Origin: Thelephora terrestris
Taxonomy: Eukaryota; Basidiomycota; Agaricomycetes; Thelephorales; Thelephoraceae
DNA length: 64,000 nucleotides
Assembly: GCA_015956445.1 (NCBI GenBank)
Contig: WIUZ02000015.1
Span: 708,001-772,000, forward strand
Direction of reading: 5' to 3'
The number at the start of each line of letters is the position of its first letter. Within the stretch, counting starts at the first letter, position 1. A program made the position numbers and the translations under genes. A model generated the notes under the pieces. The model ran no database searches, was not told where the DNA came from, and saw only the letters and a program-made list of their open reading frames with translations. Shown here one piece after another: positions 1-64,000 of the stretch.

Positions 1-640
1 ATGTAGCATTAGGATTACCTTCGTTGTTCAATGGCGCTGATCATTTTATCCGAAACTCGAACGAGTTGGAGCGTGGCGTCGACCAACAATCAGCGATCAT
101 TGATCAGGGCTCGGAAAACCATTGACATGTATGTAGTCTCTGCCTGAATGACCTAAGTGCGCACATGCTTTGTTCGAGACACTGTATGTACCTCGCTCCC
201 TCTCAATTGGATTAAAGTTTGATAAGAAGATTCTCACCCGGACAGGACTTGGACTTCCTCGGCGACCGATTCATCCGACTCCCACGTTCGTAAAACATTG
301 CATACACAGCTATTCTTATTCCTTTGATGCATAGAGTTTTCGGGCCCACGGTGGGCTTTCATACAGTACCCAAACAGGAACATCCATTTTGGATCCGTTG
401 GAATGGAGATCGACAGAACCCTCAATGAGATATGTCCCCTTACCACCTCCCCCGCGATGGCGCCGCTGGGAACATGGTCAGACGGCCTCCGTCGACAACA
501 GGTCAAGCTTCAATGTCGACTTCAGCACCCAAAAGCTCCTTTCTTGTTGAATGCAGATCAGGGAGTAACGTAGGTGTCCACGCTGATTCTCCCGGTTTGG
601 AGGTGCACGATGTCAGAGTAAGTGGTTTCCCTGATCAACA
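1..640. other. no gene recognised
   Basis: Mixed-composition sequence with only short overlapping open frames on both strands and no recognisable motif. I see no coding signal that I would defend. The right edge runs into the 84-bp minisatellite. Confidence 0.4.
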
Positions 641-957
641 GGTGAGTCTCGCAAGCATGCGATTGCTCAGGCCGGAGACCGTTCAAACTAGGATCGTCTC
701 AGCAAACATTTCCCATGCCCGACGGGTGAGTCTCGCAAGCATTGCGATTACTCAGGCCGGAGACCAATCAAACAAGGATCGTCTCAGCAAATGGCTTCCA
801 TGACCAACGGGTGAGTCTCGAAGCATTTCGATTACTCAGGGCAGAGGCGGCCCAAACAAGGATCGTCTCAGCAAACATTTCTCATGCCCAACGGGTGAGT
901 CTCGCAAGCATTGCGATTACTCAGGCCGGAGACCGTTCAAACAAGGATCGTCTCAAG
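641..957. repeat. 84-bp minisatellite, about 4 copies
   Basis: Four tandem copies start with GGTGAGTCTCG at 641, 725, 810 and 894, giving periods of 84, 85 and 84 bp. Each copy carries the landmarks GGTGAGTCTC, GATTACTCAGGCCGGAGAC and AAGGATCGTCTCAGCAAA with scattered substitutions. Copy 3 is the most diverged. Every unit contains a perfect basidiomycete-like 5' splice donor (GGTGAGT), which may be coincidental. The open frames through it are by-products of the repeat. Confidence 0.85.
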
Positions 958-1329
958 TGATTATTGAGGGTGCGCAGTTCCTCATCGTTTGGGTGCATCG
1001 TACTCTTCTTTGACCGATGCGTCTACGAATGGTGAGTCGACTGGCCCGATGGGAACCCGACCGTTGGAACGATCTGACCTCAACCAATTGCAATGGCTGT
1101 TTACCGTACGTCAATTGACATTGACACCACGAGTTTCTACGGAAACACACGCACTCCTCGCCCACCCCTTCGGGCCACTTTTGCGGTATGTCATGCTTCG
1201 AACTTCGACAGGAATTTTACAAAGAAATAGTCCACGGAAATTCTCAAATGGGTGCGAAACCGATGTGGTCCACATGGCACGGGTTTTCTGCACCATAATA
1301 GTCAATATTTTTTTCGTACTGTAGGCGAG

Positions 1330-1336
1330 TATAAAT
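1330..1336 (+). promoter_or_regulatory. TATA-like box for the 1456 gene
   Basis: TATAAAT lies 126 bp upstream of the ATG at 1456, followed by a C/T-rich stretch (CTCCTCCGCTTG, CTCATCTCACTCG) typical of fungal transcription starts. Position and composition support a core promoter; no transcript data are available. Confidence 0.4.
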
Positions 1337-1455
1337 TCCATGTTATCCAGAAAATTGAGACCCGCCAACATCCATTGTCGCTCCTCCGCTTGTCAAAGTC
1401 TGATCTCATCTCACTCGTCACGCGTCATACCTCGTCCCGCTCGTCTCACCTCACC

Positions 1456-4400
1456 ATGGCACCAAAACGTTCCGTGGGAAAGCCTTCATGTGGGCCTGGC
1501 TCCGGAACGACTGCGAGCGCCTTGCCACCCAAGCCCACTAAACCCCCCAACCCCCCCAAGCCCGCTAGGCCCGGGAAGACTCCAGAACAGCACGAGTTTC
1601 TAATCTCCTATATGCCGGAATTTGTCGCCCATCAGACCGCTGGAGCGTTAGAACGTTTTTGGCCAACTGTCTTTACCCCCTGGTATCAGAAATGGCCGGT
1701 TGGCATTACGACCGAAAGCATTGAAAAGTGGGGCTCACCTGAAGCCGCGAAACTAATGCTGCGTCAAGCTCACCAACAAGTGCGTATAACGAAGTGTCCC
1801 TCCTCTCGCCTACTCTAATTCACACACCGTGACAGAAATTGCGCATGTGGTTCCATAACCAGGCTCGCCCCACTTCCAAACCCCCCAAATCCGACCTGCG
1901 GCTGAACCAAACTGATAAACGAAAACTCGCTCCTGCCCAAGCCTACTGCAATTACGCCTGGAAGTCTGGTCTCAAAGAAATTGTTGAGGCCCGCTGGAAC
2001 CAACACATTAAGTCCAATCCAGCTGCGCTGGACGGTGGGTCAGCCGAGGACTTTGCTTCGGGCGACAAGATCCCCCTCACCTTCATGCTCAAGATCGCAA
2101 AGGAGGTCTATGATGCGCTGTCTCCCGAGGAGCGGAAGATTGTTGATGATCGTCGTGAGGAGGACCGGCAGAAGCTGTATAGGTCGATCCAGGACATCGA
2201 CGACGTCGGAGAGAGAGATGCAAAGCTCACCAAGCATGAAACGTAGGATATCTATGCTGGTCTACAACGCCTCATCTAACAATCAAATCATACTTCAGGA
2301 ACCAGCCATCGGTGGCTACGTCGTTGAACCGTGTACTCAAGAACCTAGAAGATCAGGCCGGTTGTGTTGCTCTCCTTCTTGTCGGATACGTGAATCCTCG
2401 AGACGGATCAACATCTTATCAGAAGTACGTGATCGAGCATTCCAACATCTGCCCATCTCATCTTTTTTGAATGAAGCTATTCTCAAGGGAAAACTGAGGA
2501 CGGTCAAGGATTCCGTGCTTTCTGCGGGACGGATTGGGATGATGTCGTCGAGAAAAGGTTTTTGGAGTGGAGCAGGGGTGTTTTTGGTGGTATGTACCCC
2601 TGAGACATGGCTAGCGGACATCGACTGACCATCCTCGTAGAACTGGAGAGCACCAGACGGTCTACTTTCATGTTCACCAACAAACCTCCGATCCCTGGAG
2701 CGGTGGCATCTTCGTCTACCGAAGGGAACTCCCAGACCCCTCTTATCGTGAAAGCTCGACCCAGGACCAGCGCCATATCAATTGAGGACGAGGACGAGGA
2801 CGAGGACGAAGAAGAAGGCGAATATATCGAGACCTTTGACCTCGCCCCTCTCCCTCAGTCCGTCGAAGCGGCACAGAGTGTTCCCGCCCAAGGACCAATT
2901 CCTACCCCTGTTGGCAGCCAACCAATCACTGCGAGCATCGAGCTCCTTCACGACGGCCTCGAAGCCATCATGTTTGTCTCGCCACAGGAAATTTTTGGTC
3001 CTCATCAGTCAGCTGGGTCCGCCGGGAACATGTCTACCGTCGTTTCCACTGCAGTACCCCAGCTTCCTCCTGCCAGACCTTTCCCAGTTTTTGGCTCTTC
3101 GCAAGCAATTATACCCGATCAAGTTACCGGTTCCCCTATGCTCTCCAAACTTTCTCACCTCGTTCCTGCCCCCATTCTTGGTTCCCCGCAGATGGTTACA
3201 CCCCATAATATTGACACTCGACAAATCTCCCAAGCCGTGCCATCTCATCCAGTTGCCGTTTCCCCTATGGTCTCCGAAATTCCTCATCTTGTCCCTTCAT
3301 CTGATCTTGACACTCCTTATCAAACCTCCCAAGCCGTGCCATCGCATCTAGTTGCCATTTCCCCTATGATCTCCGAAATTTCTCATCTTGTCCCTTCATC
3401 TGATCTTGGTTCCTCTCCTATAACTCCCCCTCGTCCTTCCGTAGTTCACAACCTCTCTGCCACACCTGGTCCTCAAGTTGCACGAGTGTTGCCTCAATCC
3501 ATTGGCCCGCACCGTCCTTCCAATCTTGCGGAGGAGGTTACCAGCGGCGGCTCGAGAACAGTGGTAACCCCCAGGAGCATCTACAAAACTCGAGACCGGA
3601 CCAACGCAGTCCCTGCCCATGGACTGCGACGTGATTCGATCGAAGGAGTGCCGGAAGTTATCCTGACGCTCGGTGGATCTGGGTATGAGCTCGTTACTGC
3701 CTCTGAGCAGCCGGATATCTCCACTGCACCGCCGTCCACTACGTCCATTTCCACTGCTCCTTCTCCCACGACAGCTCCTTCTACTGTACCTTCTGACGAA
3801 TTCATTGTACCGTCATCACAAGGGTCGTTCGAGGAGTTAACCATTCCCATGAATATCGACGCAAGCCTTACCGACGACACCTCCCCCACAGGTGAAAGTG
3901 CCACACCCTCGTTGCAACAGTCCCCCGAAGAACCTTCGATAACTATCAGTCCGTTATTTAACTGCCGATTTGCCCTCCGCATCATCCCGACCTATCAGAT
4001 CGACCGATCGGATTTCCCTTCCTGGTTCCAAGAGCGCGGGAGGCTTGATGCCGTACTGTCTGTGGAGGGTGGGGGCCTTTGGGAGAGGCTCATTAGTGCC
4101 TGGCTCAGGCAGGAAAGAAGAGTAGGCTTTGGTCTCAACGAAAAGGTGGTGAGTGAAAGGTTTCGTGTCCCTGTTTGACATCTTCTAAATATTTTTTCAT
4201 AGGGAGCGAGTTTGCCGATGAAGAAAAAGCCCGGAATATTGAAAGAGTACTTCAAGTGGCACCACAACCCCTCCAAGGGGAACGCGATCATCCTGCCTGG
4301 GTTTGGAGAGGAGGTTTTCGACTGGTGGAACAGCATACAACCGAAATGGCGGTACAGGAACGAGTCTGACGCTGACACCCCCAATGACTATTCCTTTATC

Positions 4401-4733
4401 CTCGCTGGTGGGAAGAAGGGGGTCTTCCTCTTCATCTTGTGCCTGGCTTGGTGGGATCGAGCACATGGTCTGGGTCTGGAGAAAACGAAGACCGAGCGTC
4501 GTGCAGCAGCGCGGGCTGCTGGGAAGGACGACGCCAGCCTGGATTTCAGAGATCTCCCTGATCACGACATCAGCTGGTTCAACATCGTTAACGACCTCCT
4601 CATCGTCTTCGAACGCGCACATGTCTGGCCGGTACCTGTTGCTGGTGCTTCTGCAGGGGTGGTCAGCGGGCGGAGGAAGCGAGCGACCGAGGGGGCTTCC
4701 GCTTCGTCGCCCAAGAAGAAGAAAGTGTCTTGA
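1456..4733 (+). CDS. six-exon gene, protein of unknown function (about 1,002 aa)
   Basis: I do not recognise a named family. Exons read as 1456-1779, 1836-2242, 2299-2424, 2477-2589, 2641-4148 and 4203-4733; all five introns are 51-56 bp with GT-AG ends and all junctions keep frame, which strongly supports a real gene. The start is the first ATG of the open frame, 126 bp after a TATA-like box. The protein begins with a Pro/Lys-rich segment, then a helical region with conserved-looking aromatic residues (residues about 40-240). A long Ser/Pro/Thr-rich low-complexity middle follows, including an acidic run encoded by GAGGAC repeats near 2790 and an imperfectly repeated AVPSH-type segment. The C-terminal module (LKEYFKWHH, VFDWWNSIQPKWR, FLFILCLAWWDRA) resembles modules in many agaricomycete hypothetical proteins near transposons. 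It ends in a basic KKKK tail that could be a nuclear localisation signal. It could be a host gene or part of a degenerate element; the clean splicing argues that it is or recently was functional. Confidence 0.75.
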
Positions 4734-5600
4734 TGACATCTGTTCTTTTCTCCATATCCCTTCCTTCTTCACGCTGTCCCAAACAACCCACACCCTTGAT
4801 CTGTGATTCAATTGCCCCGTTTACAGTCGTTTCGCCACAATCCACCCGCCTTTCCCTACAAGTATTTAATATCTATCCGTGGCCGCTGCATCCCGCCTGC
4901 ATGGTTGCTCTTTGCTTTGCTTCTTGTCCACAGTTTCCACGTCCCTATAACTACCTGTCCCTACAAGTACCTGTTGATATTTTTTGTATTCTGCACCTCC
5001 AAATGTGTCTGATGTGTTGTAGTCGTTTGATACGAGTAGACAACACTGATCATGTTTAATCTAAAATAACGTGGTAACGAGTCTGCCGGAGGCGGCAATA
5101 GTGAGCGAATAACGTTAGTAAATGACTGCAACGGTTCTCTAATTACACGACAGCCATCGCTGGACTCTAAATCTAGACTATGATCGCAAGGTCGAAACTA
5201 CGTGGCAGCGGATGTCAATGGGCTTGTGCGCTGTTCTCACCGAGGTCGAACGAGGCTGTGCAAAGGGCCCCATCACCGCGCAGGATGGTTGGGAAAATGG
5301 CCGATCAAAAAATCAACACCTTTGAATTGCAAGGCCGCACGGAGTTGTAAGTCGTGGAGCGACAGACTCAGTGCGGAGAACATGACAGGTGATATGATAG
5401 GTAGATAGAGAGTAATCACTGTACAGAAAGATGAGAGTCCGACAGAAAGGAGAGGGCACATGTTGACTAATCAGGACGTGATACATGCGACGTGTGCAGG
5501 GAGCAGGGAATCGGTTGCTCGTACAGGAATGGGATACAAATTAAACAGAGGGGAAACGGAGAAGAGAAAAACAGAGGCCGGGGATGGGGAACGGTGGGTC
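4734..5600. other. intergenic, no gene recognised
   Basis: Downstream of the 1456-4733 gene. The first 300 bp is pyrimidine-rich with a twice-repeated CCCTACAAGTA motif. From about 5080 the sequence turns purine-rich and grades into the satellite array. No coding signal. Confidence 0.4.
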
Positions 5601-8600
5601 AGAAATGGGGGAGTCGTGGTCGGCAACTAACATCATGGCACCTGGAGAGCACATGAGACGGTTTGTTGTGATACTGTCTCACGTGGTAGTGCGATAAGCA
5701 ATAAGGCAGGCGGAAACGGAAGAAAATTACCTGATAAGGGCGGGTTGGATGTAGGAGGAGCGGGTAGCTCTGGAGTGACCGAGTGCGCAGCATCTGGATA
5801 CCTGGTGAGAGGGTGATTTATTTTGTACTTACCAGGAATGCACTAGTACAGGGTCACTGTGTGTGAGAGGGAGGGATGGATCAGGGAAAAAAGTTAAGAC
5901 ATGAACGGTACCCGTCGAATGGCACGGCGGACTACATCAGTTCACTGAAGGGTAATCCTATGCAATCATTGCAGAGGCGTAGAGTACTCGCCTGGAATTT
6001 TCTGTGAGACTGCGGAGTTTGTGAGCGTAGAGTTGGCGGAATTGGATCATGTGAGTACGGGAGGATGGTTAGGAAGACCGGGCACTCATCTACGAACCGA
6101 ACGTGATGTGCGGGCGTGAGGGAGGTGGTTGTTAGTCCGGGAACCGGATAACCGACAAAGCAGGAGGACAAGGGAGGAACAGGGGCAGGGAGAGAGCCGA
6201 TGGGGGTCATTAGAAGTCGTTGTTGGTCAAATCGGGACATTCTGTGGACCACGTGAGATGGTGGATTGCGCCATCGTCTCACTGTGTAAAGCGATGAGGA
6301 ATGAGACGCCCGAAAAGGGAAAAAAATCACCGGCGAAGGGTAGGTTGGACGCGAGTGAGTGCCTCCGTACCAATCGAATGCGCAGCATCCGATTACCGTG
6401 GGAGTGGGAAGTTTGGTGTATGTGCTCACCAGAAATGCACAGAAAGGGGATAGTAACTGGTATTGAGAGGGAGGGATGGGTCAGAAGAAGATAATGACGT
6501 GGAACCATACCCATCGGTTGGCACGGGAGGACTATGCCAGCTCACCAGAGAGGAGTCCTGGGTGATCGTGATGCAAGGTGGATGGCTTCCTGGAGTTCTC
6601 TGTGAACCCACGAAGTTTGTAAGCGTAGAATTGGCGAAGTTGGATCGAGTGAGTACGGGAGGATGGTTGGAGAGACCGGGCACTCGTCTGCGAACCGAAC
6701 GTGGCACCTGCAATGTGTGGGCGTGAGGGAAGTGGTCGTTAGTCCGGGAACCAGATAACCGATGAAGCAGGAGGACGAGGGAGGAACAGGGGCAGGGAGA
6801 GAGCCGATGGGAGGTGAGGGAGTCGTTAGAGTCGTTGTTCAACTTGTTGGTCTAGTCGGGACATCTGTGGACCACGTGAGACGGAGGATTGCGCCATCAT
6901 CTCACAGGGAAGCAATCATTTGCGAGATGGCTGAAAAGGGAAAAAATCACCAGTGAAGGGAAGGTTAGACACGGACAAGTGCCTCTGGACCAGTAGAATG
7001 CGCTGCATCTAGACACCACGTGAGGGGGCGGTTCATCGTGTGTGCTTATCAGGAATGCGATAGAAGAGGGTTCCTGTGGGTGGAAAAGTGGATCAGAAAA
7101 ATGTCAAGAAACGGAACGGCACCCGTCGAACGTGGTTCATGCACGGTAGCGCTACTTCCTCTTGTCGAGAAGAGTCCTGGGTGATCTTGGAGCGAGGCGG
7201 CTGGCTCCCTGGAGTTCTCTGTGATACCGCGGAGTTTGTGAGCGTAGAATTGGCGGAGTTGGATCAAGTGGGTGCGGGAGGATGTTGGAGAGACCGGGCA
7301 CTCGTCTGCGAACCGAACGTGGCACCCGCAATGTGCGGGCGTGAGGGAAGTGGTTGTTCTTCCAGGAACTGGACAACCGATGAAGCAAGATGGCGGTGGA
7401 GGAACAGGGGCAGGGAAAGAGAGCCGGCGGGAGATGGGAAGTCGTTGTCGGACAAATCGGGACATCCGTGAGTCACGTGAGGCAGTGGATTGTGCCATCA
7501 TCTCACTGGGTGCAAGTGGGTGAAGCGATAAGTTATGAGACGGCTGAGAAAGTAAAAAGCTCACAAGTGAAGGGAGGGGTAGACGTGGGCGAGCGCATCT
7601 GGACAGTTCTAGACCAATCAAAGGAGCGGCATCTGGATAACACGTGAGCGGGCGATTTATCGTGTGTGCTCATCAGGATTGCGATAGAAGAGGGTTCCTG
7701 TGGGTGGAAGATTGGATCAGAAAATGTCAAGAAACGGAACGGTACCCGTCGAACGTGGTTCATGCACGGTAGCGCTACGTCCTCTCGTCGAGAAGAGTCC
7801 TGGGTGATCTTGAAGCGAGGTGGATGGCTTCCTGGAGTTGTCTGTGAGACCACGGAGCTTGTGAGCGTAATATTGGCGGAATTGGGTCGAGTGAGTGATG
7901 GAGGATGATTGGGAAGACCGGGCGTTCATCTGCAAACAAAACGTGGCACCCTCAATGTGCAGGCGTGAGGGAAGTGGTCGTTCATCCAGGAACTGCATGA
8001 CCGATGGAGCAAGATAGTGAGAGAGGAACAGGGGAAGGGAGAGAGCCGGTAGGAGATGAGGGTGTCGTTGTCATACAAATCGGGACAACTGTGGACCACG
8101 TGAGACGGTGGGTTACAACGACTTCTCACTAAGTAGACGATAAGTTATGAGACGGCCGAAAAAGGAAGAGGCTCACCAGTGACGAGAGGGTGAGACGTGG
8201 TGCCTCTAGATCAATCAAACGAGCCGCTCTGGATACTACGTGAGCGGGCGATTTGTCGTGTGTAATTACCGGCAAAGCGATAGGAGTGAATCACGGCGGT
8301 GTGGAGAAAACACCAAATCTAAATCAAGGTGGATAGCACGAGAAGACTACGCCAGCTCACCGGTGGGAAGCACTAGGTGATCGTGAAGCAAGGTGGATGG
8401 CTTCCTGGAGTTCTCTGTGAGACCACGGAGTTTGTGAACTGGTGGAGTTGGATCGAGTGAGTGCTGGAGGATGGTTGGAAAGACTGGGTGTTTGTCTGCA
8501 AACAGGACGTAGCACCCGCAACGTGCGGGCATGAGGGAAGTGATCATTCGTCCAGGAACTGCACGACCGACGGAACAAGATAGTGAGAGATGGACAGGGG

Positions 8601-11600
8601 AAGGGAGAGAGCCGGTGGGAGATGGGGGTGTCGTTGTTGGACAAATCAGGACAACTGTGGACCACGTGAGACGGTGGGTTACAGCGACTTCCCCTAAGTA
8701 GACGATAAGTTGTGAGACGGCCGAAAAAGGAAGAGGCTCACCAGTGACGGGAGGGTGAGACGCGGCGCCTCTAGACGAATCAAACGAGCCGCTCTGTATA
8801 CCACGGGAGCGGGCGAGTTGCCGCGTGTACTTACCGGGAATGCGATGGGGGTGGAGTCCGGCGATGAGAAGGGAACATCAAATAAATGTCGAGACGAATG
8901 GCACGGGAAAACTACGGCAGCTTACCGATGGGAAGCACTGGGTGATCGTGACGAGAGGCGGATGGCTTCCTAGAGTTCTCTGTGAGACCACGGAGTTTGT
9001 GAGGATAGAACTGGCGGAGTTGGATCGAGTGAGTGCTATAGGATGGTTGGAGAGACCGGGCGTTCGTCTGCAAACAAAACGTGGCACACTCAATGTGCGA
9101 GCGTGAGGGAAGTGGACGTTTGTCCAGGAACTGCATGACCGATGGAACAGGACGGCGAGAGAAGAACAGGGGTAGGGGGAGAGACGGTGGGGGATGAGGC
9201 AGTCATCGTCGGACAAATCGGAACAGCTGTGGACCACGTGACACGGTGGACTATTAGATCATCTACGAGATAAAGCGATAAGCTATGAGACGGCCGAAAA
9301 AATGAAGAAGTTCACCAGTGACGGGAGGGTGAGACGCGGGCGAGTGCCTCTCGACCAACCGAATGAGCGGCGTCTGGATACCATGTAAGCGGGCAATTTA
9401 TTGTGTGTACTTAATGGAAGGGCGACAGGAGTGGATTCCGGTGGTGGGGAGGGAACATTAGATAAAAATTAAGACGAATTGCACAGGAACACTACGTGCC
9501 ATCATCGAGAGGAGTCCTGGATGATCGTGGAGGCGATGGCTTTTTGCAGATCATTGCGAGACCACGGAGTTTGTAGTCTGTGAGCGTGGAGTAATGGAGG
9601 GTGCGGGCACTCGTCGGCAAACCGAACGTGGCACCCGCAATCTGCGGGTGTGAGGGAAGTGGCCGTTCGACCAGGAACTGCATGATCGATGGAACAGGAC
9701 GGCGAGAGAGCCGGTGGGAGATGAGGGCGTCGTTGTCAGACAAATCTAGGCAACTGTGGATCGTGTGACACGGTGGATTGCAAACAACGTCTCGCTAAAT
9801 AATGTGCTAGATAAAGCGATAAGCTATAAGACGGCCGAGAAAGGAAGAAGTTCACCAGTGATGGGAGGGTGAGACGCGGTGCCTCTAAACCAATCAAATG
9901 AACGGCGTCTGGATACCACGTGAGCGGGCGATTTGTCTTGTGCGGAAATGCGATAGGAGTGGAGTCCGGCGGTGGGAATGGAACATCAAATAAAAATCAA
10001 GACGAACGGCATGGGAGAACTTCGCCAGCTCACTGATGGGAAGCCCTGAGTGATATCGAAGCAGGGTAGAAGCGTTCCTGGAGATCTCTGCGAGACCACG
10101 GAGTTTGTGAGCGTAGAGCTGGCAGGGCTAAATCGAGTGAGTGCAGGAGCATGGTTGGAAAGACCGGGCGCTCGTCTGCAAACAAAACGTGGCACACTCG
10201 ATGTGCGAGCGTGAGGGAAGTGGTCGTTCGTCCAGGAACTGCATAACCGATGGAACAGGACAGTGAGAGAGGAACAGGGGCAGGGAGAGAGCCGGTGGAA
10301 GATGAGGGAGGCGTTGTCAGACAAATCGGGACAACTGTGCACCAGGTGACACGGCGGATCACAAAAAATGTCTCACTTGGTAATCTATGAGATAAAGCGA
10401 TAAGCTATGAGATGGCCGAAAAAGGAAGAAGTTGTTCACCAGTGATGGGAGGGCGAGATGCGGGTGAGTGCCTTTAGACATCAAATGAGCGGAGTTCGAA
10501 TACCACGTGAGCGGGCGATTTATCCTGTGTGCTCATCAGGAATGCGATGGAAGAGGGTTCCTGTGGGTGGAAAGATAGATCAGAAAGATATCAAGAAACC
10601 GAACCCTACCCAACGCGGTTGTGAATGCACTGGAGGGTTACATCCTACCGTCGAGAGAAGGTCTGGGTGATATTGAAGCGAGGCGGAAGGCTTCCTAGCG
10701 TTCTCTGTGAGACAACGGAGAGAAAACCAGGCGCTTGTCTGCAGACCGAACGTGTCGCCCGCAATGTGCATGGGGGGCAGGAAAGTGATTGTTCATCCAG
10801 GAACTGTATAACTGATGGAACAGGATGGCGGGAGAGGAACAGGGGTAAGGAAGAGAGCCGATGGGAGATGAGGGTGTCAGTGTCGGAGAAATCGGAACAT
10901 CTGTGGACCACGTGAGAAAGGTGGATTTCGACGACGTCTCACTGTCTAAGGCGATAAGCTATGAGACGGCCGAAAAAAGGAAGAAGTTCACCAATGGCGG
11001 GAGGGTTAAATGGGGTGCCTCTCGACCAATCAAATGAGCGGCGTCTGGATGCCGCGTGAGCGGGTGATGTGTCGTCTGTACTTACCGGGAATGTGATGGG
11101 GGTGAGTCTGGCGGTGGGCAGGGAACATCAAATAAAAATCAAGACGGATGGAACGGAAAGACTACGCCAGCTCACCGTAGGGAGGCACTGGGTGATCGTG
11201 ACGTGAGGTGTATGGCTTCCTGGAGTTCTCTGTGAGACCACGGAGTTTGTGAGCATAGAGCTGGCAGAGTTGGATCGAGTGAGTGCTGGGGGATGGTTGG
11301 GAAGACCAGGCATTCGTCTGCAAACAAAACGTGGCACCCTCAATGTGCGGGCGTGAGGGAAGTGGTCGTTCGCCCAGGAACTGCACGACCTACGGAACAA
11401 GTCAGTGAGAGAGGAACAGGGGAAGGGAGAGAGCCGGCGGGGGATGAGGGTTTCGTTGTCGGACAAATCAGGACAACTGTGGACGATGTGGGACGGTGGG
11501 TTACAACGACTTCTCACTAAATAGACGATAAGTTATGAGACGGCCGAAAAAGGAAGAGGCTCACCAGTGACGGGAAGGTGGGCGCGGCGCCTCTAGACGA

Positions 11601-12810
11601 ATCAAACGAGCCGCTCTGTATACCACGGGAGCGGGCGAGTTGCTGCGTGTACTTACCGGGAATGCGATGGGGGTGGAGTCCGGCGATGAGAAGGGAACAT
11701 CAAATAAACGTTGAGACGAATGGCACGGGAAAACTACGGCAGCTCATCGATGGCGGAGTTGGATCGAGTGAGTGCGGGAAAATGGTTGGAGAGAACCTGG
11801 CACTCGCCGGGAAACCAAACGTGGCACTCGCAATGTGGAGGCGTGAGGGGAGTGGCCGTTCGACCAGAAAGTGCATGATCGATGAAACCAGGATAGCGAG
11901 GGAGGAACAGGGGCAGTGAGAGAGCCGGTAGGAGATGAGGGTGTCGTTGTCGGACAAATCGGGACAACTGTGGGTTAAAACGACGTCTCACTGGGTAAAG
12001 CGATAAGTTATGAGACGGCCGAAAAGGGAAGAGATTCACCAATGTCGGGAGGGTTAGACGCGGTGCCTCTAGATCAATCAAACGAGTCACTCTGGATACC
12101 ACGTGAGCGGGAAATTTATCCTGTGTGTTCATCAGAAATGCGATAGAAGAGAGTTTCTGTGGGTGGAAAGGTAGATCGGAAAAATATCAAGAAACAAAAC
12201 CGTACCCAAGGTGGTTCTGAATGCACGGGAGGGGTACATCCTACCGTGGAGAAACGACCTGAGTGATCTTGAAGCGAGGCGGATGGCTTCCTGGAGTTCT
12301 CTGTGAGACCACGGGGTTTGTGAGCGCAGCATTGACGCTGTTGGATCGAGTGAGGGCGGGAGGATGGTTAGGGAGACCGGGCGCTTGTCTGCAGACCGAA
12401 TGTGTTGCCCGCAATGTGCATGGGGGGCAGGGAAGTGACCGTTCATCCAGAAACTGCATGACCGATGAAACCAGATGGCGAGAGAGGAACAGGGGGAGGG
12501 AAAGAGCCGGTGGGAGATGAGGGTGTCATTGTCGGACAAATCAGGACAAATGTGAACCACGTGAGAGGGTGGATTACAACAACGTCTCACTAAGTAGACG
12601 GTAAGTTATGAGACGGCCGAAAAAGGAAGAGGTTCACCAGTGACGAGAGGGTGAGACGTGGTGCCTCTGGCCCAATCAAACAAGCTGCTCTGGATACCAC
12701 TTGAGCGGGCAATTTGTCTTGTGTACTTACCAGGAATGCGACAGGAATGCTCAGGAATGGAGTCCGCCGATGGGAAGGGGGCATCGAGTAAACGCCAAGA
12801 CGGATGGTAC
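5600..12810. repeat. tandem satellite, unit about 590 bp (left part)
   Basis: A diverged tandem array. The landmark TCTGTGAGACCACGGAGTTT (and close variants) recurs at about 6001, 6599, 7218, 7841, 8414, 8979, 9554, 10087, 10704, 11229 and 12300, spacing 525-623 bp. One monomer near 11750 has lost this block. Each monomer also has a CCAATCA box, two CACGTGAG E-boxes about 150 bp apart, and a purine-rich block (GAGGAACAGGGGCAGGGAGAG). The plus strand is strongly purine-skewed. Many 60-190 codon open frames appear on both strands but none is shared in frame by all monomers, so I treat it as non-coding satellite. A centromeric or subtelomeric role is possible but unproven. Confidence 0.85.
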
Positions 12811-13058
12811 TAACGGCGTGCGCAAGATAAGATGGGTAAAAACAGATAGTTCATTCGAGATAAATAGCTAGCTTTATATACAGTTGGGTGGTGTACGCGT
12901 AAGCTACATATATCAAAGAAGTGAAAGTGACAAAGAGAACTGGATGCAAGACGAAAGACAGTGAAACATATCAAAGCGCCACATACAACCTCAAAGAGTC
13001 GGGCCGATCCTCACGGCTCATAGCCGGGCCTTTGGCACGGGATCTGCGTTTTCCAACA
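12811..13058 (-). repeat. 3' LTR of copia element 1
   Basis: 248 bp, identical to 17663-17910. A TATA box (TATATAAA on the minus strand) lies at 12873-12880, with its twin at 17725-17732. Confidence 0.96.
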
Positions 13059-13067
13059 CTCCCCCTC
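13059..13067 (-). promoter_or_regulatory. polypurine tract of copia element 1
   Basis: Minus-strand GAGGGGGAG immediately abuts the 3' LTR, the expected position for the plus-strand primer of reverse transcription. It overlaps the stop codon of the polyprotein at 13066-13068. Confidence 0.75.
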
Positions 13068-16000
13068 AAACCTTCCGAAGGCCTAGGGCCGACGCGAAGT
13101 GTTTGGCCTTGGCGCTTGGCAGAGCTTTCGTGAGGGTATCGGCGACCATATCTTCGGTAGGGCAGTAGTCGATAACAATCTTGCCGGCTTCTATTACATA
13201 ACGGATAAAGTGAAATCTGATGTCGATGTGTTTCGTGCGTGCGTGAAATTGCTCATTGCGAGCCAGAGCGATGGCGGATTGGGAATCGGAATGGAGAGGC
13301 ATCGGGCCTTGGGGTTGGTAGACTTCAGAGATAAATTCTCTGAGCCAGATGGCTTCCTTGGCGGCGTGGGTGGCGGCAACGTATTCAGCTTCGGCGGTCG
13401 AGAGGGTGACAAGCGATTGGCGTTTCGAGCTCCAGGACACGGCGCCTCCATCAATAAGGAAGGCGAATCCGGAGATGGCGTGTCGGTCCTCGTTGGACAT
13501 TCCGTCAGCGTCGGTATAGCCAGAGATCGAAGGGCCTTGCTCTCCGTAGACGAGCCAATGGTCACGTGTTCCTTTGAGATAACAGAAGATTCGTTTTACG
13601 GCCTCCCAGTGTGGTTGTCCGGGGTTGTCTGAGAAACGCGCGACTTGTCCAACAGCGAAGGAAATGTCGGGACGGGTTCCGACAGCGGCATACATCAGAG
13701 ATCCGACGGCTTCTCGATAAGGGCGTCCGGCCATCTTGCCGATGTCAGCGGTGGTCGTTGGACAGTCGTTTCGAGATAAGGTGGAGTTGGCGACGATGGG
13801 GATGGATAAAGGCTTGGCGTCTTCGAAACCGTAGCGAGTAATGATAGAATCGATGTAGGAGCGTTGGGATAGGGAGATGGTGCGGAGTTCACGATTCCTC
13901 TTGATCTCGAGTCCGAGCATCCAGTGAATCTCACCCATATCATGGATCTCGAGGTGTTTTCGAAGTCCGTCTTTCGTCGCTTTGATGAGGGCAGAATCCG
14001 CAGCGGTGATGGTGAAGTCGTCGACGTGGGCAAGTAGGATGGTGGTGAGGGTTCCGTTTTCGCGGCGGAAAAACACTGCGTGGTCGTGTTCAGATCGGGT
14101 TAGACCGATATCTCCAAGGACTTTCCGGAGGACTTGGTACCATCGGCGTCCACTCTGTTTGAGTCCGTAGAGCGCCTTCAGGAGTCGAAGGACGTAGCCG
14201 TCTTTGCAGATCTTGATCTCGCCAGGAGGGGGTTTCATGTAGATGACTTCATCGTCGTTGAGTTCGCCGTAAAGGTAGGCAGACTTGACATCCACTTGAT
14301 GGATCTCCCAATCTAATCTAGCCGCGAGTGCTAGAACCGTCCGGATCGAGACCATCCGCGCGATCGGGGCAAAGGTGTCATCGAAGTCGACTCCGTGGAC
14401 TTGCGTGAATCCTTGGGCAACCAGTCTCGCTCGGTGAGATGTGACGTTCCCATTGGCATCCTTCTTGAGTCGGAAAACCCACTTGGATCCGACGATATTG
14501 GCTCCTTCGGGTTTTGGAATGATTTTCCAAGTATTCCTCCTAATCAGCTTCTCGAGCTCCTCCTTCATTGCCTCCTCCCATTGCGATCTATCCGGCCTTC
14601 CGTAGACTTCCTGAATAGTCCTGGGTTCCATTCCTTCGTGGAAGGAGATCGCAGCGACCATTGCGAGTTCCTCTTGTCCGGACTCCCCCTGAGGTTCTTG
14701 ATCTTTAGAAGGGGTGCTTGTCTTGTCTCTGGATCGGAGTCGGGACTCGAGAACGTTGGACTGATCGTGGTAAGCTTGATACCAGGGTCGTCTTGCGGGT
14801 GCCTTTACGGCTGGAGGATTTCCGGCAGGTTCGGGATTAGGAACAGGCTCCTCGAGGGACTTAGATTGCTCGGCAGGTTCGTCGTTCGAGGTTTGACGTT
14901 CGTCAAGGTTTGACGTCTTGACAGCTTCCTGATCGCTCTGATCGACAGGTTCTTGATGGACTTCGACGGGTTTGGCGGTGACTTTAGAAGGTTCTTGAGG
15001 GTCGTCGAAATCATCAAAATCGAAATCGGTATTCTCTATCTCCCCCTCGAGCAGTGGCGGGTCAGGAGCGGGCATAAAATTGACGTCGTATTCCACAGAA
15101 ATGGTTCTCCTGGTGGGCCAGTAGATCCTGTGCCCTTTGCTCGAGTCGTCGAAACCAATCCATCGGCCTTCCTCGGCGCGTTCGCGGATCTTGGACGTCT
15201 TCTTCGTCACCCAGCAGAGGCTCCCCCACTCTCTCGTTCCCTTCAAGCTCGGCTTTTCTCCATACAGAGCCTCATAAGGCGTCATTCCGTCGAGGGCTTT
15301 TGCGGGCGATCGGTTTCGGATCCAGACCGTGTGCTTAAGCGCTTCTCCCCAGAGCGATGCCGGTAGTCCGCTTGCGGATAGAAGGGCTCGAACGCCATCG
15401 AGCAGGGTGTAGTGTGCTCGCTCCGGGACACCGTTCTGGCCGTGAACGTCGTGGACCGAGAAGCGATGAACCGTTCCTTTCGACTTGGTGTGTTGCAGAA
15501 AGTCACCGGAAGTATATTCTCCTCCCTTGTCGGACTGAAAGGTTTTGATGTCCACACCGAACTGGGTCCTCAGCCACGCTTCGTAATTCTGGTAGTTGGC
15601 GAGGACTTCTGACTTCTTACGCATCAGATCAATCGAGATCCAACGCTTCGCGTCGTCAACGAAGATGACGTAGTACTCGGCGTGCCCAACGGTTCGCGTA
15701 GTGGCAGGTCCCCAGACGTCACTATAGATGAGCTCTCCGAGCTTCTCGGATCGCTTCCCGGTGCGGGAACTCGGGATCGGCTTCCTCTTCGCTTTCGCAA
15801 GTAGGCAGGGTTTGCAGGGGGTAGGAGGTTCTTCTTTCAGCCTGATTCCAGCGATAAGACCTTCGCTGACCATCTTCTTTAGAGTCGAGTGGGCAACGTG
15901 CCCATGGCGTCGGTGAAGTTCATCGAGGGTGAGTGTCTCAGCACTCAGGGCGTAAAGGGGGTTTTCTTCAACTCGATAGAGTCCACGGGATCTCGGGATC

Positions 16001-17514
16001 TGGGCGACAACTTGGCTTTTTGGGTTCCGGATGACGCACTTTCCATCCTGGAAGGCCACGGAATAGCCGGCCTGATCAATTTGGCTGATGGAGATGAGGG
16101 TGCAGCCCATGTTCGGGGCGTAGAGGACGTTGCGGAGACGGATTTTCGTGGGCGTTGAGCCGTTCGGTGCGTAGACAATCATATCTCCTTCACCAATCGC
16201 TGAGAACGACTCTTGATTTGCGGCGCCAATAGATTTCGGTGCGATTGACCGATAATTGATTAGGCGGTGTCGATCAGGTGTCATATGTCGAGTACACCCG
16301 GAGTCGTAGATTTCCGTGGAAGGTGAGTTGCTTGTCCGTCGTCCATTCGATGGCATCGCGAGGGCCTGTTCTAAGGTCGTTTCGGTGGGAACAGGGATCT
16401 CTTCAGGATAGGAGGGGGTTTCTGGCTCCAATGCCACTTCGTCAGCAAACACGCTGGTACCTTGGGCCATAGCCATCCAGGCTTCCTCAAATTCGTCCTC
16501 CGCTATCGCAGCGGTTTCCCGCTCTCTCCTTTCCCCATTTCCGTTCCTCTCGTCTCGCTTCTCTCCTCGGGGCTTCCTGGGGCTCGGGCAATCGGCGGCC
16601 TTGTGCCCTTTGCCTCCGCAGTTGAAACAGGTGAATCTTGACTGGTCTCTGTCGCCGGTTCCTCGGTCTCCTCCTCCGCCTCCTCCGCCTCCTCCTCTGG
16701 AGTTTCCTCTTCCTCTGGGACCTCCTCGTCCTCGTCCTCGGCCTCTCCCGCGTCCTCTCGCGTCGGCGTGCAAGGCGATCTCGTTCGATCGAGCTCTTCC
16801 TCCTCGGGGCTGCATGCTTTGTCGGGCCTCGTATTCTTTGCGAGCGATGTCCTTAATCTCGGCTGGCAAGGTAGGTAGCTTCATTTTTCGATTTATGTTG
16901 ACCGTCGACGATATTATGTTGGAGTACGACTGAGGTAGGGAGCGGATGATCGCGTCGACGTAATCCTCGTCGGGAATGAGGATGCTGCGGCTGGCAAGTT
17001 GCTGGTAGATGGATTCCATATCTTCGAGGTGGGCGATGACGTTGTCCTTCTCGTTGCAGACCATCTGGTAGAGGCGACCCTTCAGATTTGACTTTTGGTG
17101 CTCGGTGAGTGCCTCGAATCTCGTTTCGAGGGCTTTCCACATGCCGCAGAAGTGCTTATCCTTTGATATGTCGATGTAGACAGAGGTGGGGAGTACCTTT
17201 GCTAAAGCAGCTATCGCTTTCGCGTTGTCCTTTCTGCAGGACTTCATTTCTTCCTTCCACCGGCTCTCTCCTTCCTCCCAAACGTCCATACGCTTCTGGA
17301 GGTCACTCTCGTCTTCTCCATCCTTCTTGGATGGCTTCGGTTCGACGTCTTCGTACGTCTCGGCAGGGTAGTTCTCGGGTTTGTAAAGTCGTTCAAGGAC
17401 ATGGCCATCCATGAAATTCGCGAACAGGATCTTGAACAGATGCCAGTTGGTGCCGTCGGGGTCAAGTTTGGGGACAGTGGAGAGGATAGAAAAGTTAGAA
17501 TTCGAGTCTGACAT
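13066..17514 (-). CDS. copia gag-pol polyprotein (1,482 aa)
   Basis: One frame encodes the full copia order: gag (UBN2-type, first about 240 residues), an RG-rich linker and CCHC zinc knuckle (CFNCGGKGHKAADC, about residue 297), protease (YDSGCTRHM, about 403), GAG-pre-integrase and integrase (HRRHGH, CKPC, YSDVWGP near 598, FQSDKGGEY, then a Glu in the GVPERAH context), reverse transcriptase (active site AHVDDF near 1163) and RNase H (YTDADG, STAEAEY), ending with the ADTLTKAL motif usual at copia C-termini. I chose the ATG at 17512-17514 (MSDSNSNF); the frame is open a further 20 codons upstream but without an ATG. No frameshift or stop was found, so it could be functional. It makes the capsid and enzymes that copy the element's RNA and integrate the cDNA. 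Confidence 0.96.
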   Translation of the reverse strand: MSDSNSNFSILSTVPKLDPDGTNWHLFKILFANFMDGHVLERLYKPENYPAETYEDVEPKPSKKDGEDESDLQKRMDVWEEGESRWKEEMKSCRKDNAKAIAALAKVLPTSVYIDISKDKHFCGMWKALETRFEALTEHQKSNLKGRLYQMVCNEKDNVIAHLEDMESIYQQLASRSILIPDEDYVDAIIRSLPQSYSNIISSTVNINRKMKLPTLPAEIKDIARKEYEARQSMQPRGGRARSNEIALHADARGRGRGRGRGRGGPRGRGNSRGGGGGGGGGDRGTGDRDQSRFTCFNCGGKGHKAADCPSPRKPRGEKRDERNGNGERRERETAAIAEDEFEEAWMAMAQGTSVFADEVALEPETPSYPEEIPVPTETTLEQALAMPSNGRRTSNSPSTEIYDSGCTRHMTPDRHRLINYRSIAPKSIGAANQESFSAIGEGDMIVYAPNGSTPTKIRLRNVLYAPNMGCTLISISQIDQAGYSVAFQDGKCVIRNPKSQVVAQIPRSRGLYRVEENPLYALSAETLTLDELHRRHGHVAHSTLKKMVSEGLIAGIRLKEEPPTPCKPCLLAKAKRKPIPSSRTGKRSEKLGELIYSDVWGPATTRTVGHAEYYVIFVDDAKRWISIDLMRKKSEVLANYQNYEAWLRTQFGVDIKTFQSDKGGEYTSGDFLQHTKSKGTVHRFSVHDVHGQNGVPERAHYTLLDGVRALLSASGLPASLWGEALKHTVWIRNRSPAKALDGMTPYEALYGEKPSLKGTREWGSLCWVTKKTSKIRERAEEGRWIGFDDSSKGHRIYWPTRRTISVEYDVNFMPAPDPPLLEGEIENTDFDFDDFDDPQEPSKVTAKPVEVHQEPVDQSDQEAVKTSNLDERQTSNDEPAEQSKSLEEPVPNPEPAGNPPAVKAPARRPWYQAYHDQSNVLESRLRSRDKTSTPSKDQEPQGESGQEELAMVAAISFHEGMEPRTIQEVYGRPDRSQWEEAMKEELEKLIRRNTWKIIPKPEGANIVGSKWVFRLKKDANGNVTSHRARLVAQGFTQVHGVDFDDTFAPIARMVSIRTVLALAARLDWEIHQVDVKSAYLYGELNDDEVIYMKPPPGEIKICKDGYVLRLLKALYGLKQSGRRWYQVLRKVLGDIGLTRSEHDHAVFFRRENGTLTTILLAHVDDFTITAADSALIKATKDGLRKHLEIHDMGEIHWMLGLEIKRNRELRTISLSQRSYIDSIITRYGFEDAKPLSIPIVANSTLSRNDCPTTTADIGKMAGRPYREAVGSLMYAAVGTRPDISFAVGQVARFSDNPGQPHWEAVKRIFCYLKGTRDHWLVYGEQGPSISGYTDADGMSNEDRHAISGFAFLIDGGAVSWSSKRQSLVTLSTAEAEYVAATHAAKEAIWLREFISEVYQPQGPMPLHSDSQSAIALARNEQFHARTKHIDIRFHFIRYVIEAGKIVIDYCPTEDMVADTLTKALPSAKAKHFASALGLRKV

Positions 17515-17647
17515 GGTAAGTGCGCTCCTCGAGTGTCGGAAAGGGGTAGGTGGTGCAGAGGGGTCGTCTAGCAATAACGAGGGTCGTTGGGGTCGGCGAA
17601 AGTAGGTCGTCTAGGTCGTTTGACTCGATGAGCAAGAGAGTTACAAC

Positions 17648-17662
17648 GCCGGGCTCATAACC
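17648..17662 (-). promoter_or_regulatory. primer-binding site, half-tRNA initiator Met type
   Basis: Directly abuts the 5' LTR. The plus strand reads GCCGGGCTCATAACC, matching the anticodon stem-loop of eukaryotic initiator tRNA-Met (anticodon CAT inside CTCATAA). The element RNA would therefore pair with the internal, anticodon side of a cleaved tRNA, as known for Drosophila copia, rather than with the 3' CCA end. Confidence 0.85.
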
Positions 17663-17910
17663 TAACGGCGTGCGCAAGATAAGATGGGTAAAAACAGATA
17701 GTTCATTCGAGATAAATAGCTAGCTTTATATACAGTTGGGTGGTGTACGCGTAAGCTACATATATCAAAGAAGTGAAAGTGACAAAGAGAACTGGATGCA
17801 AGACGAAAGACAGTGAAACATATCAAAGCGCCACATACAACCTCAAAGAGTCGGGCCGATCCTCACGGCTCATAGCCGGGCCTTTGGCACGGGATCTGCG
17901 TTTTCCAACA
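17663..17910 (-). repeat. 5' LTR of copia element 1
   Basis: 248 bp, identical to the 3' LTR at 12811-13058; carries the element promoter (TATATAAA at 17725-17732, minus strand). Confidence 0.96.
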
Positions 17911-20000
17911 GGTACGGGAAGACTACGCCAGCTTACCGATGGGAAGCCGTGGGTGATCGTGAAGCGAGGTGGATGGCTTCCTAGAGTTCTCTGTGAGACC
18001 ACGGAGTTTTTGAGCGTAGACCTGGCGGAGTTGGATCGAGTGAGTGCTGGAGGATGGTTGGGAAGACCGGGCATTCGTTGGGAGACTGAATGTGGCACAC
18101 GCAATGTGCAGGCGTGAGACAAGTGGCCGTTCGTCCAGGAGCTGCATGATCGATGTAACAAGATGGAGAGAGAGGAACAGGGGGAGGGAGAGAGCCGGTG
18201 GAAGGTGAGGGTGTCATTGTCAAACAAATCGGGACAACTGTGGACCACGTGAGACGGTGTGTTACAACGACGTCTCACTGGGACGATAAGTTATGAGACG
18301 GCCGGAAAAGGAAGAGATTCACCAATGGCGGGAGGGTTAGACGCGGTGCCCCTAGACCAATCAAACGAGCCGCTCTGGATACCACGTGAGCGGGAAATTT
18401 GTTTCGTATACTTATCGTGAATGCGACAGGAATGCTCAGGAATGGAATCTGCCGATGGGAAGACAACATCAAATAAACATCCAGATGAATGGCGAGAAGG
18501 ACTTCGCCAGCTCACCGATGGGAAGCCGGAGGTGATTGTGAAGCGAGATGGATGGCTTGCTGGAGTTCTCTGCAAGACCACAGAGTTTGTGAGCACAGAA
18601 TTGGCGGAGTTAGATCAAGTGAGTGCGGGAGGATGGTTGGAAGAACAGGGCACTCGTCGAGAAACCGAACGTGGCACGCGCAATGTGCAGGCGTGAGGGG
18701 AGTGGCCGCTAATGGCCGTTCGCCCGGGAACTGCATGATCGATGGAACAGGACGGCAAGAGAGGAACAGGGGTGGGGGAGAGGGTCGAACGGGTTGCAGA
18801 TGAGGGCACCGTTGCCGGTCGGTCAAATTGTAACCTCTGTGGGCCGCGAGAGGGTACATTGCAATATGATCTCACTGGGAAATGCGATAAGCGATGGAAC
18901 GAACAAAAAAGAAAAGACAATCACCGGAGGAGAGATGATCGGACACGGACGAGACCCTCTGGACCGGTCAGATGTGCTGCATCGGGACACCGCGTGAGAG
19001 GTTCGCCTGTTGTGCGTGTGGTCAGCGGGATTCAGGTGGAGGGGGAAGGGTGGATTAGGAAAAACTCACGGCACGGAATCGTGCCCATCGGATGACACGG
19101 GAGGACCACGTCCTATCGTCGAGAGGAGTCATGGGTGATCGTGAGGAGGTGTAAATGCGCTCTACTTCATAGCACAAAGTTTGTGAGCGTAGAATTTGCG
19201 GAGTTGGATTAAGTGCGAGAGGATGCTGGCGAAGACCTGGCGCTCGTCTGCAAATCGAACGTGGCACTCGCAATTAGCGCGGGGGAGCAGGGAAGTGGTC
19301 GTTCGAAAATCAACTAGATAACCAATGGAGCCATATTGCGGGGGAAGAACAGGGGGAGGTAAAGAGAGGAACAGGAGCAGGGAAGAGAGCTGGCGGGAGA
19401 TGAGGAGTCATTGTCGGACAAATCGGGACATCTGTGAACCACGTGAGACGGTGGATTGCGCCATCGTCTCACCGGGTGAAAGTGGGGGAAGCGATAAGTT
19501 ATGAGATGGCCGAGAAGGGAAAAAGTTCACGAGTGGAGGGCTCGACGCGGGCGAGCGCTTCTGGACAGTCCTGGACCAATCAGATGAGCGGCATCTGGAT
19601 ACCACGTGAGCGGGCAATTTATCGTGTGTGCCCACCGAGAATGCGATAGGATTGTGAGTCCGGCGGTGAGAAGGGAACATTGGATAAAAATCAAGCCGTA
19701 GAACCATACCCGTCGGATGGCACAGGGGTACTACACCAGCGCACCGATGGGAAGCTCATAGCAAAGGCGCGGATGGCTTGCCTGGAGTTCTCTGTGAGAC
19801 CACGGAGTTTGTGAGCGTAGAATTGGCGGAATCGGGTCAAGTCAGTGCGGGAGGGTGGCTGGAAAGGCTGGGGACTTGTAAGCCAACCAAACGTGGCCCC
19901 ACAACGTTCGTGGGGGAGCAGGTAGGGTGGTCGCTCATGCAGGAGTGCGATAGCGAAGGGATGAGCTTATAGGGCGAGAAGACCAGAGGGAAGGAGAAGG
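17911..20000. repeat. tandem satellite, unit about 590 bp (right part)
   Basis: Continuation of the 5.6-12.8 kb array after the copia insertion. The same landmark recurs at about 17990, 18569, 19170 (degenerate) and 19791. The first spacing across the insertion, after subtracting 5,105 bp, is 585 bp. Copies become more diverged to the right. Open frames here are by-products. Confidence 0.8.
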
Positions 20001-22400
20001 GTCTGAAACGAGGGTGAGATGACGATAGCCGCAGACCACTGGGTTGCTGCGCCGTTTCACTTTCAGGGCGATAAAGACGGAAAACGAGAGGAGAACCGAT
20101 AGAGGAGGGAGAGGGCTAAACCGGGAGAACCCAATTGGCCAATAAAGTTAAAAAGTGTCGCAGTCCGACGGTCACGTGAAGTTGCAGCCTACGCCGCATG
20201 CGAAGAAGAACGGAAAAGGAAGGTAATTGCCGACGGAGGGAGGTTTGTGGTCGAGCGAGCACTGTGGACCGATCAGATGCGCGACGTACGCGAGAGCAGT
20301 CTGTAGTGTCTAACTACCGAGGAATACATTATAAAAAGGTCTACTGTAAATGAGTGAGGGAAGGTAGGACAGATGAAAAATTCAAATAAGCCACTCGGTG
20401 CGAAACGGGACACGGTCTCTCACTGACACCCGTGAGCACGATAAATGGCGAAATGAGTCAAAAGAGGAAGGGTATTACCATACCAAAGAGGCAAGCACGG
20501 ATGGTGATCCTGGCTCGAGCGAGCGCACGTTGACTGGTTGAGATCACTGATCAGAAAAGGCGTTAGCCAATCAAAGCGCAGCATCGGCGGGGTATGTGGG
20601 GCCGTCGTTCGTCGTGGAAGACAATAAGGAGCGGGATACCCGTTATCAGGGAGAAGAGAAGGGTGTGCTGATGAGAAAAGAGGTCGATCCGATCGAAGCG
20701 CAACGTGGTGCTCACCGTAGGACACGATAACGACGGAATGCGCGAAGGGGAAGGGGATTGCGCCAAGTGGATGGAGCACGTGGGATAGGTATCACAGCTC
20801 CTGTGAAATGGAATGGGAAAAGGCACAAACGGGCTAAAGAAGAGGATTACCGAGCGAGGAAGGGAGGGCGGATCGGGAATAGAAGCATATTTATTGACTA
20901 TTTACCAATTGGGAACCTCGTGTGCGAGATCTACGTGAGACGCCAGGCAAGAACACGTCTTCGACGAATACAACGGGAAGCCCTACGAGTGGAGGTGGGA
21001 ACAGGTTCTCCGACGATGTGGATCGGGAGAAGAGGGAGGTCAACCAATCGAAGCACGGCGTCGACAATGCACGGGAGAAGACAAGGAGAGGGATTGCACG
21101 AGAGGAAAAGGGGACGAAAAGGGAAAAGGATTTTCGAGCCAAAAAGAAGGCACGGATCGGCATAGATATTGTCCGATCAAAGCGCAACGGCGACGGGGGG
21201 GATACGGAGTCGGCTACCCACCGCGGGACGCGATAAGGAACGAAACAGTTGAAACGGAAGTGAGTTACCGAGGAAGGCAGTAGGAAGTCTAAAAGGTGGA
21301 ATGGGAAAAGGATTTCCGAGCGAATGGGGGACAGATTGGGAAATGCATTGGCCAGCCAGAGCACGGCGTCGACGCAAGAATGGGCCGGTAGCCGCCCGCC
21401 GTGGACCGCGATAACAGATGAAAATGAACAAGAAGGGGAAAAGAACTACCGGGAAGAAGATGGTGGATGCCAAATTGGGAAGGACGCCAGCGAATAGAAG
21501 TAGTGCGTCAACGAACAACGCGAGTGAATGGGGAAGATCCCTGCTAACCGTGAGATAGTGTCGGCGGCAGATGAAGGGGAAACAGACTTACCGGGTAGGG
21601 GGAAGCCGTAGGGATGGAGACGCAAATAGGGACACAGGGTATGTCAGGGCGATTACCATGTGGAGAAGACAGGAAGCGCAGGTCAGGAGGGAGCAGGCGG
21701 GTGTTATTGCGGTGTCCACAAGCACACGACGGTCTCGGGGAAAGGCGTTTCCCGAGGTGAAACATGGCCAGGGGCAAAGCGAGCGAAAGATCAAGGGGAT
21801 TCCCAAATTGAGGAAGGAACCACGGGTCCACCAGCCGCGAGTGGTCGTCGTCGACCAATCAGAAGTGTGGCGGGGGAGATCCACGACGCTCGTGGAGGGA
21901 GGGTATCTGCGAGGGGATCTGATGATTAGGAAAGTGACCTGGGGAAAGAGGGTTACTTACCTGATGTTCAGATCGCCCGATCGCGAGCAAAATCGTGCGG
22001 TGGGGAGCCACGTCATTGCAGAAACACGGGACTGGGGGAGGGAAGGCAGTAGCCACGTCATCAGAAAGGGGGGGGAAGGGATAAGATAGGAAATGGGACT
22101 GCGATGTGCGCGACATAAATCGGCACGATCGGACGGACACGAGCAAATAGCGAGCGCGGGATTTGACTTCCCACGGTTGCGACGCATCCCTGGACCTGGG
22201 AAATCACCTGGGGAGGAGTAGGGGAATTCCCTACGCAGAAATCTGCAAAGGGGAACGCATCGGGGGAACAAGCGCCTACCGCTTCTGCTTGATCTCGGGA
22301 TCGCGTCGCGCCATCACTCGAGAACCCCGTAGTTCTCACGGTTGCTGCGCCCGCTTTCGTTGGGAAAGGCGGCGGAGTGGCCCATAAGGTCATTCAAAGT
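20001..22400. repeat. degenerate purine-rich repeats at the array edge
   Basis: Shorter, more diverged relatives of the satellite. A CCAATC/CCGATC box followed by AAGCGCAGC or AAGCACGGCGTC recurs near 20570, 20690, 21045, 21175, 21350 and 21855, usually with CGCGATAA/GATAA and AAAAGG..TTACC blocks. Strong purine skew of the plus strand. No gene supported. Confidence 0.55.
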
Positions 22401-22639
22401 ATATATATGTAGGGTAAATACGGCTATTTATGGCAAGGGAAGGGTCTTGAGGCCCGCCAGCGAGCGCGGGAGCAATCCAAATATAGTCCTGATCACCAGC
22501 CTAGTTTGGCAACATGGTTCTCAGCCTCGCCGCCAACAGTTGTCAATCATCATTGTGGGAACGATTACAATCTGCTTGTTAACCCCCATGTAACAACTAT
22601 GTGACCCAGTTATAGGGGCAAAGTCACAATCCTAACTAC

Positions 22640-24150
22640 CACAGCTGTGATTATGGTGTTGCAGCCTGATCGTTTGCGGGAACCGTTTGTCTCAGTACTT
22701 CCGCACTCTCGCGCACCCTCAATTTGTATTTTCAGCGCCCGTCTCTCTCAGGTTTTCCCTTCAACTCGACAATCTCCTTTGACGACCCCTCTCCATCTCT
22801 CACAACCCTTGGATCCGCTTCTTATCGTCTGCCCTTCCACCGGCGCTCGCCATCACGCCCATCTGGCTGGTTTACATCACGAGCGAAGATGCTCATATGC
22901 TGGGAGTCGTTGAGCGTATACGGCGTAGAGCCTGAAGGCTTGCTTTCTCGGGTGCATCTGATTCCCTACCCTCACTGTACGTTCCCTTAACTGCCTGGAT
23001 CGCATTTTGCTCACTCCTGTTTACCTTGGCCTTTAGCTCGCTGTTCCATATCCCCACCTTTTTTTTTAGTCTTGTACCCCAAAGAGGCAGACAATACCGA
23101 AGTCATTTTTTGTCATGGTTAGCGGTGACGAGGCTTTCCGCCGGTGTCCTCAAATTCCTACCATCCGCGCTCGACTCGTTGGACTGCTACAACACTTCAA
23201 TGTCACTGTCGCAAGAGTGCACGCGGAAGAGCGCGCTACTTACATCGCAGGGGGTGGCGGGGTGCATTGGGCTGACGCCATGGGGATCGGGCTGTCTCTT
23301 TCATTCCAGAAGTTTCCTTCGATTCTACCAATGTCGAGCGGAAGCCTGGGCTGGGTGCAAAACCCATGAGAGGTTACGGATTGATGTTGATCAGGTTGCT
23401 GTGTCCGCGCCTTATCTCTCGTCCGTGTTCCTTAGAGATGATGCTGAGACCCTGCAATGGGCACCAGCTGGGCAGGATATGGTCCATTCTCCCAAATATT
23501 CAACATCTTTGCCGGTGTTGGAGCTGTAATGGCAAGATATCCATTGATCCCTTGATCTGGTCCCCGGCGCCTACCTCGACGATCGGACCTTGGCCGCCCA
23601 TAATCAAGGAACTTTGGATCATACCCTCGCGCCCCCTCCTGGCTTTATAGATACGGTATGCTGCATCCACTCGACTACCTATACGTTCTTTTTTTAACCT
23701 GGATTTCAGCTTCAAAGGCACCCATCGAGCAAGCCTTGGCAATCTCCGCAAAGTCCCGATGCCCTTGGCGCTCTGAAGATTATGGGACTCCTTCCAACAT
23801 TAAGACTGACCACATCTTCCTCCCTTGATTTCGCCAACCCTCCAACAGGAATTCCTCCCTCGCAACGGAGGAGACCGATCCGACGTTATCCCGAACTCTC
23901 TGAAGAACGAACGCTAGTATTGGTTGTGGGATGTTCGTGCTCGTGCCAAGGCCTTCGTTGCGTCGCAGGTTTCCGAGACCAGGCTTGGGGGGGGGATCTT
24001 TGGCAAGGACCTGTCTGATGCGATATCAGGGCTAGACCGACTAGGTTTCTCTTAGCGTAGGTTTTCGAGGGGATTCCATTCATGATAGCACCCCCGCCAG
24101 CGCCCCTCAGAGCCTAGGCTCATGGGTCCTCCTTACCTTCACCCTGGTCG
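22640..24150 (+). pseudogene. broken duplicate of the Tnp2 5' region
   Basis: A direct, diverged copy of the region that ends near 26550. The segment about 23340-24150 aligns with about 25598-26550, including the Cys-rich CRCWSC box near 23510, the exon-intron border (GATACGGTA) and the start of the next coding block. Relative to the functional-looking copy it is frameshifted just after the CRCWSC box, and the homology stops at 24150 where unrelated module sequence begins. It also starts with the dispersed GTTGCAGCCTGATCG module at about 22660. It is a fragment of a second Tnp2 element or the product of a local duplication. Confidence 0.65.
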
Positions 24151-25270
24151 TGCGTCGTGCATCGACTGCAGAGAGGTCGAACGGCGATGGAAAACAACCT
24201 GTCGAGGACGACATCATGCGTCGACCGGATTCGAGTCGATCGGAACGCAGCCCAGTGCGTTCGGTGACGGTCCGTTACACCCGATCACATCCCGTCACAT
24301 CCCGTGACGCAACTCTCACTTTTTCTTCCAAGTCCTCCTCCGCTATGCGACTCGCTCGGGCTCGACTCCTGCTCTCATTTCTCCCTTGCTGCCTCGAGAG
24401 ACTACGTTCCGATGAGGCGGGGGCTACAGACCGAGTACGGCGTTGCAGCCTGATCGTCTGCCGGGTCGGATGAAGTCTACGGGAGCCTTCGTCTTGTTCA
24501 CCTCGATTCGCATCCTCAATCTCCATCTCTCTCAGATCCTCTCTTTTACCGCCCAGTCTCCTTCTATGACTCCCTTCCGCCTTTTACAACCATTGGACCT
24601 GCTTCCCTTGCCCGCTTTCCCTTCCGCCGACGCTCGCAACTGCGTCAATCTTAACGGTTTGCTTTTCTGGTGGGAGTTGCGGAGCGTGTACGGCGTTGAG
24701 CCTGAACTTCTCCCTTTTCGGGTGCTCGCTCTACGGTACGTTCCTCGTCTGCTCAAATTGCCTTTCGCTCACCTATTCTGTCTAACCTTTAGGTGAGACC
24801 GCCACAGGCGGTGATCTACCAATGGCGACCGACTCCTCCAACTTCAAGGCCTCGAGTGACGATTTTCGGCTCCGTTGAGTACAGCGTTGCAGCCTGATCG
24901 TTTGCTGAGCTGAATGGAGTCTACAGGCGTTACTCATCTCGGTACACCTATGCTCTCGCTCGCCTCGATTCACATTCTTGATCGTGTCCTTCTCAGACTC
25001 TCTTCCACCGCCAAATTTCCCTTCACAACCCCCTCCATCTCTCACACTCTTGGTCAGCCTTGTATCGTCTACCTTCGCGGACGCTCGCAATCACGACCAC
25101 TGCACCTGGCCCTTCACACCACGAGTGACGATGCTCTGTATGGCAGGAGTTGCAAAGCGTGTATGGCGTGATGCCTGGACGTCTGCTTGTGCAGGCGAAT
25201 CCAATCAGTGTCGTCACCTAACGGTACTTTCCTTCGTCTGCTTAGGTCGCCCCTTGCTCATTCTGTCTCA
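24150..25270. repeat. two copies of the dispersed GTTGCAGCCTGATCG module
   Basis: Copies begin at about 24434 and 24880. Each shows the order GTTGCAGCCTGATCGT, a TCTCTCAGA..TCT block, CCATCTCTCACA/TTGGA, CGACGCTCGCAA, and GGAGTTGC..GCGTGTATGGCG. A preceding block with repeated CACATCCCGT units (24290-24310) is shared with 37190-37229. The same module occurs at 22660, 32040, 37360 and 37830, and inverted at 36906-37089. It lies upstream of the Tnp2 gene and its pseudogene, so it may be the leader or promoter region of that element family. No protein is supported. Confidence 0.6.
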
Positions 25271-25702
25271 TTTTAATCTTTAGCTCGGACTTCTGTCCCC
25301 TCACGCTCTCAAAGGAGGTGAAGTTGGGGTTCCTTGGATCTTTGTTAGTGGTGACAGGACTTCCGGCGCGATCTCATGCCCCCTAGCCGCGTCCGACTTG
25401 TTGGGCCGCTACAAAACTCCACTGTCTTTGTTGCATGGCTGTGCAATCTGAACTGCAGGGGTGGCGAGGGTGTTGGTGGGATGTGTTGCTCGAACTGCTC
25501 AGCGTTGTACCCTATATTAGACAAGCGTTGATACCACCTGGATCAGGCCACATTCCTCCCAGCCATTCGCAGAGACTCGTTTCAATCTTACCAGGGTCGA
25601 GCGGGAGCCTCGGCTGGGTGCGAAACCCGTGGGACATAGCAGATTGATGTTGATCAGTTTTCCGTGTCCGCAATTTACCTCCCACGTCCATCCTCCTTCG
25701 AG

Positions 25703-28700
25703 ATGGCGCCGAGACTCCGCAATGGGGTACCAGTTGGGCAGAATAAGGTCCAGCTCCCAAAAGGTCAACATCTCTGCCGGTGCTGGAGCTGTCATGAGAA
25801 GATATCCATAGATCCCCTGACTAGCAAACTAGTCTCCGGTGCCTACCTCGATGACAGGACCTTTGCCACCCATAGTCAAGCGACGATGAATTCCAACCTT
25901 GCGCCCCCTACCAGCTTCATAGATACGGTACGCCACATCCGCGGGGTTACACGCACGTTCTCTGACCTGGATTTCAGCTCCAAAGGCACCCATCGAACAC
26001 GTCTTGGCAATCTCCACAAAGCCCCCACGCTCTTTCCGCTATGGAGATTATGGGACTCCTCCCGACACTGAAACTGTCTTTGACCACATTTTCCTCTCTT
26101 GATTTCGCCAACCCTCCGACAAAGGATTCCTCCCCTGCAACAGAGGAGACCGATCTAACGTTATCCCAGAGCTCGCCAAAGAACGAACGCTGCATTGAGT
26201 ACGAATATTGGCTGTGGGATGCACATGCTCGCACCGAGGTCTTCGTTGCGTCCCAGGATCCCGAGACCAGGCTTAGGGGGAAAATCCTCATCAAGGAACT
26301 GTCTGATGCGATATCAGAGCTAGACCGGGTGAAGCTTCGCGATTGGGAAAGACAAAGGATGGAAGCCCCATCTTTGATCGATGGCCTCCCTGCTCAATCC
26401 TGTAGGTTTTCTTGCCGCAGGTTTTAGACGGAACTTCATTCTTACTTGTATAAGCAGCGCTATTTCACAATAACACTTCTACAAGGGTCCTCCAGGCTTT
26501 AGACCCCTGGGTCCTCCTCACCTTCATCCTGGTCGCGGTGCTCCACCTGCTGTGTGGTCTCTCTATGGACCGTTGTTCGTTTGCGATGGTTGCGATTCGA
26601 TCTATCATACAGCTCGTCGTGGTTGCTTCAACCCCAGAATCTTCCAACCTCTCCCCTACGACCCTCTCCTCGAAGATGCCAATCAACATTGAAACGGTCA
26701 TAGAAAGATTGGATTTACACCCCCTCACCCTGGATTTCGTGTGCTGCCCCAAATGCTTCAAATGCTACTCGATAGGTTCCGACGATTCGTATCCGGAGAG
26801 GTGTACTCATAAGGAAACGCCCTCGAGCCAGCCGTGCAACCGCCAGTTGAGGAAGGCAACAACAATCAACGGCCGGATGAAAAATCGACCTGTTCGCCGA
26901 TTTCTCTATCAAGACGTCCGCGATTGGATGAGAAAGCTCATTTCCCGTCCAGGATACGAAGAGATCATGGACAAATACCCCTCATCCCGGTTCCAGTGCT
27001 CCCAGGCTACACGCCCTGCTCGAGATGACCCTACTACGATGGATATGTGGGACGCCCCTGCCCTCAAGGATTTCAAGGGTCCGGATGGCAAGTCTTTCTT
27101 CCTGGAAAGAGGGGAAGAAGGTCGCTACGCGTTCAGTATCACTGTGGATGGCTTGAACCCGTTCGGTAACAAACGCGGAGGAGGGCACGTTTCGGTTTGT
27201 GCCATCTACCTTGTTTGCCTCAATCTTCCCCCCGAGCTACGTTACAAGTTCGAGAACATGTACCTCGCAGGAGTCATCCCAGGTCCTCAAGAGCCATCGC
27301 TTCATCAAATAAACCACCTGATTTCTCCGCTAGTTGATGGGTTTCTAGAGCTCTGGGACCCCGGGGTACGCTACGCTACTGGGAGACATCCGAACGGAAG
27401 GCTTTCTAAAGCAGCGATCATACCCCTCGTCGCCGACTTGGTCGCTGCTCGGCAATTAGCTGGCCTTGCGCCACACTCAAGAACGGGCCACTTCTGCTCC
27501 TACTGCGATTTAAGCAAGGATCAGATTAACGACGTCTTGGAGATCGCTTCTCTGAATCCCAGGTGCCCACGGAATGCGAGGCGAATCGCAGAACAGTGGC
27601 GCAACGCCCCCGACGAAAGCACACGAGATAAAATTTGGGAGACACATGGTGTACGCTGGTCCGAACTTCTCAGGCTCCCGTACTGGAATTCAATTAAGTA
27701 CACCACCCTTGATCCGATGCACCTTCTCTACCTGGGCGTTCTTAAGCATCATTGTCGAATGGTGTGGGGAATGGACCATGGCTTTGAAGATGGGCAGGGC
27801 GTCACATACGACCGCACCGTCTCTGGTCAAAAGCAGGGATATTATTCCACGCAAGATACCGAAAATCTTCGCAAGGCTCTCCAGTCTGGGACACCAAAAG
27901 AGTTGACCTGTTTTTCCCGTCGGCTCCTGTCTAAACTTTGTCAAGAACTTGGGTTATCATCCTTTGGTGGGAAGAAACCGCTCATCAAACGGCTGTTGGA
28001 ACATGTGAGTACGCGCCTTAAGTCATTCCACCATTTCTGACCATCTTGGCAAAGCGGAATTCGGAGGCGTGGAATGTCCATGAAAGTACAGTGGGAGAGC
28101 CATGCAGTGACCCAGAGCCAACCAGGGAGGAGGCGAAGAAGGGAGAACAGACCCTAATGACAGCCAAACGGGACAAGGATATCTTTTTCCTTCCTCACGC
28201 AGTCCTCGCTGCCCTTTGTACACTGAAGCTTGAGGATAGCTCGATTGATTATCGTAGCCTCCCCGCAAATGTCCTTGCGCAGAAGCTCTCAGAATGGGTT
28301 GGTGATGTTTCCTTCCCTTGCACCACATCTAAACAATCCCATCACAGCGTCATCGAGAAGGGTTGACGGATAGTGGGGGGAAATTGAGACGCAAACCACA
28401 GCCCGCTGCGGCCCAACTTCACGCCTCATCGAAGGGCAAGGCCCGGGATCTTAATACCGACCACGCTGTGACCGATATGCCCTCTGGTGCCCCGGTTGTA
28501 GCGCCTGTCCTTACCAGGACCAGGAACGCTTCCATGCCGTCTTCCAGTAACGCAAGCCTTGATCCAACCGCTCAAGCATGCCTCAAGAAATTCGATGGAG
28601 GGTATTCTTATCGGACGTGGACCAAGCCTCAACTGCTTACCGTCTGCCTCCATCGCTTGGCTGAGCACTCCGACGAGTATTACAAAGCCCTCAAAAAGGC

Positions 28701-30378
28701 TGAACTACTTCACGAGGTTGATTGCTGGGTATGCCAAATCTGCTAGAATGACATGTATGGTTTACGAGAACACAACGGCAGGTACGAAAGCAGGGGCAAA
28801 CCCAGAGGACAAAACGACCATTAATGCGGGAGGCCACTGCGGAGGAGATCCAAGACGCAAAGTACATCATAACGTCGCCCCATACAACCAACACGAAGAT
28901 CAAGGCAATCAAGAAGCCAACTTTGATCGCAGTCTGCGCTGCCGTTCGAATATCCTCGAACACGATCCTCAGATCGCAGAGCAAGGCGGAGATACAGAAA
29001 GAGGTCTTCGATTGGGTAAATGAGCTCTCTATTCCCATGTCGGTTATCTGGGCTGACCTCCCAGTAGCGCACAAAACATAACATTCCCAGAGAAAAGAAA
29101 AAGACTCGGGTTTTAGGCCGCCAAACGCTCGAACAGGTCTGGGCTGACATGGAACGGATCACATTGCCGTCTTGGATGACTCCTGCACCTAAATCCACTG
29201 GAACCGCTCAAGCAGGATCGCTCGGAGCAGATGAATGGCGTACACTGTGCACGGTCAACCTCGCCATTACCCTTACATGGAAGTGGGGTTTTCACCCCGC
29301 CGAATCTCACGAACATCGAATGCTCTGCAATTTCATGCATTTGATCTCCGCGGTAAAGATCGCATCTTACAGAACGACGAGCAGAACCCGAATAGCCGAA
29401 TATAACTTCCACATACAAGAGTACCTCAAGTCGCTGCTGGAGTTGTTCCCTGCCTCCCATTTGGTCCCTAACCAGCACCTCGCACTCCACCTCGGTCAAG
29501 TTATGGAAACGTTCGGTCCCTCACACGCCTACCGCGCATTCGCACCCGAACGCTGCAACCTGATATTACAACAGACAAATACAAATAACAGAGTTGGTGA
29601 GCCCTCTCTACCTTCCACACATCGAACGGTCGTTCACTTGCACTCGCTAGACCAAATTGCCCCGACGTTGTTGAATCGATTTTGCATGAAACAGAACCTG
29701 TATTCCATCATCGCTCATCTCCCCATCCAGTTTCAAGACTTTGTACTGCGGTTCAATTCCGTGTTCACCTCTGATAACCGCGGAACGCTCCTCAATGATA
29801 TGCTAGCCGAACTCAAACCCTCCGAAGGTGCACAAACCGTAGCCTCAATCGATCCAAAAGACCTCGTGCTCCTTCCTGAAGCTACAAAAACCTTGCTGGG
29901 CCAGTACAGGCAGAAGCACAAACTTCCTTTCGAGTTGGAGCACACCCACGGACTTCCTCGTTCGGTACTTCACGTTCGAGGGATGCGCCTTGCGACGTCG
30001 TTGACTTCGACGAAGGACTGCTATGTTGCCTTGCATGACGGGGATCGTGCATGGTTCGCCGGCCGGATCCGAGATATCTTCTTGTGTAAAGTCTCTAGGA
30101 AGCTGGGGTGGCGCGAGTACCTTCTTATCGACGTGTATGCCACGCTGGAGCGAGGGACTTTCGACCCACATAAGCAATTTTCGGTTGTGGGAGGGCGCCT
30201 TTATCTCCGGCGGTTTTCGCGCCAGGTTGTTGTCGCCGAAGAAGAGGTTCAGTTCCAGCTTGCCACGATGGAGGTGATCCACCCACGGACGAGCGAAGAG
30301 TTGCTCCTAACCCTCCCCCTCAATAAGGTATTCAGAGCCTCTGGAAAGATTGATCATGTTATTCACGTCATCATTTAG
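25703..30378 (+). CDS. Tnp2-family (CACTA/EnSpm-like) DNA transposase
   Basis: Near-complete multi-exon transposase gene. Exons that keep frame: 25703-25927, 25978-26401, 26458-28004, 28055 to about 28290, about 28370-28728, 28782-29015, 29068-29596 and 29651-30378. Only the 28290-28370 junction is unresolved and could hide a lesion. The N-terminus has a Cys/His box (CRCWSCH) and a GAYLDDRTFATH motif. A hydrophobic segment (LDPWVLLTFILVAVLHLL) and a Cys cluster (CCPKCF...CTHK...C) follow. The Tnp2 core has FSITVDGLNPFGNK, YLVCLNLPPELRYKFENMY, GVIPGPQEPS, HFCSYC, HGVRWSELLRLPYWN and DPMHLLYLGVLKHHCR. Three SAP-like helix repeats (KLCQELGL..KKPLIKRLL and relatives) follow, then the conserved C-terminal TLPSWMTPAP, DEWRTLC and NQHLALHLG blocks. 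The family cuts and pastes elements with CACT-type ends. No terminal repeats were identified here. The first ATG is the one before the Cys box; an extra 5' exon cannot be excluded. Confidence 0.85.
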
Positions 30379-33259
30379 GACTAGTGTACCTTGGTTAGAA
30401 CATAGGGACTTCTATAAAAGTTTATAAACACGCTTTTTCACCCACGTTCACCAACAAACCGGAATGGAACCCGATTTGGTACCGTACCGAGGAAGATAAG
30501 CACGAGCACCGACGGCGATGATGAGACCTCACGACCGTCACACAGGAAAAAGTCTCACGTGTAGATTAGGGCCTCTTGGATCCTGCGTCATCACCTCCAG
30601 GTGCTTTATATTCGGGACATCTCATGCCGGTAGCCTGTCCCAGATCGCTCGAAAGAGGTGGATTACAACAGCGTACGAATCACTACAAAACACATCAAAT
30701 GCGTCCGTACGCCTGCACCCCCGAACCTCCAGCGTACGACTCGAGCGCAATTGCGCCACAAACCTGTTGCAGTCGCAAGGTGTAAGCAGGCATCCTCAAC
30801 AGAGCGTCGTATCGTCCTCACCAATTCGTAAATCGGAGGGAGCTGCTTATGATTTGAAGCTGTCTTCGCCTTCACCCAACTCGGCTTGACATCGGACAAA
30901 CGTCCGGAAGGAAAAGACAGGATCAGGTTCCTATCCAACGGGTGGTGCGTTCTGTGAGGGAAGATGACGTGTGTCCAGTCGACTTCTCGCTTAGACCCAA
31001 CTACGGTGAGTACCCAGATCTGCAATCCTTGGTTGAGAACGCAGTGAAGAAATACATCGCCAACTTGCGGAGGACACGAAGTGTGGAGGATGGGCGGTTG
31101 GGCTATAGGCGTTGCTGCATCCGTGCGAAAAAAGTGGGTAGTTTTCTTCCTGCAGGAAGTCTTGTTCTGCCGCAACACGGGAAATCCCTAGAAACCTGTT
31201 AGCGGAAAGTAAGCAAATAAAGCCAGGCAAACTTCGCACCCAGGGCGAAATCACCATCGAGGTGCAGAATTCGGTCGCGTTGTCAACTTCGGCTTCAAGA
31301 GCAGCTTTAGAGGTGGAAGACTCAGGCAGTGCGGATTCGAGGTCGTTTACGTTCTCGGGTGTGTTGATGGCTGGGGGATCAAGCGGTAGCGATTCGGGGT
31401 CATCCGTGGTCGGGTTCGCAACAGAAGGCGGATCAAAGACGCGGGCAGCGAGGAAAGGCGCAACTTGCGACCGCGTGGGTAGTGGAGGCGCCGCTTCAGT
31501 CGTTTGGTCTGCACGAATAGTGGCCAGTGGTGCGACTGTAGTAGGATCGACAAGTGTCAGGCCCGGGATGTTGAGATCCATGGTCCAGCCACGAATGGTG
31601 TCATCTAGGGGCGTACTCATCGAGGGCAAGAGTCGAAGTGGGAGAGAAGGAGATAAGCTGCACGCGTAGATATAGTAGACGGGTGCTCCTGTCCAGGTGG
31701 CCTCCTTTGCACGCGTTCGATTTTGGGACATGGTAGGCCACGTCCGTGGTCACGGCAACTCCACCCAATTGGATCATCAACTCACGGACCTTCGAAAGGA
31801 AGAAAGGAAGAAGCTTGTTCAACGGTTCAACCCTTGTCAAGTTGTATGATACATGGCGTCGGACACGAAGTGACGCGCTAAACGAAGTGATCCGGCCCCG
31901 AATTCAGAGATTCCCACCAGGGGGACAACGATTCTGACCGGGTTGATCGGAAAATCAGCGGCTGTCCGTCACATCAGGGCCAACTCCTCCTCCACCCTCA
32001 CGACCTCTTTTCAGGGAGGTGGGATTGCAGACTGAGTACGGCGATGAAGCCTGATGGTCTGCTGGGCTGGACGGAGTCGATATGCTCTGTTCGTCACGGC
32101 GAACGCCTCTACCCGTTCGTCAAGACTTTCTGCATGCGTTCTTGCTCACTCCGTATTCTTGGTCTCTTGGACCCTCTCTTCCCCCCTTTACCAGACATCG
32201 GTCCCGGAACGTGCTACCTCAACTCACCAGCCATCGTCCCCCAACGCACCTGTGAACTGATCGTGGTCACATTTTTGGAAGAGAGATGTAACAAATGCCC
32301 TTCCCATGCGCGTTCGACCTACGCCCCTTGATTTCCCCGCTTCCCCCAGCCCGTTTACCCCCATTTACGGTGTCTGACATCTCCATGAAAACCGCCAACG
32401 GCAACGAAGACACCGGTCGGTTCGCCCCAGAGACCGTGCACACCATGCGCCTCCCACACACACCGAGAAGCAGGCAGGTATCATCTGTGCCTACACTGCA
32501 GTACGCACCGATGCGTGCCACCGTCCTCTGTTGAGGGCAGCGGCAGCGACTCCAGCCACGAGCGGCAGGTTGGGTCGTCGGAAATTTTGCGCTCGTCCCG
32601 TGGACATGAGGGTTACCATACGGACTTTGGTACCTTGTCGTGCATGAGTTTGGGGCACATTTTAACCCGCTCATCTGTGTCTTGAATTAAACTCGCCAAT
32701 AAGAGGTTCTGCCTTGTGGTTACCTCCGTCAGACCACCCGTCGTCAAACCCAAGAATCGATCGCGTTTGCGATAGGAGTAGCGTCGCATCGGACATGTAC
32801 AGTGCAAGAAGTTCCTACCTCGATGTTCATGGCGCCTCAGACGGCGCGTGTCAGCCCAAGGTAGCTCCGTTAAATGACATCCTTGGTCTTGTTGACTTAC
32901 TCAACTCCTCATTCCTCGTCTTAGATTTTTGCTCGTCATTTTCTACTGGACCCTCGTGTTAGCCTTAGAAGGGGCTGGCTTCGAATCCCCCGCCCGTTTT
33001 TACACACTTATCGACACACCCTACTTCCGTTGTTTCTATTCTGCTTCCATCTCTTGTGATTCACATCCATCGGTCTGCGCCTAAGTTTTCCCCATTTGCC
33101 AAGAACCTGTTTCACGAAGGTCACCGGAACACCGACCCGGAACTGCCGCAAGTGGAACGGATCTGCGTTTCTTCAAGGTCTTTCATGAAACGATAGCGTG
33201 TTTTGCCCACGCCACCCGACCCGCTCGCACTTTCAACTCCCATAACCTCTTGAGACCGT
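30379..33259. other. intergenic, mostly unassigned; one module copy
   Basis: No gene with a convincing exon structure on the plus strand. A degenerate copy of the dispersed module lies at about 31980-32120 (GAGTACGGCGATGAAGCCTGATGGTCTGC). A GGCTTCGAATCCCCC string near 32970 looks like a tRNA T-arm but no cloverleaf forms around it. A weak minus-strand candidate is listed separately. Confidence 0.4.
30991..31620 (-). CDS. possible small gene, unknown function
   Basis: An open frame of about 209 codons begins at the ATG at 31618-31620 (MSTPLDDTIRGW), with a TATA-like sequence about 50 bp upstream on the minus strand. The first 125 residues are Pro/Thr/Ala-rich and acidic with no domain; the rest looks less protein-like and may be intron or non-coding. 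It could be a first exon. There is no support from homology or splicing. Confidence 0.2.
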   Translation of the reverse strand: MSTPLDDTIRGWTMDLNIPGLTLVDPTTVAPLATIRADQTTEAAPPLPTRSQVAPFLAARVFDPPSVANPTTDDPESLPLDPPAINTPENVNDLESALPESSTSKAALEAEVDNATEFCTSMVISPWVRSLPGFICLLSANRFLGISRVAAEQDFLQEENYPLFSHGCSNAYSPTAHPPHFVSSASWRCISSLRSQPRIADLGTHRSWV

Positions 33260-34850
33260 ATGTCGCAAAACCCCCCTCACCCATCTGAGCCTCATAAAGC
33301 CCCTATGAACAGCACGAACAACGGGGTAAGCTAACAATCAAGTACGGAATCCGGTTTGTGGATCTATTCTAACGCGATCTACAGGCTCACCCAGATGATG
33401 GAGGATGGGAGGACGTAGAGGTCCCCCACTCGTGTTCTCCTGTGAAAAATTCTTCTCGTATGAGGGCTAGGCGTACCAGGCCAGACTTCGTCGCGTCTCA
33501 ACCTGGTTCCACGAAGAAACGGCACTGGCAGCCTCCCCATCCCACAAGGAGGGATTCCACTGAGCACTCTGAGAGCGCTTCTCCACCTTTACCCCCTCCG
33601 CCGGTCGACCTGGCTACCCAGCAACAGCAGAAATTTACAGAACACGCCAGAAAATACGCCGTCGCAATTCTCAAATACACTGTCAAGGTTGTGGCAGACG
33701 CCTTTCACTTCTGTCGTCGGTTTTTCTCGTACGCGCTTGGGATCGTGATCTTGTGGCTCCTCTTCTCTATGGTAGCCTCGCAACTCGTATTCTTTGCTCG
33801 ACCGGTCTGCTCTCTCCCTATCGTCTCCTACATGGCCCCGTTCTGCCGCTGGGAGGTCTTCAAGGGTCCCTCAGTTCGCACAAGCAATGGGAAGCCGATC
33901 CACTGGGCGGATTACCCCAAGCTCGTTGACGTGCAGACGAGAACGTTTGACCAGCTGCTTGACGAGAGCATTGGAAACAAAGGTCTCACGTCGGAGGTCA
34001 AGAAGGCAGAGATGGCCAGCAATGACCTAATGACCTTGGTGAAAATGAGCGATTTGAAGGGCAGGGATCAGGTCGTGGCAATGCTGGGTAGGTTTGCAGA
34101 TGATGCGAGAGAGACCGGACGAAGCTTGCACTCGCTCGGGGCAAAGATCCACGGAGCGGTTGACTCGTAAGCATCGTGGCCCTTCCGTTGCTTACGCAGA
34201 ACCATTGGAAACTAAACTACTCCGCTAGGATCACAAGCTTAAACGACTACGCACTGCAGTCTATCGAAGCTTCCAAGGCTCCTCTTTCACTCGCAGCTCG
34301 TGTGGTTTCTTTCGTCCTTTCGACCCCTGACCCAACGAACGAAGTGGTCCTCAAGACTTTTCTTATGTCTATGGACAACGTAGCCGGTCACATGATCCGT
34401 CTTCGTGAAGAAGCGGAAACTTCCATGGGTCACCTCCTACGTCTCGAGGAGGATTTGATGGTCCTCCACGAGATGACTCACCGTGATAACGAGAGCCTGA
34501 CGGCGGAAAAAGAGGATGTCCTAGCAGAGCTCTGGACGTGGCTTGGAGGGAACAGGCGCAAACTCAGGAGGATGGATTATAACCTCGATTTGCTCAAGAA
34601 CGTGAACAAGTACAGGGAGAAGGCACTGGCGCACGTCGTCGCCACCTTGCAAACCCTCCACACACTGGATACGGATATGGAGGAACTGAGGACCAGGGTG
34701 GCCGCGCCAGACATCGTCAGTGATAAGATCCCCATCGAAGTCCATATCAAGAGTATCAAGGCCGGCGTGGAGAGATTGAAAGAAGGGCAGTTGAGGGCTA
34801 GCTTGAAGCAGGGAGAAACTATTGCCAGGATTCTCGAAATCGAGGCATGA
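33260..34850 (+). CDS. single-pass membrane protein with helical C-terminal tail (489 aa)
   Basis: Exons 33260-33325, 33385-34166 and 34229-34850 join in frame through 59- and 62-bp GT-AG introns. The N-terminus (about 130 residues) is polar, basic and Pro-rich. One strong transmembrane segment (YALGIVILWLLFSMVASQLV) spans about residues 137-159. The rest is long charged helix likely to form coiled coil (for example LREEAETSMGHLLRLEEDLM and a leucine/isoleucine heptad region before the C-terminus). I do not recognise a named family. It lies 338 bp upstream of a SUN-domain gene on the same strand, with a similar topology (basic N-terminus, one membrane span, C-terminal functional part). That suggests, without proving, a nuclear-envelope or ER membrane partner. 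It does not end in a KASH-like proline-rich peptide. Confidence 0.75.
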
Positions 34851-35064
34851 TGGATCTATAGCATCGTACCGTGTATCTCAAAGACCGACCAATGAATAGT
34901 GTACACATTGTCGGAATGGTGGTGAGATTAAAACGAGGACCGACTCAGCGAAGACATACGGCGTTCTAACGCTACAGCACAGACACGGGATACTTCGTGC
35001 AGAACCCAAGGCCAAGACTAGAACCTCGGTAAACGAAAAGGATCCGATCTCGTGGGGCACCCGC

Positions 35065-35071
35065 TATATAA
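35065..35071 (+). promoter_or_regulatory. TATA box of the SUN-domain gene
   Basis: TATATAA lies 118 bp before the ATG at 35189, in the 338-bp space between the two tandem membrane-protein genes. It is followed by a pyrimidine-rich leader. Confidence 0.5.
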
Positions 35072-35188
35072 CACACCGCGAGGCCGGAGGCGCTGCGCCA
35101 CTCCCACCAAACCTAAGCTTTGTCCCTTGCTTGGACATTCCTGCCTGTTCTCAACGCCCGCCCGCACCGCCTCACTATATCTGACAGC

Positions 35189-36456
35189 ATGTCCGCAACA
35201 CCCGGCCATATGCTCCCAGAGGAGCTGGTCAACCGCGTCGGACGTAGACGGTTTTTATCGGAGCAGCCCACGATCTTACTGGGTGGGTCGAATCGTGGCG
35301 TTGGCCTCAAGCAAAAGGTATGGTAGTTGTTGTTATCCACATGTCCCTGCCTAACGATAGAAGGAATCCCTTCAGTCGTCGTCAGAACGCCCCCCAGAAA
35401 CAGCCGTCGGCAAAGGAGAGAGACTACCTGCGATGCGCATGGCAGGTTCCTCGCTGCTACCCATCTCACCCTCATCAAACACGGATGCCGCCCCTAGAGA
35501 TACACAGCCTACACCAACTTTGGGAGCTGCTGCGATTGCGCCGCCAGTGCGAAGGTTTCGGCTTGGATTCCGATTCCCTTCGTTCCGTGCACTGCTTGCG
35601 CGACTGTCGGTTGTCGTGAGTCTTTAGATTAAACCGCTGCTTTGAGCTCTACCCTAATTAAGTGCAGGTTGCTTTGTTGAAAATACTATTTTTACCGTTG
35701 TCCGGCCTGTGGTCACTCCGCAAGAGATTTCTTTTGGGGATGACCTTCCTGTACCTTTTGTTCACGTGGATCGGAGGGATTGCTGGCCACGTAGCCAGCA
35801 TTGCCGCCTGCACCGGGATTGATCTGTCCGAAATTACTATACCGCCGCTTGCAAACGCTCTCAAGGACGCACTGAAATCAATGGGGAACCGGTCTCGTTT
35901 TGGTCGTTCTCGGAAGGACGTCACTATCCTAACAGAGGGCGCGTACGTTTTCCCCGAGTTGACGTCGCTGGACCCTCGGAAGCTTTCTTCATGGTGGGCC
36001 AACCCTAACGTGGAAACTGTGAAACCAGACGCGGTTCTCGATGGGAGGGCATCTTGTTGGCCATTCGAGGGCAACAGAGGTTATATCACGATCCAGCTAA
36101 CAGCAAATGTTAGTGTCGCCCAGGTGATGATCAGCCATCCACTCGGCGGAAATCCGAGGAGTGCTCCAAAGGACGTTGTTGTGTGGGGAATACACCATGC
36201 GCAAGAGTTGCCCACCGTTGATTTACCACATGACCACGAACTGCCACAGGCCCTGATGGAGGAACTCATCTCCCTTCGCCTAGTCCCGGTACCTCTCACC
36301 AAGTTCCGGTATGACATCAATGCCCGAGAGCGGTCACAAGTCATCGAGGTGGTGGGGAACGAAAAGGGAAAAGTGGAGAAGGTGCTCTTTCAGGTTCTCA
36401 GCAACTGGGGAGAATATTTCACTTGTATTTATTGTTTGCGTGTGTATGGTCATTGA
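35189..36456 (+). CDS. SUN-domain membrane protein (390 aa)
   Basis: Exons 35189-35317, 35361-35615 and 35668-36456 join in frame; the first intron is only 43 bp. A low-complexity N-terminal part is followed by one membrane segment at about residues 149-169 (FLLGMTFLYLLFTWIGGIAG). The C-terminal domain, about residues 215-390, has the SUN signature: GAYVFPELTS, CWPFEGNRGYITIQLTANV, SAPKDVVVWGI, and the ending VLSNWGEYFTCIYCLRVYGH, which matches the SNWG...TC-Y-RVHG end of Sad1/UNC-84 domains. SUN proteins sit in the inner nuclear membrane and bind KASH peptides, linking nucleus to cytoskeleton. The lumenal stem before the domain is only about 45 residues and has no long coiled coil, unlike canonical SUN1/Sad1. 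The SUN family has divergent ER members too, so nuclear location is inference. Confidence 0.85.
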
Positions 36457-36760
36457 GATCTTTAAATTGTTATGGCAGCCGGTAGTGGGTACTTACGCGC
36501 ACAGCATCAGCATGCCTCAATAAAGCGAAATATTATGCAGAACCTATGACCAATGACCTGGGCGAAGGAAATCTGGGCTGAGCGGAAATCAAACAAACAT
36601 GTACACCATGCTCACCGACTCCAGAGTGCAGTTCCTTGGCCCTCGCAACCATGAATGAGACGTTCTGTATGACAAAGGTTTCATTATGCGATAATCGGGA
36701 GACGCACCCCAGGTAAGACTTGAGGTCGCAAGTGAGAACGCCCCGCATCCCACTTGACAA
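36457..36760. other. 3' flank of the SUN-domain gene, nothing recognised
   Basis: Short spacer without coding signal or recognisable repeat; a likely polyadenylation region (CAATAAAG near 36520). Confidence 0.35.
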
Positions 36761-36905
36761 TCAGGCCTTCACCACACTCGGGCTCGACGCCGTACGCAGG
36801 GAGGGAGCGAGGTGCGTCAACTGCAGAGGGGATGAATGGCGAAGGGAAACAACCGGTCGAGGAGATGTCGATGCGACCGGATAGAATGGAACAAACGAGA
36901 CTGCT

Positions 36906-37429
36906 ACGGACGTACCGAGACGAACGGTTCCCGTATACTTCATCCGATCCGGCAGACGATCAGGCTGCAACGCCGTACTCGGTCTGTAGCCCCCGCTTAA
37001 TCGAACGTAGTCGCTCAAGGCAGCGAGGGAGAAAGGGGAGCAGGAGTCGACCGTCGATGGCCCGAGCGAGTCATACAGTATAGCAGAGGATGAGCGGCGA
37101 AGGGGAACATCTGGTCGAGGAGGATGTCGACGCGACCGGATAGATCGGAACGCAGCCCAGCGCGTTCGGTGACGGTCCGTTACACCCGATCACATTCCGT
37201 CACATTCCGTCACATTCCGTCACATCCTGTGACGCGACTTTTGCTCTTTCTTCTAAGTCCTCCGCTATGCGACTCGCTCGAACTCGACTCCTGCTCCCCC
37301 TTTCTCCCTCGCTGCCTCGAGCGACTACGTTCGATGAAGCGGGGGCTACAGACCGAGTACGGCGTTGCAGCCTGATCGTCTGCCGGATCGGATGAAGTAT
37401 ACGGGAACCGTTCGTCTCGGTACGTCCGT
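36906..37429. repeat. inverted repeat, arms about 175 bp
   Basis: The left arm 36906-37089 is the reverse complement of the right arm 37259-37429 apart from a few changes: one A/C difference, one CGA/CAA difference, one G indel and a small insertion near the loop side. The spacer is about 170 bp. The arms are module copies in opposite orientation rather than a classic TIR element. Confidence 0.8.
37190..37229. repeat. 10-bp microsatellite CACATTCCGT
   Basis: About four tandem units of CACATTCCGT-like sequence (the last CACATCCTGT); the homologous site near 24290-24310 has fewer units, showing copy-number drift. Confidence 0.75.
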
Positions 37430-38144
37430 GGTAATGGACTACCTCGATGCGCATTTACAATCCTCATCTCTCTCAGATTCTCTCTTCTACCGCCCAGCCT
37501 CCTTCCACGGCCCCCTCCGTCTCTCACAACCCTTGGATCTGCCTCTCTGGACCGCTGTATCTTCCGTCGACGCTCGCAACTGCGTCTGACCGTTTTACTC
37601 TTGGTGGGAGTCGTGGAGCGTGTACGGTGTCGAGCCTGAACGTCTGCCCCGTGCTATGACGGGTGCTCACCTCGCAGGACGTTCCTCGTCTGCTTAGATC
37701 GTCCTCCGCCCACTCTGTTCCATCTCAACCTTTAGCTCGGACCTCTTCAACCTGCGATCCGCCGATGTCGACTCACTCCTTCGACCGCAAGGCCTCGAGC
37801 GACGATTTGCGACGAAACGGGGTTTGCGGATTGAGCGTGGCGTTGAAGCCTGATCACCTCTCGGATTGGATAAAATTGACGTGCACCGTTTGTTGAGGTG
37901 CGTGTCTCCACCAGTTTTTTGAGACTTTGAGTTGCTCACCTTGATTCGCTTTCTCAGCCTCCACCTTTCCTGGATGATTCCCCCCCACCCAACAAAAAAC
38001 CTTTCTCCGAGAGTCGTCCTGTCTATCGCAGCCTCTGGATCCACCTCCAGTTCCTCTACCCCTCCGCCGACGCTCGCAACCACGTCTATTTGGTCTTCGT
38101 GCCACGAGCGAATATGCTCTGAATGGTTGGGGTCAGGCGGCGAG

Positions 38145-38945
38145 ATGGCCTCAACAGACATCAACCAGCGTCCCCTCACTCTCCAACGGGAATCGGACCA
38201 AGTCAGCTTCTCCAAGTCGATTCTCTACCAACACAATGAATTCCACACCTTGGTCAAACACCTCAGGATGCCGAATGTGCACAGAATCTCGTTCTGTGGA
38301 GAAAGCCACCCGGTATGTGGCTTAGGAATAAATCCGACTTTCAGGGCCCCACACCTTTTCGATGGTCTTCCATCATTTCCAATATTCGAGTGGCCAATCG
38401 AGAGGGTGTTCATCAGGACCAGAGAGGGCTCTGAATTTGTCCTCAGCCTTACCGCCAAGGGAGGATTCGTTCTGTACGCTTCGTTGTCCTGGGTCGCCGA
38501 TGCAGTGCCCTTGTTTGATGGTTATGTTGAACGCTCGATAAAAGAGCTGGCGAAGATAATGGCCCTCGCGCCTCAAGCTCATGTACAGTTGCACCATCTG
38601 TATCTGGTCCCATCCGATCTCCCCGTTTATCAGCCATTCTTACTTGTCTCTGATATCGACCGACTCACGATCCGGGGTGGATTTGCAGCGGATATATTAT
38701 ACAGACTTACCGCGCACTCCGACCACACACCTCTTCTACCGCATCTCAGCCGTCTGAACATTATGGATCGGGGTCCACTCGCAGCCGGGGTCAGAGAAAC
38801 ATTGGTATCCTGTTTACGGTCTCGAAAGGACCTTTGTTTCACTGTTCGCGTTGTGGATGAAGAACTACCTTGCGCGGCATACAATGACCTCGGATTCACT
38901 GTTAAACGTAGGCTTTGCAGAAGTTTCATATTGCTTTGCCTCTGA
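38145..38945 (+). CDS. hypothetical protein, F-box-protein C-terminus-like (266 aa)
   Basis: A single open exon from the ATG at 38145 (MASTDINQRPL) to the stop at 38945. The frame is open further upstream but that part is dispersed-module sequence, so I prefer this ATG. The alternating hydrophobic pattern, with LHHLYLVPSDL, IDRLTIRGGF and LSRLNIMDRGPL blocks about 50 residues apart, recalls the LRR-like C-terminal regions of agaricomycete F-box proteins. No F-box is present. It may be a truncated host gene whose 5' part was replaced by the repeat module. Confidence 0.45.
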   Translation: MASTDINQRPLTLQRESDQVSFSKSILYQHNEFHTLVKHLRMPNVHRISFCGESHPVCGLGINPTFRAPHLFDGLPSFPIFEWPIERVFIRTREGSEFVLSLTAKGGFVLYASLSWVADAVPLFDGYVERSIKELAKIMALAPQAHVQLHHLYLVPSDLPVYQPFLLVSDIDRLTIRGGFAADILYRLTAHSDHTPLLPHLSRLNIMDRGPLAAGVRETLVSCLRSRKDLCFTVRVVDEELPCAAYNDLGFTVKRRLCRSFILLCL

Positions 38946-39050
38946 CCCCTTCTCGCCCACAGGAAATGCGGATGATCCTTGCTTTGTGATAATTACTTTT
39001 GACCCAAGTTTGGTTGTGTCGGGCATTTAGATCACCTTATCAAATTAACA

Positions 39051-39675
39051 TAGGATAGTTCGGTTATATTATCCTTCTTGTATCCGTTGATTGCTTTATG
39101 ATATTTCTGAATTTGGCAACAATAGTCTTAAGATAGGTTTAGAATATGTATAGAATAAAGTATGCGAAGGATACATTGATTGTTGTGTACTTATCCTAAA
39201 TTTGCTTCCAATAATCCTAGAATAAGGCTAGAATATATTCAAAAAAAAGCGGCATTAATCATTCTACATTGTTTCTGAATTTGACTATGATAATATCAGG
39301 ATACGTTTAGAATATATCCAAGATGACTTGTACCGATGATCTGAAAGAAAATTCTGAATTTTCTTTGCATGACTCTTTTGTGAAATTTTTCGTAGATTCA
39401 GAATGAATTCTGAAACAATATCTTTGCAGAGGGAAAATCCTAGAAGTATTCTGAATATTCTGGGGGATAATCAAAAGACTTACAAAGAATAAGATTAGGA
39501 TCCTCGAGCGCTGTTTATCCTGAGCAAATTCTACAATAACATTCAAGATGTGCATAGGTTAAGATGCAGGCAAATTATTTTTATCAGATTTTGAATAGAA
39601 TAACGAGTTATCCGTGCATAAAATTGTGGGATTATTCTGAATAGTTCTCAAAATAATCCCCAAAAACTTATCCTA
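39051..39675. mobile_element. AT-rich segment with short terminal inverted repeats (possible MITE)
   Basis: About 625 bp of sharply AT-rich sequence in a GC-balanced region. It starts TAGGATAG and ends TTATCCTA, giving a 7-bp exact, longer imperfect inverted repeat. Inside, ATTCTGAAT, TAGAATATAT and TCCTAGAA motifs recur many times. It abuts exactly the point where the copia element 2 reading frame is lost. No clear target duplication was found, so it may be a fragment. Confidence 0.4.
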
Positions 39676-41110
39676 CCCTGGACCCAGTGCATAATCGTTG
39701 GCGGGGTGGGTGGTGCATCCTCAGGGCCGGAATCAGAGCTAGAGCTGGGTGTAGGCGATCTCGGTGGCTCCGAACTGGGCGCTCTAGATTGCACCGGCGT
39801 CTGCGGCCGTGGTGCTGGCTCAATAGCACGTTCCTTGCCTTTTGAGGAAGGCTTGGGGGTAGGTTTGGGACGCGCTGAGGGTGCTGCGTCATCTTCCTCT
39901 TGTCCTCCTGGAAGGGGACACTGGCAGTCACCGTCTTTGTGACAGTGATGACTGGGTAGGGGTGGCGCAGTAGATTGCAGCCGTGTGTTTCGCCGCACAC
40001 TGGCAGTTGGGCACTTTGGAAAGTGCAACTCATCGAAGGTGGCCTGAGCAGCGGAGAAAATGATGTTGTTAGGTCCGCGCATAAAGATCCATCCTTTTCC
40101 TCCCAGGTGGGTACCCAGGTAGGTCATCAATTCTGATCGGGGCGCGAGTTTGTTTATCCGTACTTCTTCCGGGATGAAGACATAGGCTCCGCAGCCAAAG
40201 ACCCGAAGATGATCAATTGAAGGCTTACTTCCATTCAATAGTTGGAATGGAGTCTGCCAATTTAGGCGACGGTTCGGCGTTCGATTGTAAACGTGAGTTG
40301 CGTGGTCAAGGGCGAATTCCCACCAAGACTGAGGGAGGTAAGCCTGTAATCTCATGGATTCTGCCTTATCCATCAATGTTCGAATGATCCTTTCCGCGCG
40401 ACCGTTTTGTTGGTGTGTATGCGGAATAGATTGGAGGATCTCAATCCCTTTTTCCTTGAGCATCGTCGTAAATGTTAGGGACGTGTACTCCCCCCCGGCA
40501 TCGGACATCCATCGACGTACTCTCTTCTGGTACTTGGTTTCAACCATAGCCAGGAAGTGTCTGGTAGCCATAAGTGCAGCGTCCTTAGTGCGCAAATTCA
40601 TGGTCCAGGCGTGTGAGGTATAGTCGTCATAGAAGACGATTGAGTACTTGTACTTGTGATAGGATTCAATGGGGAAGGTCTTTAGATCCGAATGGATCAG
40701 CTCGAAAGGGGCGCTTGCTCTGGTGTTGGATGGGGGAAAGGTCTTATTTGTCATCTTTCCTTGCGCACATCCAGTGCAGAGGTGCTCTTTTGGGATTTCG
40801 ACATGAGGAAAATCCTTGACATGTTTCCCAGCCTTTTGGATCACTTCTTTTGAGGGGTGAGCCAGTCGGCGGTGCATGATTTCAAAATCAGCACTATAAA
40901 TGGTCTCAATTTTGGCAGCAGTAAGTTGCGCCCCGAGGAGAGTTCTGATGATGTAAATGCTATCATCCTCGGTTCGAGGGTGGAAGGTAAGAAACTCGGT
41001 TTCTTCTTCGTAGAGTGAGATTTCACGAGCACTCCCCCTCGAGAAGAGTCCGCTTTTGAGGAACTGACCAAGGGACAGCAGCCCCATGGGAGATGTTTGG
41101 GACATGATAG
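39676..41110 (-). pseudogene. copia element 2 integrase region, truncated
   Basis: Continues the gag-protease frame after a one-base shift. The run of four C at 41082-41085 (GGGG on the coding strand) has one base too many; with three the reading would pass smoothly from the protease end (VYHVPNISH) into LLSLGQFLKSG. It contains GAG-pre-integrase (HRRLAHP, CTGCAQGK), the integrase core with all three acidic residues in context (HSDLKTF, SDAGGEY, NGRAERIIRT) and a Pro/Ser-rich linker. The frame stops where reverse transcriptase should begin. Confidence 0.85.
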
Positions 41111-42630
41111 ACAGGACTTAGTCGAACGGCCTTTTCGTTTATGTAGAGGATCACTGTTCCTTTACCAATAATCGTCGTGAAGCTGGTCGCTGTTCTCAAA
41201 GGAATGGACTCAATAGCCTCGTACTCCACGAAATCGTTTATGTCAAAAGTAAAGTGCCGGGATGCTCCAGAATCGAGCATCCACACAGCCTCAGTTTCAC
41301 TCGGGGCAGACAAGGTAAAACAAATATATTTGGAAGCTACTACTGAAGACCTAGACTTATCTTCAGGTGCTGTGGAGTCGTTAGTTTTGTTACTCAACAC
41401 TAAATTTGTTTCATACCTTCCACCAAGGCCAGACGGACCGGCAACCGACGCAGGGGAGACAACATCCATCTCATCATCCGACCACCCCAGGCTTACTTCA
41501 TCCTCGCCCGGCGGGGTACGCGCCTTTTTGCGGGGGCGAGGATCGATTGTCTGCTCATAAGAGCGCTCCAGCCTTTTGAGGGTCTCAATCGAAGGCTTCA
41601 CGCTTATGCGTGCTGCAAGGTCCCTAGCCTCCTGTACGGAGGGATAGAAGGAAAGGGTCCCTGTGCCTTGACGATGGACGGGGGGATGGCGTACGGGGAA
41701 AGCCGCCATGGAGGCAAAGCCATAATCCGAGACCGAGATGTTGGAGCTGGAGGGAACCAGAGGTTGTGGAGGGGGAGGTGGCATTTGAGACTCGTCGGTT
41801 TGCTGAGCCTGTTGCTGGAATCTTCCTCGACCTCCTCTTTGTCCTCGACGGTTTCGTCCTCGGCCTTGGCCCTGGGGCTGGCTCCCGTCGTGCTGCTGCT
41901 GTTGCTGCTGGAAATTTGGGTTCCCAGGGGCGCGCTGTACGTTGGACAACTTTTGTGCTTGTTGTCCGGAGCGACGGGAGCTAGACTTCTGCTCCCAGGC
42001 CAGTTTGACCATTTTCCTCAGCTCATCGATATTGACTTTACCGATATCGTCGGCCTGACAGAGGATCTGGGCAAGGTAATCGTAGGCAGGGGGCATCCGG
42101 GAGAGTATCATCATGGCTTTGATGAAATCTGGGACTGCTGCATTGGCTTCAGCAAGTCGACCAAAATGGGCCATGATTTTATCTATTGCCGGGATGGGGT
42201 CCGCATTTCCGGGGATCTGGACGTCCAGAGCGCTTTTGACCTCCGAGTAGATCCCCATTACGCCGGGTTTCCCGTATTCCGCATCGATTGCCTGGTACAA
42301 GGCCCAATCGTCCTCTTCGGACTTGTGTTTTGCCTGGATGTCAGGGCTTAGCCTCAGGAATATATTTCCTAGGGCTTTGGAGTTGTTCTCCTCCCACGCT
42401 TCGAGCGCGTCTTCGTCAACGTCTTCGCCGCCCTCCTGCGCCGGAATTTCTTCAGCATCATCGGTGGCAGGGACAGCTGCTACATATGGTCGTACCGTTT
42501 TGGTGGGCTTTCCCTTCTTCATTAGTCTCCACTGTCCTTGTGCCATCAAGAAACTTCTGACGGCAGGAGCCCATCGCTGATAGTTGGGGCCTTCGAGGAC
42601 GGGGACGAGAGAGGTAAGCTGAGACGACAT
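41023..42630 (-). CDS. copia element 2 gag-protease
   Basis: ATG at 42628-42630. The gag domain (residues 1 to about 225) begins LVPVLEGPNYQRWAPAVRSF, a typical copia gag start. A Gln/Arg/Gly-rich stretch follows where a zinc knuckle would be, but no CCHC motif is present. The protease active site is WMLDSGASRHFTF, about residue 450. The last 30 residues are out of frame because of the base insertion at 41082-41085. Confidence 0.85.
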   Translation of the reverse strand: MSSQLTSLVPVLEGPNYQRWAPAVRSFLMAQGQWRLMKKGKPTKTVRPYVAAVPATDDAEEIPAQEGGEDVDEDALEAWEENNSKALGNIFLRLSPDIQAKHKSEEDDWALYQAIDAEYGKPGVMGIYSEVKSALDVQIPGNADPIPAIDKIMAHFGRLAEANAAVPDFIKAMMILSRMPPAYDYLAQILCQADDIGKVNIDELRKMVKLAWEQKSSSRRSGQQAQKLSNVQRAPGNPNFQQQQQQHDGSQPQGQGRGRNRRGQRGGRGRFQQQAQQTDESQMPPPPPQPLVPSSSNISVSDYGFASMAAFPVRHPPVHRQGTGTLSFYPSVQEARDLAARISVKPSIETLKRLERSYEQTIDPRPRKKARTPPGEDEVSLGWSDDEMDVVSPASVAGPSGLGGRYETNLVLSNKTNDSTAPEDKSRSSVVASKYICFTLSAPSETEAVWMLDSGASRHFTFDINDFVEYEAIESIPLRTATSFTTIIGKGTVILYINEKAVRLSPVYHVPNISHGAAVPWSVPQKRTLLEGECS

Positions 42631-43020
42631 GTTTCTTTAGTTCTGGGGGGTGGAAGTGCCTGCGCCCAAAATAAGAGTCATCAGTTAATGAACGCTTCTA
42701 TGCCAAATGCAATGAAAGAGGGAAGAATTAGCCTTTCCCTTTTAAGGATTACTTTAGTGAGAGGTTTATTGCATGTTGCCTCAGTCCACACCGTCGGCAG
42801 ATGTTAATCGACTACCCTCCCCTTATGGGGTCTACGAATGTGTGTTGTGCTCAGCTTGGCCAATCACTGTTTCATCCCTTTTGGGGTTTTGACTTTTTGT
42901 TCTAAGTCCCCTTCCTGCGCAGTGGATAGCGCAGTGGCAGCCACAGGGGGCGCACTAAGGCAAGATTAGAGCCTTGTTCACAGCGCAGCCATAGAGGCGC
43001 AGCTTGGAACACAGGGCGTA

Positions 43021-43036
43021 GCCCGGGCTCATAACC
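43021..43036 (-). promoter_or_regulatory. primer-binding site of copia element 2
   Basis: Plus strand GCCCGGGCTCATAACC directly abuts the LTR; it is the same initiator-Met anticodon-arm match as in element 1. Confidence 0.8.
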
Positions 43037-43216
43037 TGTTGAGCAGGTAGAGTATATTCTATACTACTACATGGCGTACTCTAGTTCTTACCTGAGAGGG
43101 GAAGATATAGTAGTGCAAGTGGGGGAGAGAGAGAGAGAAGCGATTGATTGATCTATGGACACATGAGGGGTATATATACTATCTACTCTATTAACGTCAC
43201 ATCTATACAGTGTGAC
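43037..43216 (-). repeat. 5' LTR of copia element 2
   Basis: Starts (plus strand) TGTTGAGCAGG next to the primer site; it includes a GAGAGAGAGAGAG run and TATATATAC (minus-strand TATA). The outer end is uncertain, between about 43202 and 43222, because no second copy exists in the window for comparison. Confidence 0.6.
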
Positions 43217-43384
43217 TGATGCATGGTCCGTGCGGCGGCTTAAGGCACGTGCGCGTCATACCGATCGATCGGGTCACTGATGTGACACCGTCTCTTTGGG
43301 TCGCTTATTCAGCGCTCTCCGGCATCGGCTCTCGCTTGAAGCGGTGGAGCCGGTTGACCTGTTGCCGGGCACAGACCTTTGGTT

Positions 43385-43581
43385 CAACAAAGGGTATCGC
43401 GGAAACTGAATGCACCCTTCGCCTAGCCCAGGTGCAAGATGGCCTGGTGGACTTGAGGCGTCTCAGGCGGACCCTCCGAAGCCTGAGAATGTATTTTAGG
43501 TCTAACGTGGTCGGGCAAGGTCAGAAGGTTCAAACGAAGTCAAGGTCTGTCGAATCTGGGGTCCACGTTCGCATAAACCGA
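43385..43581 (+). pseudogene. KDZ transposase gene, upstream fragment
   Basis: The frame reading through GIAETECTLRLAQVQ, DLRRLRRTLRSLRMYF, NVVGQGQKVQTKSRS and VHVRINR matches the C-terminal third of KDZ transposases. It is cut by the gypsy element after codon CGA (43579-43581). The coding continues in frame at 58044 once one copy of the CCGA duplication is removed. Upstream sequence is lost or scrambled near the copia element 2 LTR, and a frame change is likely around 43380. Confidence 0.8.
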
Positions 43582-44585
43582 TGAACTGCTACTATCCGGG
43601 TGGAGTCGGGACACAACCAGAATAGCAGAAGTGGGGGTGAGGGGTCACCGGTTGTGCAGAGGTCGGGAAGGGGAGAGAAGCTAGACAGAGGAGAGGGAAC
43701 CACGGTAGGTCGCGACGTTGTCGGGACGAGAAGGGAGAACTCCGTACTAGCAAACTCCTGCTAGACGATGACGATGGGCTAAGGGGCTAGTGGGCGATGG
43801 GCTAGTAGGCTAGGGGTCTATTGGAACTATGGGGCTAGTGGAATCGATGTCAGAGCGAGGAGCTGGAGGTTTTCGATGATCAGGTCGTTCAAGCAGAAGG
43901 GAGAAGAGGTGTGAAGAGGCCCAGGGGTTTCTTGCTCGTTCAACTAGCTAGTACAGGGTATTTATAGGTAAAGACAGTGTGATCTACGCGAAAGAGATGG
44001 GAAAAGTAGCGAACAAATGGAGAAACGGTGGGAGAATAAGAACAGGTAGATAGAAGGGGATAAACGAGAGTCCGATGCAGGGTAGGGAGACAAACGGTTC
44101 ATCGGGAGGCCGGAACGAGGCTGGGACAGGTCTTACCGAGAGGATGGAGCGATCGTGAGAAACAGGACCGAAAGGGGAAGTCTACGGGTTCGAGATCAAA
44201 AGATCGTAACCGGGCGGGAGAGCGGGAGCAGTCGAAGATGATTGGCGAGCGAGAGGGAACGAGTCGACACGTGTATAGACTGAAGGGAACCGGACCGAGG
44301 GAGGGGACACGTCATCTCGGCGAGATAAGGGATCGGGAGACATCGGCCGATCGCAACATCACGTGCCGTTCGGGGAGGACGGCCACGGAGGCAGAAACAG
44401 CGTGCGATGACGCGCGTCGAAGGGATTGCGGGAACGGTTCGATGATCGGGACGTCAAGTGGGCGTGACCCTCCTGTGACCGATCGAGGGGTCGTCGGCTC
44501 GCGTAGTCAGTAGCTAGCGGGGTAGGGAGGTAGGGACTGGGGACTAGCACTAGATTCAAAGGTCGCGCGAATAGACAGCGGGTCA
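43582..44585 (-). repeat. 3' LTR of the gypsy element
   Basis: 1004 bp, 99.5% identical to 57036-58039. TATA-like TATAAATA (minus strand) at 43959-43966. Differences from the other LTR at 43615, 44427, 44440, 44484 and 44558 are all transitions within TCG/CGA. Confidence 0.97.
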
Positions 44586-44601
44586 TCTCCTCGAGACTTT
44601 T
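44586..44601 (-). promoter_or_regulatory. polypurine tract region of the gypsy element
   Basis: The minus strand reads AAAAGTCTCGAGGAGA directly before the 3' LTR. The same 16 bases occur once more inside the element at 48290-48305. On the plus strand it lies 137 bp upstream of antisense gene A. Confidence 0.6.
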
Positions 44602-44737
44602 AAAATTCAACCACCCTTGGTTGCGTGAGGTCGCCATGAGGCACACGTGAGGCGTCCGAATCGGGAAGGCCGCGCGGAAGCAAAACGACGAGATCGCGGT
44701 TTCGCCAGCTCATCACTTCTCTTTTCTGGTCCTCATC

Positions 44738-47700
44738 ATGTCTTCCTCTTCTAAGTGGACTCCTCCTGCTGCTGCCAGCGACCCGATTATCCTGGCCGCT
44801 ATGATACAGAGCGCCAAGGCGGTGAAGATCCCGGACGACGAGAAGCATCCCGATTGGGCTCGCCCCACGATCAAGGCCTTGGTGTCGGCTCAGGGACGTC
44901 CGGAAGCGTTTGAGCCCGTCTGGGCGACGGTCCTGCCGTTTTGGCGGCTCGAGGGGTTGGAGGAAAGGCTGGAGGAGGATAAGGAGTTGCGGGACCCTTG
45001 GGCGATGCATGCGTTGGCTTGGCTGGTGAGTCGAGTCGCGACGTTTCGATGTGGCGGGAGGGAGGGACTAAATCGTCGAGTTTGTAGGCTCGTCATCGGG
45101 ACGTGTGCCGTAGTTTTGGGCTCCCGCCTCTGCAGTTGATCGTCGACTGGGCAGACGCGGCAGAGTCCATTGGTTGGTTAACTCCGGGCTCGACCCCTTT
45201 TGGTGAGGATGCAGAGGAGGCTCCCGCACCCGTGATTAGTCGTCAATCGACGCTTCGACCGGTCGGGAGTGCTGGGGGGGCTACTACGCCGGCTATGAGT
45301 CGTCAGCCGTCTATCCAGGCGGTCAGGAGCACGGTGGGCGATCTGCCGCCTCCCACTAGTCGCGAGCCCTCCATTCAGCCAACTCCACAGGTGTCCGAGC
45401 GAGACGAGGACTTTGAGATGGAGGATACGCCCAGAAGGAGCGCTGGGGGTGGTCGGAACACGACGGGGGGTAAAAGTGCACTCATCCCATACGTTGCCGT
45501 CCCTCCTCGTCCCCAGGCTACCAGAAGGGATGTTTCGGCCACGGAGTCGAACGTCGGGTCGAAGCGGGATCTCCCCAGCTCGCCGAGTAAGGAGGAGTCC
45601 ACCTCAAAACGTTCGCGGACGACGGGTACCACCGGGAAGGGGAAGGGCGTTCAACGTGATCACGTCCCGGCCTTTCCAGCCATCGACCTCTCCGGCGAGA
45701 CATATGAGGAGGAGGAGCAGCTGAATACGGTGAAGTTTCCGGGTGCGCGCAAATACGTGAGTCTTTTAAACCTTTCGCGCTGTATTCGGGAGGTCTCATA
45801 TTTCTTCCAGACGTGTGATCGGTGCGACTCGTCCTCGTCGAAGGTGGTGAAGGATGCGTGTCGTCCAACCTGGTGCCTCGCGCTCAAGGAGGAGCGTCCG
45901 ACCTTCATCTGCGCAGCCTGTAGGAAGGACAAGAAGGGTTGCTCCTTCAAATGGATGACTTTCGGGATCACTGGTTGGCCCACGGTTACTCGCACGCCCG
46001 CGGGAGATCGTCGTCGCAGGAAGGAGGCCGCGGACCGTCGCAAGACGGAGGTTCCTACGAACGAGCTTGCCGACGACGGTGGGAAAGTCCCGAAACCGAA
46101 GAGAGCCCCTCGCGTGAGGAAGGCTGCGACCTCTGCGGCTTCTGAGCCCTCCCCCTCCGTTTCTACCCGCTCCAAGACTAAGGCTGCCACACACTGGGGG
46201 CAGGGGTTGGTTTACTGAGTCAGTAAACTGTGAGTAAATCACAAGTAAATGGAAAAAGAACCTAGCAAAATACTTGCCTGGCAAGCGCAAAGCAAATTCA
46301 CAATTTACTAAGCCAATTTACCTGCAATTTACTGGGTTCAGTAGGCGCTCAGTATGTTTACAGTTTACTGGGTCATGTGACCACAATTTCCCCATTAGGT
46401 AAACCTCGGAAAAATTCACAATTTACTGAATAAATTTACCTGCAATTTACTGAGCCACTTGCCCAATCAGTATTTTTTTAATTTTCTGAGTGGTTTGATC
46501 ACGGTTTACTGGACTCAGTAAACTGGAAGAAAACCCAAACTGGTTTACTGACGACGTCCCTGATTGGTCAATTTGAAAAATAACCGAAAATTTACCTGGA
46601 CGTGTCATTGTCAGTAAACTGCAAGTTTTCTTTCAGTAAATTGGAAATACACGTCAGGTAAACTGGGAAAACACGTGACGGTTTGATTGTGGTTTACTGG
46701 ACCCAGTAAATCAGAAAAAAACCTAACCAGTTTACTGATGATGTACCTGATTGGCTAATTTGAAAAAAACTCGAAAATTTACCAGGACATGTCTTTATCA
46801 GTAAACTGCAAGTTTTCTTTCAGTAAATCACAAGTACACGTAAAGTAAACCAGAAAACACGTGTAAACTGTAAGTAAATTCAAAGTTTACATGTTTTCTG
46901 GTTTACTTTACGTGTACTTGTGATTTACTGAAAGAAAACTTGCAGTTTACTGATAAAGACATGTCCTGGTAAATTTTCGAGTTTTTTTCAAATTAGCCAA
47001 TCAGGTACATCATCAGTAAACTGGTTAGGTTTTTTTCTGATTTACTGGGTCCAGTAAACCACAATCAAACCGTCACGTGTTTTCCCAGTTTACCTGACGT
47101 GTATTTCCAATTTACTGAAAGAAAACTTGCAGTTTACTGACAATGACACGTCCAGGTAAATTTTCGGTTATTTTTCAAATTGACCAATCAGGGACGTCGT
47201 CAGTAAACCAGTTTGGGTTTTCTTCCAGTTTACTGAGTCCAGTAAACCGTGATCAAACCACTCAGAAAATTAAAAAAATACTGATTGGGCAAGTGGCTCA
47301 GTAAATTGCAGGTAAATTTATTCAGTAAATTGTGAATTTTTCCGAGGTTTACCTAATGGGGAAATTGTGGTCACATGACCCAGTAAACTGTAAACATACT
47401 GAGCGCCTACTGAACCCAGTAAATTGCAGGTAAATTGGCTCAGTAAATTGTGAATTTGCTTTGCGCTTGCCAGGCAAGTATTTTGCTAGGTTCTTTTTCC
47501 ATTTACTTGTGATTTACTCACAGTTTACTGACTCAGTAAACCAACCCCTGCCCCCAGTGACAGCAAGTTCGAATGTTGCGCTTCCCACAGTCGCGATGGC
47601 TGGTCTGTCTGTCGGGGGTCCCTCTTCAGGACTTCACAGCTGGGAGGTCGATCTCCGTGAGTTCGAGCAGGAGTGGGGCCCGTCGACGGATTCCCCGGTT

Positions 47701-48048
47701 GCTGTGGAGCAACTTCGCGCGGCTCTTCGTTCCCAGCTTGCCAAGGAGCGCAACGAGGTGGACGAGATTGCTGATCTCGTCGCGAGTCGTCGGTACATTG
47801 CGAAGAGGATCCTGGCTAGGATGAACGAGGAGATCAATCGCCGTGGTGGGGAGGAGATCTGGGACTCCTCTGACTTTGCGTGTTCGGGAGAGGAAGGGGG
47901 CGACGGTGATGTGTCTGTGGGGGCTGTGAGTGACGACGAGGTGTTTTCGGATGGTGGGGCTGCGGTGAGGGATGTGGGAGAGGAGCTTCGGGATGTTGAC
48001 GACGTTGAGGACTCGGGTATGGTTGCGGAGGGGTCGCGAAGGGTCTGA
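44738..48048 (+). CDS. gypsy antisense gene A, Cys-rich protein, split by a palindrome
   Basis: A plus-strand gene inside a minus-strand gypsy element. Exons 44738-45025, 45088-45756 and 45811-46191 join in frame through 62- and 54-bp introns. The last exon resumes at 47563 after a 1,368-bp insert plus its ACA duplication and ends at 48048, predicting about 607 aa without the insert. The N-terminus (HPDWARPTIKALVSAQGRPE, WAMHALAWL) is helical. The middle is Ser/Pro-rich. A Cys cluster with spacing C-x2-C-x11-C-x4-C-x11-C-x2-C-x6-C (TCDRC, CRPTWC, CAACRKDKKGC) probably binds zinc; its last half resembles a GAL4-type half-site. A basic RRRRKEAADRR region, a coiled-coil-like part and an acidic tail follow. 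Function unknown; a DNA- or RNA-binding regulator is a guess. The insert introduces stops, so this copy is probably inactive unless the insert is spliced. Confidence 0.75.
46192..47559. mobile_element. 1,368-bp near-perfect palindromic element (palindrome 1)
   Basis: Two arms of about 675 bp are inverted copies, with only one arm mismatch found by eye (TTACTAAGCC against TTACTGAGCC); the centre is near 46875 with a loop of about 14 bp. It starts CACTGGGGGCAGGGG and ends in the exact complement CCCCTGCCCCCAGTG. It is flanked by the 3-bp duplication ACA (46189-46191 and 47560-47562). Each arm contains two tandem subrepeats of about 188 bp (starting 46516 and 46704) and many CAGTAAACTG/TTTACTG motifs. 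No transposase is encoded. End sequence and 3-bp duplication fit a non-autonomous CACTA-like element. It splits gypsy antisense gene A. Confidence 0.92.
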
Positions 48049-48289
48049 GGAATGGGGAGGAGGTCACGCGAACTTTTCAGCCATCATCATCATGTACTAC
48101 TAGTTTCTTGGCCTGTTTCTTTGCTGAATTCTCGTGTTTTCTTGGTCCGTAGCGTGTGGAGTGTGGTGAGACTCGTGGAATCGAGTTGGGTAAGGCGTGA
48201 GACGAGTTCTGCAAGGTGGGTACCTCCTCTGCGTCCTTCCAGCGGGTATGAACGATGATCGGGATGCGAGCGCGATATTGGGGACTGGC

Positions 48290-48305
48290 TCTCCTCGAGA
48301 CTTTT
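48290..48305. promoter_or_regulatory. internal copy of the polypurine-tract sequence
   Basis: TCTCCTCGAGACTTTT is identical to 44586-44601, and both are followed by a short inverted repeat (CAACCACCCTTGGTTG at the first site, TGACCGTCCTCGGTCA here). Each copy precedes one antisense gene (137 bp before gene A, 266 bp before gene B), so it may be a shared promoter element, or a second plus-strand priming site for reverse transcription. Confidence 0.5.
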
Positions 48306-48570
48306 GAACACTGACCGTCCTCGGTCACAACAACGACGGGGTGAAATGCTGAAACGCCTGGAAATGGCGGGATGGTCGGCCAGCATTGAATCGGGAGCCC
48401 ACCCGGCTCAGAGGCACGATAACACGGGCCGGACGGGATGATCGGGACGGTGCCGGCATCTTCCGAATCACGTGGGACACCGTACGGTCCGCGAGGACGG
48501 GGGAAAACGTCAGGGAGGGGGATCGAGTGAAAAAAAAATTTTGAAGTCCACCACCACCAGCACGACCGCA

Positions 48571-49881
48571 ATGCCTCTCATCGGGAATCACTATCTCACC
48601 GACGGCGACAATCCTGTGTGGATAAACAACCTTGAAGCTCGCGATCCCCCCACTGATCGTCCAGGGGTCGGCTTTCTCGACATCACTCTTGCAGATATCG
48701 TGGAACGCGTTCGGAGCGAGCGTGGGGATCGCGATGCCTTGGAAAGGGCCACGAGCTCAGATGCCCTCTTCGGATTCGCTATCAGGGCTATTGAGGACGA
48801 TCGAGGTCGCCCAGGGCGTCTGGGGGAGGACAGGGTTTGGAGGCGCCTCCTAGAGATGGGTCTCGCTGCTGATGGGATGTCGGGAGACGTTCGTGAAAGC
48901 ATCGCGACACGACAAGCCGTTCGTTATACCGCTGTAATCGCGAACGAGCTCATGAGGCGTCAGGAGGGACTCGAAAACAGGGTATGTCGCCGGGAGTGGT
49001 CGCGTCCGAGCATAGTGCTAACTCTTGAATGGTAGATTGAGGAAGTCCGTCTTCGCAATGAATGGTTGAGGATCCGCGTGGGAGTGATGGACCAGGCTAT
49101 GGACGAAATGGATCGGCACTACACCGCAGAGAGCGAGGCCGGGAGTCACTATGTGAGTCCCCGCTGTCCCGCGCAGGGTCGTGACGCTGACTGGAGCACA
49201 GGTCAGGGGTCTGAACGGCAGGATCACGTGGCTGGAGCAATCGCTCGCGGACTTCGTCGAGGCGTCTCTCATGCGTCGGGAGTACTATGGGGAAGTTGGG
49301 GTCCGTCGCGAGGAAGTCACCGCTACCGCGGAGGAGCCGGTAGCCGTTGGTGGGGTGGAAGATCCGCCTGTGGTTACGGAGTTCCACGCTCAGGCGACGG
49401 ACGAGGACTTGGATATTGTTCTTGCGCACGGGGAAGATCGCGAGGAGGCTCCGGTGCCGCTCGAGCGCGCCGAAACCGCTGATACCACGGGGGGTGTTGA
49501 CCATGTGAGTTCATCAACTTTGTCGCGACGTCCACTGGTTGACCTGGGGAATCGTAGGTACCAACGCCAGGTGCGACGGTCGTCGGGGCTAACACCATCC
49601 CGCAAGAGGGTCCACCGCCTTCCTATACACGCCACCGCAACTACGGGCGACTCTCTCCTGCGGAATCAGACGTGGCCGCTCGTGTACGCATGCTGCAGCA
49701 CGCTGTCGCCTACATGCTCCGTGCTCGTGAGATGTTCGCGAGATCCACGGGCAGATATGCGGGATATGAAGATGACCTTGACCCCACGGAGGACGCCATG
49801 ATGAACGCGGTTGGGGAGACCTCGCGACGCATTCGGGCTGAGTTTGGAGAGGGTCGCGACCGCAGAGGTGACGGGGCATAG
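48571..49881 (+). CDS. gypsy antisense gene B, helical protein of unknown function (384 aa)
   Basis: Four exons, 48571-48981, 49036-49152, 49202-49504 and 49558-49881, join in frame through 54-, 49- and 53-bp GT-AG introns. The first ATG gives MPLIGNHYLTDGDNPVW. The protein has no recognisable domain: an N-terminal charged region (LADIVERVRSERGDRD), a helical, probably coiled-coil middle across the exon junctions (RLRNEWLRIRVGVMDQAMDE; ITWLEQSLADFVEASLMRR), an acidic linker and a helical C-terminus. It ends 218 bp from the stop of pol, so the two genes converge tail to tail. Together with gene A it forms an accessory block carried by the element. Keeping frame across three introns implies recent selection. 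Confidence 0.75.
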
Positions 49882-50099
49882 CCCAAGGTAAGAGTGAACT
49901 AGCTGGTCATTGATGCGCAACTGCAAAGACAAAGGGGTTGTAAAGATGATGAAAGAAGAATAGCGGGCGAAGGAAACGTGGGTGTCTAGAAGGTAGATCG
50001 AAAGTGAGACAGCATTAGAATCTTAGAAGGGGGCGGAAAAAGTGAATAGAGAGGTGCATAGCTATAGTCCGGAATAAATACGAGACAGGTTGGTCTGTC

Positions 50100-53000
50100 C
50101 TAGAACGAAGGGGAGGGAACCTCGCGATAAGATCCAACAGCGGGGTCCAAGGAATCGAAGAAGTGGACATCTTCAGGGTCCTCGCTGGTGGAGTCCTCGT
50201 CGTCGGGAAGAGTCGCGAAGCTTGGGTCGCGAGTCTCCGTACGAGCAAGGTAGGGAATCAGACGAAACCCGGCTACCCTGAGCTGAGACTGGGCGCCGTC
50301 GAGTTCAGCGACGATGTAAGAGGGGCCAGCCTTCTTGCGAATGACGACATAGGGGCCATTGTACCGGGGCTTGGTCTTGCGGTTCAGGGACTCTTCGATG
50401 CGGGAATTCCGAACGAGGACCAGGGATCCGGGCTTGAAATCGAAGTCTACAATCTGTGAACCATGGCGCTTCTCAAACCGTTCTAGGTTCTTGATGCGGG
50501 AAGCGGTAACTGTCTCCTGCATCTTTTCGATATCTTCCTCACGCTTCGCCAGCTGACGAGCCCGGATCGCGATGAGTTCCTCGGTAGAGATGCCAAAGTC
50601 TTGGGCAGGGACGAGGTAAGTGGCTTCGAGAATGTCAAAGGGGAGGATGGGGTGGACACCGTGGACCATGTAGTAAGGGGAGAACCCAGTCGCCTTCCGC
50701 ACAGTGACACGCTCGGCCCAGAAGACCTGCGGGAGAACCTCGCGCCACTTGGACTCGTTTCCATGACAGGTTTTCATGACAGCTTCACGGACATCAAAGT
50801 GCTTCGACTCGACAATCCCATTGGCTCGGGAGTTGTAGCCAGAGATGCGGATGTGTCGTATACCGTATCGCGATGCGAGGATGTCGAGGGCTGCGATATA
50901 GGAGGAACCGTTGTCGGTGACAATCTCGGCGATGCCACCCCAACGACACAGGAGGTCCTGGAAGATGAAGTCGGCGATGACCTTGGCAGACTCGGAGGTA
51001 GTTGCCCGAGCTTCGGGGTAAGATGTAAGCGCATCGCGAGCATGGATGACGTATCGGTAGCTTCCAGTCCTGGGCATAAGAAAGGTATCGATATGGGCTT
51101 TCCAAAACAAGCCGGGAACGGTCGGGACGGTTGGCGGGATGTAGAAATATTCGGTTTGGCGCAGCTGACACTCGTGGCATGTCTTGACGTACCATCGGAC
51201 GTTCTCACTGAGGCAGGGCCACCAGAAACGCAGAAGGAGGTTGGCTGTCGTCGCGAAGGCTCCCTTGTGGCCGAGGTTGTCGTGGGCAAACCGAATGAGG
51301 CGGAGGCGATCTGAAGGAGGAGGAACGAGCTGTGGGCTACCCTTGCGATTCTTCCGGAACAGCTTGTTGCCAACGAGGAAGTAGTCTGTGGCTTGGCGGA
51401 TGAACTGCCGGTAGTCGTGGTCAGAGAGGTCTGGAGGGCGCTCCAAGTCGGACAGGAACTTCTGTATCACGACCAGCCGTTCTTCACGACGGAGGCCTTT
51501 GGGGGACTGGGGGATCGCGACATCAGTCTCAGAATCCGGTGAGGAGGATCGCGACGGAGCGGCAGAGTCGTCGGGAGGTTCTGGAGAGGGTCGAGGGGAA
51601 GGAGAGGAGGCATGCAGAGCTGGTTCGGGTTCAATGGCAAATAATATAGAAGGTGCTGGGTCTAGGGGGGATCGAGGTGTGTTGACTTCAAGGAAGAATC
51701 CTGCGCCGAGGTCAATCCACTCTTCCAGTTCGTCCGGATCGTCGGGAGGCGGATCCTCAGGGGCGCGAGGACGGCGGGAGAGACCGTCAGCTCCGGTGTG
51801 CTTGTCAGCGGGGACGTGGACGAGTTCGAAGTCAAAGAGTAGGATGGCGGATATCCATCGGTTCACGGCGTCGTTGGGATGGAGCGTAGGGTTATTGAGC
51901 ATCCCCTTGATAAACTTGGCATCCATTTCCACAGTGAGTTTCTTCACGCCGATGGTGTAAATCTGCGTCTGCTTGAGTGCGCGAAACAGCCCGAAGAGCT
52001 CGAGCTTGGCCTGAGAGTATCGCGACTCGCGATCGTTGAACGTGATGGACCCGAATCGACTGGGGTAGCGTTTTCCGTCTTCACCGACCTGAAGGAGAAT
52101 GAAACCAACACCGTTCATGCAGGAGTCGACGGCTAGGATGACTGGGCGTTGCGACTCGTAGTCGATAGGGCGTAGAGCTGGTGAGTTTACGATCGCGGCC
52201 TTGAGGTTCTCGATAGCTGCCAACTGCGGGGGTCCGATTTCGAAGGGTTCGTCTTTCCGTGTTAGCTGGATGAGGGGCCTTGCGACGAGAGTGTAGTTCT
52301 TGATGAAGATTCGAAGGACTCCACAGGTTCCCAGAAAAGCTCGAACCTCTGAAACATTTGTCGGGACTGGCCAGTCCTGGATGGCCTGGATTCGCGAAGG
52401 ATCCGCGATACGACCTTCGTAAGTACAGATGTGTCCAAGGATGTCGGCCTGAGGTACTCCGATGAAGGCCTTCTTCCCGCTAAACGTAGCCCCGTAGGAC
52501 TTGACGCGCTGGATGATCCGGTGGACTGCTTGGAAGTGCTCCCAGACGAATCGTCGTATGCCTGGGTTTTTGGGGATAGTCTCATACGTTCCGTCGGGAA
52601 GCTCGTATCGCGACTTTGGGCCTTTGATGGGGACGTCGTCGGCGAAAGGCTGGGTCCAGTGTGGAATCTCGGGTCGAAGGATGTGGGATACGTCGCCCTG
52701 TAACACGGCTGGGGAGTTCGTCCAACCCATCGGTAGAACTGTGAGTCGGAACGCGCCGAGGGGAGTGTTGAACGTGGTCATGTCGCGAGAGTCGGGATGA
52801 AGCTGACGCTGGTCGAAGGAAACGTATAGGTCGAGCGTGGTGTAGATGGAGCGACCAGCGAAGTCTTCGGCAACCACATCGGTGTAGGGAGGCATAGCGG
52901 CGTTCTTGATCGTAACGGCGTTGAGAGGCTCCAAGGAATGAACCAGACGTAATGACTTCCCATCCTTCTTGTAGACACAGAACCATCTACTGTTGTAGGA

Positions 53001-54212
53001 GGAGGACGAGGGTTCGTAGACACCGGACTGCCACTTGTTCTCGATGATCTGAGTAACCTCAGAGAGGATCCCGCGAGGGATGGGGCCTTGTCTGAGTACC
53101 CAGGGCGTGTGCGCGATGTGCGGGATCTCGATGGGGGCGAAGTACTTGGGATCAAATGTCCCTCTCTCGTCGTCAGTCCATGCGAATGCCGTGTGATGGG
53201 TGCTAACGATCCACTCCGCGAGCTTCACTTCTTCTGGTAGCAGAAGTCCTTTGCCAAGCGCCATTTGCTTCCGGCGTTCGGGAGTGAAGCGGGGGACGGG
53301 GGCGTATTCGGGATGGTGCGTAGGCAAGGGGGGCATGTCGGCAAGGGGGTCGGGATGGTCGTGCCGAATGATCCGAAAGTTCTCTGGCAGGGTGGTGGCG
53401 ACGGGTCGAGTCTTGTTCGCTACTTTCTTGTACAGGAACGTGGATCCACCGAAGGTTTCGCTAGCGAGCGGGATCTGGGAGTAGAGCTCCGATAACCACA
53501 TGCTGGCTGCTCGTGCGGGAGTAAGAGGGTCGAGAGGGGGAGATGGTAACTCTTCGCGAAGGGCTGCAAACTCTGTCGAAAGGTCGCGACGGGCGGGAGC
53601 GTTACCCATCGCGAGGAAGAGATGTTCTAGGCGTTCTGACGAAGTTCCTGCCACTTCGAGAGGTGGGTAACCGTCCTGGGTGCCTGCGTTGTTTTGGGGC
53701 GGTCCTTCCGTCACACTCGATCTGAGAGCTCTGTAGACCTCTAATGCCAGGTGGCGGGTGAGAGCTGGTGTCGATGAGGTGGTCGCGACGTCGGGAGGAT
53801 CGGGGATATCGAGAGTGTAGCGATCCGGTGGGGTCTCAGGATGGCCATCTATAGAATCGTATCCTATGAAGAAAGAGGAGAAAGGGGTGGGGGCAGCATA
53901 GTAGGATGATATGGGGAAAGGAGCAGAGGAGAGAAAAGGAGAAAGGACGGAGGAAATCGAGACAAGAGGAGGTGGGAGAGGAGACATAGGTGAAACTGAC
54001 GCAAGTTCTGGTAGAGGGGACCGGGACAGGGAGGTATCATAGGGTATCCGATGTTTTGCGGCCTGCAGCTTGGCGTGCACTGCAGACACTGGGAGTCGGT
54101 TTGGTCGGGACGCGGGAGTAGGTTCAGACGGCTCCACGAAGATGTGGGGCTCTTTGCGCGAGAGCGGGGGAGGTTGGGGCTCTGTCGCGACCGTAGTGCC
54201 GTCTGCTAATGA
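50100..54212 (-). CDS. gypsy pol (RT, RNase H, integrase), -1 frame to gag
   Basis: Open from the slippery site at 54212 to the stop at 50100 (1,371 codons); no ATG lies near its start, so it is expected as a gag-pol fusion. After a variable 200-residue region come reverse transcriptase (TTLDLYVSFDQR, PMGWTNSP, active site PFADD at about residue 524), RNase H (ILAVDSCMNGVG, RYSQAKLELFGL) and integrase. The integrase has an HHCC zinc domain (about 976-1016: FAHDNLGHKG, CHECQLRQ), a core with HIDTFL and IVTDNGSSY near 1096 plus a Glu in the GIVESKHFD context, and a C-terminal GPY/F motif (YNGPYVVIRKK). There is no chromodomain. FADD replaces the usual YxDD, and SF replaces the usual GY in the DLxxGYxQ block. 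The frame is uninterrupted. Confidence 0.95.
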   Translation of the reverse strand, partial: SLADGTTVATEPQPPPLSRKEPHIFVEPSEPTPASRPNRLPVSAVHAKLQAAKHRIPYDTSLSRSPLPELASVSPMSPLPPPLVSISSVLSPFLSSAPFPISSYYAAPTPFSSFFIGYDSIDGHPETPPDRYTLDIPDPPDVATTSSTPALTRHLALEVYRALRSSVTEGPPQNNAGTQDGYPPLEVAGTSSERLEHLFLAMGNAPARRDLSTEFAALREELPSPPLDPLTPARAASMWLSELYSQIPLASETFGGSTFLYKKVANKTRPVATTLPENFRIIRHDHPDPLADMPPLPTHHPEYAPVPRFTPERRKQMALGKGLLLPEEVKLAEWIVSTHHTAFAWTDDERGTFDPKYFAPIEIPHIAHTPWVLRQGPIPRGILSEVTQIIENKWQSGVYEPSSSSYNSRWFCVYKKDGKSLRLVHSLEPLNAVTIKNAAMPPYTDVVAEDFAGRSIYTTLDLYVSFDQRQLHPDSRDMTTFNTPLGAFRLTVLPMGWTNSPAVLQGDVSHILRPEIPHWTQPFADDVPIKGPKSRYELPDGTYETIPKNPGIRRFVWEHFQAVHRIIQRVKSYGATFSGKKAFIGVPQADILGHICTYEGRIADPSRIQAIQDWPVPTNVSEVRAFLGTCGVLRIFIKNYTLVARPLIQLTRKDEPFEIGPPQLAAIENLKAAIVNSPALRPIDYESQRPVILAVDSCMNGVGFILLQVGEDGKRYPSRFGSITFNDRESRYSQAKLELFGLFRALKQTQIYTIGVKKLTVEMDAKFIKGMLNNPTLHPNDAVNRWISAILLFDFELVHVPADKHTGADGLSRRPRAPEDPPPDDPDELEEWIDLGAGFFLEVNTPRSPLDPAPSILFAIEPEPALHASSPSPRPSPEPPDDSAAPSRSSSPDSETDVAIPQSPKGLRREERLVVIQKFLSDLERPPDLSDHDYRQFIRQATDYFLVGNKLFRKNRKGSPQLVPPPSDRLRLIRFAHDNLGHKGAFATTANLLLRFWWPCLSENVRWYVKTCHECQLRQTEYFYIPPTVPTVPGLFWKAHIDTFLMPRTGSYRYVIHARDALTSYPEARATTSESAKVIADFIFQDLLCRWGGIAEIVTDNGSSYIAALDILASRYGIRHIRISGYNSRANGIVESKHFDVREAVMKTCHGNESKWREVLPQVFWAERVTVRKATGFSPYYMVHGVHPILPFDILEATYLVPAQDFGISTEELIAIRARQLAKREEDIEKMQETVTASRIKNLERFEKRHGSQIVDFDFKPGSLVLVRNSRIEESLNRKTKPRYNGPYVVIRKKAGPSYIVAELDGAQSQLRVAGFRLIPYLARTETRDPSFATLPDDEDSTSEDPEDVHFFDSLDPAVGSYREVPSPSF

Positions 54213-56887
54213 AAATTTACCGCTTCCTCGGGATTTGGTCGAGGAGACTTGCGGATTCGGGGCTGCGTCGCGAACACGTAGAGCTTTCCCGTTTTCGGAT
54301 CTTTGACGCGGATCTCGTGCTTCCCTCCTGCGCTGCTGACTTCGGAGCAGCTGATGACATCGAAGAAAGGTCGTCCTAAAAGAACCTCGAAAGGCGCTTC
54401 TTCGACGACCTGGATCTGGAGATAGATAGTGATGGGACCGAGCTGAACTGGGTGGTCTTCAATAAGGCCTAGCGTCATGGTGGTGCTTGCGTTCGCCGAC
54501 TCCATTGGCATAGCGCGACTCGCGACGATGGGTGCTTGCAATCGGGACCAGACATCCTTTCTCATCACCACGACCTGAGCACCTCCGTCGAGAATGCACT
54601 CGGGTTCGACACCCGGCCCAAACGTCGGGTGGATGACGCGAAGGGGAAGGGAGGAGGCTGCTGCGGAGGATGAGGAGTCGTACTTCACGAGGTCCAAGAA
54701 GACTGAGGGGGGTTCTGCATCGAAACATCCAGCTAGGTAAGCATCCACTTCATCGACTTCTACCGTGTTGGCCGAGATCTTCTTGCTGGTGACAATCTCC
54801 CTGACGTGTTTTCGAAGGTCGGGAGCGACGGCCAGAAGTTCGCGAGCGCTGAGGTTGACCTTGGAGTCGAGCACACGATGGACTATGTCGCTTGTCTTCA
54901 CGTTGTGTTCGACTGGGGCCTGGAAGCGATACTTGGAGTCGTCGGGAGGTGGTCTAGGTGGATAGGAGACTGGTCGCATCGGTCCTTGGGGGCGCTGTGT
55001 CTGGCGATCTCCCGCTCGAGCTCCAGGCTTTCCGGAGGTGTTGGCGGGGTTCGTCTGGGTCTGGGTAGGAGCAGGAGTGGGCTTGGACGGTCCCGACTCG
55101 CGACTGGCTGGGGTAGGGCCCGTAGGGGCAGGTGGTAATCGTCCATCCCTTCGGGGTGGGCCCGTCCTTCTCGCGATCTCGACACCGTCAAACCTGACTT
55201 TCTTGGGGCCAGTCTGCAGGGCGTAGATCTGGGCGTTGCGAATGGAGTCGAGCTGGGCTTGCATCAGTTCGACTTGTTCTAGTGTCTCGTCGTCGTACTT
55301 GGAGAGGGGGTTAGGAGCGTAGCGGTTCTCGACGGGAGTGTGTGGTATGCTGGTAGTCGCGTAGTCCTCTTGGTCGGGATCGCATTCCTCCTCGAAGAGG
55401 TCGTACTGTTCGTCGGGATGGGCGTAATACTCTTCGGCAGGGGGGTCTATGTCTATGGTGAACACACACTCGTCTGGGCCTTCTAAGAAGTTGGTTGCAA
55501 AGGCGTCGCGACCTTGTCCTTCGTCGAGGCCCTCTGATGTCCAGTAGTTGTCGATACGTTCGCGAAGGTTCTTGCCAGGGATGTTGCGTGGAGGGTAGCG
55601 GCCATCGGGCAAGGATAGCTTCCCGTAGCCGTTCTTGATGACTTTCCCTTGTACGAGGTAGTCCGCTGCGATGGGGCAGTCGCGAACGAAGTGGTCATGG
55701 GCGCTACAGAACACGCAGTTCTGGGTGTACTGCTCTGGGTTTAGGGTGTTCCACCGGGGGACGTTTTGAAATACTCCTCCCGGAGTAGTCTGGGAAGTAG
55801 CGGGACGAGGGAGGCGTGGTGGAGGGGCAGAAGGAGGGGGCCCACGGCGAGGCTGTACGTTCGCGGTGAAGACCCGAGTCAGGTTTGACATTGCCTGGAT
55901 GAGCTCGCTGACGCTCCCCTGCTCTGCGGGCTCCGTCTTCGGGATGACGGCTCGAGAGTCGGGGTTGTCGTCGGGAGCGCGTGCGTTAAGGACGAACAAC
56001 GCAGCCTCGTGGACATCAGAGAACTGGTAACCGTCGTCGGGAAGGACGTCAGGCTTCTTGATCGACAGTCGATGCAGGATTCGTGCGCGGATAGGCTGGG
56101 GGAATCCCCTGAGATAGGCGGCGTCACGCTCCCGAGCGGTGTAGCGTCCCTTCGCAATGAGGTACGCGGAATAGGTAAGGAAGGACCGGTGGTAGTCGCC
56201 GAGGTCTTCGCGACTCATGTCCCGGTACCCGCGAGTGCGTTCCAGGAGGGTATCCAGGTCTCGAGTGGTCCAGCGGCGATCCGCTTGGAGGTGGGAGTAC
56301 AGATGTCTAACTTCGATTTTGAACTGAGCCCAAGTGGCGGGAGTGTGAGCGAGGACGTCCGGGTGCAAGCAGGGAACGTGCTCCCAGGATTCAGCTGCGC
56401 GACCGGCGTAACGCTGAGCCCAGTCAATCATCTGTGCGTCGTCTAGACCTGCGCGCTTGGCTACCTCCTCGAGCTCGTCAAAGAAGGTCTTGAAGCCTTG
56501 CTCAGTATCGGAGGCAAACCGGGGAGCCTCGCGACTGTGCGTCAGGGGCATGTTGGCCGTCATTGCTGGATAAGATACGGGTGGGCGGGTGGGAAAAGTT
56601 GGTGTCGTTATCGGGAGGGCCTGCGCGAGTCGCGACGGGGAGTCTGGGGGAGTGGGCGATCGCGACGGCGGAACGGTGCCTGGCAAGTCGGTGGGTGAAG
56701 ATAGTGGGGTACGGAAGAAGGTCTCGTCTTGTTCGGGATGCGGGAGAGGGTTGTTCGATGAGGAAGCGATCTGCCGGGCTACGATGGCGGAAACGACGTT
56801 GTCGAGTAGAGAGAGAGTTTGGCGAGTGTCGAGAATAGCCTGTCGGGCTTCCCGAACGTCTTGGTTAATCTCGGCTGGGGCTTGCAA
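54206..56887 (-). CDS. gypsy gag-protease
   Basis: 893 codons ending at TAG 54206-54208. It contains a retrotransposon-gag-like helical region (about 110-290: FKTFFDELEEVAKRAGL, QRYAGRAAESWEHV, YRDMSREDLGDYHRSF), one CCHC knuckle (CVFCSAHDHFVRDC, about residue 391) and a C-terminal aspartic protease (ECILDGGAQVVVM near 766; LLGRPFFDVI). The active-site triplet reads DGG instead of DSG/DTG. No ATG precedes the first 110 residues: the frame is open back to a TAG near 56985, and 56887 is a TTG. The start is therefore unresolved (non-AUG, spliced leader, or the internal ATG of MTANMPLTHS). Confidence 0.9.
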   Translation of the reverse strand: MQAPAEINQDVREARQAILDTRQTLSLLDNVVSAIVARQIASSSNNPLPHPEQDETFFRTPLSSPTDLPGTVPPSRSPTPPDSPSRLAQALPITTPTFPTRPPVSYPAMTANMPLTHSREAPRFASDTEQGFKTFFDELEEVAKRAGLDDAQMIDWAQRYAGRAAESWEHVPCLHPDVLAHTPATWAQFKIEVRHLYSHLQADRRWTTRDLDTLLERTRGYRDMSREDLGDYHRSFLTYSAYLIAKGRYTARERDAAYLRGFPQPIRARILHRLSIKKPDVLPDDGYQFSDVHEAALFVLNARAPDDNPDSRAVIPKTEPAEQGSVSELIQAMSNLTRVFTANVQPRRGPPPSAPPPRLPRPATSQTTPGGVFQNVPRWNTLNPEQYTQNCVFCSAHDHFVRDCPIAADYLVQGKVIKNGYGKLSLPDGRYPPRNIPGKNLRERIDNYWTSEGLDEGQGRDAFATNFLEGPDECVFTIDIDPPAEEYYAHPDEQYDLFEEECDPDQEDYATTSIPHTPVENRYAPNPLSKYDDETLEQVELMQAQLDSIRNAQIYALQTGPKKVRFDGVEIARRTGPPRRDGRLPPAPTGPTPASRESGPSKPTPAPTQTQTNPANTSGKPGARAGDRQTQRPQGPMRPVSYPPRPPPDDSKYRFQAPVEHNVKTSDIVHRVLDSKVNLSARELLAVAPDLRKHVREIVTSKKISANTVEVDEVDAYLAGCFDAEPPSVFLDLVKYDSSSSAAASSLPLRVIHPTFGPGVEPECILDGGAQVVVMRKDVWSRLQAPIVASRAMPMESANASTTMTLGLIEDHPVQLGPITIYLQIQVVEEAPFEVLLGRPFFDVISCSEVSSAGGKHEIRVKDPKTGKLYVFATQPRIRKSPRPNPEEAVNFH
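54212..54218 (-). promoter_or_regulatory. -1 ribosomal frameshift heptamer A AAT TTT
   Basis: On the coding strand gag reads GTA AAT TTT CAT TAG. The heptamer A-AAT-TTT fits X XXY YYZ in the gag frame, one codon before the gag stop. Slipping back one base gives AAA TTT then TCA TTA GCA, which is exactly the open pol frame. This fixes the start of pol and explains its missing ATG. Confidence 0.8.
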
Positions 56888-57014
56888 AGCCAGGAGCCGA
56901 GCGCGAGATCGCGTCTGAGGGGGGGAGAAATCTAGCGGGATAACCTTCTGCGCACGACCTCGTCCGCGGGGTGGAATGGCTGATAGCTTCTAGCCAGAAG
57001 TGACCTCTGAACCG

Positions 57015-57032
57015 GTCTCGGCGTGGGTTCCA
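57015..57032 (-). promoter_or_regulatory. candidate primer-binding site of the gypsy element
   Basis: Three bases inside the 5' LTR the minus strand reads TGGAACCCACGCCGAGACCG. It starts with the TGG expected to pair with a tRNA 3' CCA end. I cannot assign the tRNA. Confidence 0.4.
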
Positions 57033-57035
57033 AAA

Positions 57036-58039
57036 TGAACTGCTACTATCCGGGTGGAGTCGGGACACGACCAGAATAGCAGAAGTGGGGGTGAGGGGTC
57101 ACCGGTTGTGCAGAGGTCGGGAAGGGGAGAGAAGCTAGACAGAGGAGAGGGAACCACGGTAGGTCGCGACGTTGTCGGGACGAGAAGGGAGAACTCCGTA
57201 CTAGCAAACTCCTGCTAGACGATGACGATGGGCTAAGGGGCTAGTGGGCGATGGGCTAGTAGGCTAGGGGTCTATTGGAACTATGGGGCTAGTGGAATCG
57301 ATGTCAGAGCGAGGAGCTGGAGGTTTTCGATGATCAGGTCGTTCAAGCAGAAGGGAGAAGAGGTGTGAAGAGGCCCAGGGGTTTCTTGCTCGTTCAACTA
57401 GCTAGTACAGGGTATTTATAGGTAAAGACAGTGTGATCTACGCGAAAGAGATGGGAAAAGTAGCGAACAAATGGAGAAACGGTGGGAGAATAAGAACAGG
57501 TAGATAGAAGGGGATAAACGAGAGTCCGATGCAGGGTAGGGAGACAAACGGTTCATCGGGAGGCCGGAACGAGGCTGGGACAGGTCTTACCGAGAGGATG
57601 GAGCGATCGTGAGAAACAGGACCGAAAGGGGAAGTCTACGGGTTCGAGATCAAAAGATCGTAACCGGGCGGGAGAGCGGGAGCAGTCGAAGATGATTGGC
57701 GAGCGAGAGGGAACGAGTCGACACGTGTATAGACTGAAGGGAACCGGACCGAGGGAGGGGACACGTCATCTCGGCGAGATAAGGGATCGGGAGACATCGG
57801 CCGATCGCAACATCACGTGCCGTTCGGGGAGGACGGCCACGGAGGCAGAAACAGCGTGCGATGACGCGCGTCGAAGGGATCGCGGGAACGGTTTGATGAT
57901 CGGGACGTCAAGTGGGCGTGACCCTCCTGTGACCGATTGAGGGGTCGTCGGCTCGCGTAGTCAGTAGCTAGCGGGGTAGGGAGGTAGGGACTGGGGACTA
58001 GCACTAGATTCGAAGGTCGCGCGAATAGACAGCGGGTCA
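57036..58039 (-). repeat. 5' LTR of the gypsy element
   Basis: 1004 bp. Promoter TATAAATA on the minus strand at 57413-57420. Differs from the 3' LTR at 57069, 57881, 57894, 57938 and 58012. Confidence 0.97.
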
Positions 58040-58832
58040 CCGAGTGGTACGGCGCTATCGTCTTGCCTACACCGCACTTCTTTCCTTGGACCCCATGGGC
58101 GATTGGCGCAAGGAGTATCGTGAACTCACAGACAAGGATAACCGCGGGCCTGGAAAGGAACTCGATGAACAGGGCGTTGGAGATGGCCGGTACACCATGT
58201 CTTGGATCTGGAGCGGTTCTTTAGGAGGCGTGTTTCATGATCCTTCCGAGCAGGAGGTGAATGAAACGGTTTGCCATGAGTGGATGACGTGCAGGGCAAG
58301 AGCTGACCGTTGGAAGGAGGAGTCGGAGTTACTCCAGGAGGAGATGCGTCGGGTCGTCGCATTCCTCGAGTGGAAGTCCACTTGGTGGAGTGGAAAAGTT
58401 GGATCTCGCCTGGGTCTTGTCACGGCCGATGTTCAGCACGGGATCGACTCTTACGCTCGCAGGCAGGCGGACACATATCACGAGCTTGCAGTCTCGCTAG
58501 CTAATCAATGGCTACCTTGGCTCCGTGCGTTAGGACTTGACACTGTGTGGTCAAAAGTCTACTCCTGGACTGCTGAGTTCATCCATCCAGTGGTACAGTT
58601 CTCACCAGGTTCCTCGAACATCCACGTGAACCTATCACCGAGCGGCCCGTCCTCGACAGGAACAGCTTCCTGTGAGAGGGAAGGTGTCGTCAAGCCGGTA
58701 GACTCCGATGAAGATGAGAGCGACGATGGGATTGGTCCGGGCGTTGACGACGAATGTGAGATCTACGACGAGGGAGAGACTAGCGATGGACTTGGGACAG
58801 GTTTTGAGTACGACGACGGCTACATGGCTTGA
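58040..58832 (+). pseudogene. KDZ transposase gene, C-terminal fragment
   Basis: Continuation of the coding interrupted at 43581; joining across the CCGA duplication gives ...VHVRINR-VVRRYRLAYTALL... in one frame. The KDZ C-terminal blocks are clear: LDPMGDWRKEYREL, DKDNRGPGKELDE, YTMSWIW, EEMRRVVAFLEWKSTWW, SYARRQADTYHELA. It then ends in an acidic tail with the stop at 58830-58832. KDZ transposases mobilise large basidiomycete DNA transposons. The 264 codons here are undamaged, so the gypsy insertion probably broke a recently intact gene. Confidence 0.9.
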
Positions 58833-60699
58833 TGATCAGCAGGTATGTTTCTTGGCCAGGAACCTCCATTGCGTGTACGCGCACAAATATATATGCATTT
58901 CAACTATACTAGCCATGTGAAGGAGGATTGAATGGACAAGAAACACAACTGCGAGCACGTACGGAAAACAGGACGCGAAAGCTTCGCTGGCTGGAGTCCA
59001 GGCCTGCGTACAGCGGCAGTGGAGCACGAGACCGCGCAGGTTTCGCGGGGTAGTTGGCAAAAAAGATAGGAGGTCTCGGAGTATACGGAAATATCGGCAG
59101 AACTTGAAGCTTGATGCACGATGACCGACGGATGAGCATTCGCGTCATCGTTTCATAGATGTCAAACCAGGAATAGCTGGTGTCAACTGCGAGAACAGGT
59201 GGTCACTCGTGTACATTGCTATCGGCCTAACTACGTTGAGCACCTGGTGACCAACTCGATCTGACTAGGACAGTAAGTATGGGAATAAGTTGTCAAACTA
59301 GGTAAAAGTCCTCCGTGACAAGCGATCGGCTTTCGATACACTCGTTTGTGCGCCTGTCATAGGCTAGGTCCAGACAGGTAGGAAGGGAGATGACGGGATG
59401 GGGGGTGTGAGCGGTAGCAGAAAACCAGACATTAGCTAGCCTTCCCAGCGTCATCATGAGATCTGATGGATGCATCGCTGGGGCGAAGAAGGGGAGGTGA
59501 AACCGCAGGGAGCTTGCTAGAGGATCTGATGGTGGAGGGAAAGGGGCGGCAAGAGCATTTTGCGGTTGGGAGATGGACGGTGCAGCCCTGGTATTGGTTT
59601 GTATCTGGCAAGGGAACGCTGGGGGTTGGCCCCGAAGGTGCAATAGCCAGGATACGGCTAAACCTACAAAAACCATTTCAATGCACATTAGAGGTGGCTT
59701 GCGACGTGTTGCTCACCTAAGCTCGATCTAAAGGGTGGTGTCAATACACCTGATTTGCATCGGTGTAGGTGGAGAGGCGGGCACGAGGTCATAGTGTGAA
59801 GCGCGAAGGTGAGCCCCACAGACTTGCCAAAAGGCCGCGACTCGGTGGGAGAAGACTCGAGAGACCTCTCCAATGTTCTTGCAAGAGGAATGGCGGGTTG
59901 GAGATGATGGGAAAGAGAGGTTGGACAAAGCTGGAATCACGAAAGATGGACCGACGACCCAAGATTTAGTGCAGAAAGGGTGACGGCGACAACAAGGGGC
60001 TTACCAACAATGAGAAGGCATCCAGCATGACCTGGAAACTAGGAAGGTGACGATGGAGGTGACGATGGAGGTGACGACTGTAAAGGGCTGGCTCTTCTCG
60101 CAGAAAATTTGATGAACGACCATATCAGTCCATCGAGCTCAATCCCAGGCGGCCGTCGATGTCGGTAGAGCCTGAGTACTGAGTGATTGGCTGAGTTCAA
60201 ATTCTGACTGGGAATGATAATTTCGGGCATGGCGTACGACAAACAATTGTAGGCTGGGTATACATCGGCGACTCGGGTACCCACGGCGGAAAACGAGATG
60301 TAGCTATCGAACAACGACGAGAACCGGTTGTACTTTGAGAAGGAATGAAATCTACAGAATCAAGACGGATGCACGGGTGAAATGGCCAAGAGGGTTGAAG
60401 GAGGGAGGATACAGGGAGTTGGAGAACACCTAAGTGGGAGGTGGGAGTCGTCACGAGCACTCATGAGGGTTGTGATAAGGGCATTTTCGACGAAGGAGTG
60501 AGGACTTGAGCCGTGGGAGAGCCTCGAAGGGAAACACACTCATGATGGGACCCGATAATTAGTGAACACTGAACGGGACGGAGTGTGGTTGTCAGGGAAA
60601 ACGAGAAACAATTTAAATGGAGAACTAAAAGGGGATTAAATTGGCGTCTCACACGCAACACAATAACTGAACCATAGAAGGAAGACACTTCTCGGAAAA
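58833..60699. repeat. second purine-rich repeat array (left part)
   Basis: From about 59450 the sequence consists of diverged repeats that continue at 61925-64000 beyond palindrome 2. For example, the block GTGGGAGAGCCTCGAAGGGA (60509) matches GCGGGAGAGCCTTGGGAGCGA (63139), each followed by similar TGAACGGG-CGGA sequence. A small GAGGTGACGATG tandem (three units) lies at 60041-60076. No gene is supported; 58833-59450 has nothing recognisable. Confidence 0.5.
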
Positions 60700-61924
60700 C
60701 ACTGGGGACAAACCCCAGTTTCCCGGCCCGGGACATCGTAAATACATTGTAAGGAAATGGAAAATGTGCCTGGCAATGACCCACCTGGTACATCATAAAT
60801 ACATTCAAAATGTCCAGGCCAATTTCCTTAGAGTGTTGCCAGCACAGGAAATGCTCAGTACATTCATGGTGTTCCTGGTCATGTGATCTCAGTGTTCCCA
60901 TTAGGTAATCCATGGGAACATCATGAATTTTCCCAAAGAAATACCCATGATGTCCCTGAGTGGCTCATTGAAAGAAAACCCTGAGTGATCCCACAGTTTC
61001 CCAGGTCATGTGACCTTGATGTCCTGATTAGGTAATCTGAGGGTAAACCATGAATTTTCCCAAAGAAAGTAACCATGGTGTTCTTGAGTGGCTCATTCAC
61101 AGTGTTCTTTCCAGTGTTCCCAGTGGTGCCATCATGGTGTTCCCAGTCAGTAAAATTCAAATTGAGCCTTAACGGTGTGCCGGAAGTGTACCAGTGTGGT
61201 ATATCCTGAAAGTACTAAGGCCTTCGACCATGATGTACCAAAATTCGGCAAACCATCAGGAAACTGTGGGAACACTGAGAGGAAACTGAGAAATTGGGAA
61301 CATTTTGAATGAGTTTATGATGTTCCCAGTGTCCCCAGTTTCCTTTCAGTGTTCCCACAGTTTCCTGATGGTTTGCCGAATTTTGGTACATCATGGTCGA
61401 AGGCCTTAGTACTTTCAGGATATACCACACTGGTACACTTCCGGCACACCGTTAAGGCTCAATTTGAATTTTACTGACTGGGAACACCATGATGGCACCA
61501 CTGGGAACACTGGAAAGAACACTGTGAATGAGCCACTCAGGAACACCATGGTTACTTTCTTTGGGAAAATTCATGGTTTACCCTCAGATTACCTAATCAG
61601 GACATCAAGGTCACATGACCTGGGAAACTGTGGGCTCACTCAGGGTTTTCTTTCAATGAGCCACTCAGGGACATCATGGGTATTTCTTTGGGAAAATTCA
61701 TGATGTTCCCATGGATTACCTAATGGGAACACTGAGATCACATGACCAGGAACACCATGAATGTACTGAGCATTTCCTGTGCTGGCAACACTCTAAGGAA
61801 ATTGGCCTGGACATTTTGAATGTATTTATGATGTACCAGGTGGGTCATTGCCAGGCACATTTTCCATTTCCTTACAATGTATTTACGATGTCCCGGGCCG
61901 GGAAACTGGGGTTTGTCCCCAGTG
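60700..61924. mobile_element. 1,225-bp near-perfect palindromic element (palindrome 2)
   Basis: Arms of about 600 bp are inverted copies with few mismatches (for example GGGATCACT against GGGCTCACT), centre near 61312. It starts CACTGGGGACAAACCCCAG, ends CTGGGGTTTGTCCCCAGTG, and is flanked by AAA (60697-60699 and 61925-61927), again a 3-bp duplication. Internal motifs GGTCATGTGACC and ATTAGGTAA are shared with palindrome 1, although most of the arm differs. The mirrored 79- and about 100-codon open frames in the arms are symmetry artefacts. No transposase is encoded. Confidence 0.92.
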
Positions 61925-64000
61925 AAAGTTGGATTGTTCGTGAGACAAGTGGGAAAAACATGGACAAGGGGGTAGATTATCAAACCGGGGAATGGAATAG
62001 CAGATCGAAAGTGGGAAAGAGGGATGCCAGGTCGAGAGATGAGCAGGATGGAACCTACAAGAAACCGAGGCAGCTGCACGGATGGTTCGGCCATGAGAAT
62101 CCGGGGGAGGGATATGCGGAGCTGGAAGACGCCTAGAGCAGAGGCGTGTCAGTGAGAGGTGGATGCTTCTGTACAGATACTCACGAAGCGGGTGATATGG
62201 GTTTTCAAGGAGGAAGGGGCTTGGAGGGGAAAGGCGTTCACCATGGAATGCGACAATGGGTGAACGGGTTGTCAGAAAAAAAATGAAACATCGATGGAAG
62301 TAAGGTTGTCTGAAAAGAGCACGAAAAGAAACATTGAGAGAAGTAATTTTGCCAAACCGGGGGGTCGGAAGAGCGGATTAAACAAGGGAATTTGGGACGC
62401 CAAGCGGCGGAAAAGAGCAGGAGGAGTGTAATCTACACACGCATGGAGAGGTGGAGGCAATCGCACGGATGGTTCGGCCGTGAGAATCAGTGGAGGGGTC
62501 TGGAAGGCGAGAAGACGACCGGAACATGGGCGTGTCGGTGAGAGGGGGAAACCGCTGGATGGGTTTTCACGATGAGGACGATAAGAGAGTTTCCGATGAA
62601 GAGGGGGGAAACGCACATCACAGAATGCGAAACCAAGTGCGCGTGACGACAGCAATTGGATTGAATCAGGGAGGATTGCTGGAGGCCGTGGCTGGGGATG
62701 AAGGGGAGTGCTTGATGGTTCTCACGGGGGGTGGCTCTGCAACACAACAAAATATACCGTCGTCTCTCACGAGATTATCGGACGAACCGCAATAAGTCAT
62801 TGCTGTGCAAGACAATCATTAACAACGGTTTCTTGAAGGTTGCTACGCGATGTGTGAAGACAGTAGGATAAAAGAAAAATAGCTGCAGACAAGAATACAG
62901 TGCCTATTACACCGGGGACTTGGGAACTGACGACGGAAAATAAGAGCGGTAGGTATATGGGTAAAATCTACAAAATTGAGGCGGTCATGCGGGTGTAACG
63001 GCCGAGAGGACCAGGGGGGGATACAGGAGGCTGGAAGTCGCCTGGGGTGGAGGTGTGTCAGTGAGAGGCAGGAATTGTCAGAAAAGTGCTCACGAGGGCT
63101 GTGATGAAGACATTTTAATGGGGGAGGAGGGGGTTAAGCCGCGGGAGAGCCTTGGGAGCGATACATGTGACAAGGCCTGAACAATGAGTGAACGGGGCGG
63201 AACACGGTTTTCGGAAAAAACGAGATGCCAATTGATGTAGGGCTTCTGGAAAGGAGAACCAAATTGGCATCCCACGAGCAGCGTGATGAGCGAACTGTGC
63301 GGGTGATAAGGTGAAAAAGAGGTAATTACCTGGCCAGGGGGGTAGAAGAGCGGTTTGGACGAAGGCGGGTGGGACGCCGGGCTGGGAGGGGGAATGAGGG
63401 TCAGAAACGGGTGGATATAGGCCAACCAATGTGAGCCAAAGCTTCAAGCATGGAGGGGGAAGAGGACAGCTGTAAAGAGGAGGGTGTCGACAGAAGAACC
63501 GGGAGCACAAGACCTGGAAGGCACGATGAGATGGTGTTCGAGTCAGGGGAGAAAAGGGGGTGAATTACCACAGGGCCAGCATCCATCGACAGTGAGCAGG
63601 CGAGGGGACAACAGAAATTCACCCAGCAAGGGTGCGGAAAGATGGACCAGAAGGTATCTGTCGACCACTTGGAGGTGCTGGGAGAGCGGGGGAAAAGGTA
63701 GGAGTGCGTTGCCATGCCAGGGAGAGGATGGAAGTAAGAGGGGAAGAGGGGAATCTTCCGTCGATTGATCAAAGCGTGGGGCGAATGAGGCGATTGTCAG
63801 GCCAACGCGACCTCTACAGTCCAATAGCACTCTTGCTATCCAAACCTATCACACGTAGGGATCAAACACACAGTTATAACCCTATTGCAAACCCAGGGAT
63901 ATCGGAAGTCTCTTCACAGACTAGATGAAAGAGAGGAGAAAGAAGGAGACAAGGGTCTTCAAGTACTCTTGCTCTAAGCACACAGCAGTAGAGGTCACGG
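61925..64000. repeat. second purine-rich repeat array (right part)
   Basis: The block GCACGGATGGTTCGGCC recurs at 62077 and 62463 (386 bp apart), with weaker relatives near 62970 and 60370. Surrounding blocks (GTGTCAGTGAGAGG, GGGTGAACGGG, CTCACGA) follow in the same order. It resembles the 590-bp satellite in composition but the units are not clearly homologous. No gene is supported. Confidence 0.5.

Follow-up and report, generated by a model that had tools for sequence, protein, structure and literature searches.

Two intron-bearing antisense genes, probably accessory, in a Ty3/gypsy retrotransposon family of Thelephora terrestris

Antisense accessory genes of LTR elements are already known, among them those of Grande and Retand, brtn and HBZ. 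The preliminary description of the present locus knew of no characterised fungal case with two intron-bearing antisense genes; a fungal precedent does exist, with one gene, in brtn of the Boty-like gypsy elements of Botrytis cinerea (Zhao et al. 2011 as cited in PMC7264820, PMC8365987 and PMC4227169). In plants, antisense additional open reading frames (aORFs) were described for maize Grande (gene23), rice RIRE2 and Silene Retand (TRP28) in PMC7264820 and PMC11963269. HBZ of HTLV-1 and the APH proteins come from spliced antisense genes expressed from the side of the 3' LTR, and HBZ and APH-2 are nuclear regulators according to PMC10186651. The function and origin of such genes in plant and fungal gypsy elements were described as long unsettled in PMC7264820. 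The T. terrestris element resembled the brtn-bearing elements as a fungal gypsy element with extra antisense coding sequence between pol and the 3' LTR, but it carried two genes, A and B, instead of one, and no chromodomain was found in it by Pfam, whereas the Boty pol was reported to have one (PMC4227169). With the plant aORFs it shared the position, the orientation, the presence in most copies and a suspected DNA-binding or nuclear protein; these belong to another kingdom, introns are not mentioned in the portion of PMC11963269 examined, and neither A nor B matched PF04195, the family of Retand TRP28. HBZ is a bZIP protein of an infectious retrovirus with env, whereas A is a cysteine-cluster protein, and the comparison serves as a working analogy only. 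The spliced transcripts that run antisense to Ty3 LTR elements of the fungus Blumeria hordei are a further parallel, but these are lncRNAs, reported as non-coding (PMC10648671). The literature searched gave no case of a basidiomycete antisense cassette that bears introns, is under selection and is bounded by PPTs.

The window, a stretch of 64 kb of T. terrestris DNA, contained a 14.5-kb Ty3/gypsy element on the minus strand (43582-58039). Its 3' LTR (43582-44585, minus strand, TG..CA ends) and 5' LTR (57036-58039, minus strand) were 99.5% identical (5 mismatches in 1005 aligned columns) and were flanked by the target-site duplication CCGA at 43578-43581 and 58040-58043; the element carrying A and B is young. 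A 927-aa minus-strand frame at 54206-56989 encoded gag and an aspartic protease (Pfam PF13352 above the cut-off, whereas PF13975 and PF13650 fell slightly short of theirs), and a 1452-aa minus-strand pol frame at 50100-54458 encoded reverse transcriptase, RNase H and integrase (PF00078, PF17917/PF17919, PF17921 and PF00665). A PPT and a PBS-like sequence, the latter judged from its position and TGG start only, adjoined the inner edges of the LTRs. Paired LTRs, target-site duplication, PBS, PPT and the domain order protease-RT-RNase H-integrase, with the protease match just below its cut-off, were those of a Ty3/gypsy element. Genes A and B lay between pol and the 3' LTR in antisense, were present in most copies and were conserved in protein, as in an antisense additional ORF of the type aORF-3R. 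Their location inside an LTR-bounded, TSD-flanked element and antisense to gag-pol, as proposed in the preliminary description, was confirmed by the LTRs, the CCGA duplication and the strands. The suggestion of an env-position module found no support, since an env-like gene has to be in sense orientation to gag-pol while A and B are antisense to it, and neither matched a Pfam family.

Gene B (48571-49881, plus strand, 384 aa) had three introns, measuring 54, 49 and 53 bp (48982-49035, 49153-49201 and 49505-49557), and an open frame across them. Gene A, also on the plus strand, consisted of a 5' part (44738-46191) with exon 1 at 44738-45025, an intron of 62 bp at 45026-45087, exon 2 at 45088-45756, an intron of 54 bp at 45757-45810 and exon 3 from 45811, and of a 3' part (47560-48048) cut off from the 5' part by a hairpin insertion. 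Only splicing gives the full frames: read straight through, A would end at a stop after 133 codons and B at one after 154. All five introns had GT..AG borders in each of the ten aligned sibling copies besides the window's own (50/50), which is not due to chance; the count left out L013, L020 and L021, in which A or B was deleted or broken up. The ten siblings with five introns and the selection on the frames supported the earlier view of both genes as intron-bearing, antisense and element-encoded. Transcripts of A and B would start on the side of the 3' LTR and run against gag-pol, and the introns would be removed from these mRNAs. In the sequence of the genomic RNA the introns stand as reverse complements (CT..AC), which by the known rules of splicing the spliceosome should leave in place, and for this reason they would survive retrotransposition. 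This suggests that a retroelement can carry antisense protein genes over long periods together with their ordinary spliceosomal introns.

Homologues of A were found in other pol lineages, again antisense and between pol and the 3' LTR. In lineage II, A was present in all five fetched copies (of seven pol places) at about 30-39% on the amino acid level, on the same strand and at the same place, and its exon borders fell at the same residues as in lineage I, with the introns read out in L023. In lineage IV, all three A exons were matched, one after the other, by a profile built from the remaining A proteins (E values of 7.5e-5, 4.7e-6 and 3.2e-9), and these were the sole matches among 1075 six-frame pieces that included three lineage III copies. 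The assembled lineage IV protein reached E = 1.2e-21 against 0.17 for the best of 200 shuffles; with single queries the lineage IV relative had been weak, at E = 0.004 with lineage I A and with no match at E <= 0.01 with lineage II A. Lineages III and IV were sisters by pol (81% aa, support 1.000). Lineage III had no A gene in the three fetched copies (of ten places), and instead had two tandem PPT motifs 56 bp apart. A probably arose before the split of pol lineages I, II and IV and would sit in a cassette between two PPT-like motifs, and lineage III most likely lost it through recombination between both motifs. B, being absent elsewhere, would be a gain of lineage I, placed in the stretch that separates pol from the internal motif. 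The frame at 13066-17610, taken as outgroup of the pol tree, turned out to be copia, so the tree was read as unrooted; a gain of A after lineage III had split off is a possible alternative on a tree with no usable outgroup. Loss in lineage III is the reading that we follow, and on balance we favour the view that A and B are real antisense, spliced accessory genes of the T. terrestris Ty3/gypsy family, of which A is ancestral and was lost in III, B was added in I, and A is most likely a regulator. A and B had been suggested to form one module, but the two-gene set was not ancestral, A being old and B restricted to lineage I and remnants. A protein search with A in 5.8 billion sequences, which covered relatives sharing exact words, gave three matches, all from T. 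terrestris, as did the same search with an alignment of five A proteins. Relatives in other basidiomycetes, proposed as a check, were thus not seen among exact-word relatives, while antisense A genes next to pol were seen across the fungus's own lineages. In viral contigs the alignment of five A proteins gave 27 pattern matches and no relatives. With three A types, deeper homologues, a lineage seemingly without A by loss, and intact introns, splicing, binding and loss are directly testable in one fungus.

The cluster of A contained six cysteines that were invariant in five members and followed the pattern C-x2-C..C..C-x2-C-x6-C, the linker from C3 to C4 being long, and a seventh position that varied among the relatives (C, H, Y or R); the cluster first described as seven-cysteine therefore stands with six. 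The canonical Zn2Cys6 spacing is C-x2-C-x6-C-xn-C-x2-C-x6-C. The C2-C3 spacing was 9-11 in the five A members, and 6 was obtained only in lineage IV with an alternative second intron splice site. When the A profile was compared with the PDB, the Zn2Cys6 regulator AlcR (1f4s, 2alc) was listed first at a non-significant E = 0.12 (best domain 0.82). A was similar to the AlcR type in having six cysteines in the same order and the long C3-C4 linker, but only four of the six were in register in the alignment, the first pair being three positions off, and no A member reached the Pfam Zn-cluster model. A PDB sequence search with A gave one match at E = 0.099, which was not taken as meaningful. The structure model of A was too poor for use (mean pLDDT 48), and a fold search with it gave 28 matches at E <= 10 and none at E <= 0.001. 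Binding of nucleic acid or metal by A is plausible, and A may be a zinc-containing DNA-binding protein. With a presumed N-terminal helical domain and Zn2Cys6-like cluster, it would most likely act as a nuclear, zinc- and nucleic-acid-binding regulator of the element.

In everything searched, relatives of B were confined to lineage I and remnants. Among 7997 scored candidates from 5.8 billion sequences, in a search for relatives sharing exact words, none was a relative of B, a PDB sequence search gave no match, and a B-like match in lineage III (E = 0.066) was taken as chance. The predicted structure of B exon 1 (mean pLDDT 39) was poorer than the A model and likewise too poor for use. That B works together with A as a helical partner is no more than a guess. 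Antisense accessory genes are easily missed, and the protein search turned up no annotated B.

The PPT, read on the plus strand as TCTCCTCGAGACTTTT, and the palindrome CAACCA-CCCT-TGGTTG (44608-44623) occupied 44586-44623, about 115 bp upstream of the A ATG. A second, internal PPT-like copy with the palindrome TGACCG-TCCT-CGGTCA (48312-48327) lay between A and B on the same strand (48290-48327) and formed a conserved island within a diverged spacer. A search for LTR remnants between A and the internal PPT matched nothing beyond the PPT motif and words of at most 12 bases. In eight hand-picked rows, all 48 cells of the PPT-side palindrome paired and three of the six pairs covaried, with two of five measures of the pair count no higher than in shuffles; the count left out the group III second copy and the group IV internal copy, both without the TGACCG palindrome. 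It is about as likely as not that the palindrome is a genomic-RNA hairpin for reverse transcription and not an operator for A, with the internal copy as a second, central-like PPT. The distance of the palindrome from the PPT start is 21-22 nt in four lineages, and it is retained in lineage III, which has no A; moreover, four of the five A-like genes outside lineages I-IV (P1, P3 and P4 of a block described below, and one on C6) lacked a perfect 6-N4-6 palindrome in the preceding 600 bp, and the fifth, P2, had one with different arms. On the other hand, the palindrome is symmetric on DNA too and lies upstream of A, as the internal copy lies upstream of B, and the lineage II internal copy retains CCG-N4-CGG.

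Four A-like genes occurred in a pol-less block on C1 (from 2634202), with whole or partial repeats on C23, C16 and C8. The genes were in mixed orientation, and for two of them a whole gene was predicted, with both introns at the same positions. Within 29.7 kb, pol was not matched at E <= 0.01, and the left 95 bp of the block recurred at many loci, like transposon ends. As members of the A family also occur in this pol-less block, they are not bound to serve a retrotransposon, and we tentatively consider that another mobile element, with the block as a living relative of the donor, brought A into the gypsy lineage as cargo. This is somewhat unlikely, since in a small A tree the genes of the block fell with those of lineages II and IV (eight proteins, a very long branch for IV, no outgroup) and none of nine frames next to the block genes was identified as a transposase. 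More doubtful is a self-regulating element, in which the antisense zinc-cluster protein A would bind CCG-N4-CGG-like palindromes by the PPT and set its own and gag-pol expression; its cassette, bounded by two PPT-palindrome repeats, would have been swapped piecemeal among copies by recombination, lost in III through its flanking repeats and common to the pol-less mobile block.

The genome contained 17 places with B DNA, ten of them full length counting the window's own, and a search with A DNA gave 17 rows; both genes were present in at least ten copies, one with a shortened B. Among the ten siblings the frame of A was intact in eight and that of B in seven. The three A types were about 60-80% identical in protein, whereas the elements bearing them were otherwise mostly 90-99% identical, on which the reading with a swapped cassette draws. 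The check by dN/dS between copies gave 0.31, 0.23 and 0.36 when the three A types were compared (dS 0.5-1.0; Fisher p at most 3.3e-23) and 0.17-0.21 for B in four pairs (p 6.6e-4 or lower), and a second method gave 0.21-0.31 for A and 0.28-0.33 for B on the same pairs. These values were computed on chosen pairs (four each by the first method, seven for A and six for B by the second), with L011 and L019 left out for A and L011, L012 and L019 for B; the near-identical pair L016-L010 gave about 1 or above from a handful of changes. Purifying selection on A and B is supported by these comparisons. An alternative in which the antisense RNA and not the protein matters, as double-stranded RNA with the genomic RNA that tunes silencing, recalls the Blumeria RNAs and the dual role suggested for plant elements (PMC7264820), but is improbable given selection at the protein level in both genes and frames open in most copies. 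A one-off transduction of ordinary host genes as mere passengers into a single element is very improbable because of the many copies, the selected frames and the diverged A genes that occupy this position in further pol lineages, even though the introns indicate that A/B DNA once resembled host genes and host gene capture by retroelements is known (PMC7264820). For A this judgement covers the A-like places that were fetched, all but those on C8, C12, C24, C45 and C56 and a single one on C15, so a stand-alone host A gene is a remaining, if small, possibility; nor was a B gene found outside lineage I and remnants, and the homologues, contrary to what single-copy host genes would give, included multi-copy A genes in antisense in other lineages.

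The hairpin in the window's copy was a 1.37-kb perfect inverted repeat (46192-47559, arms of 671 nt, 100%) with the ends CACTGGGGGC..GCCCCCAGTG and the target-site duplication ACA. It interrupted gene A, whose frame stopped at the TGA at 46216-46218, and gene A of this copy is broken. The claim that A (44738-48048) and B keep frame over five introns of 49-62 bp thus holds for B and for the introns, but not for A here. The siblings L009, L010, L011 and L016 were without the hairpin, and in comparison with L010, L011 and L016 the two flanks of the site shared a 3 bp overlap (ACA).

The Ty3/gypsy element was found on the minus strand (43582-58039), with the target-site duplication (TSD) CCGA and two LTRs of 1004 bp that differed from each other at 5 positions. 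A PBS-like start followed the 5' LTR, a polypurine tract (PPT) preceded the 3' LTR, and two overlapping frames encoded gag-protease and RT-RNaseH-integrase. Genes A (44738-48048) and B (48571-49881) occupied the interval from pol to the 3' LTR and were read from the plus strand, as the preliminary description had placed and oriented them. Gene B was read through three introns as a protein of 384 residues, and gene A contained two introns. The description had also held that A keeps its frame in the window copy, which was wrong: a perfect hairpin (46192-47559) with the 3-bp TSD ACA splits the gene, and the hairpin-free junction was present in copies L010, L011, and L016.

The whole assembly was searched (40.6 Mb, 60 contigs). 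B DNA occurred at 17 places, ten of them full length including the window's own, and the A DNA search returned 17 rows. Thirteen stretches of lineage I, the pol identity band that includes the window element, were fetched, and ten had enough of A and B for alignment. All five A and B introns had GT..AG borders in each of these copies (50/50). A was open in eight of the ten (L011 interrupted, L019 frameshifted) and B in seven (L011 and L012 frameshifted, L019 cut). The dN/dS between copies, suggested beforehand as a check, indicated purifying selection. The ratios for A were 0.31 (types 1-3 of the gene), 0.23 (types 1-2), and 0.36 (types 2-3), and those for B were 0.17-0.21 in four pairs, with Fisher p <=6.6e-4 for every whole-gene comparison of this set; the nearly identical pair L016-L010, with a ratio of ~1 in A and of 1.3 in B from few changes, was uninformative. 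On these ratios (0.23-0.36 and 0.17-0.21), both A and B have been maintained as proteins over the longer term. Together they are a genuine set of accessory genes of a basidiomycete gypsy lineage, antisense, with introns, and under selection; they would be transcribed and spliced. In type 1, intron 2 of A measured 54 bp and did not shift the frame; the public A protein P0001 (NCBI BJ322DRAFT_1111610) kept it as 18 additional residues.

The statement that no characterised fungal case with two intron-bearing genes was known has to be read alongside brtn of the Boty-like gypsy elements of Botrytis cinerea, which is a precedent. No intron-bearing antisense protein gene of a fungal LTR element was found in the searched titles and abstract openings, and the novelty claim is restricted to the searchable literature because most subscription journals lay outside the search. 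PMC7264820 urges the examination of antisense and spliced transcripts, PMC10186651 derives HTLV antisense proteins from spliced antisense RNA, and PMC10648671 reports spliced antisense lncRNAs of transposons, including Ty3, in Blumeria.

A pol search of the genome, with 40 places scored among 62 candidates, revealed bands of ~96-100%, 77%, 75-76%, and 72-73% DNA identity, corresponding to lineages I to IV; unfetched places were assigned from identity only. All five fetched copies of lineage II (L022-L025 and L029, from seven places) contained A in the same position and strand as in lineage I, with ~30-39% amino acid identity in matched segments. The exon borders fell at the same residues, L022 reaching its contig end before the first border; the introns were read out in L023, and the A region of L025 carried an insertion. 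In lineage IV, where one of five places was fetched (L036 with L038), each of the three A exons matched a profile built from the remaining A proteins, and the exon order was kept (E 7.5e-5, 4.7e-6, and 3.2e-9). They were the sole hits among 1075 six-frame pieces, which included three lineage III copies and one stretch of block flank, and overall identity to other A proteins was 19-26%. Neither tblastn nor the profile detected A in the three fetched copies of lineage III (of ten places), all of which had ~1.4 kb between the edge of shared sequence and pol. The pol places lineages III and IV as sisters (81% amino acid identity, support 1.000). B was not found outside lineage I and remnants in the genome search (33/33 candidates scored).

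Lineages I-IV shared a motif resembling a PPT, TCTCCT(C/T)G(A/G)GACTT, and after it a 6-N4-6 palindrome, lying at the inner 3' LTR boundary. A second copy (PPT') lay between A and B in lineage I and between A and pol in lineages II and IV, the lineage IV copy having no clear palindrome. Lineage III had two tandem motifs 56 bp apart, the second without the TGACCG palindrome, which may be read as a deletion scar of the A cassette. These motifs were at 7185 and 7241 in L026, 7209 and 7265 in L027, and 7241 and 7297 in L028. On the plainest reading, the ancestral order would have been pol - PPT' - A - PPT - LTR; A would have been lost from lineage III by recombination of the two PPT motifs, and B would have been gained later in lineage I, between PPT' and pol. 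All six arm pairs formed in eight distinct motif rows, three with double changes; the rows were hand-picked and related, with two palindrome-less copies excluded. The observed pairing and covariation score was reached by 0/500 shuffles, and pairs with a double change and further pair types showed no excess over shuffles in the eight rows. Palindromes of this size were not rare in the window element (10, four of them in the hairpin, vs 3.6 expected), and the weight of the evidence lies in fixed position and covariation.

Within lineage I, A occurred as type 1 (window, L009, L010, L011, and L016), type 2 (L017, L019, and broken L020/L021), and type 3 (L012, L014, L015, and L018). DNA identity to the window in the first part of A was 83-87% in type 2 and ~71% in type 3, whereas the LTR, B, and pol of those copies were mostly 90-99% identical. 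Sliding identity showed L017 to be type 1 up to element position ~1500, distinct from types 1 and 3 in the middle, and 90-96% like type 3 from ~3100. Such a mosaic would result from recombination between co-packaged genomes. Between L016 and L017, the internal PPT motif was conserved at 16-18/20 and the adjoining spacer fell to 7-12/20.

The search for A-like places scored 70 of 106 candidates, of which those on C8, C12, C24, C45, and C56 and one on C15 were left unfetched. An A-like gene on contig C6 was accompanied by an antisense integrase remnant in two pieces (41-47% amino acid identity, E ~1e-6). A repeated block on C1 from 2634202 contained four A-like genes that did not all face the same way. 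Full or partial copies of the block lay on C23, C16, and C8, and pol was not matched within 29.7 kb. Complete predictions, with the two introns of A, were obtained for two of these genes; one had no cysteine cluster and one was unpredictable. Since A-like genes occur in this pol-less block, A is a wider family than the gypsy-borne genes. The block looks like a mobile element because its left end of ~95 bp recurs at many loci, and A may have been transferred from block to gypsy or the reverse. The block (L034, L030, and L033) spanned ~17 kb or more, and no transposase was recognised in it.

The aligned A proteins had in common an N-terminal region with W.P, WRL, and AW..RH, as well as a six-cysteine pattern, C-x2-C..C-x-P-x-W..C-x2-C-x6-C-x-F. 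With an alternative intron 2 (GTGAGC donor, TAG acceptor), lineage IV gave C-x2-C-x6-C-x15-C-x2-C-x6-C. A profile of the cysteine region against PDB listed the Zn2Cys6 regulator AlcR first (E=0.12); the last four cysteines matched and the first pair was three positions off register. Pfam search of A gave weak unrelated families only, and the structure model (mean pLDDT 48) found no fold match at E<=0.001. We infer that A binds zinc or DNA and acts in regulation. Zn2Cys6 proteins often bind CGG/CCG palindromes, so the palindromes beside the PPT would be a natural test target for A.

The window contained two hairpin elements, at 46192-47559 (arms 671 nt, 100%) and 60700-61924 (arms 589 nt, 99%), with distantly similar inner parts. 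A relative of the former (~95%) lay inside an LTR of L015. The ends of the 46192-47559 element, CACTGGGGGC, and its 3-bp TSD are reminiscent of CACTA-type elements. An open stretch of 267 residues without a Pfam match (58029-58832, plus strand) started at the outer 5' LTR boundary and was possibly a gene hit by the gypsy insertion. Copia-type stretches on the minus strand had a single long frame (13066-17610) or two frames lying ~0.9 kb away from where the gypsy element inserted (39648-42636), and a plus-strand frame at 26454-28040 matched a tnp2-type transposase (PF02992), with a Plavaka match below its cut-off.
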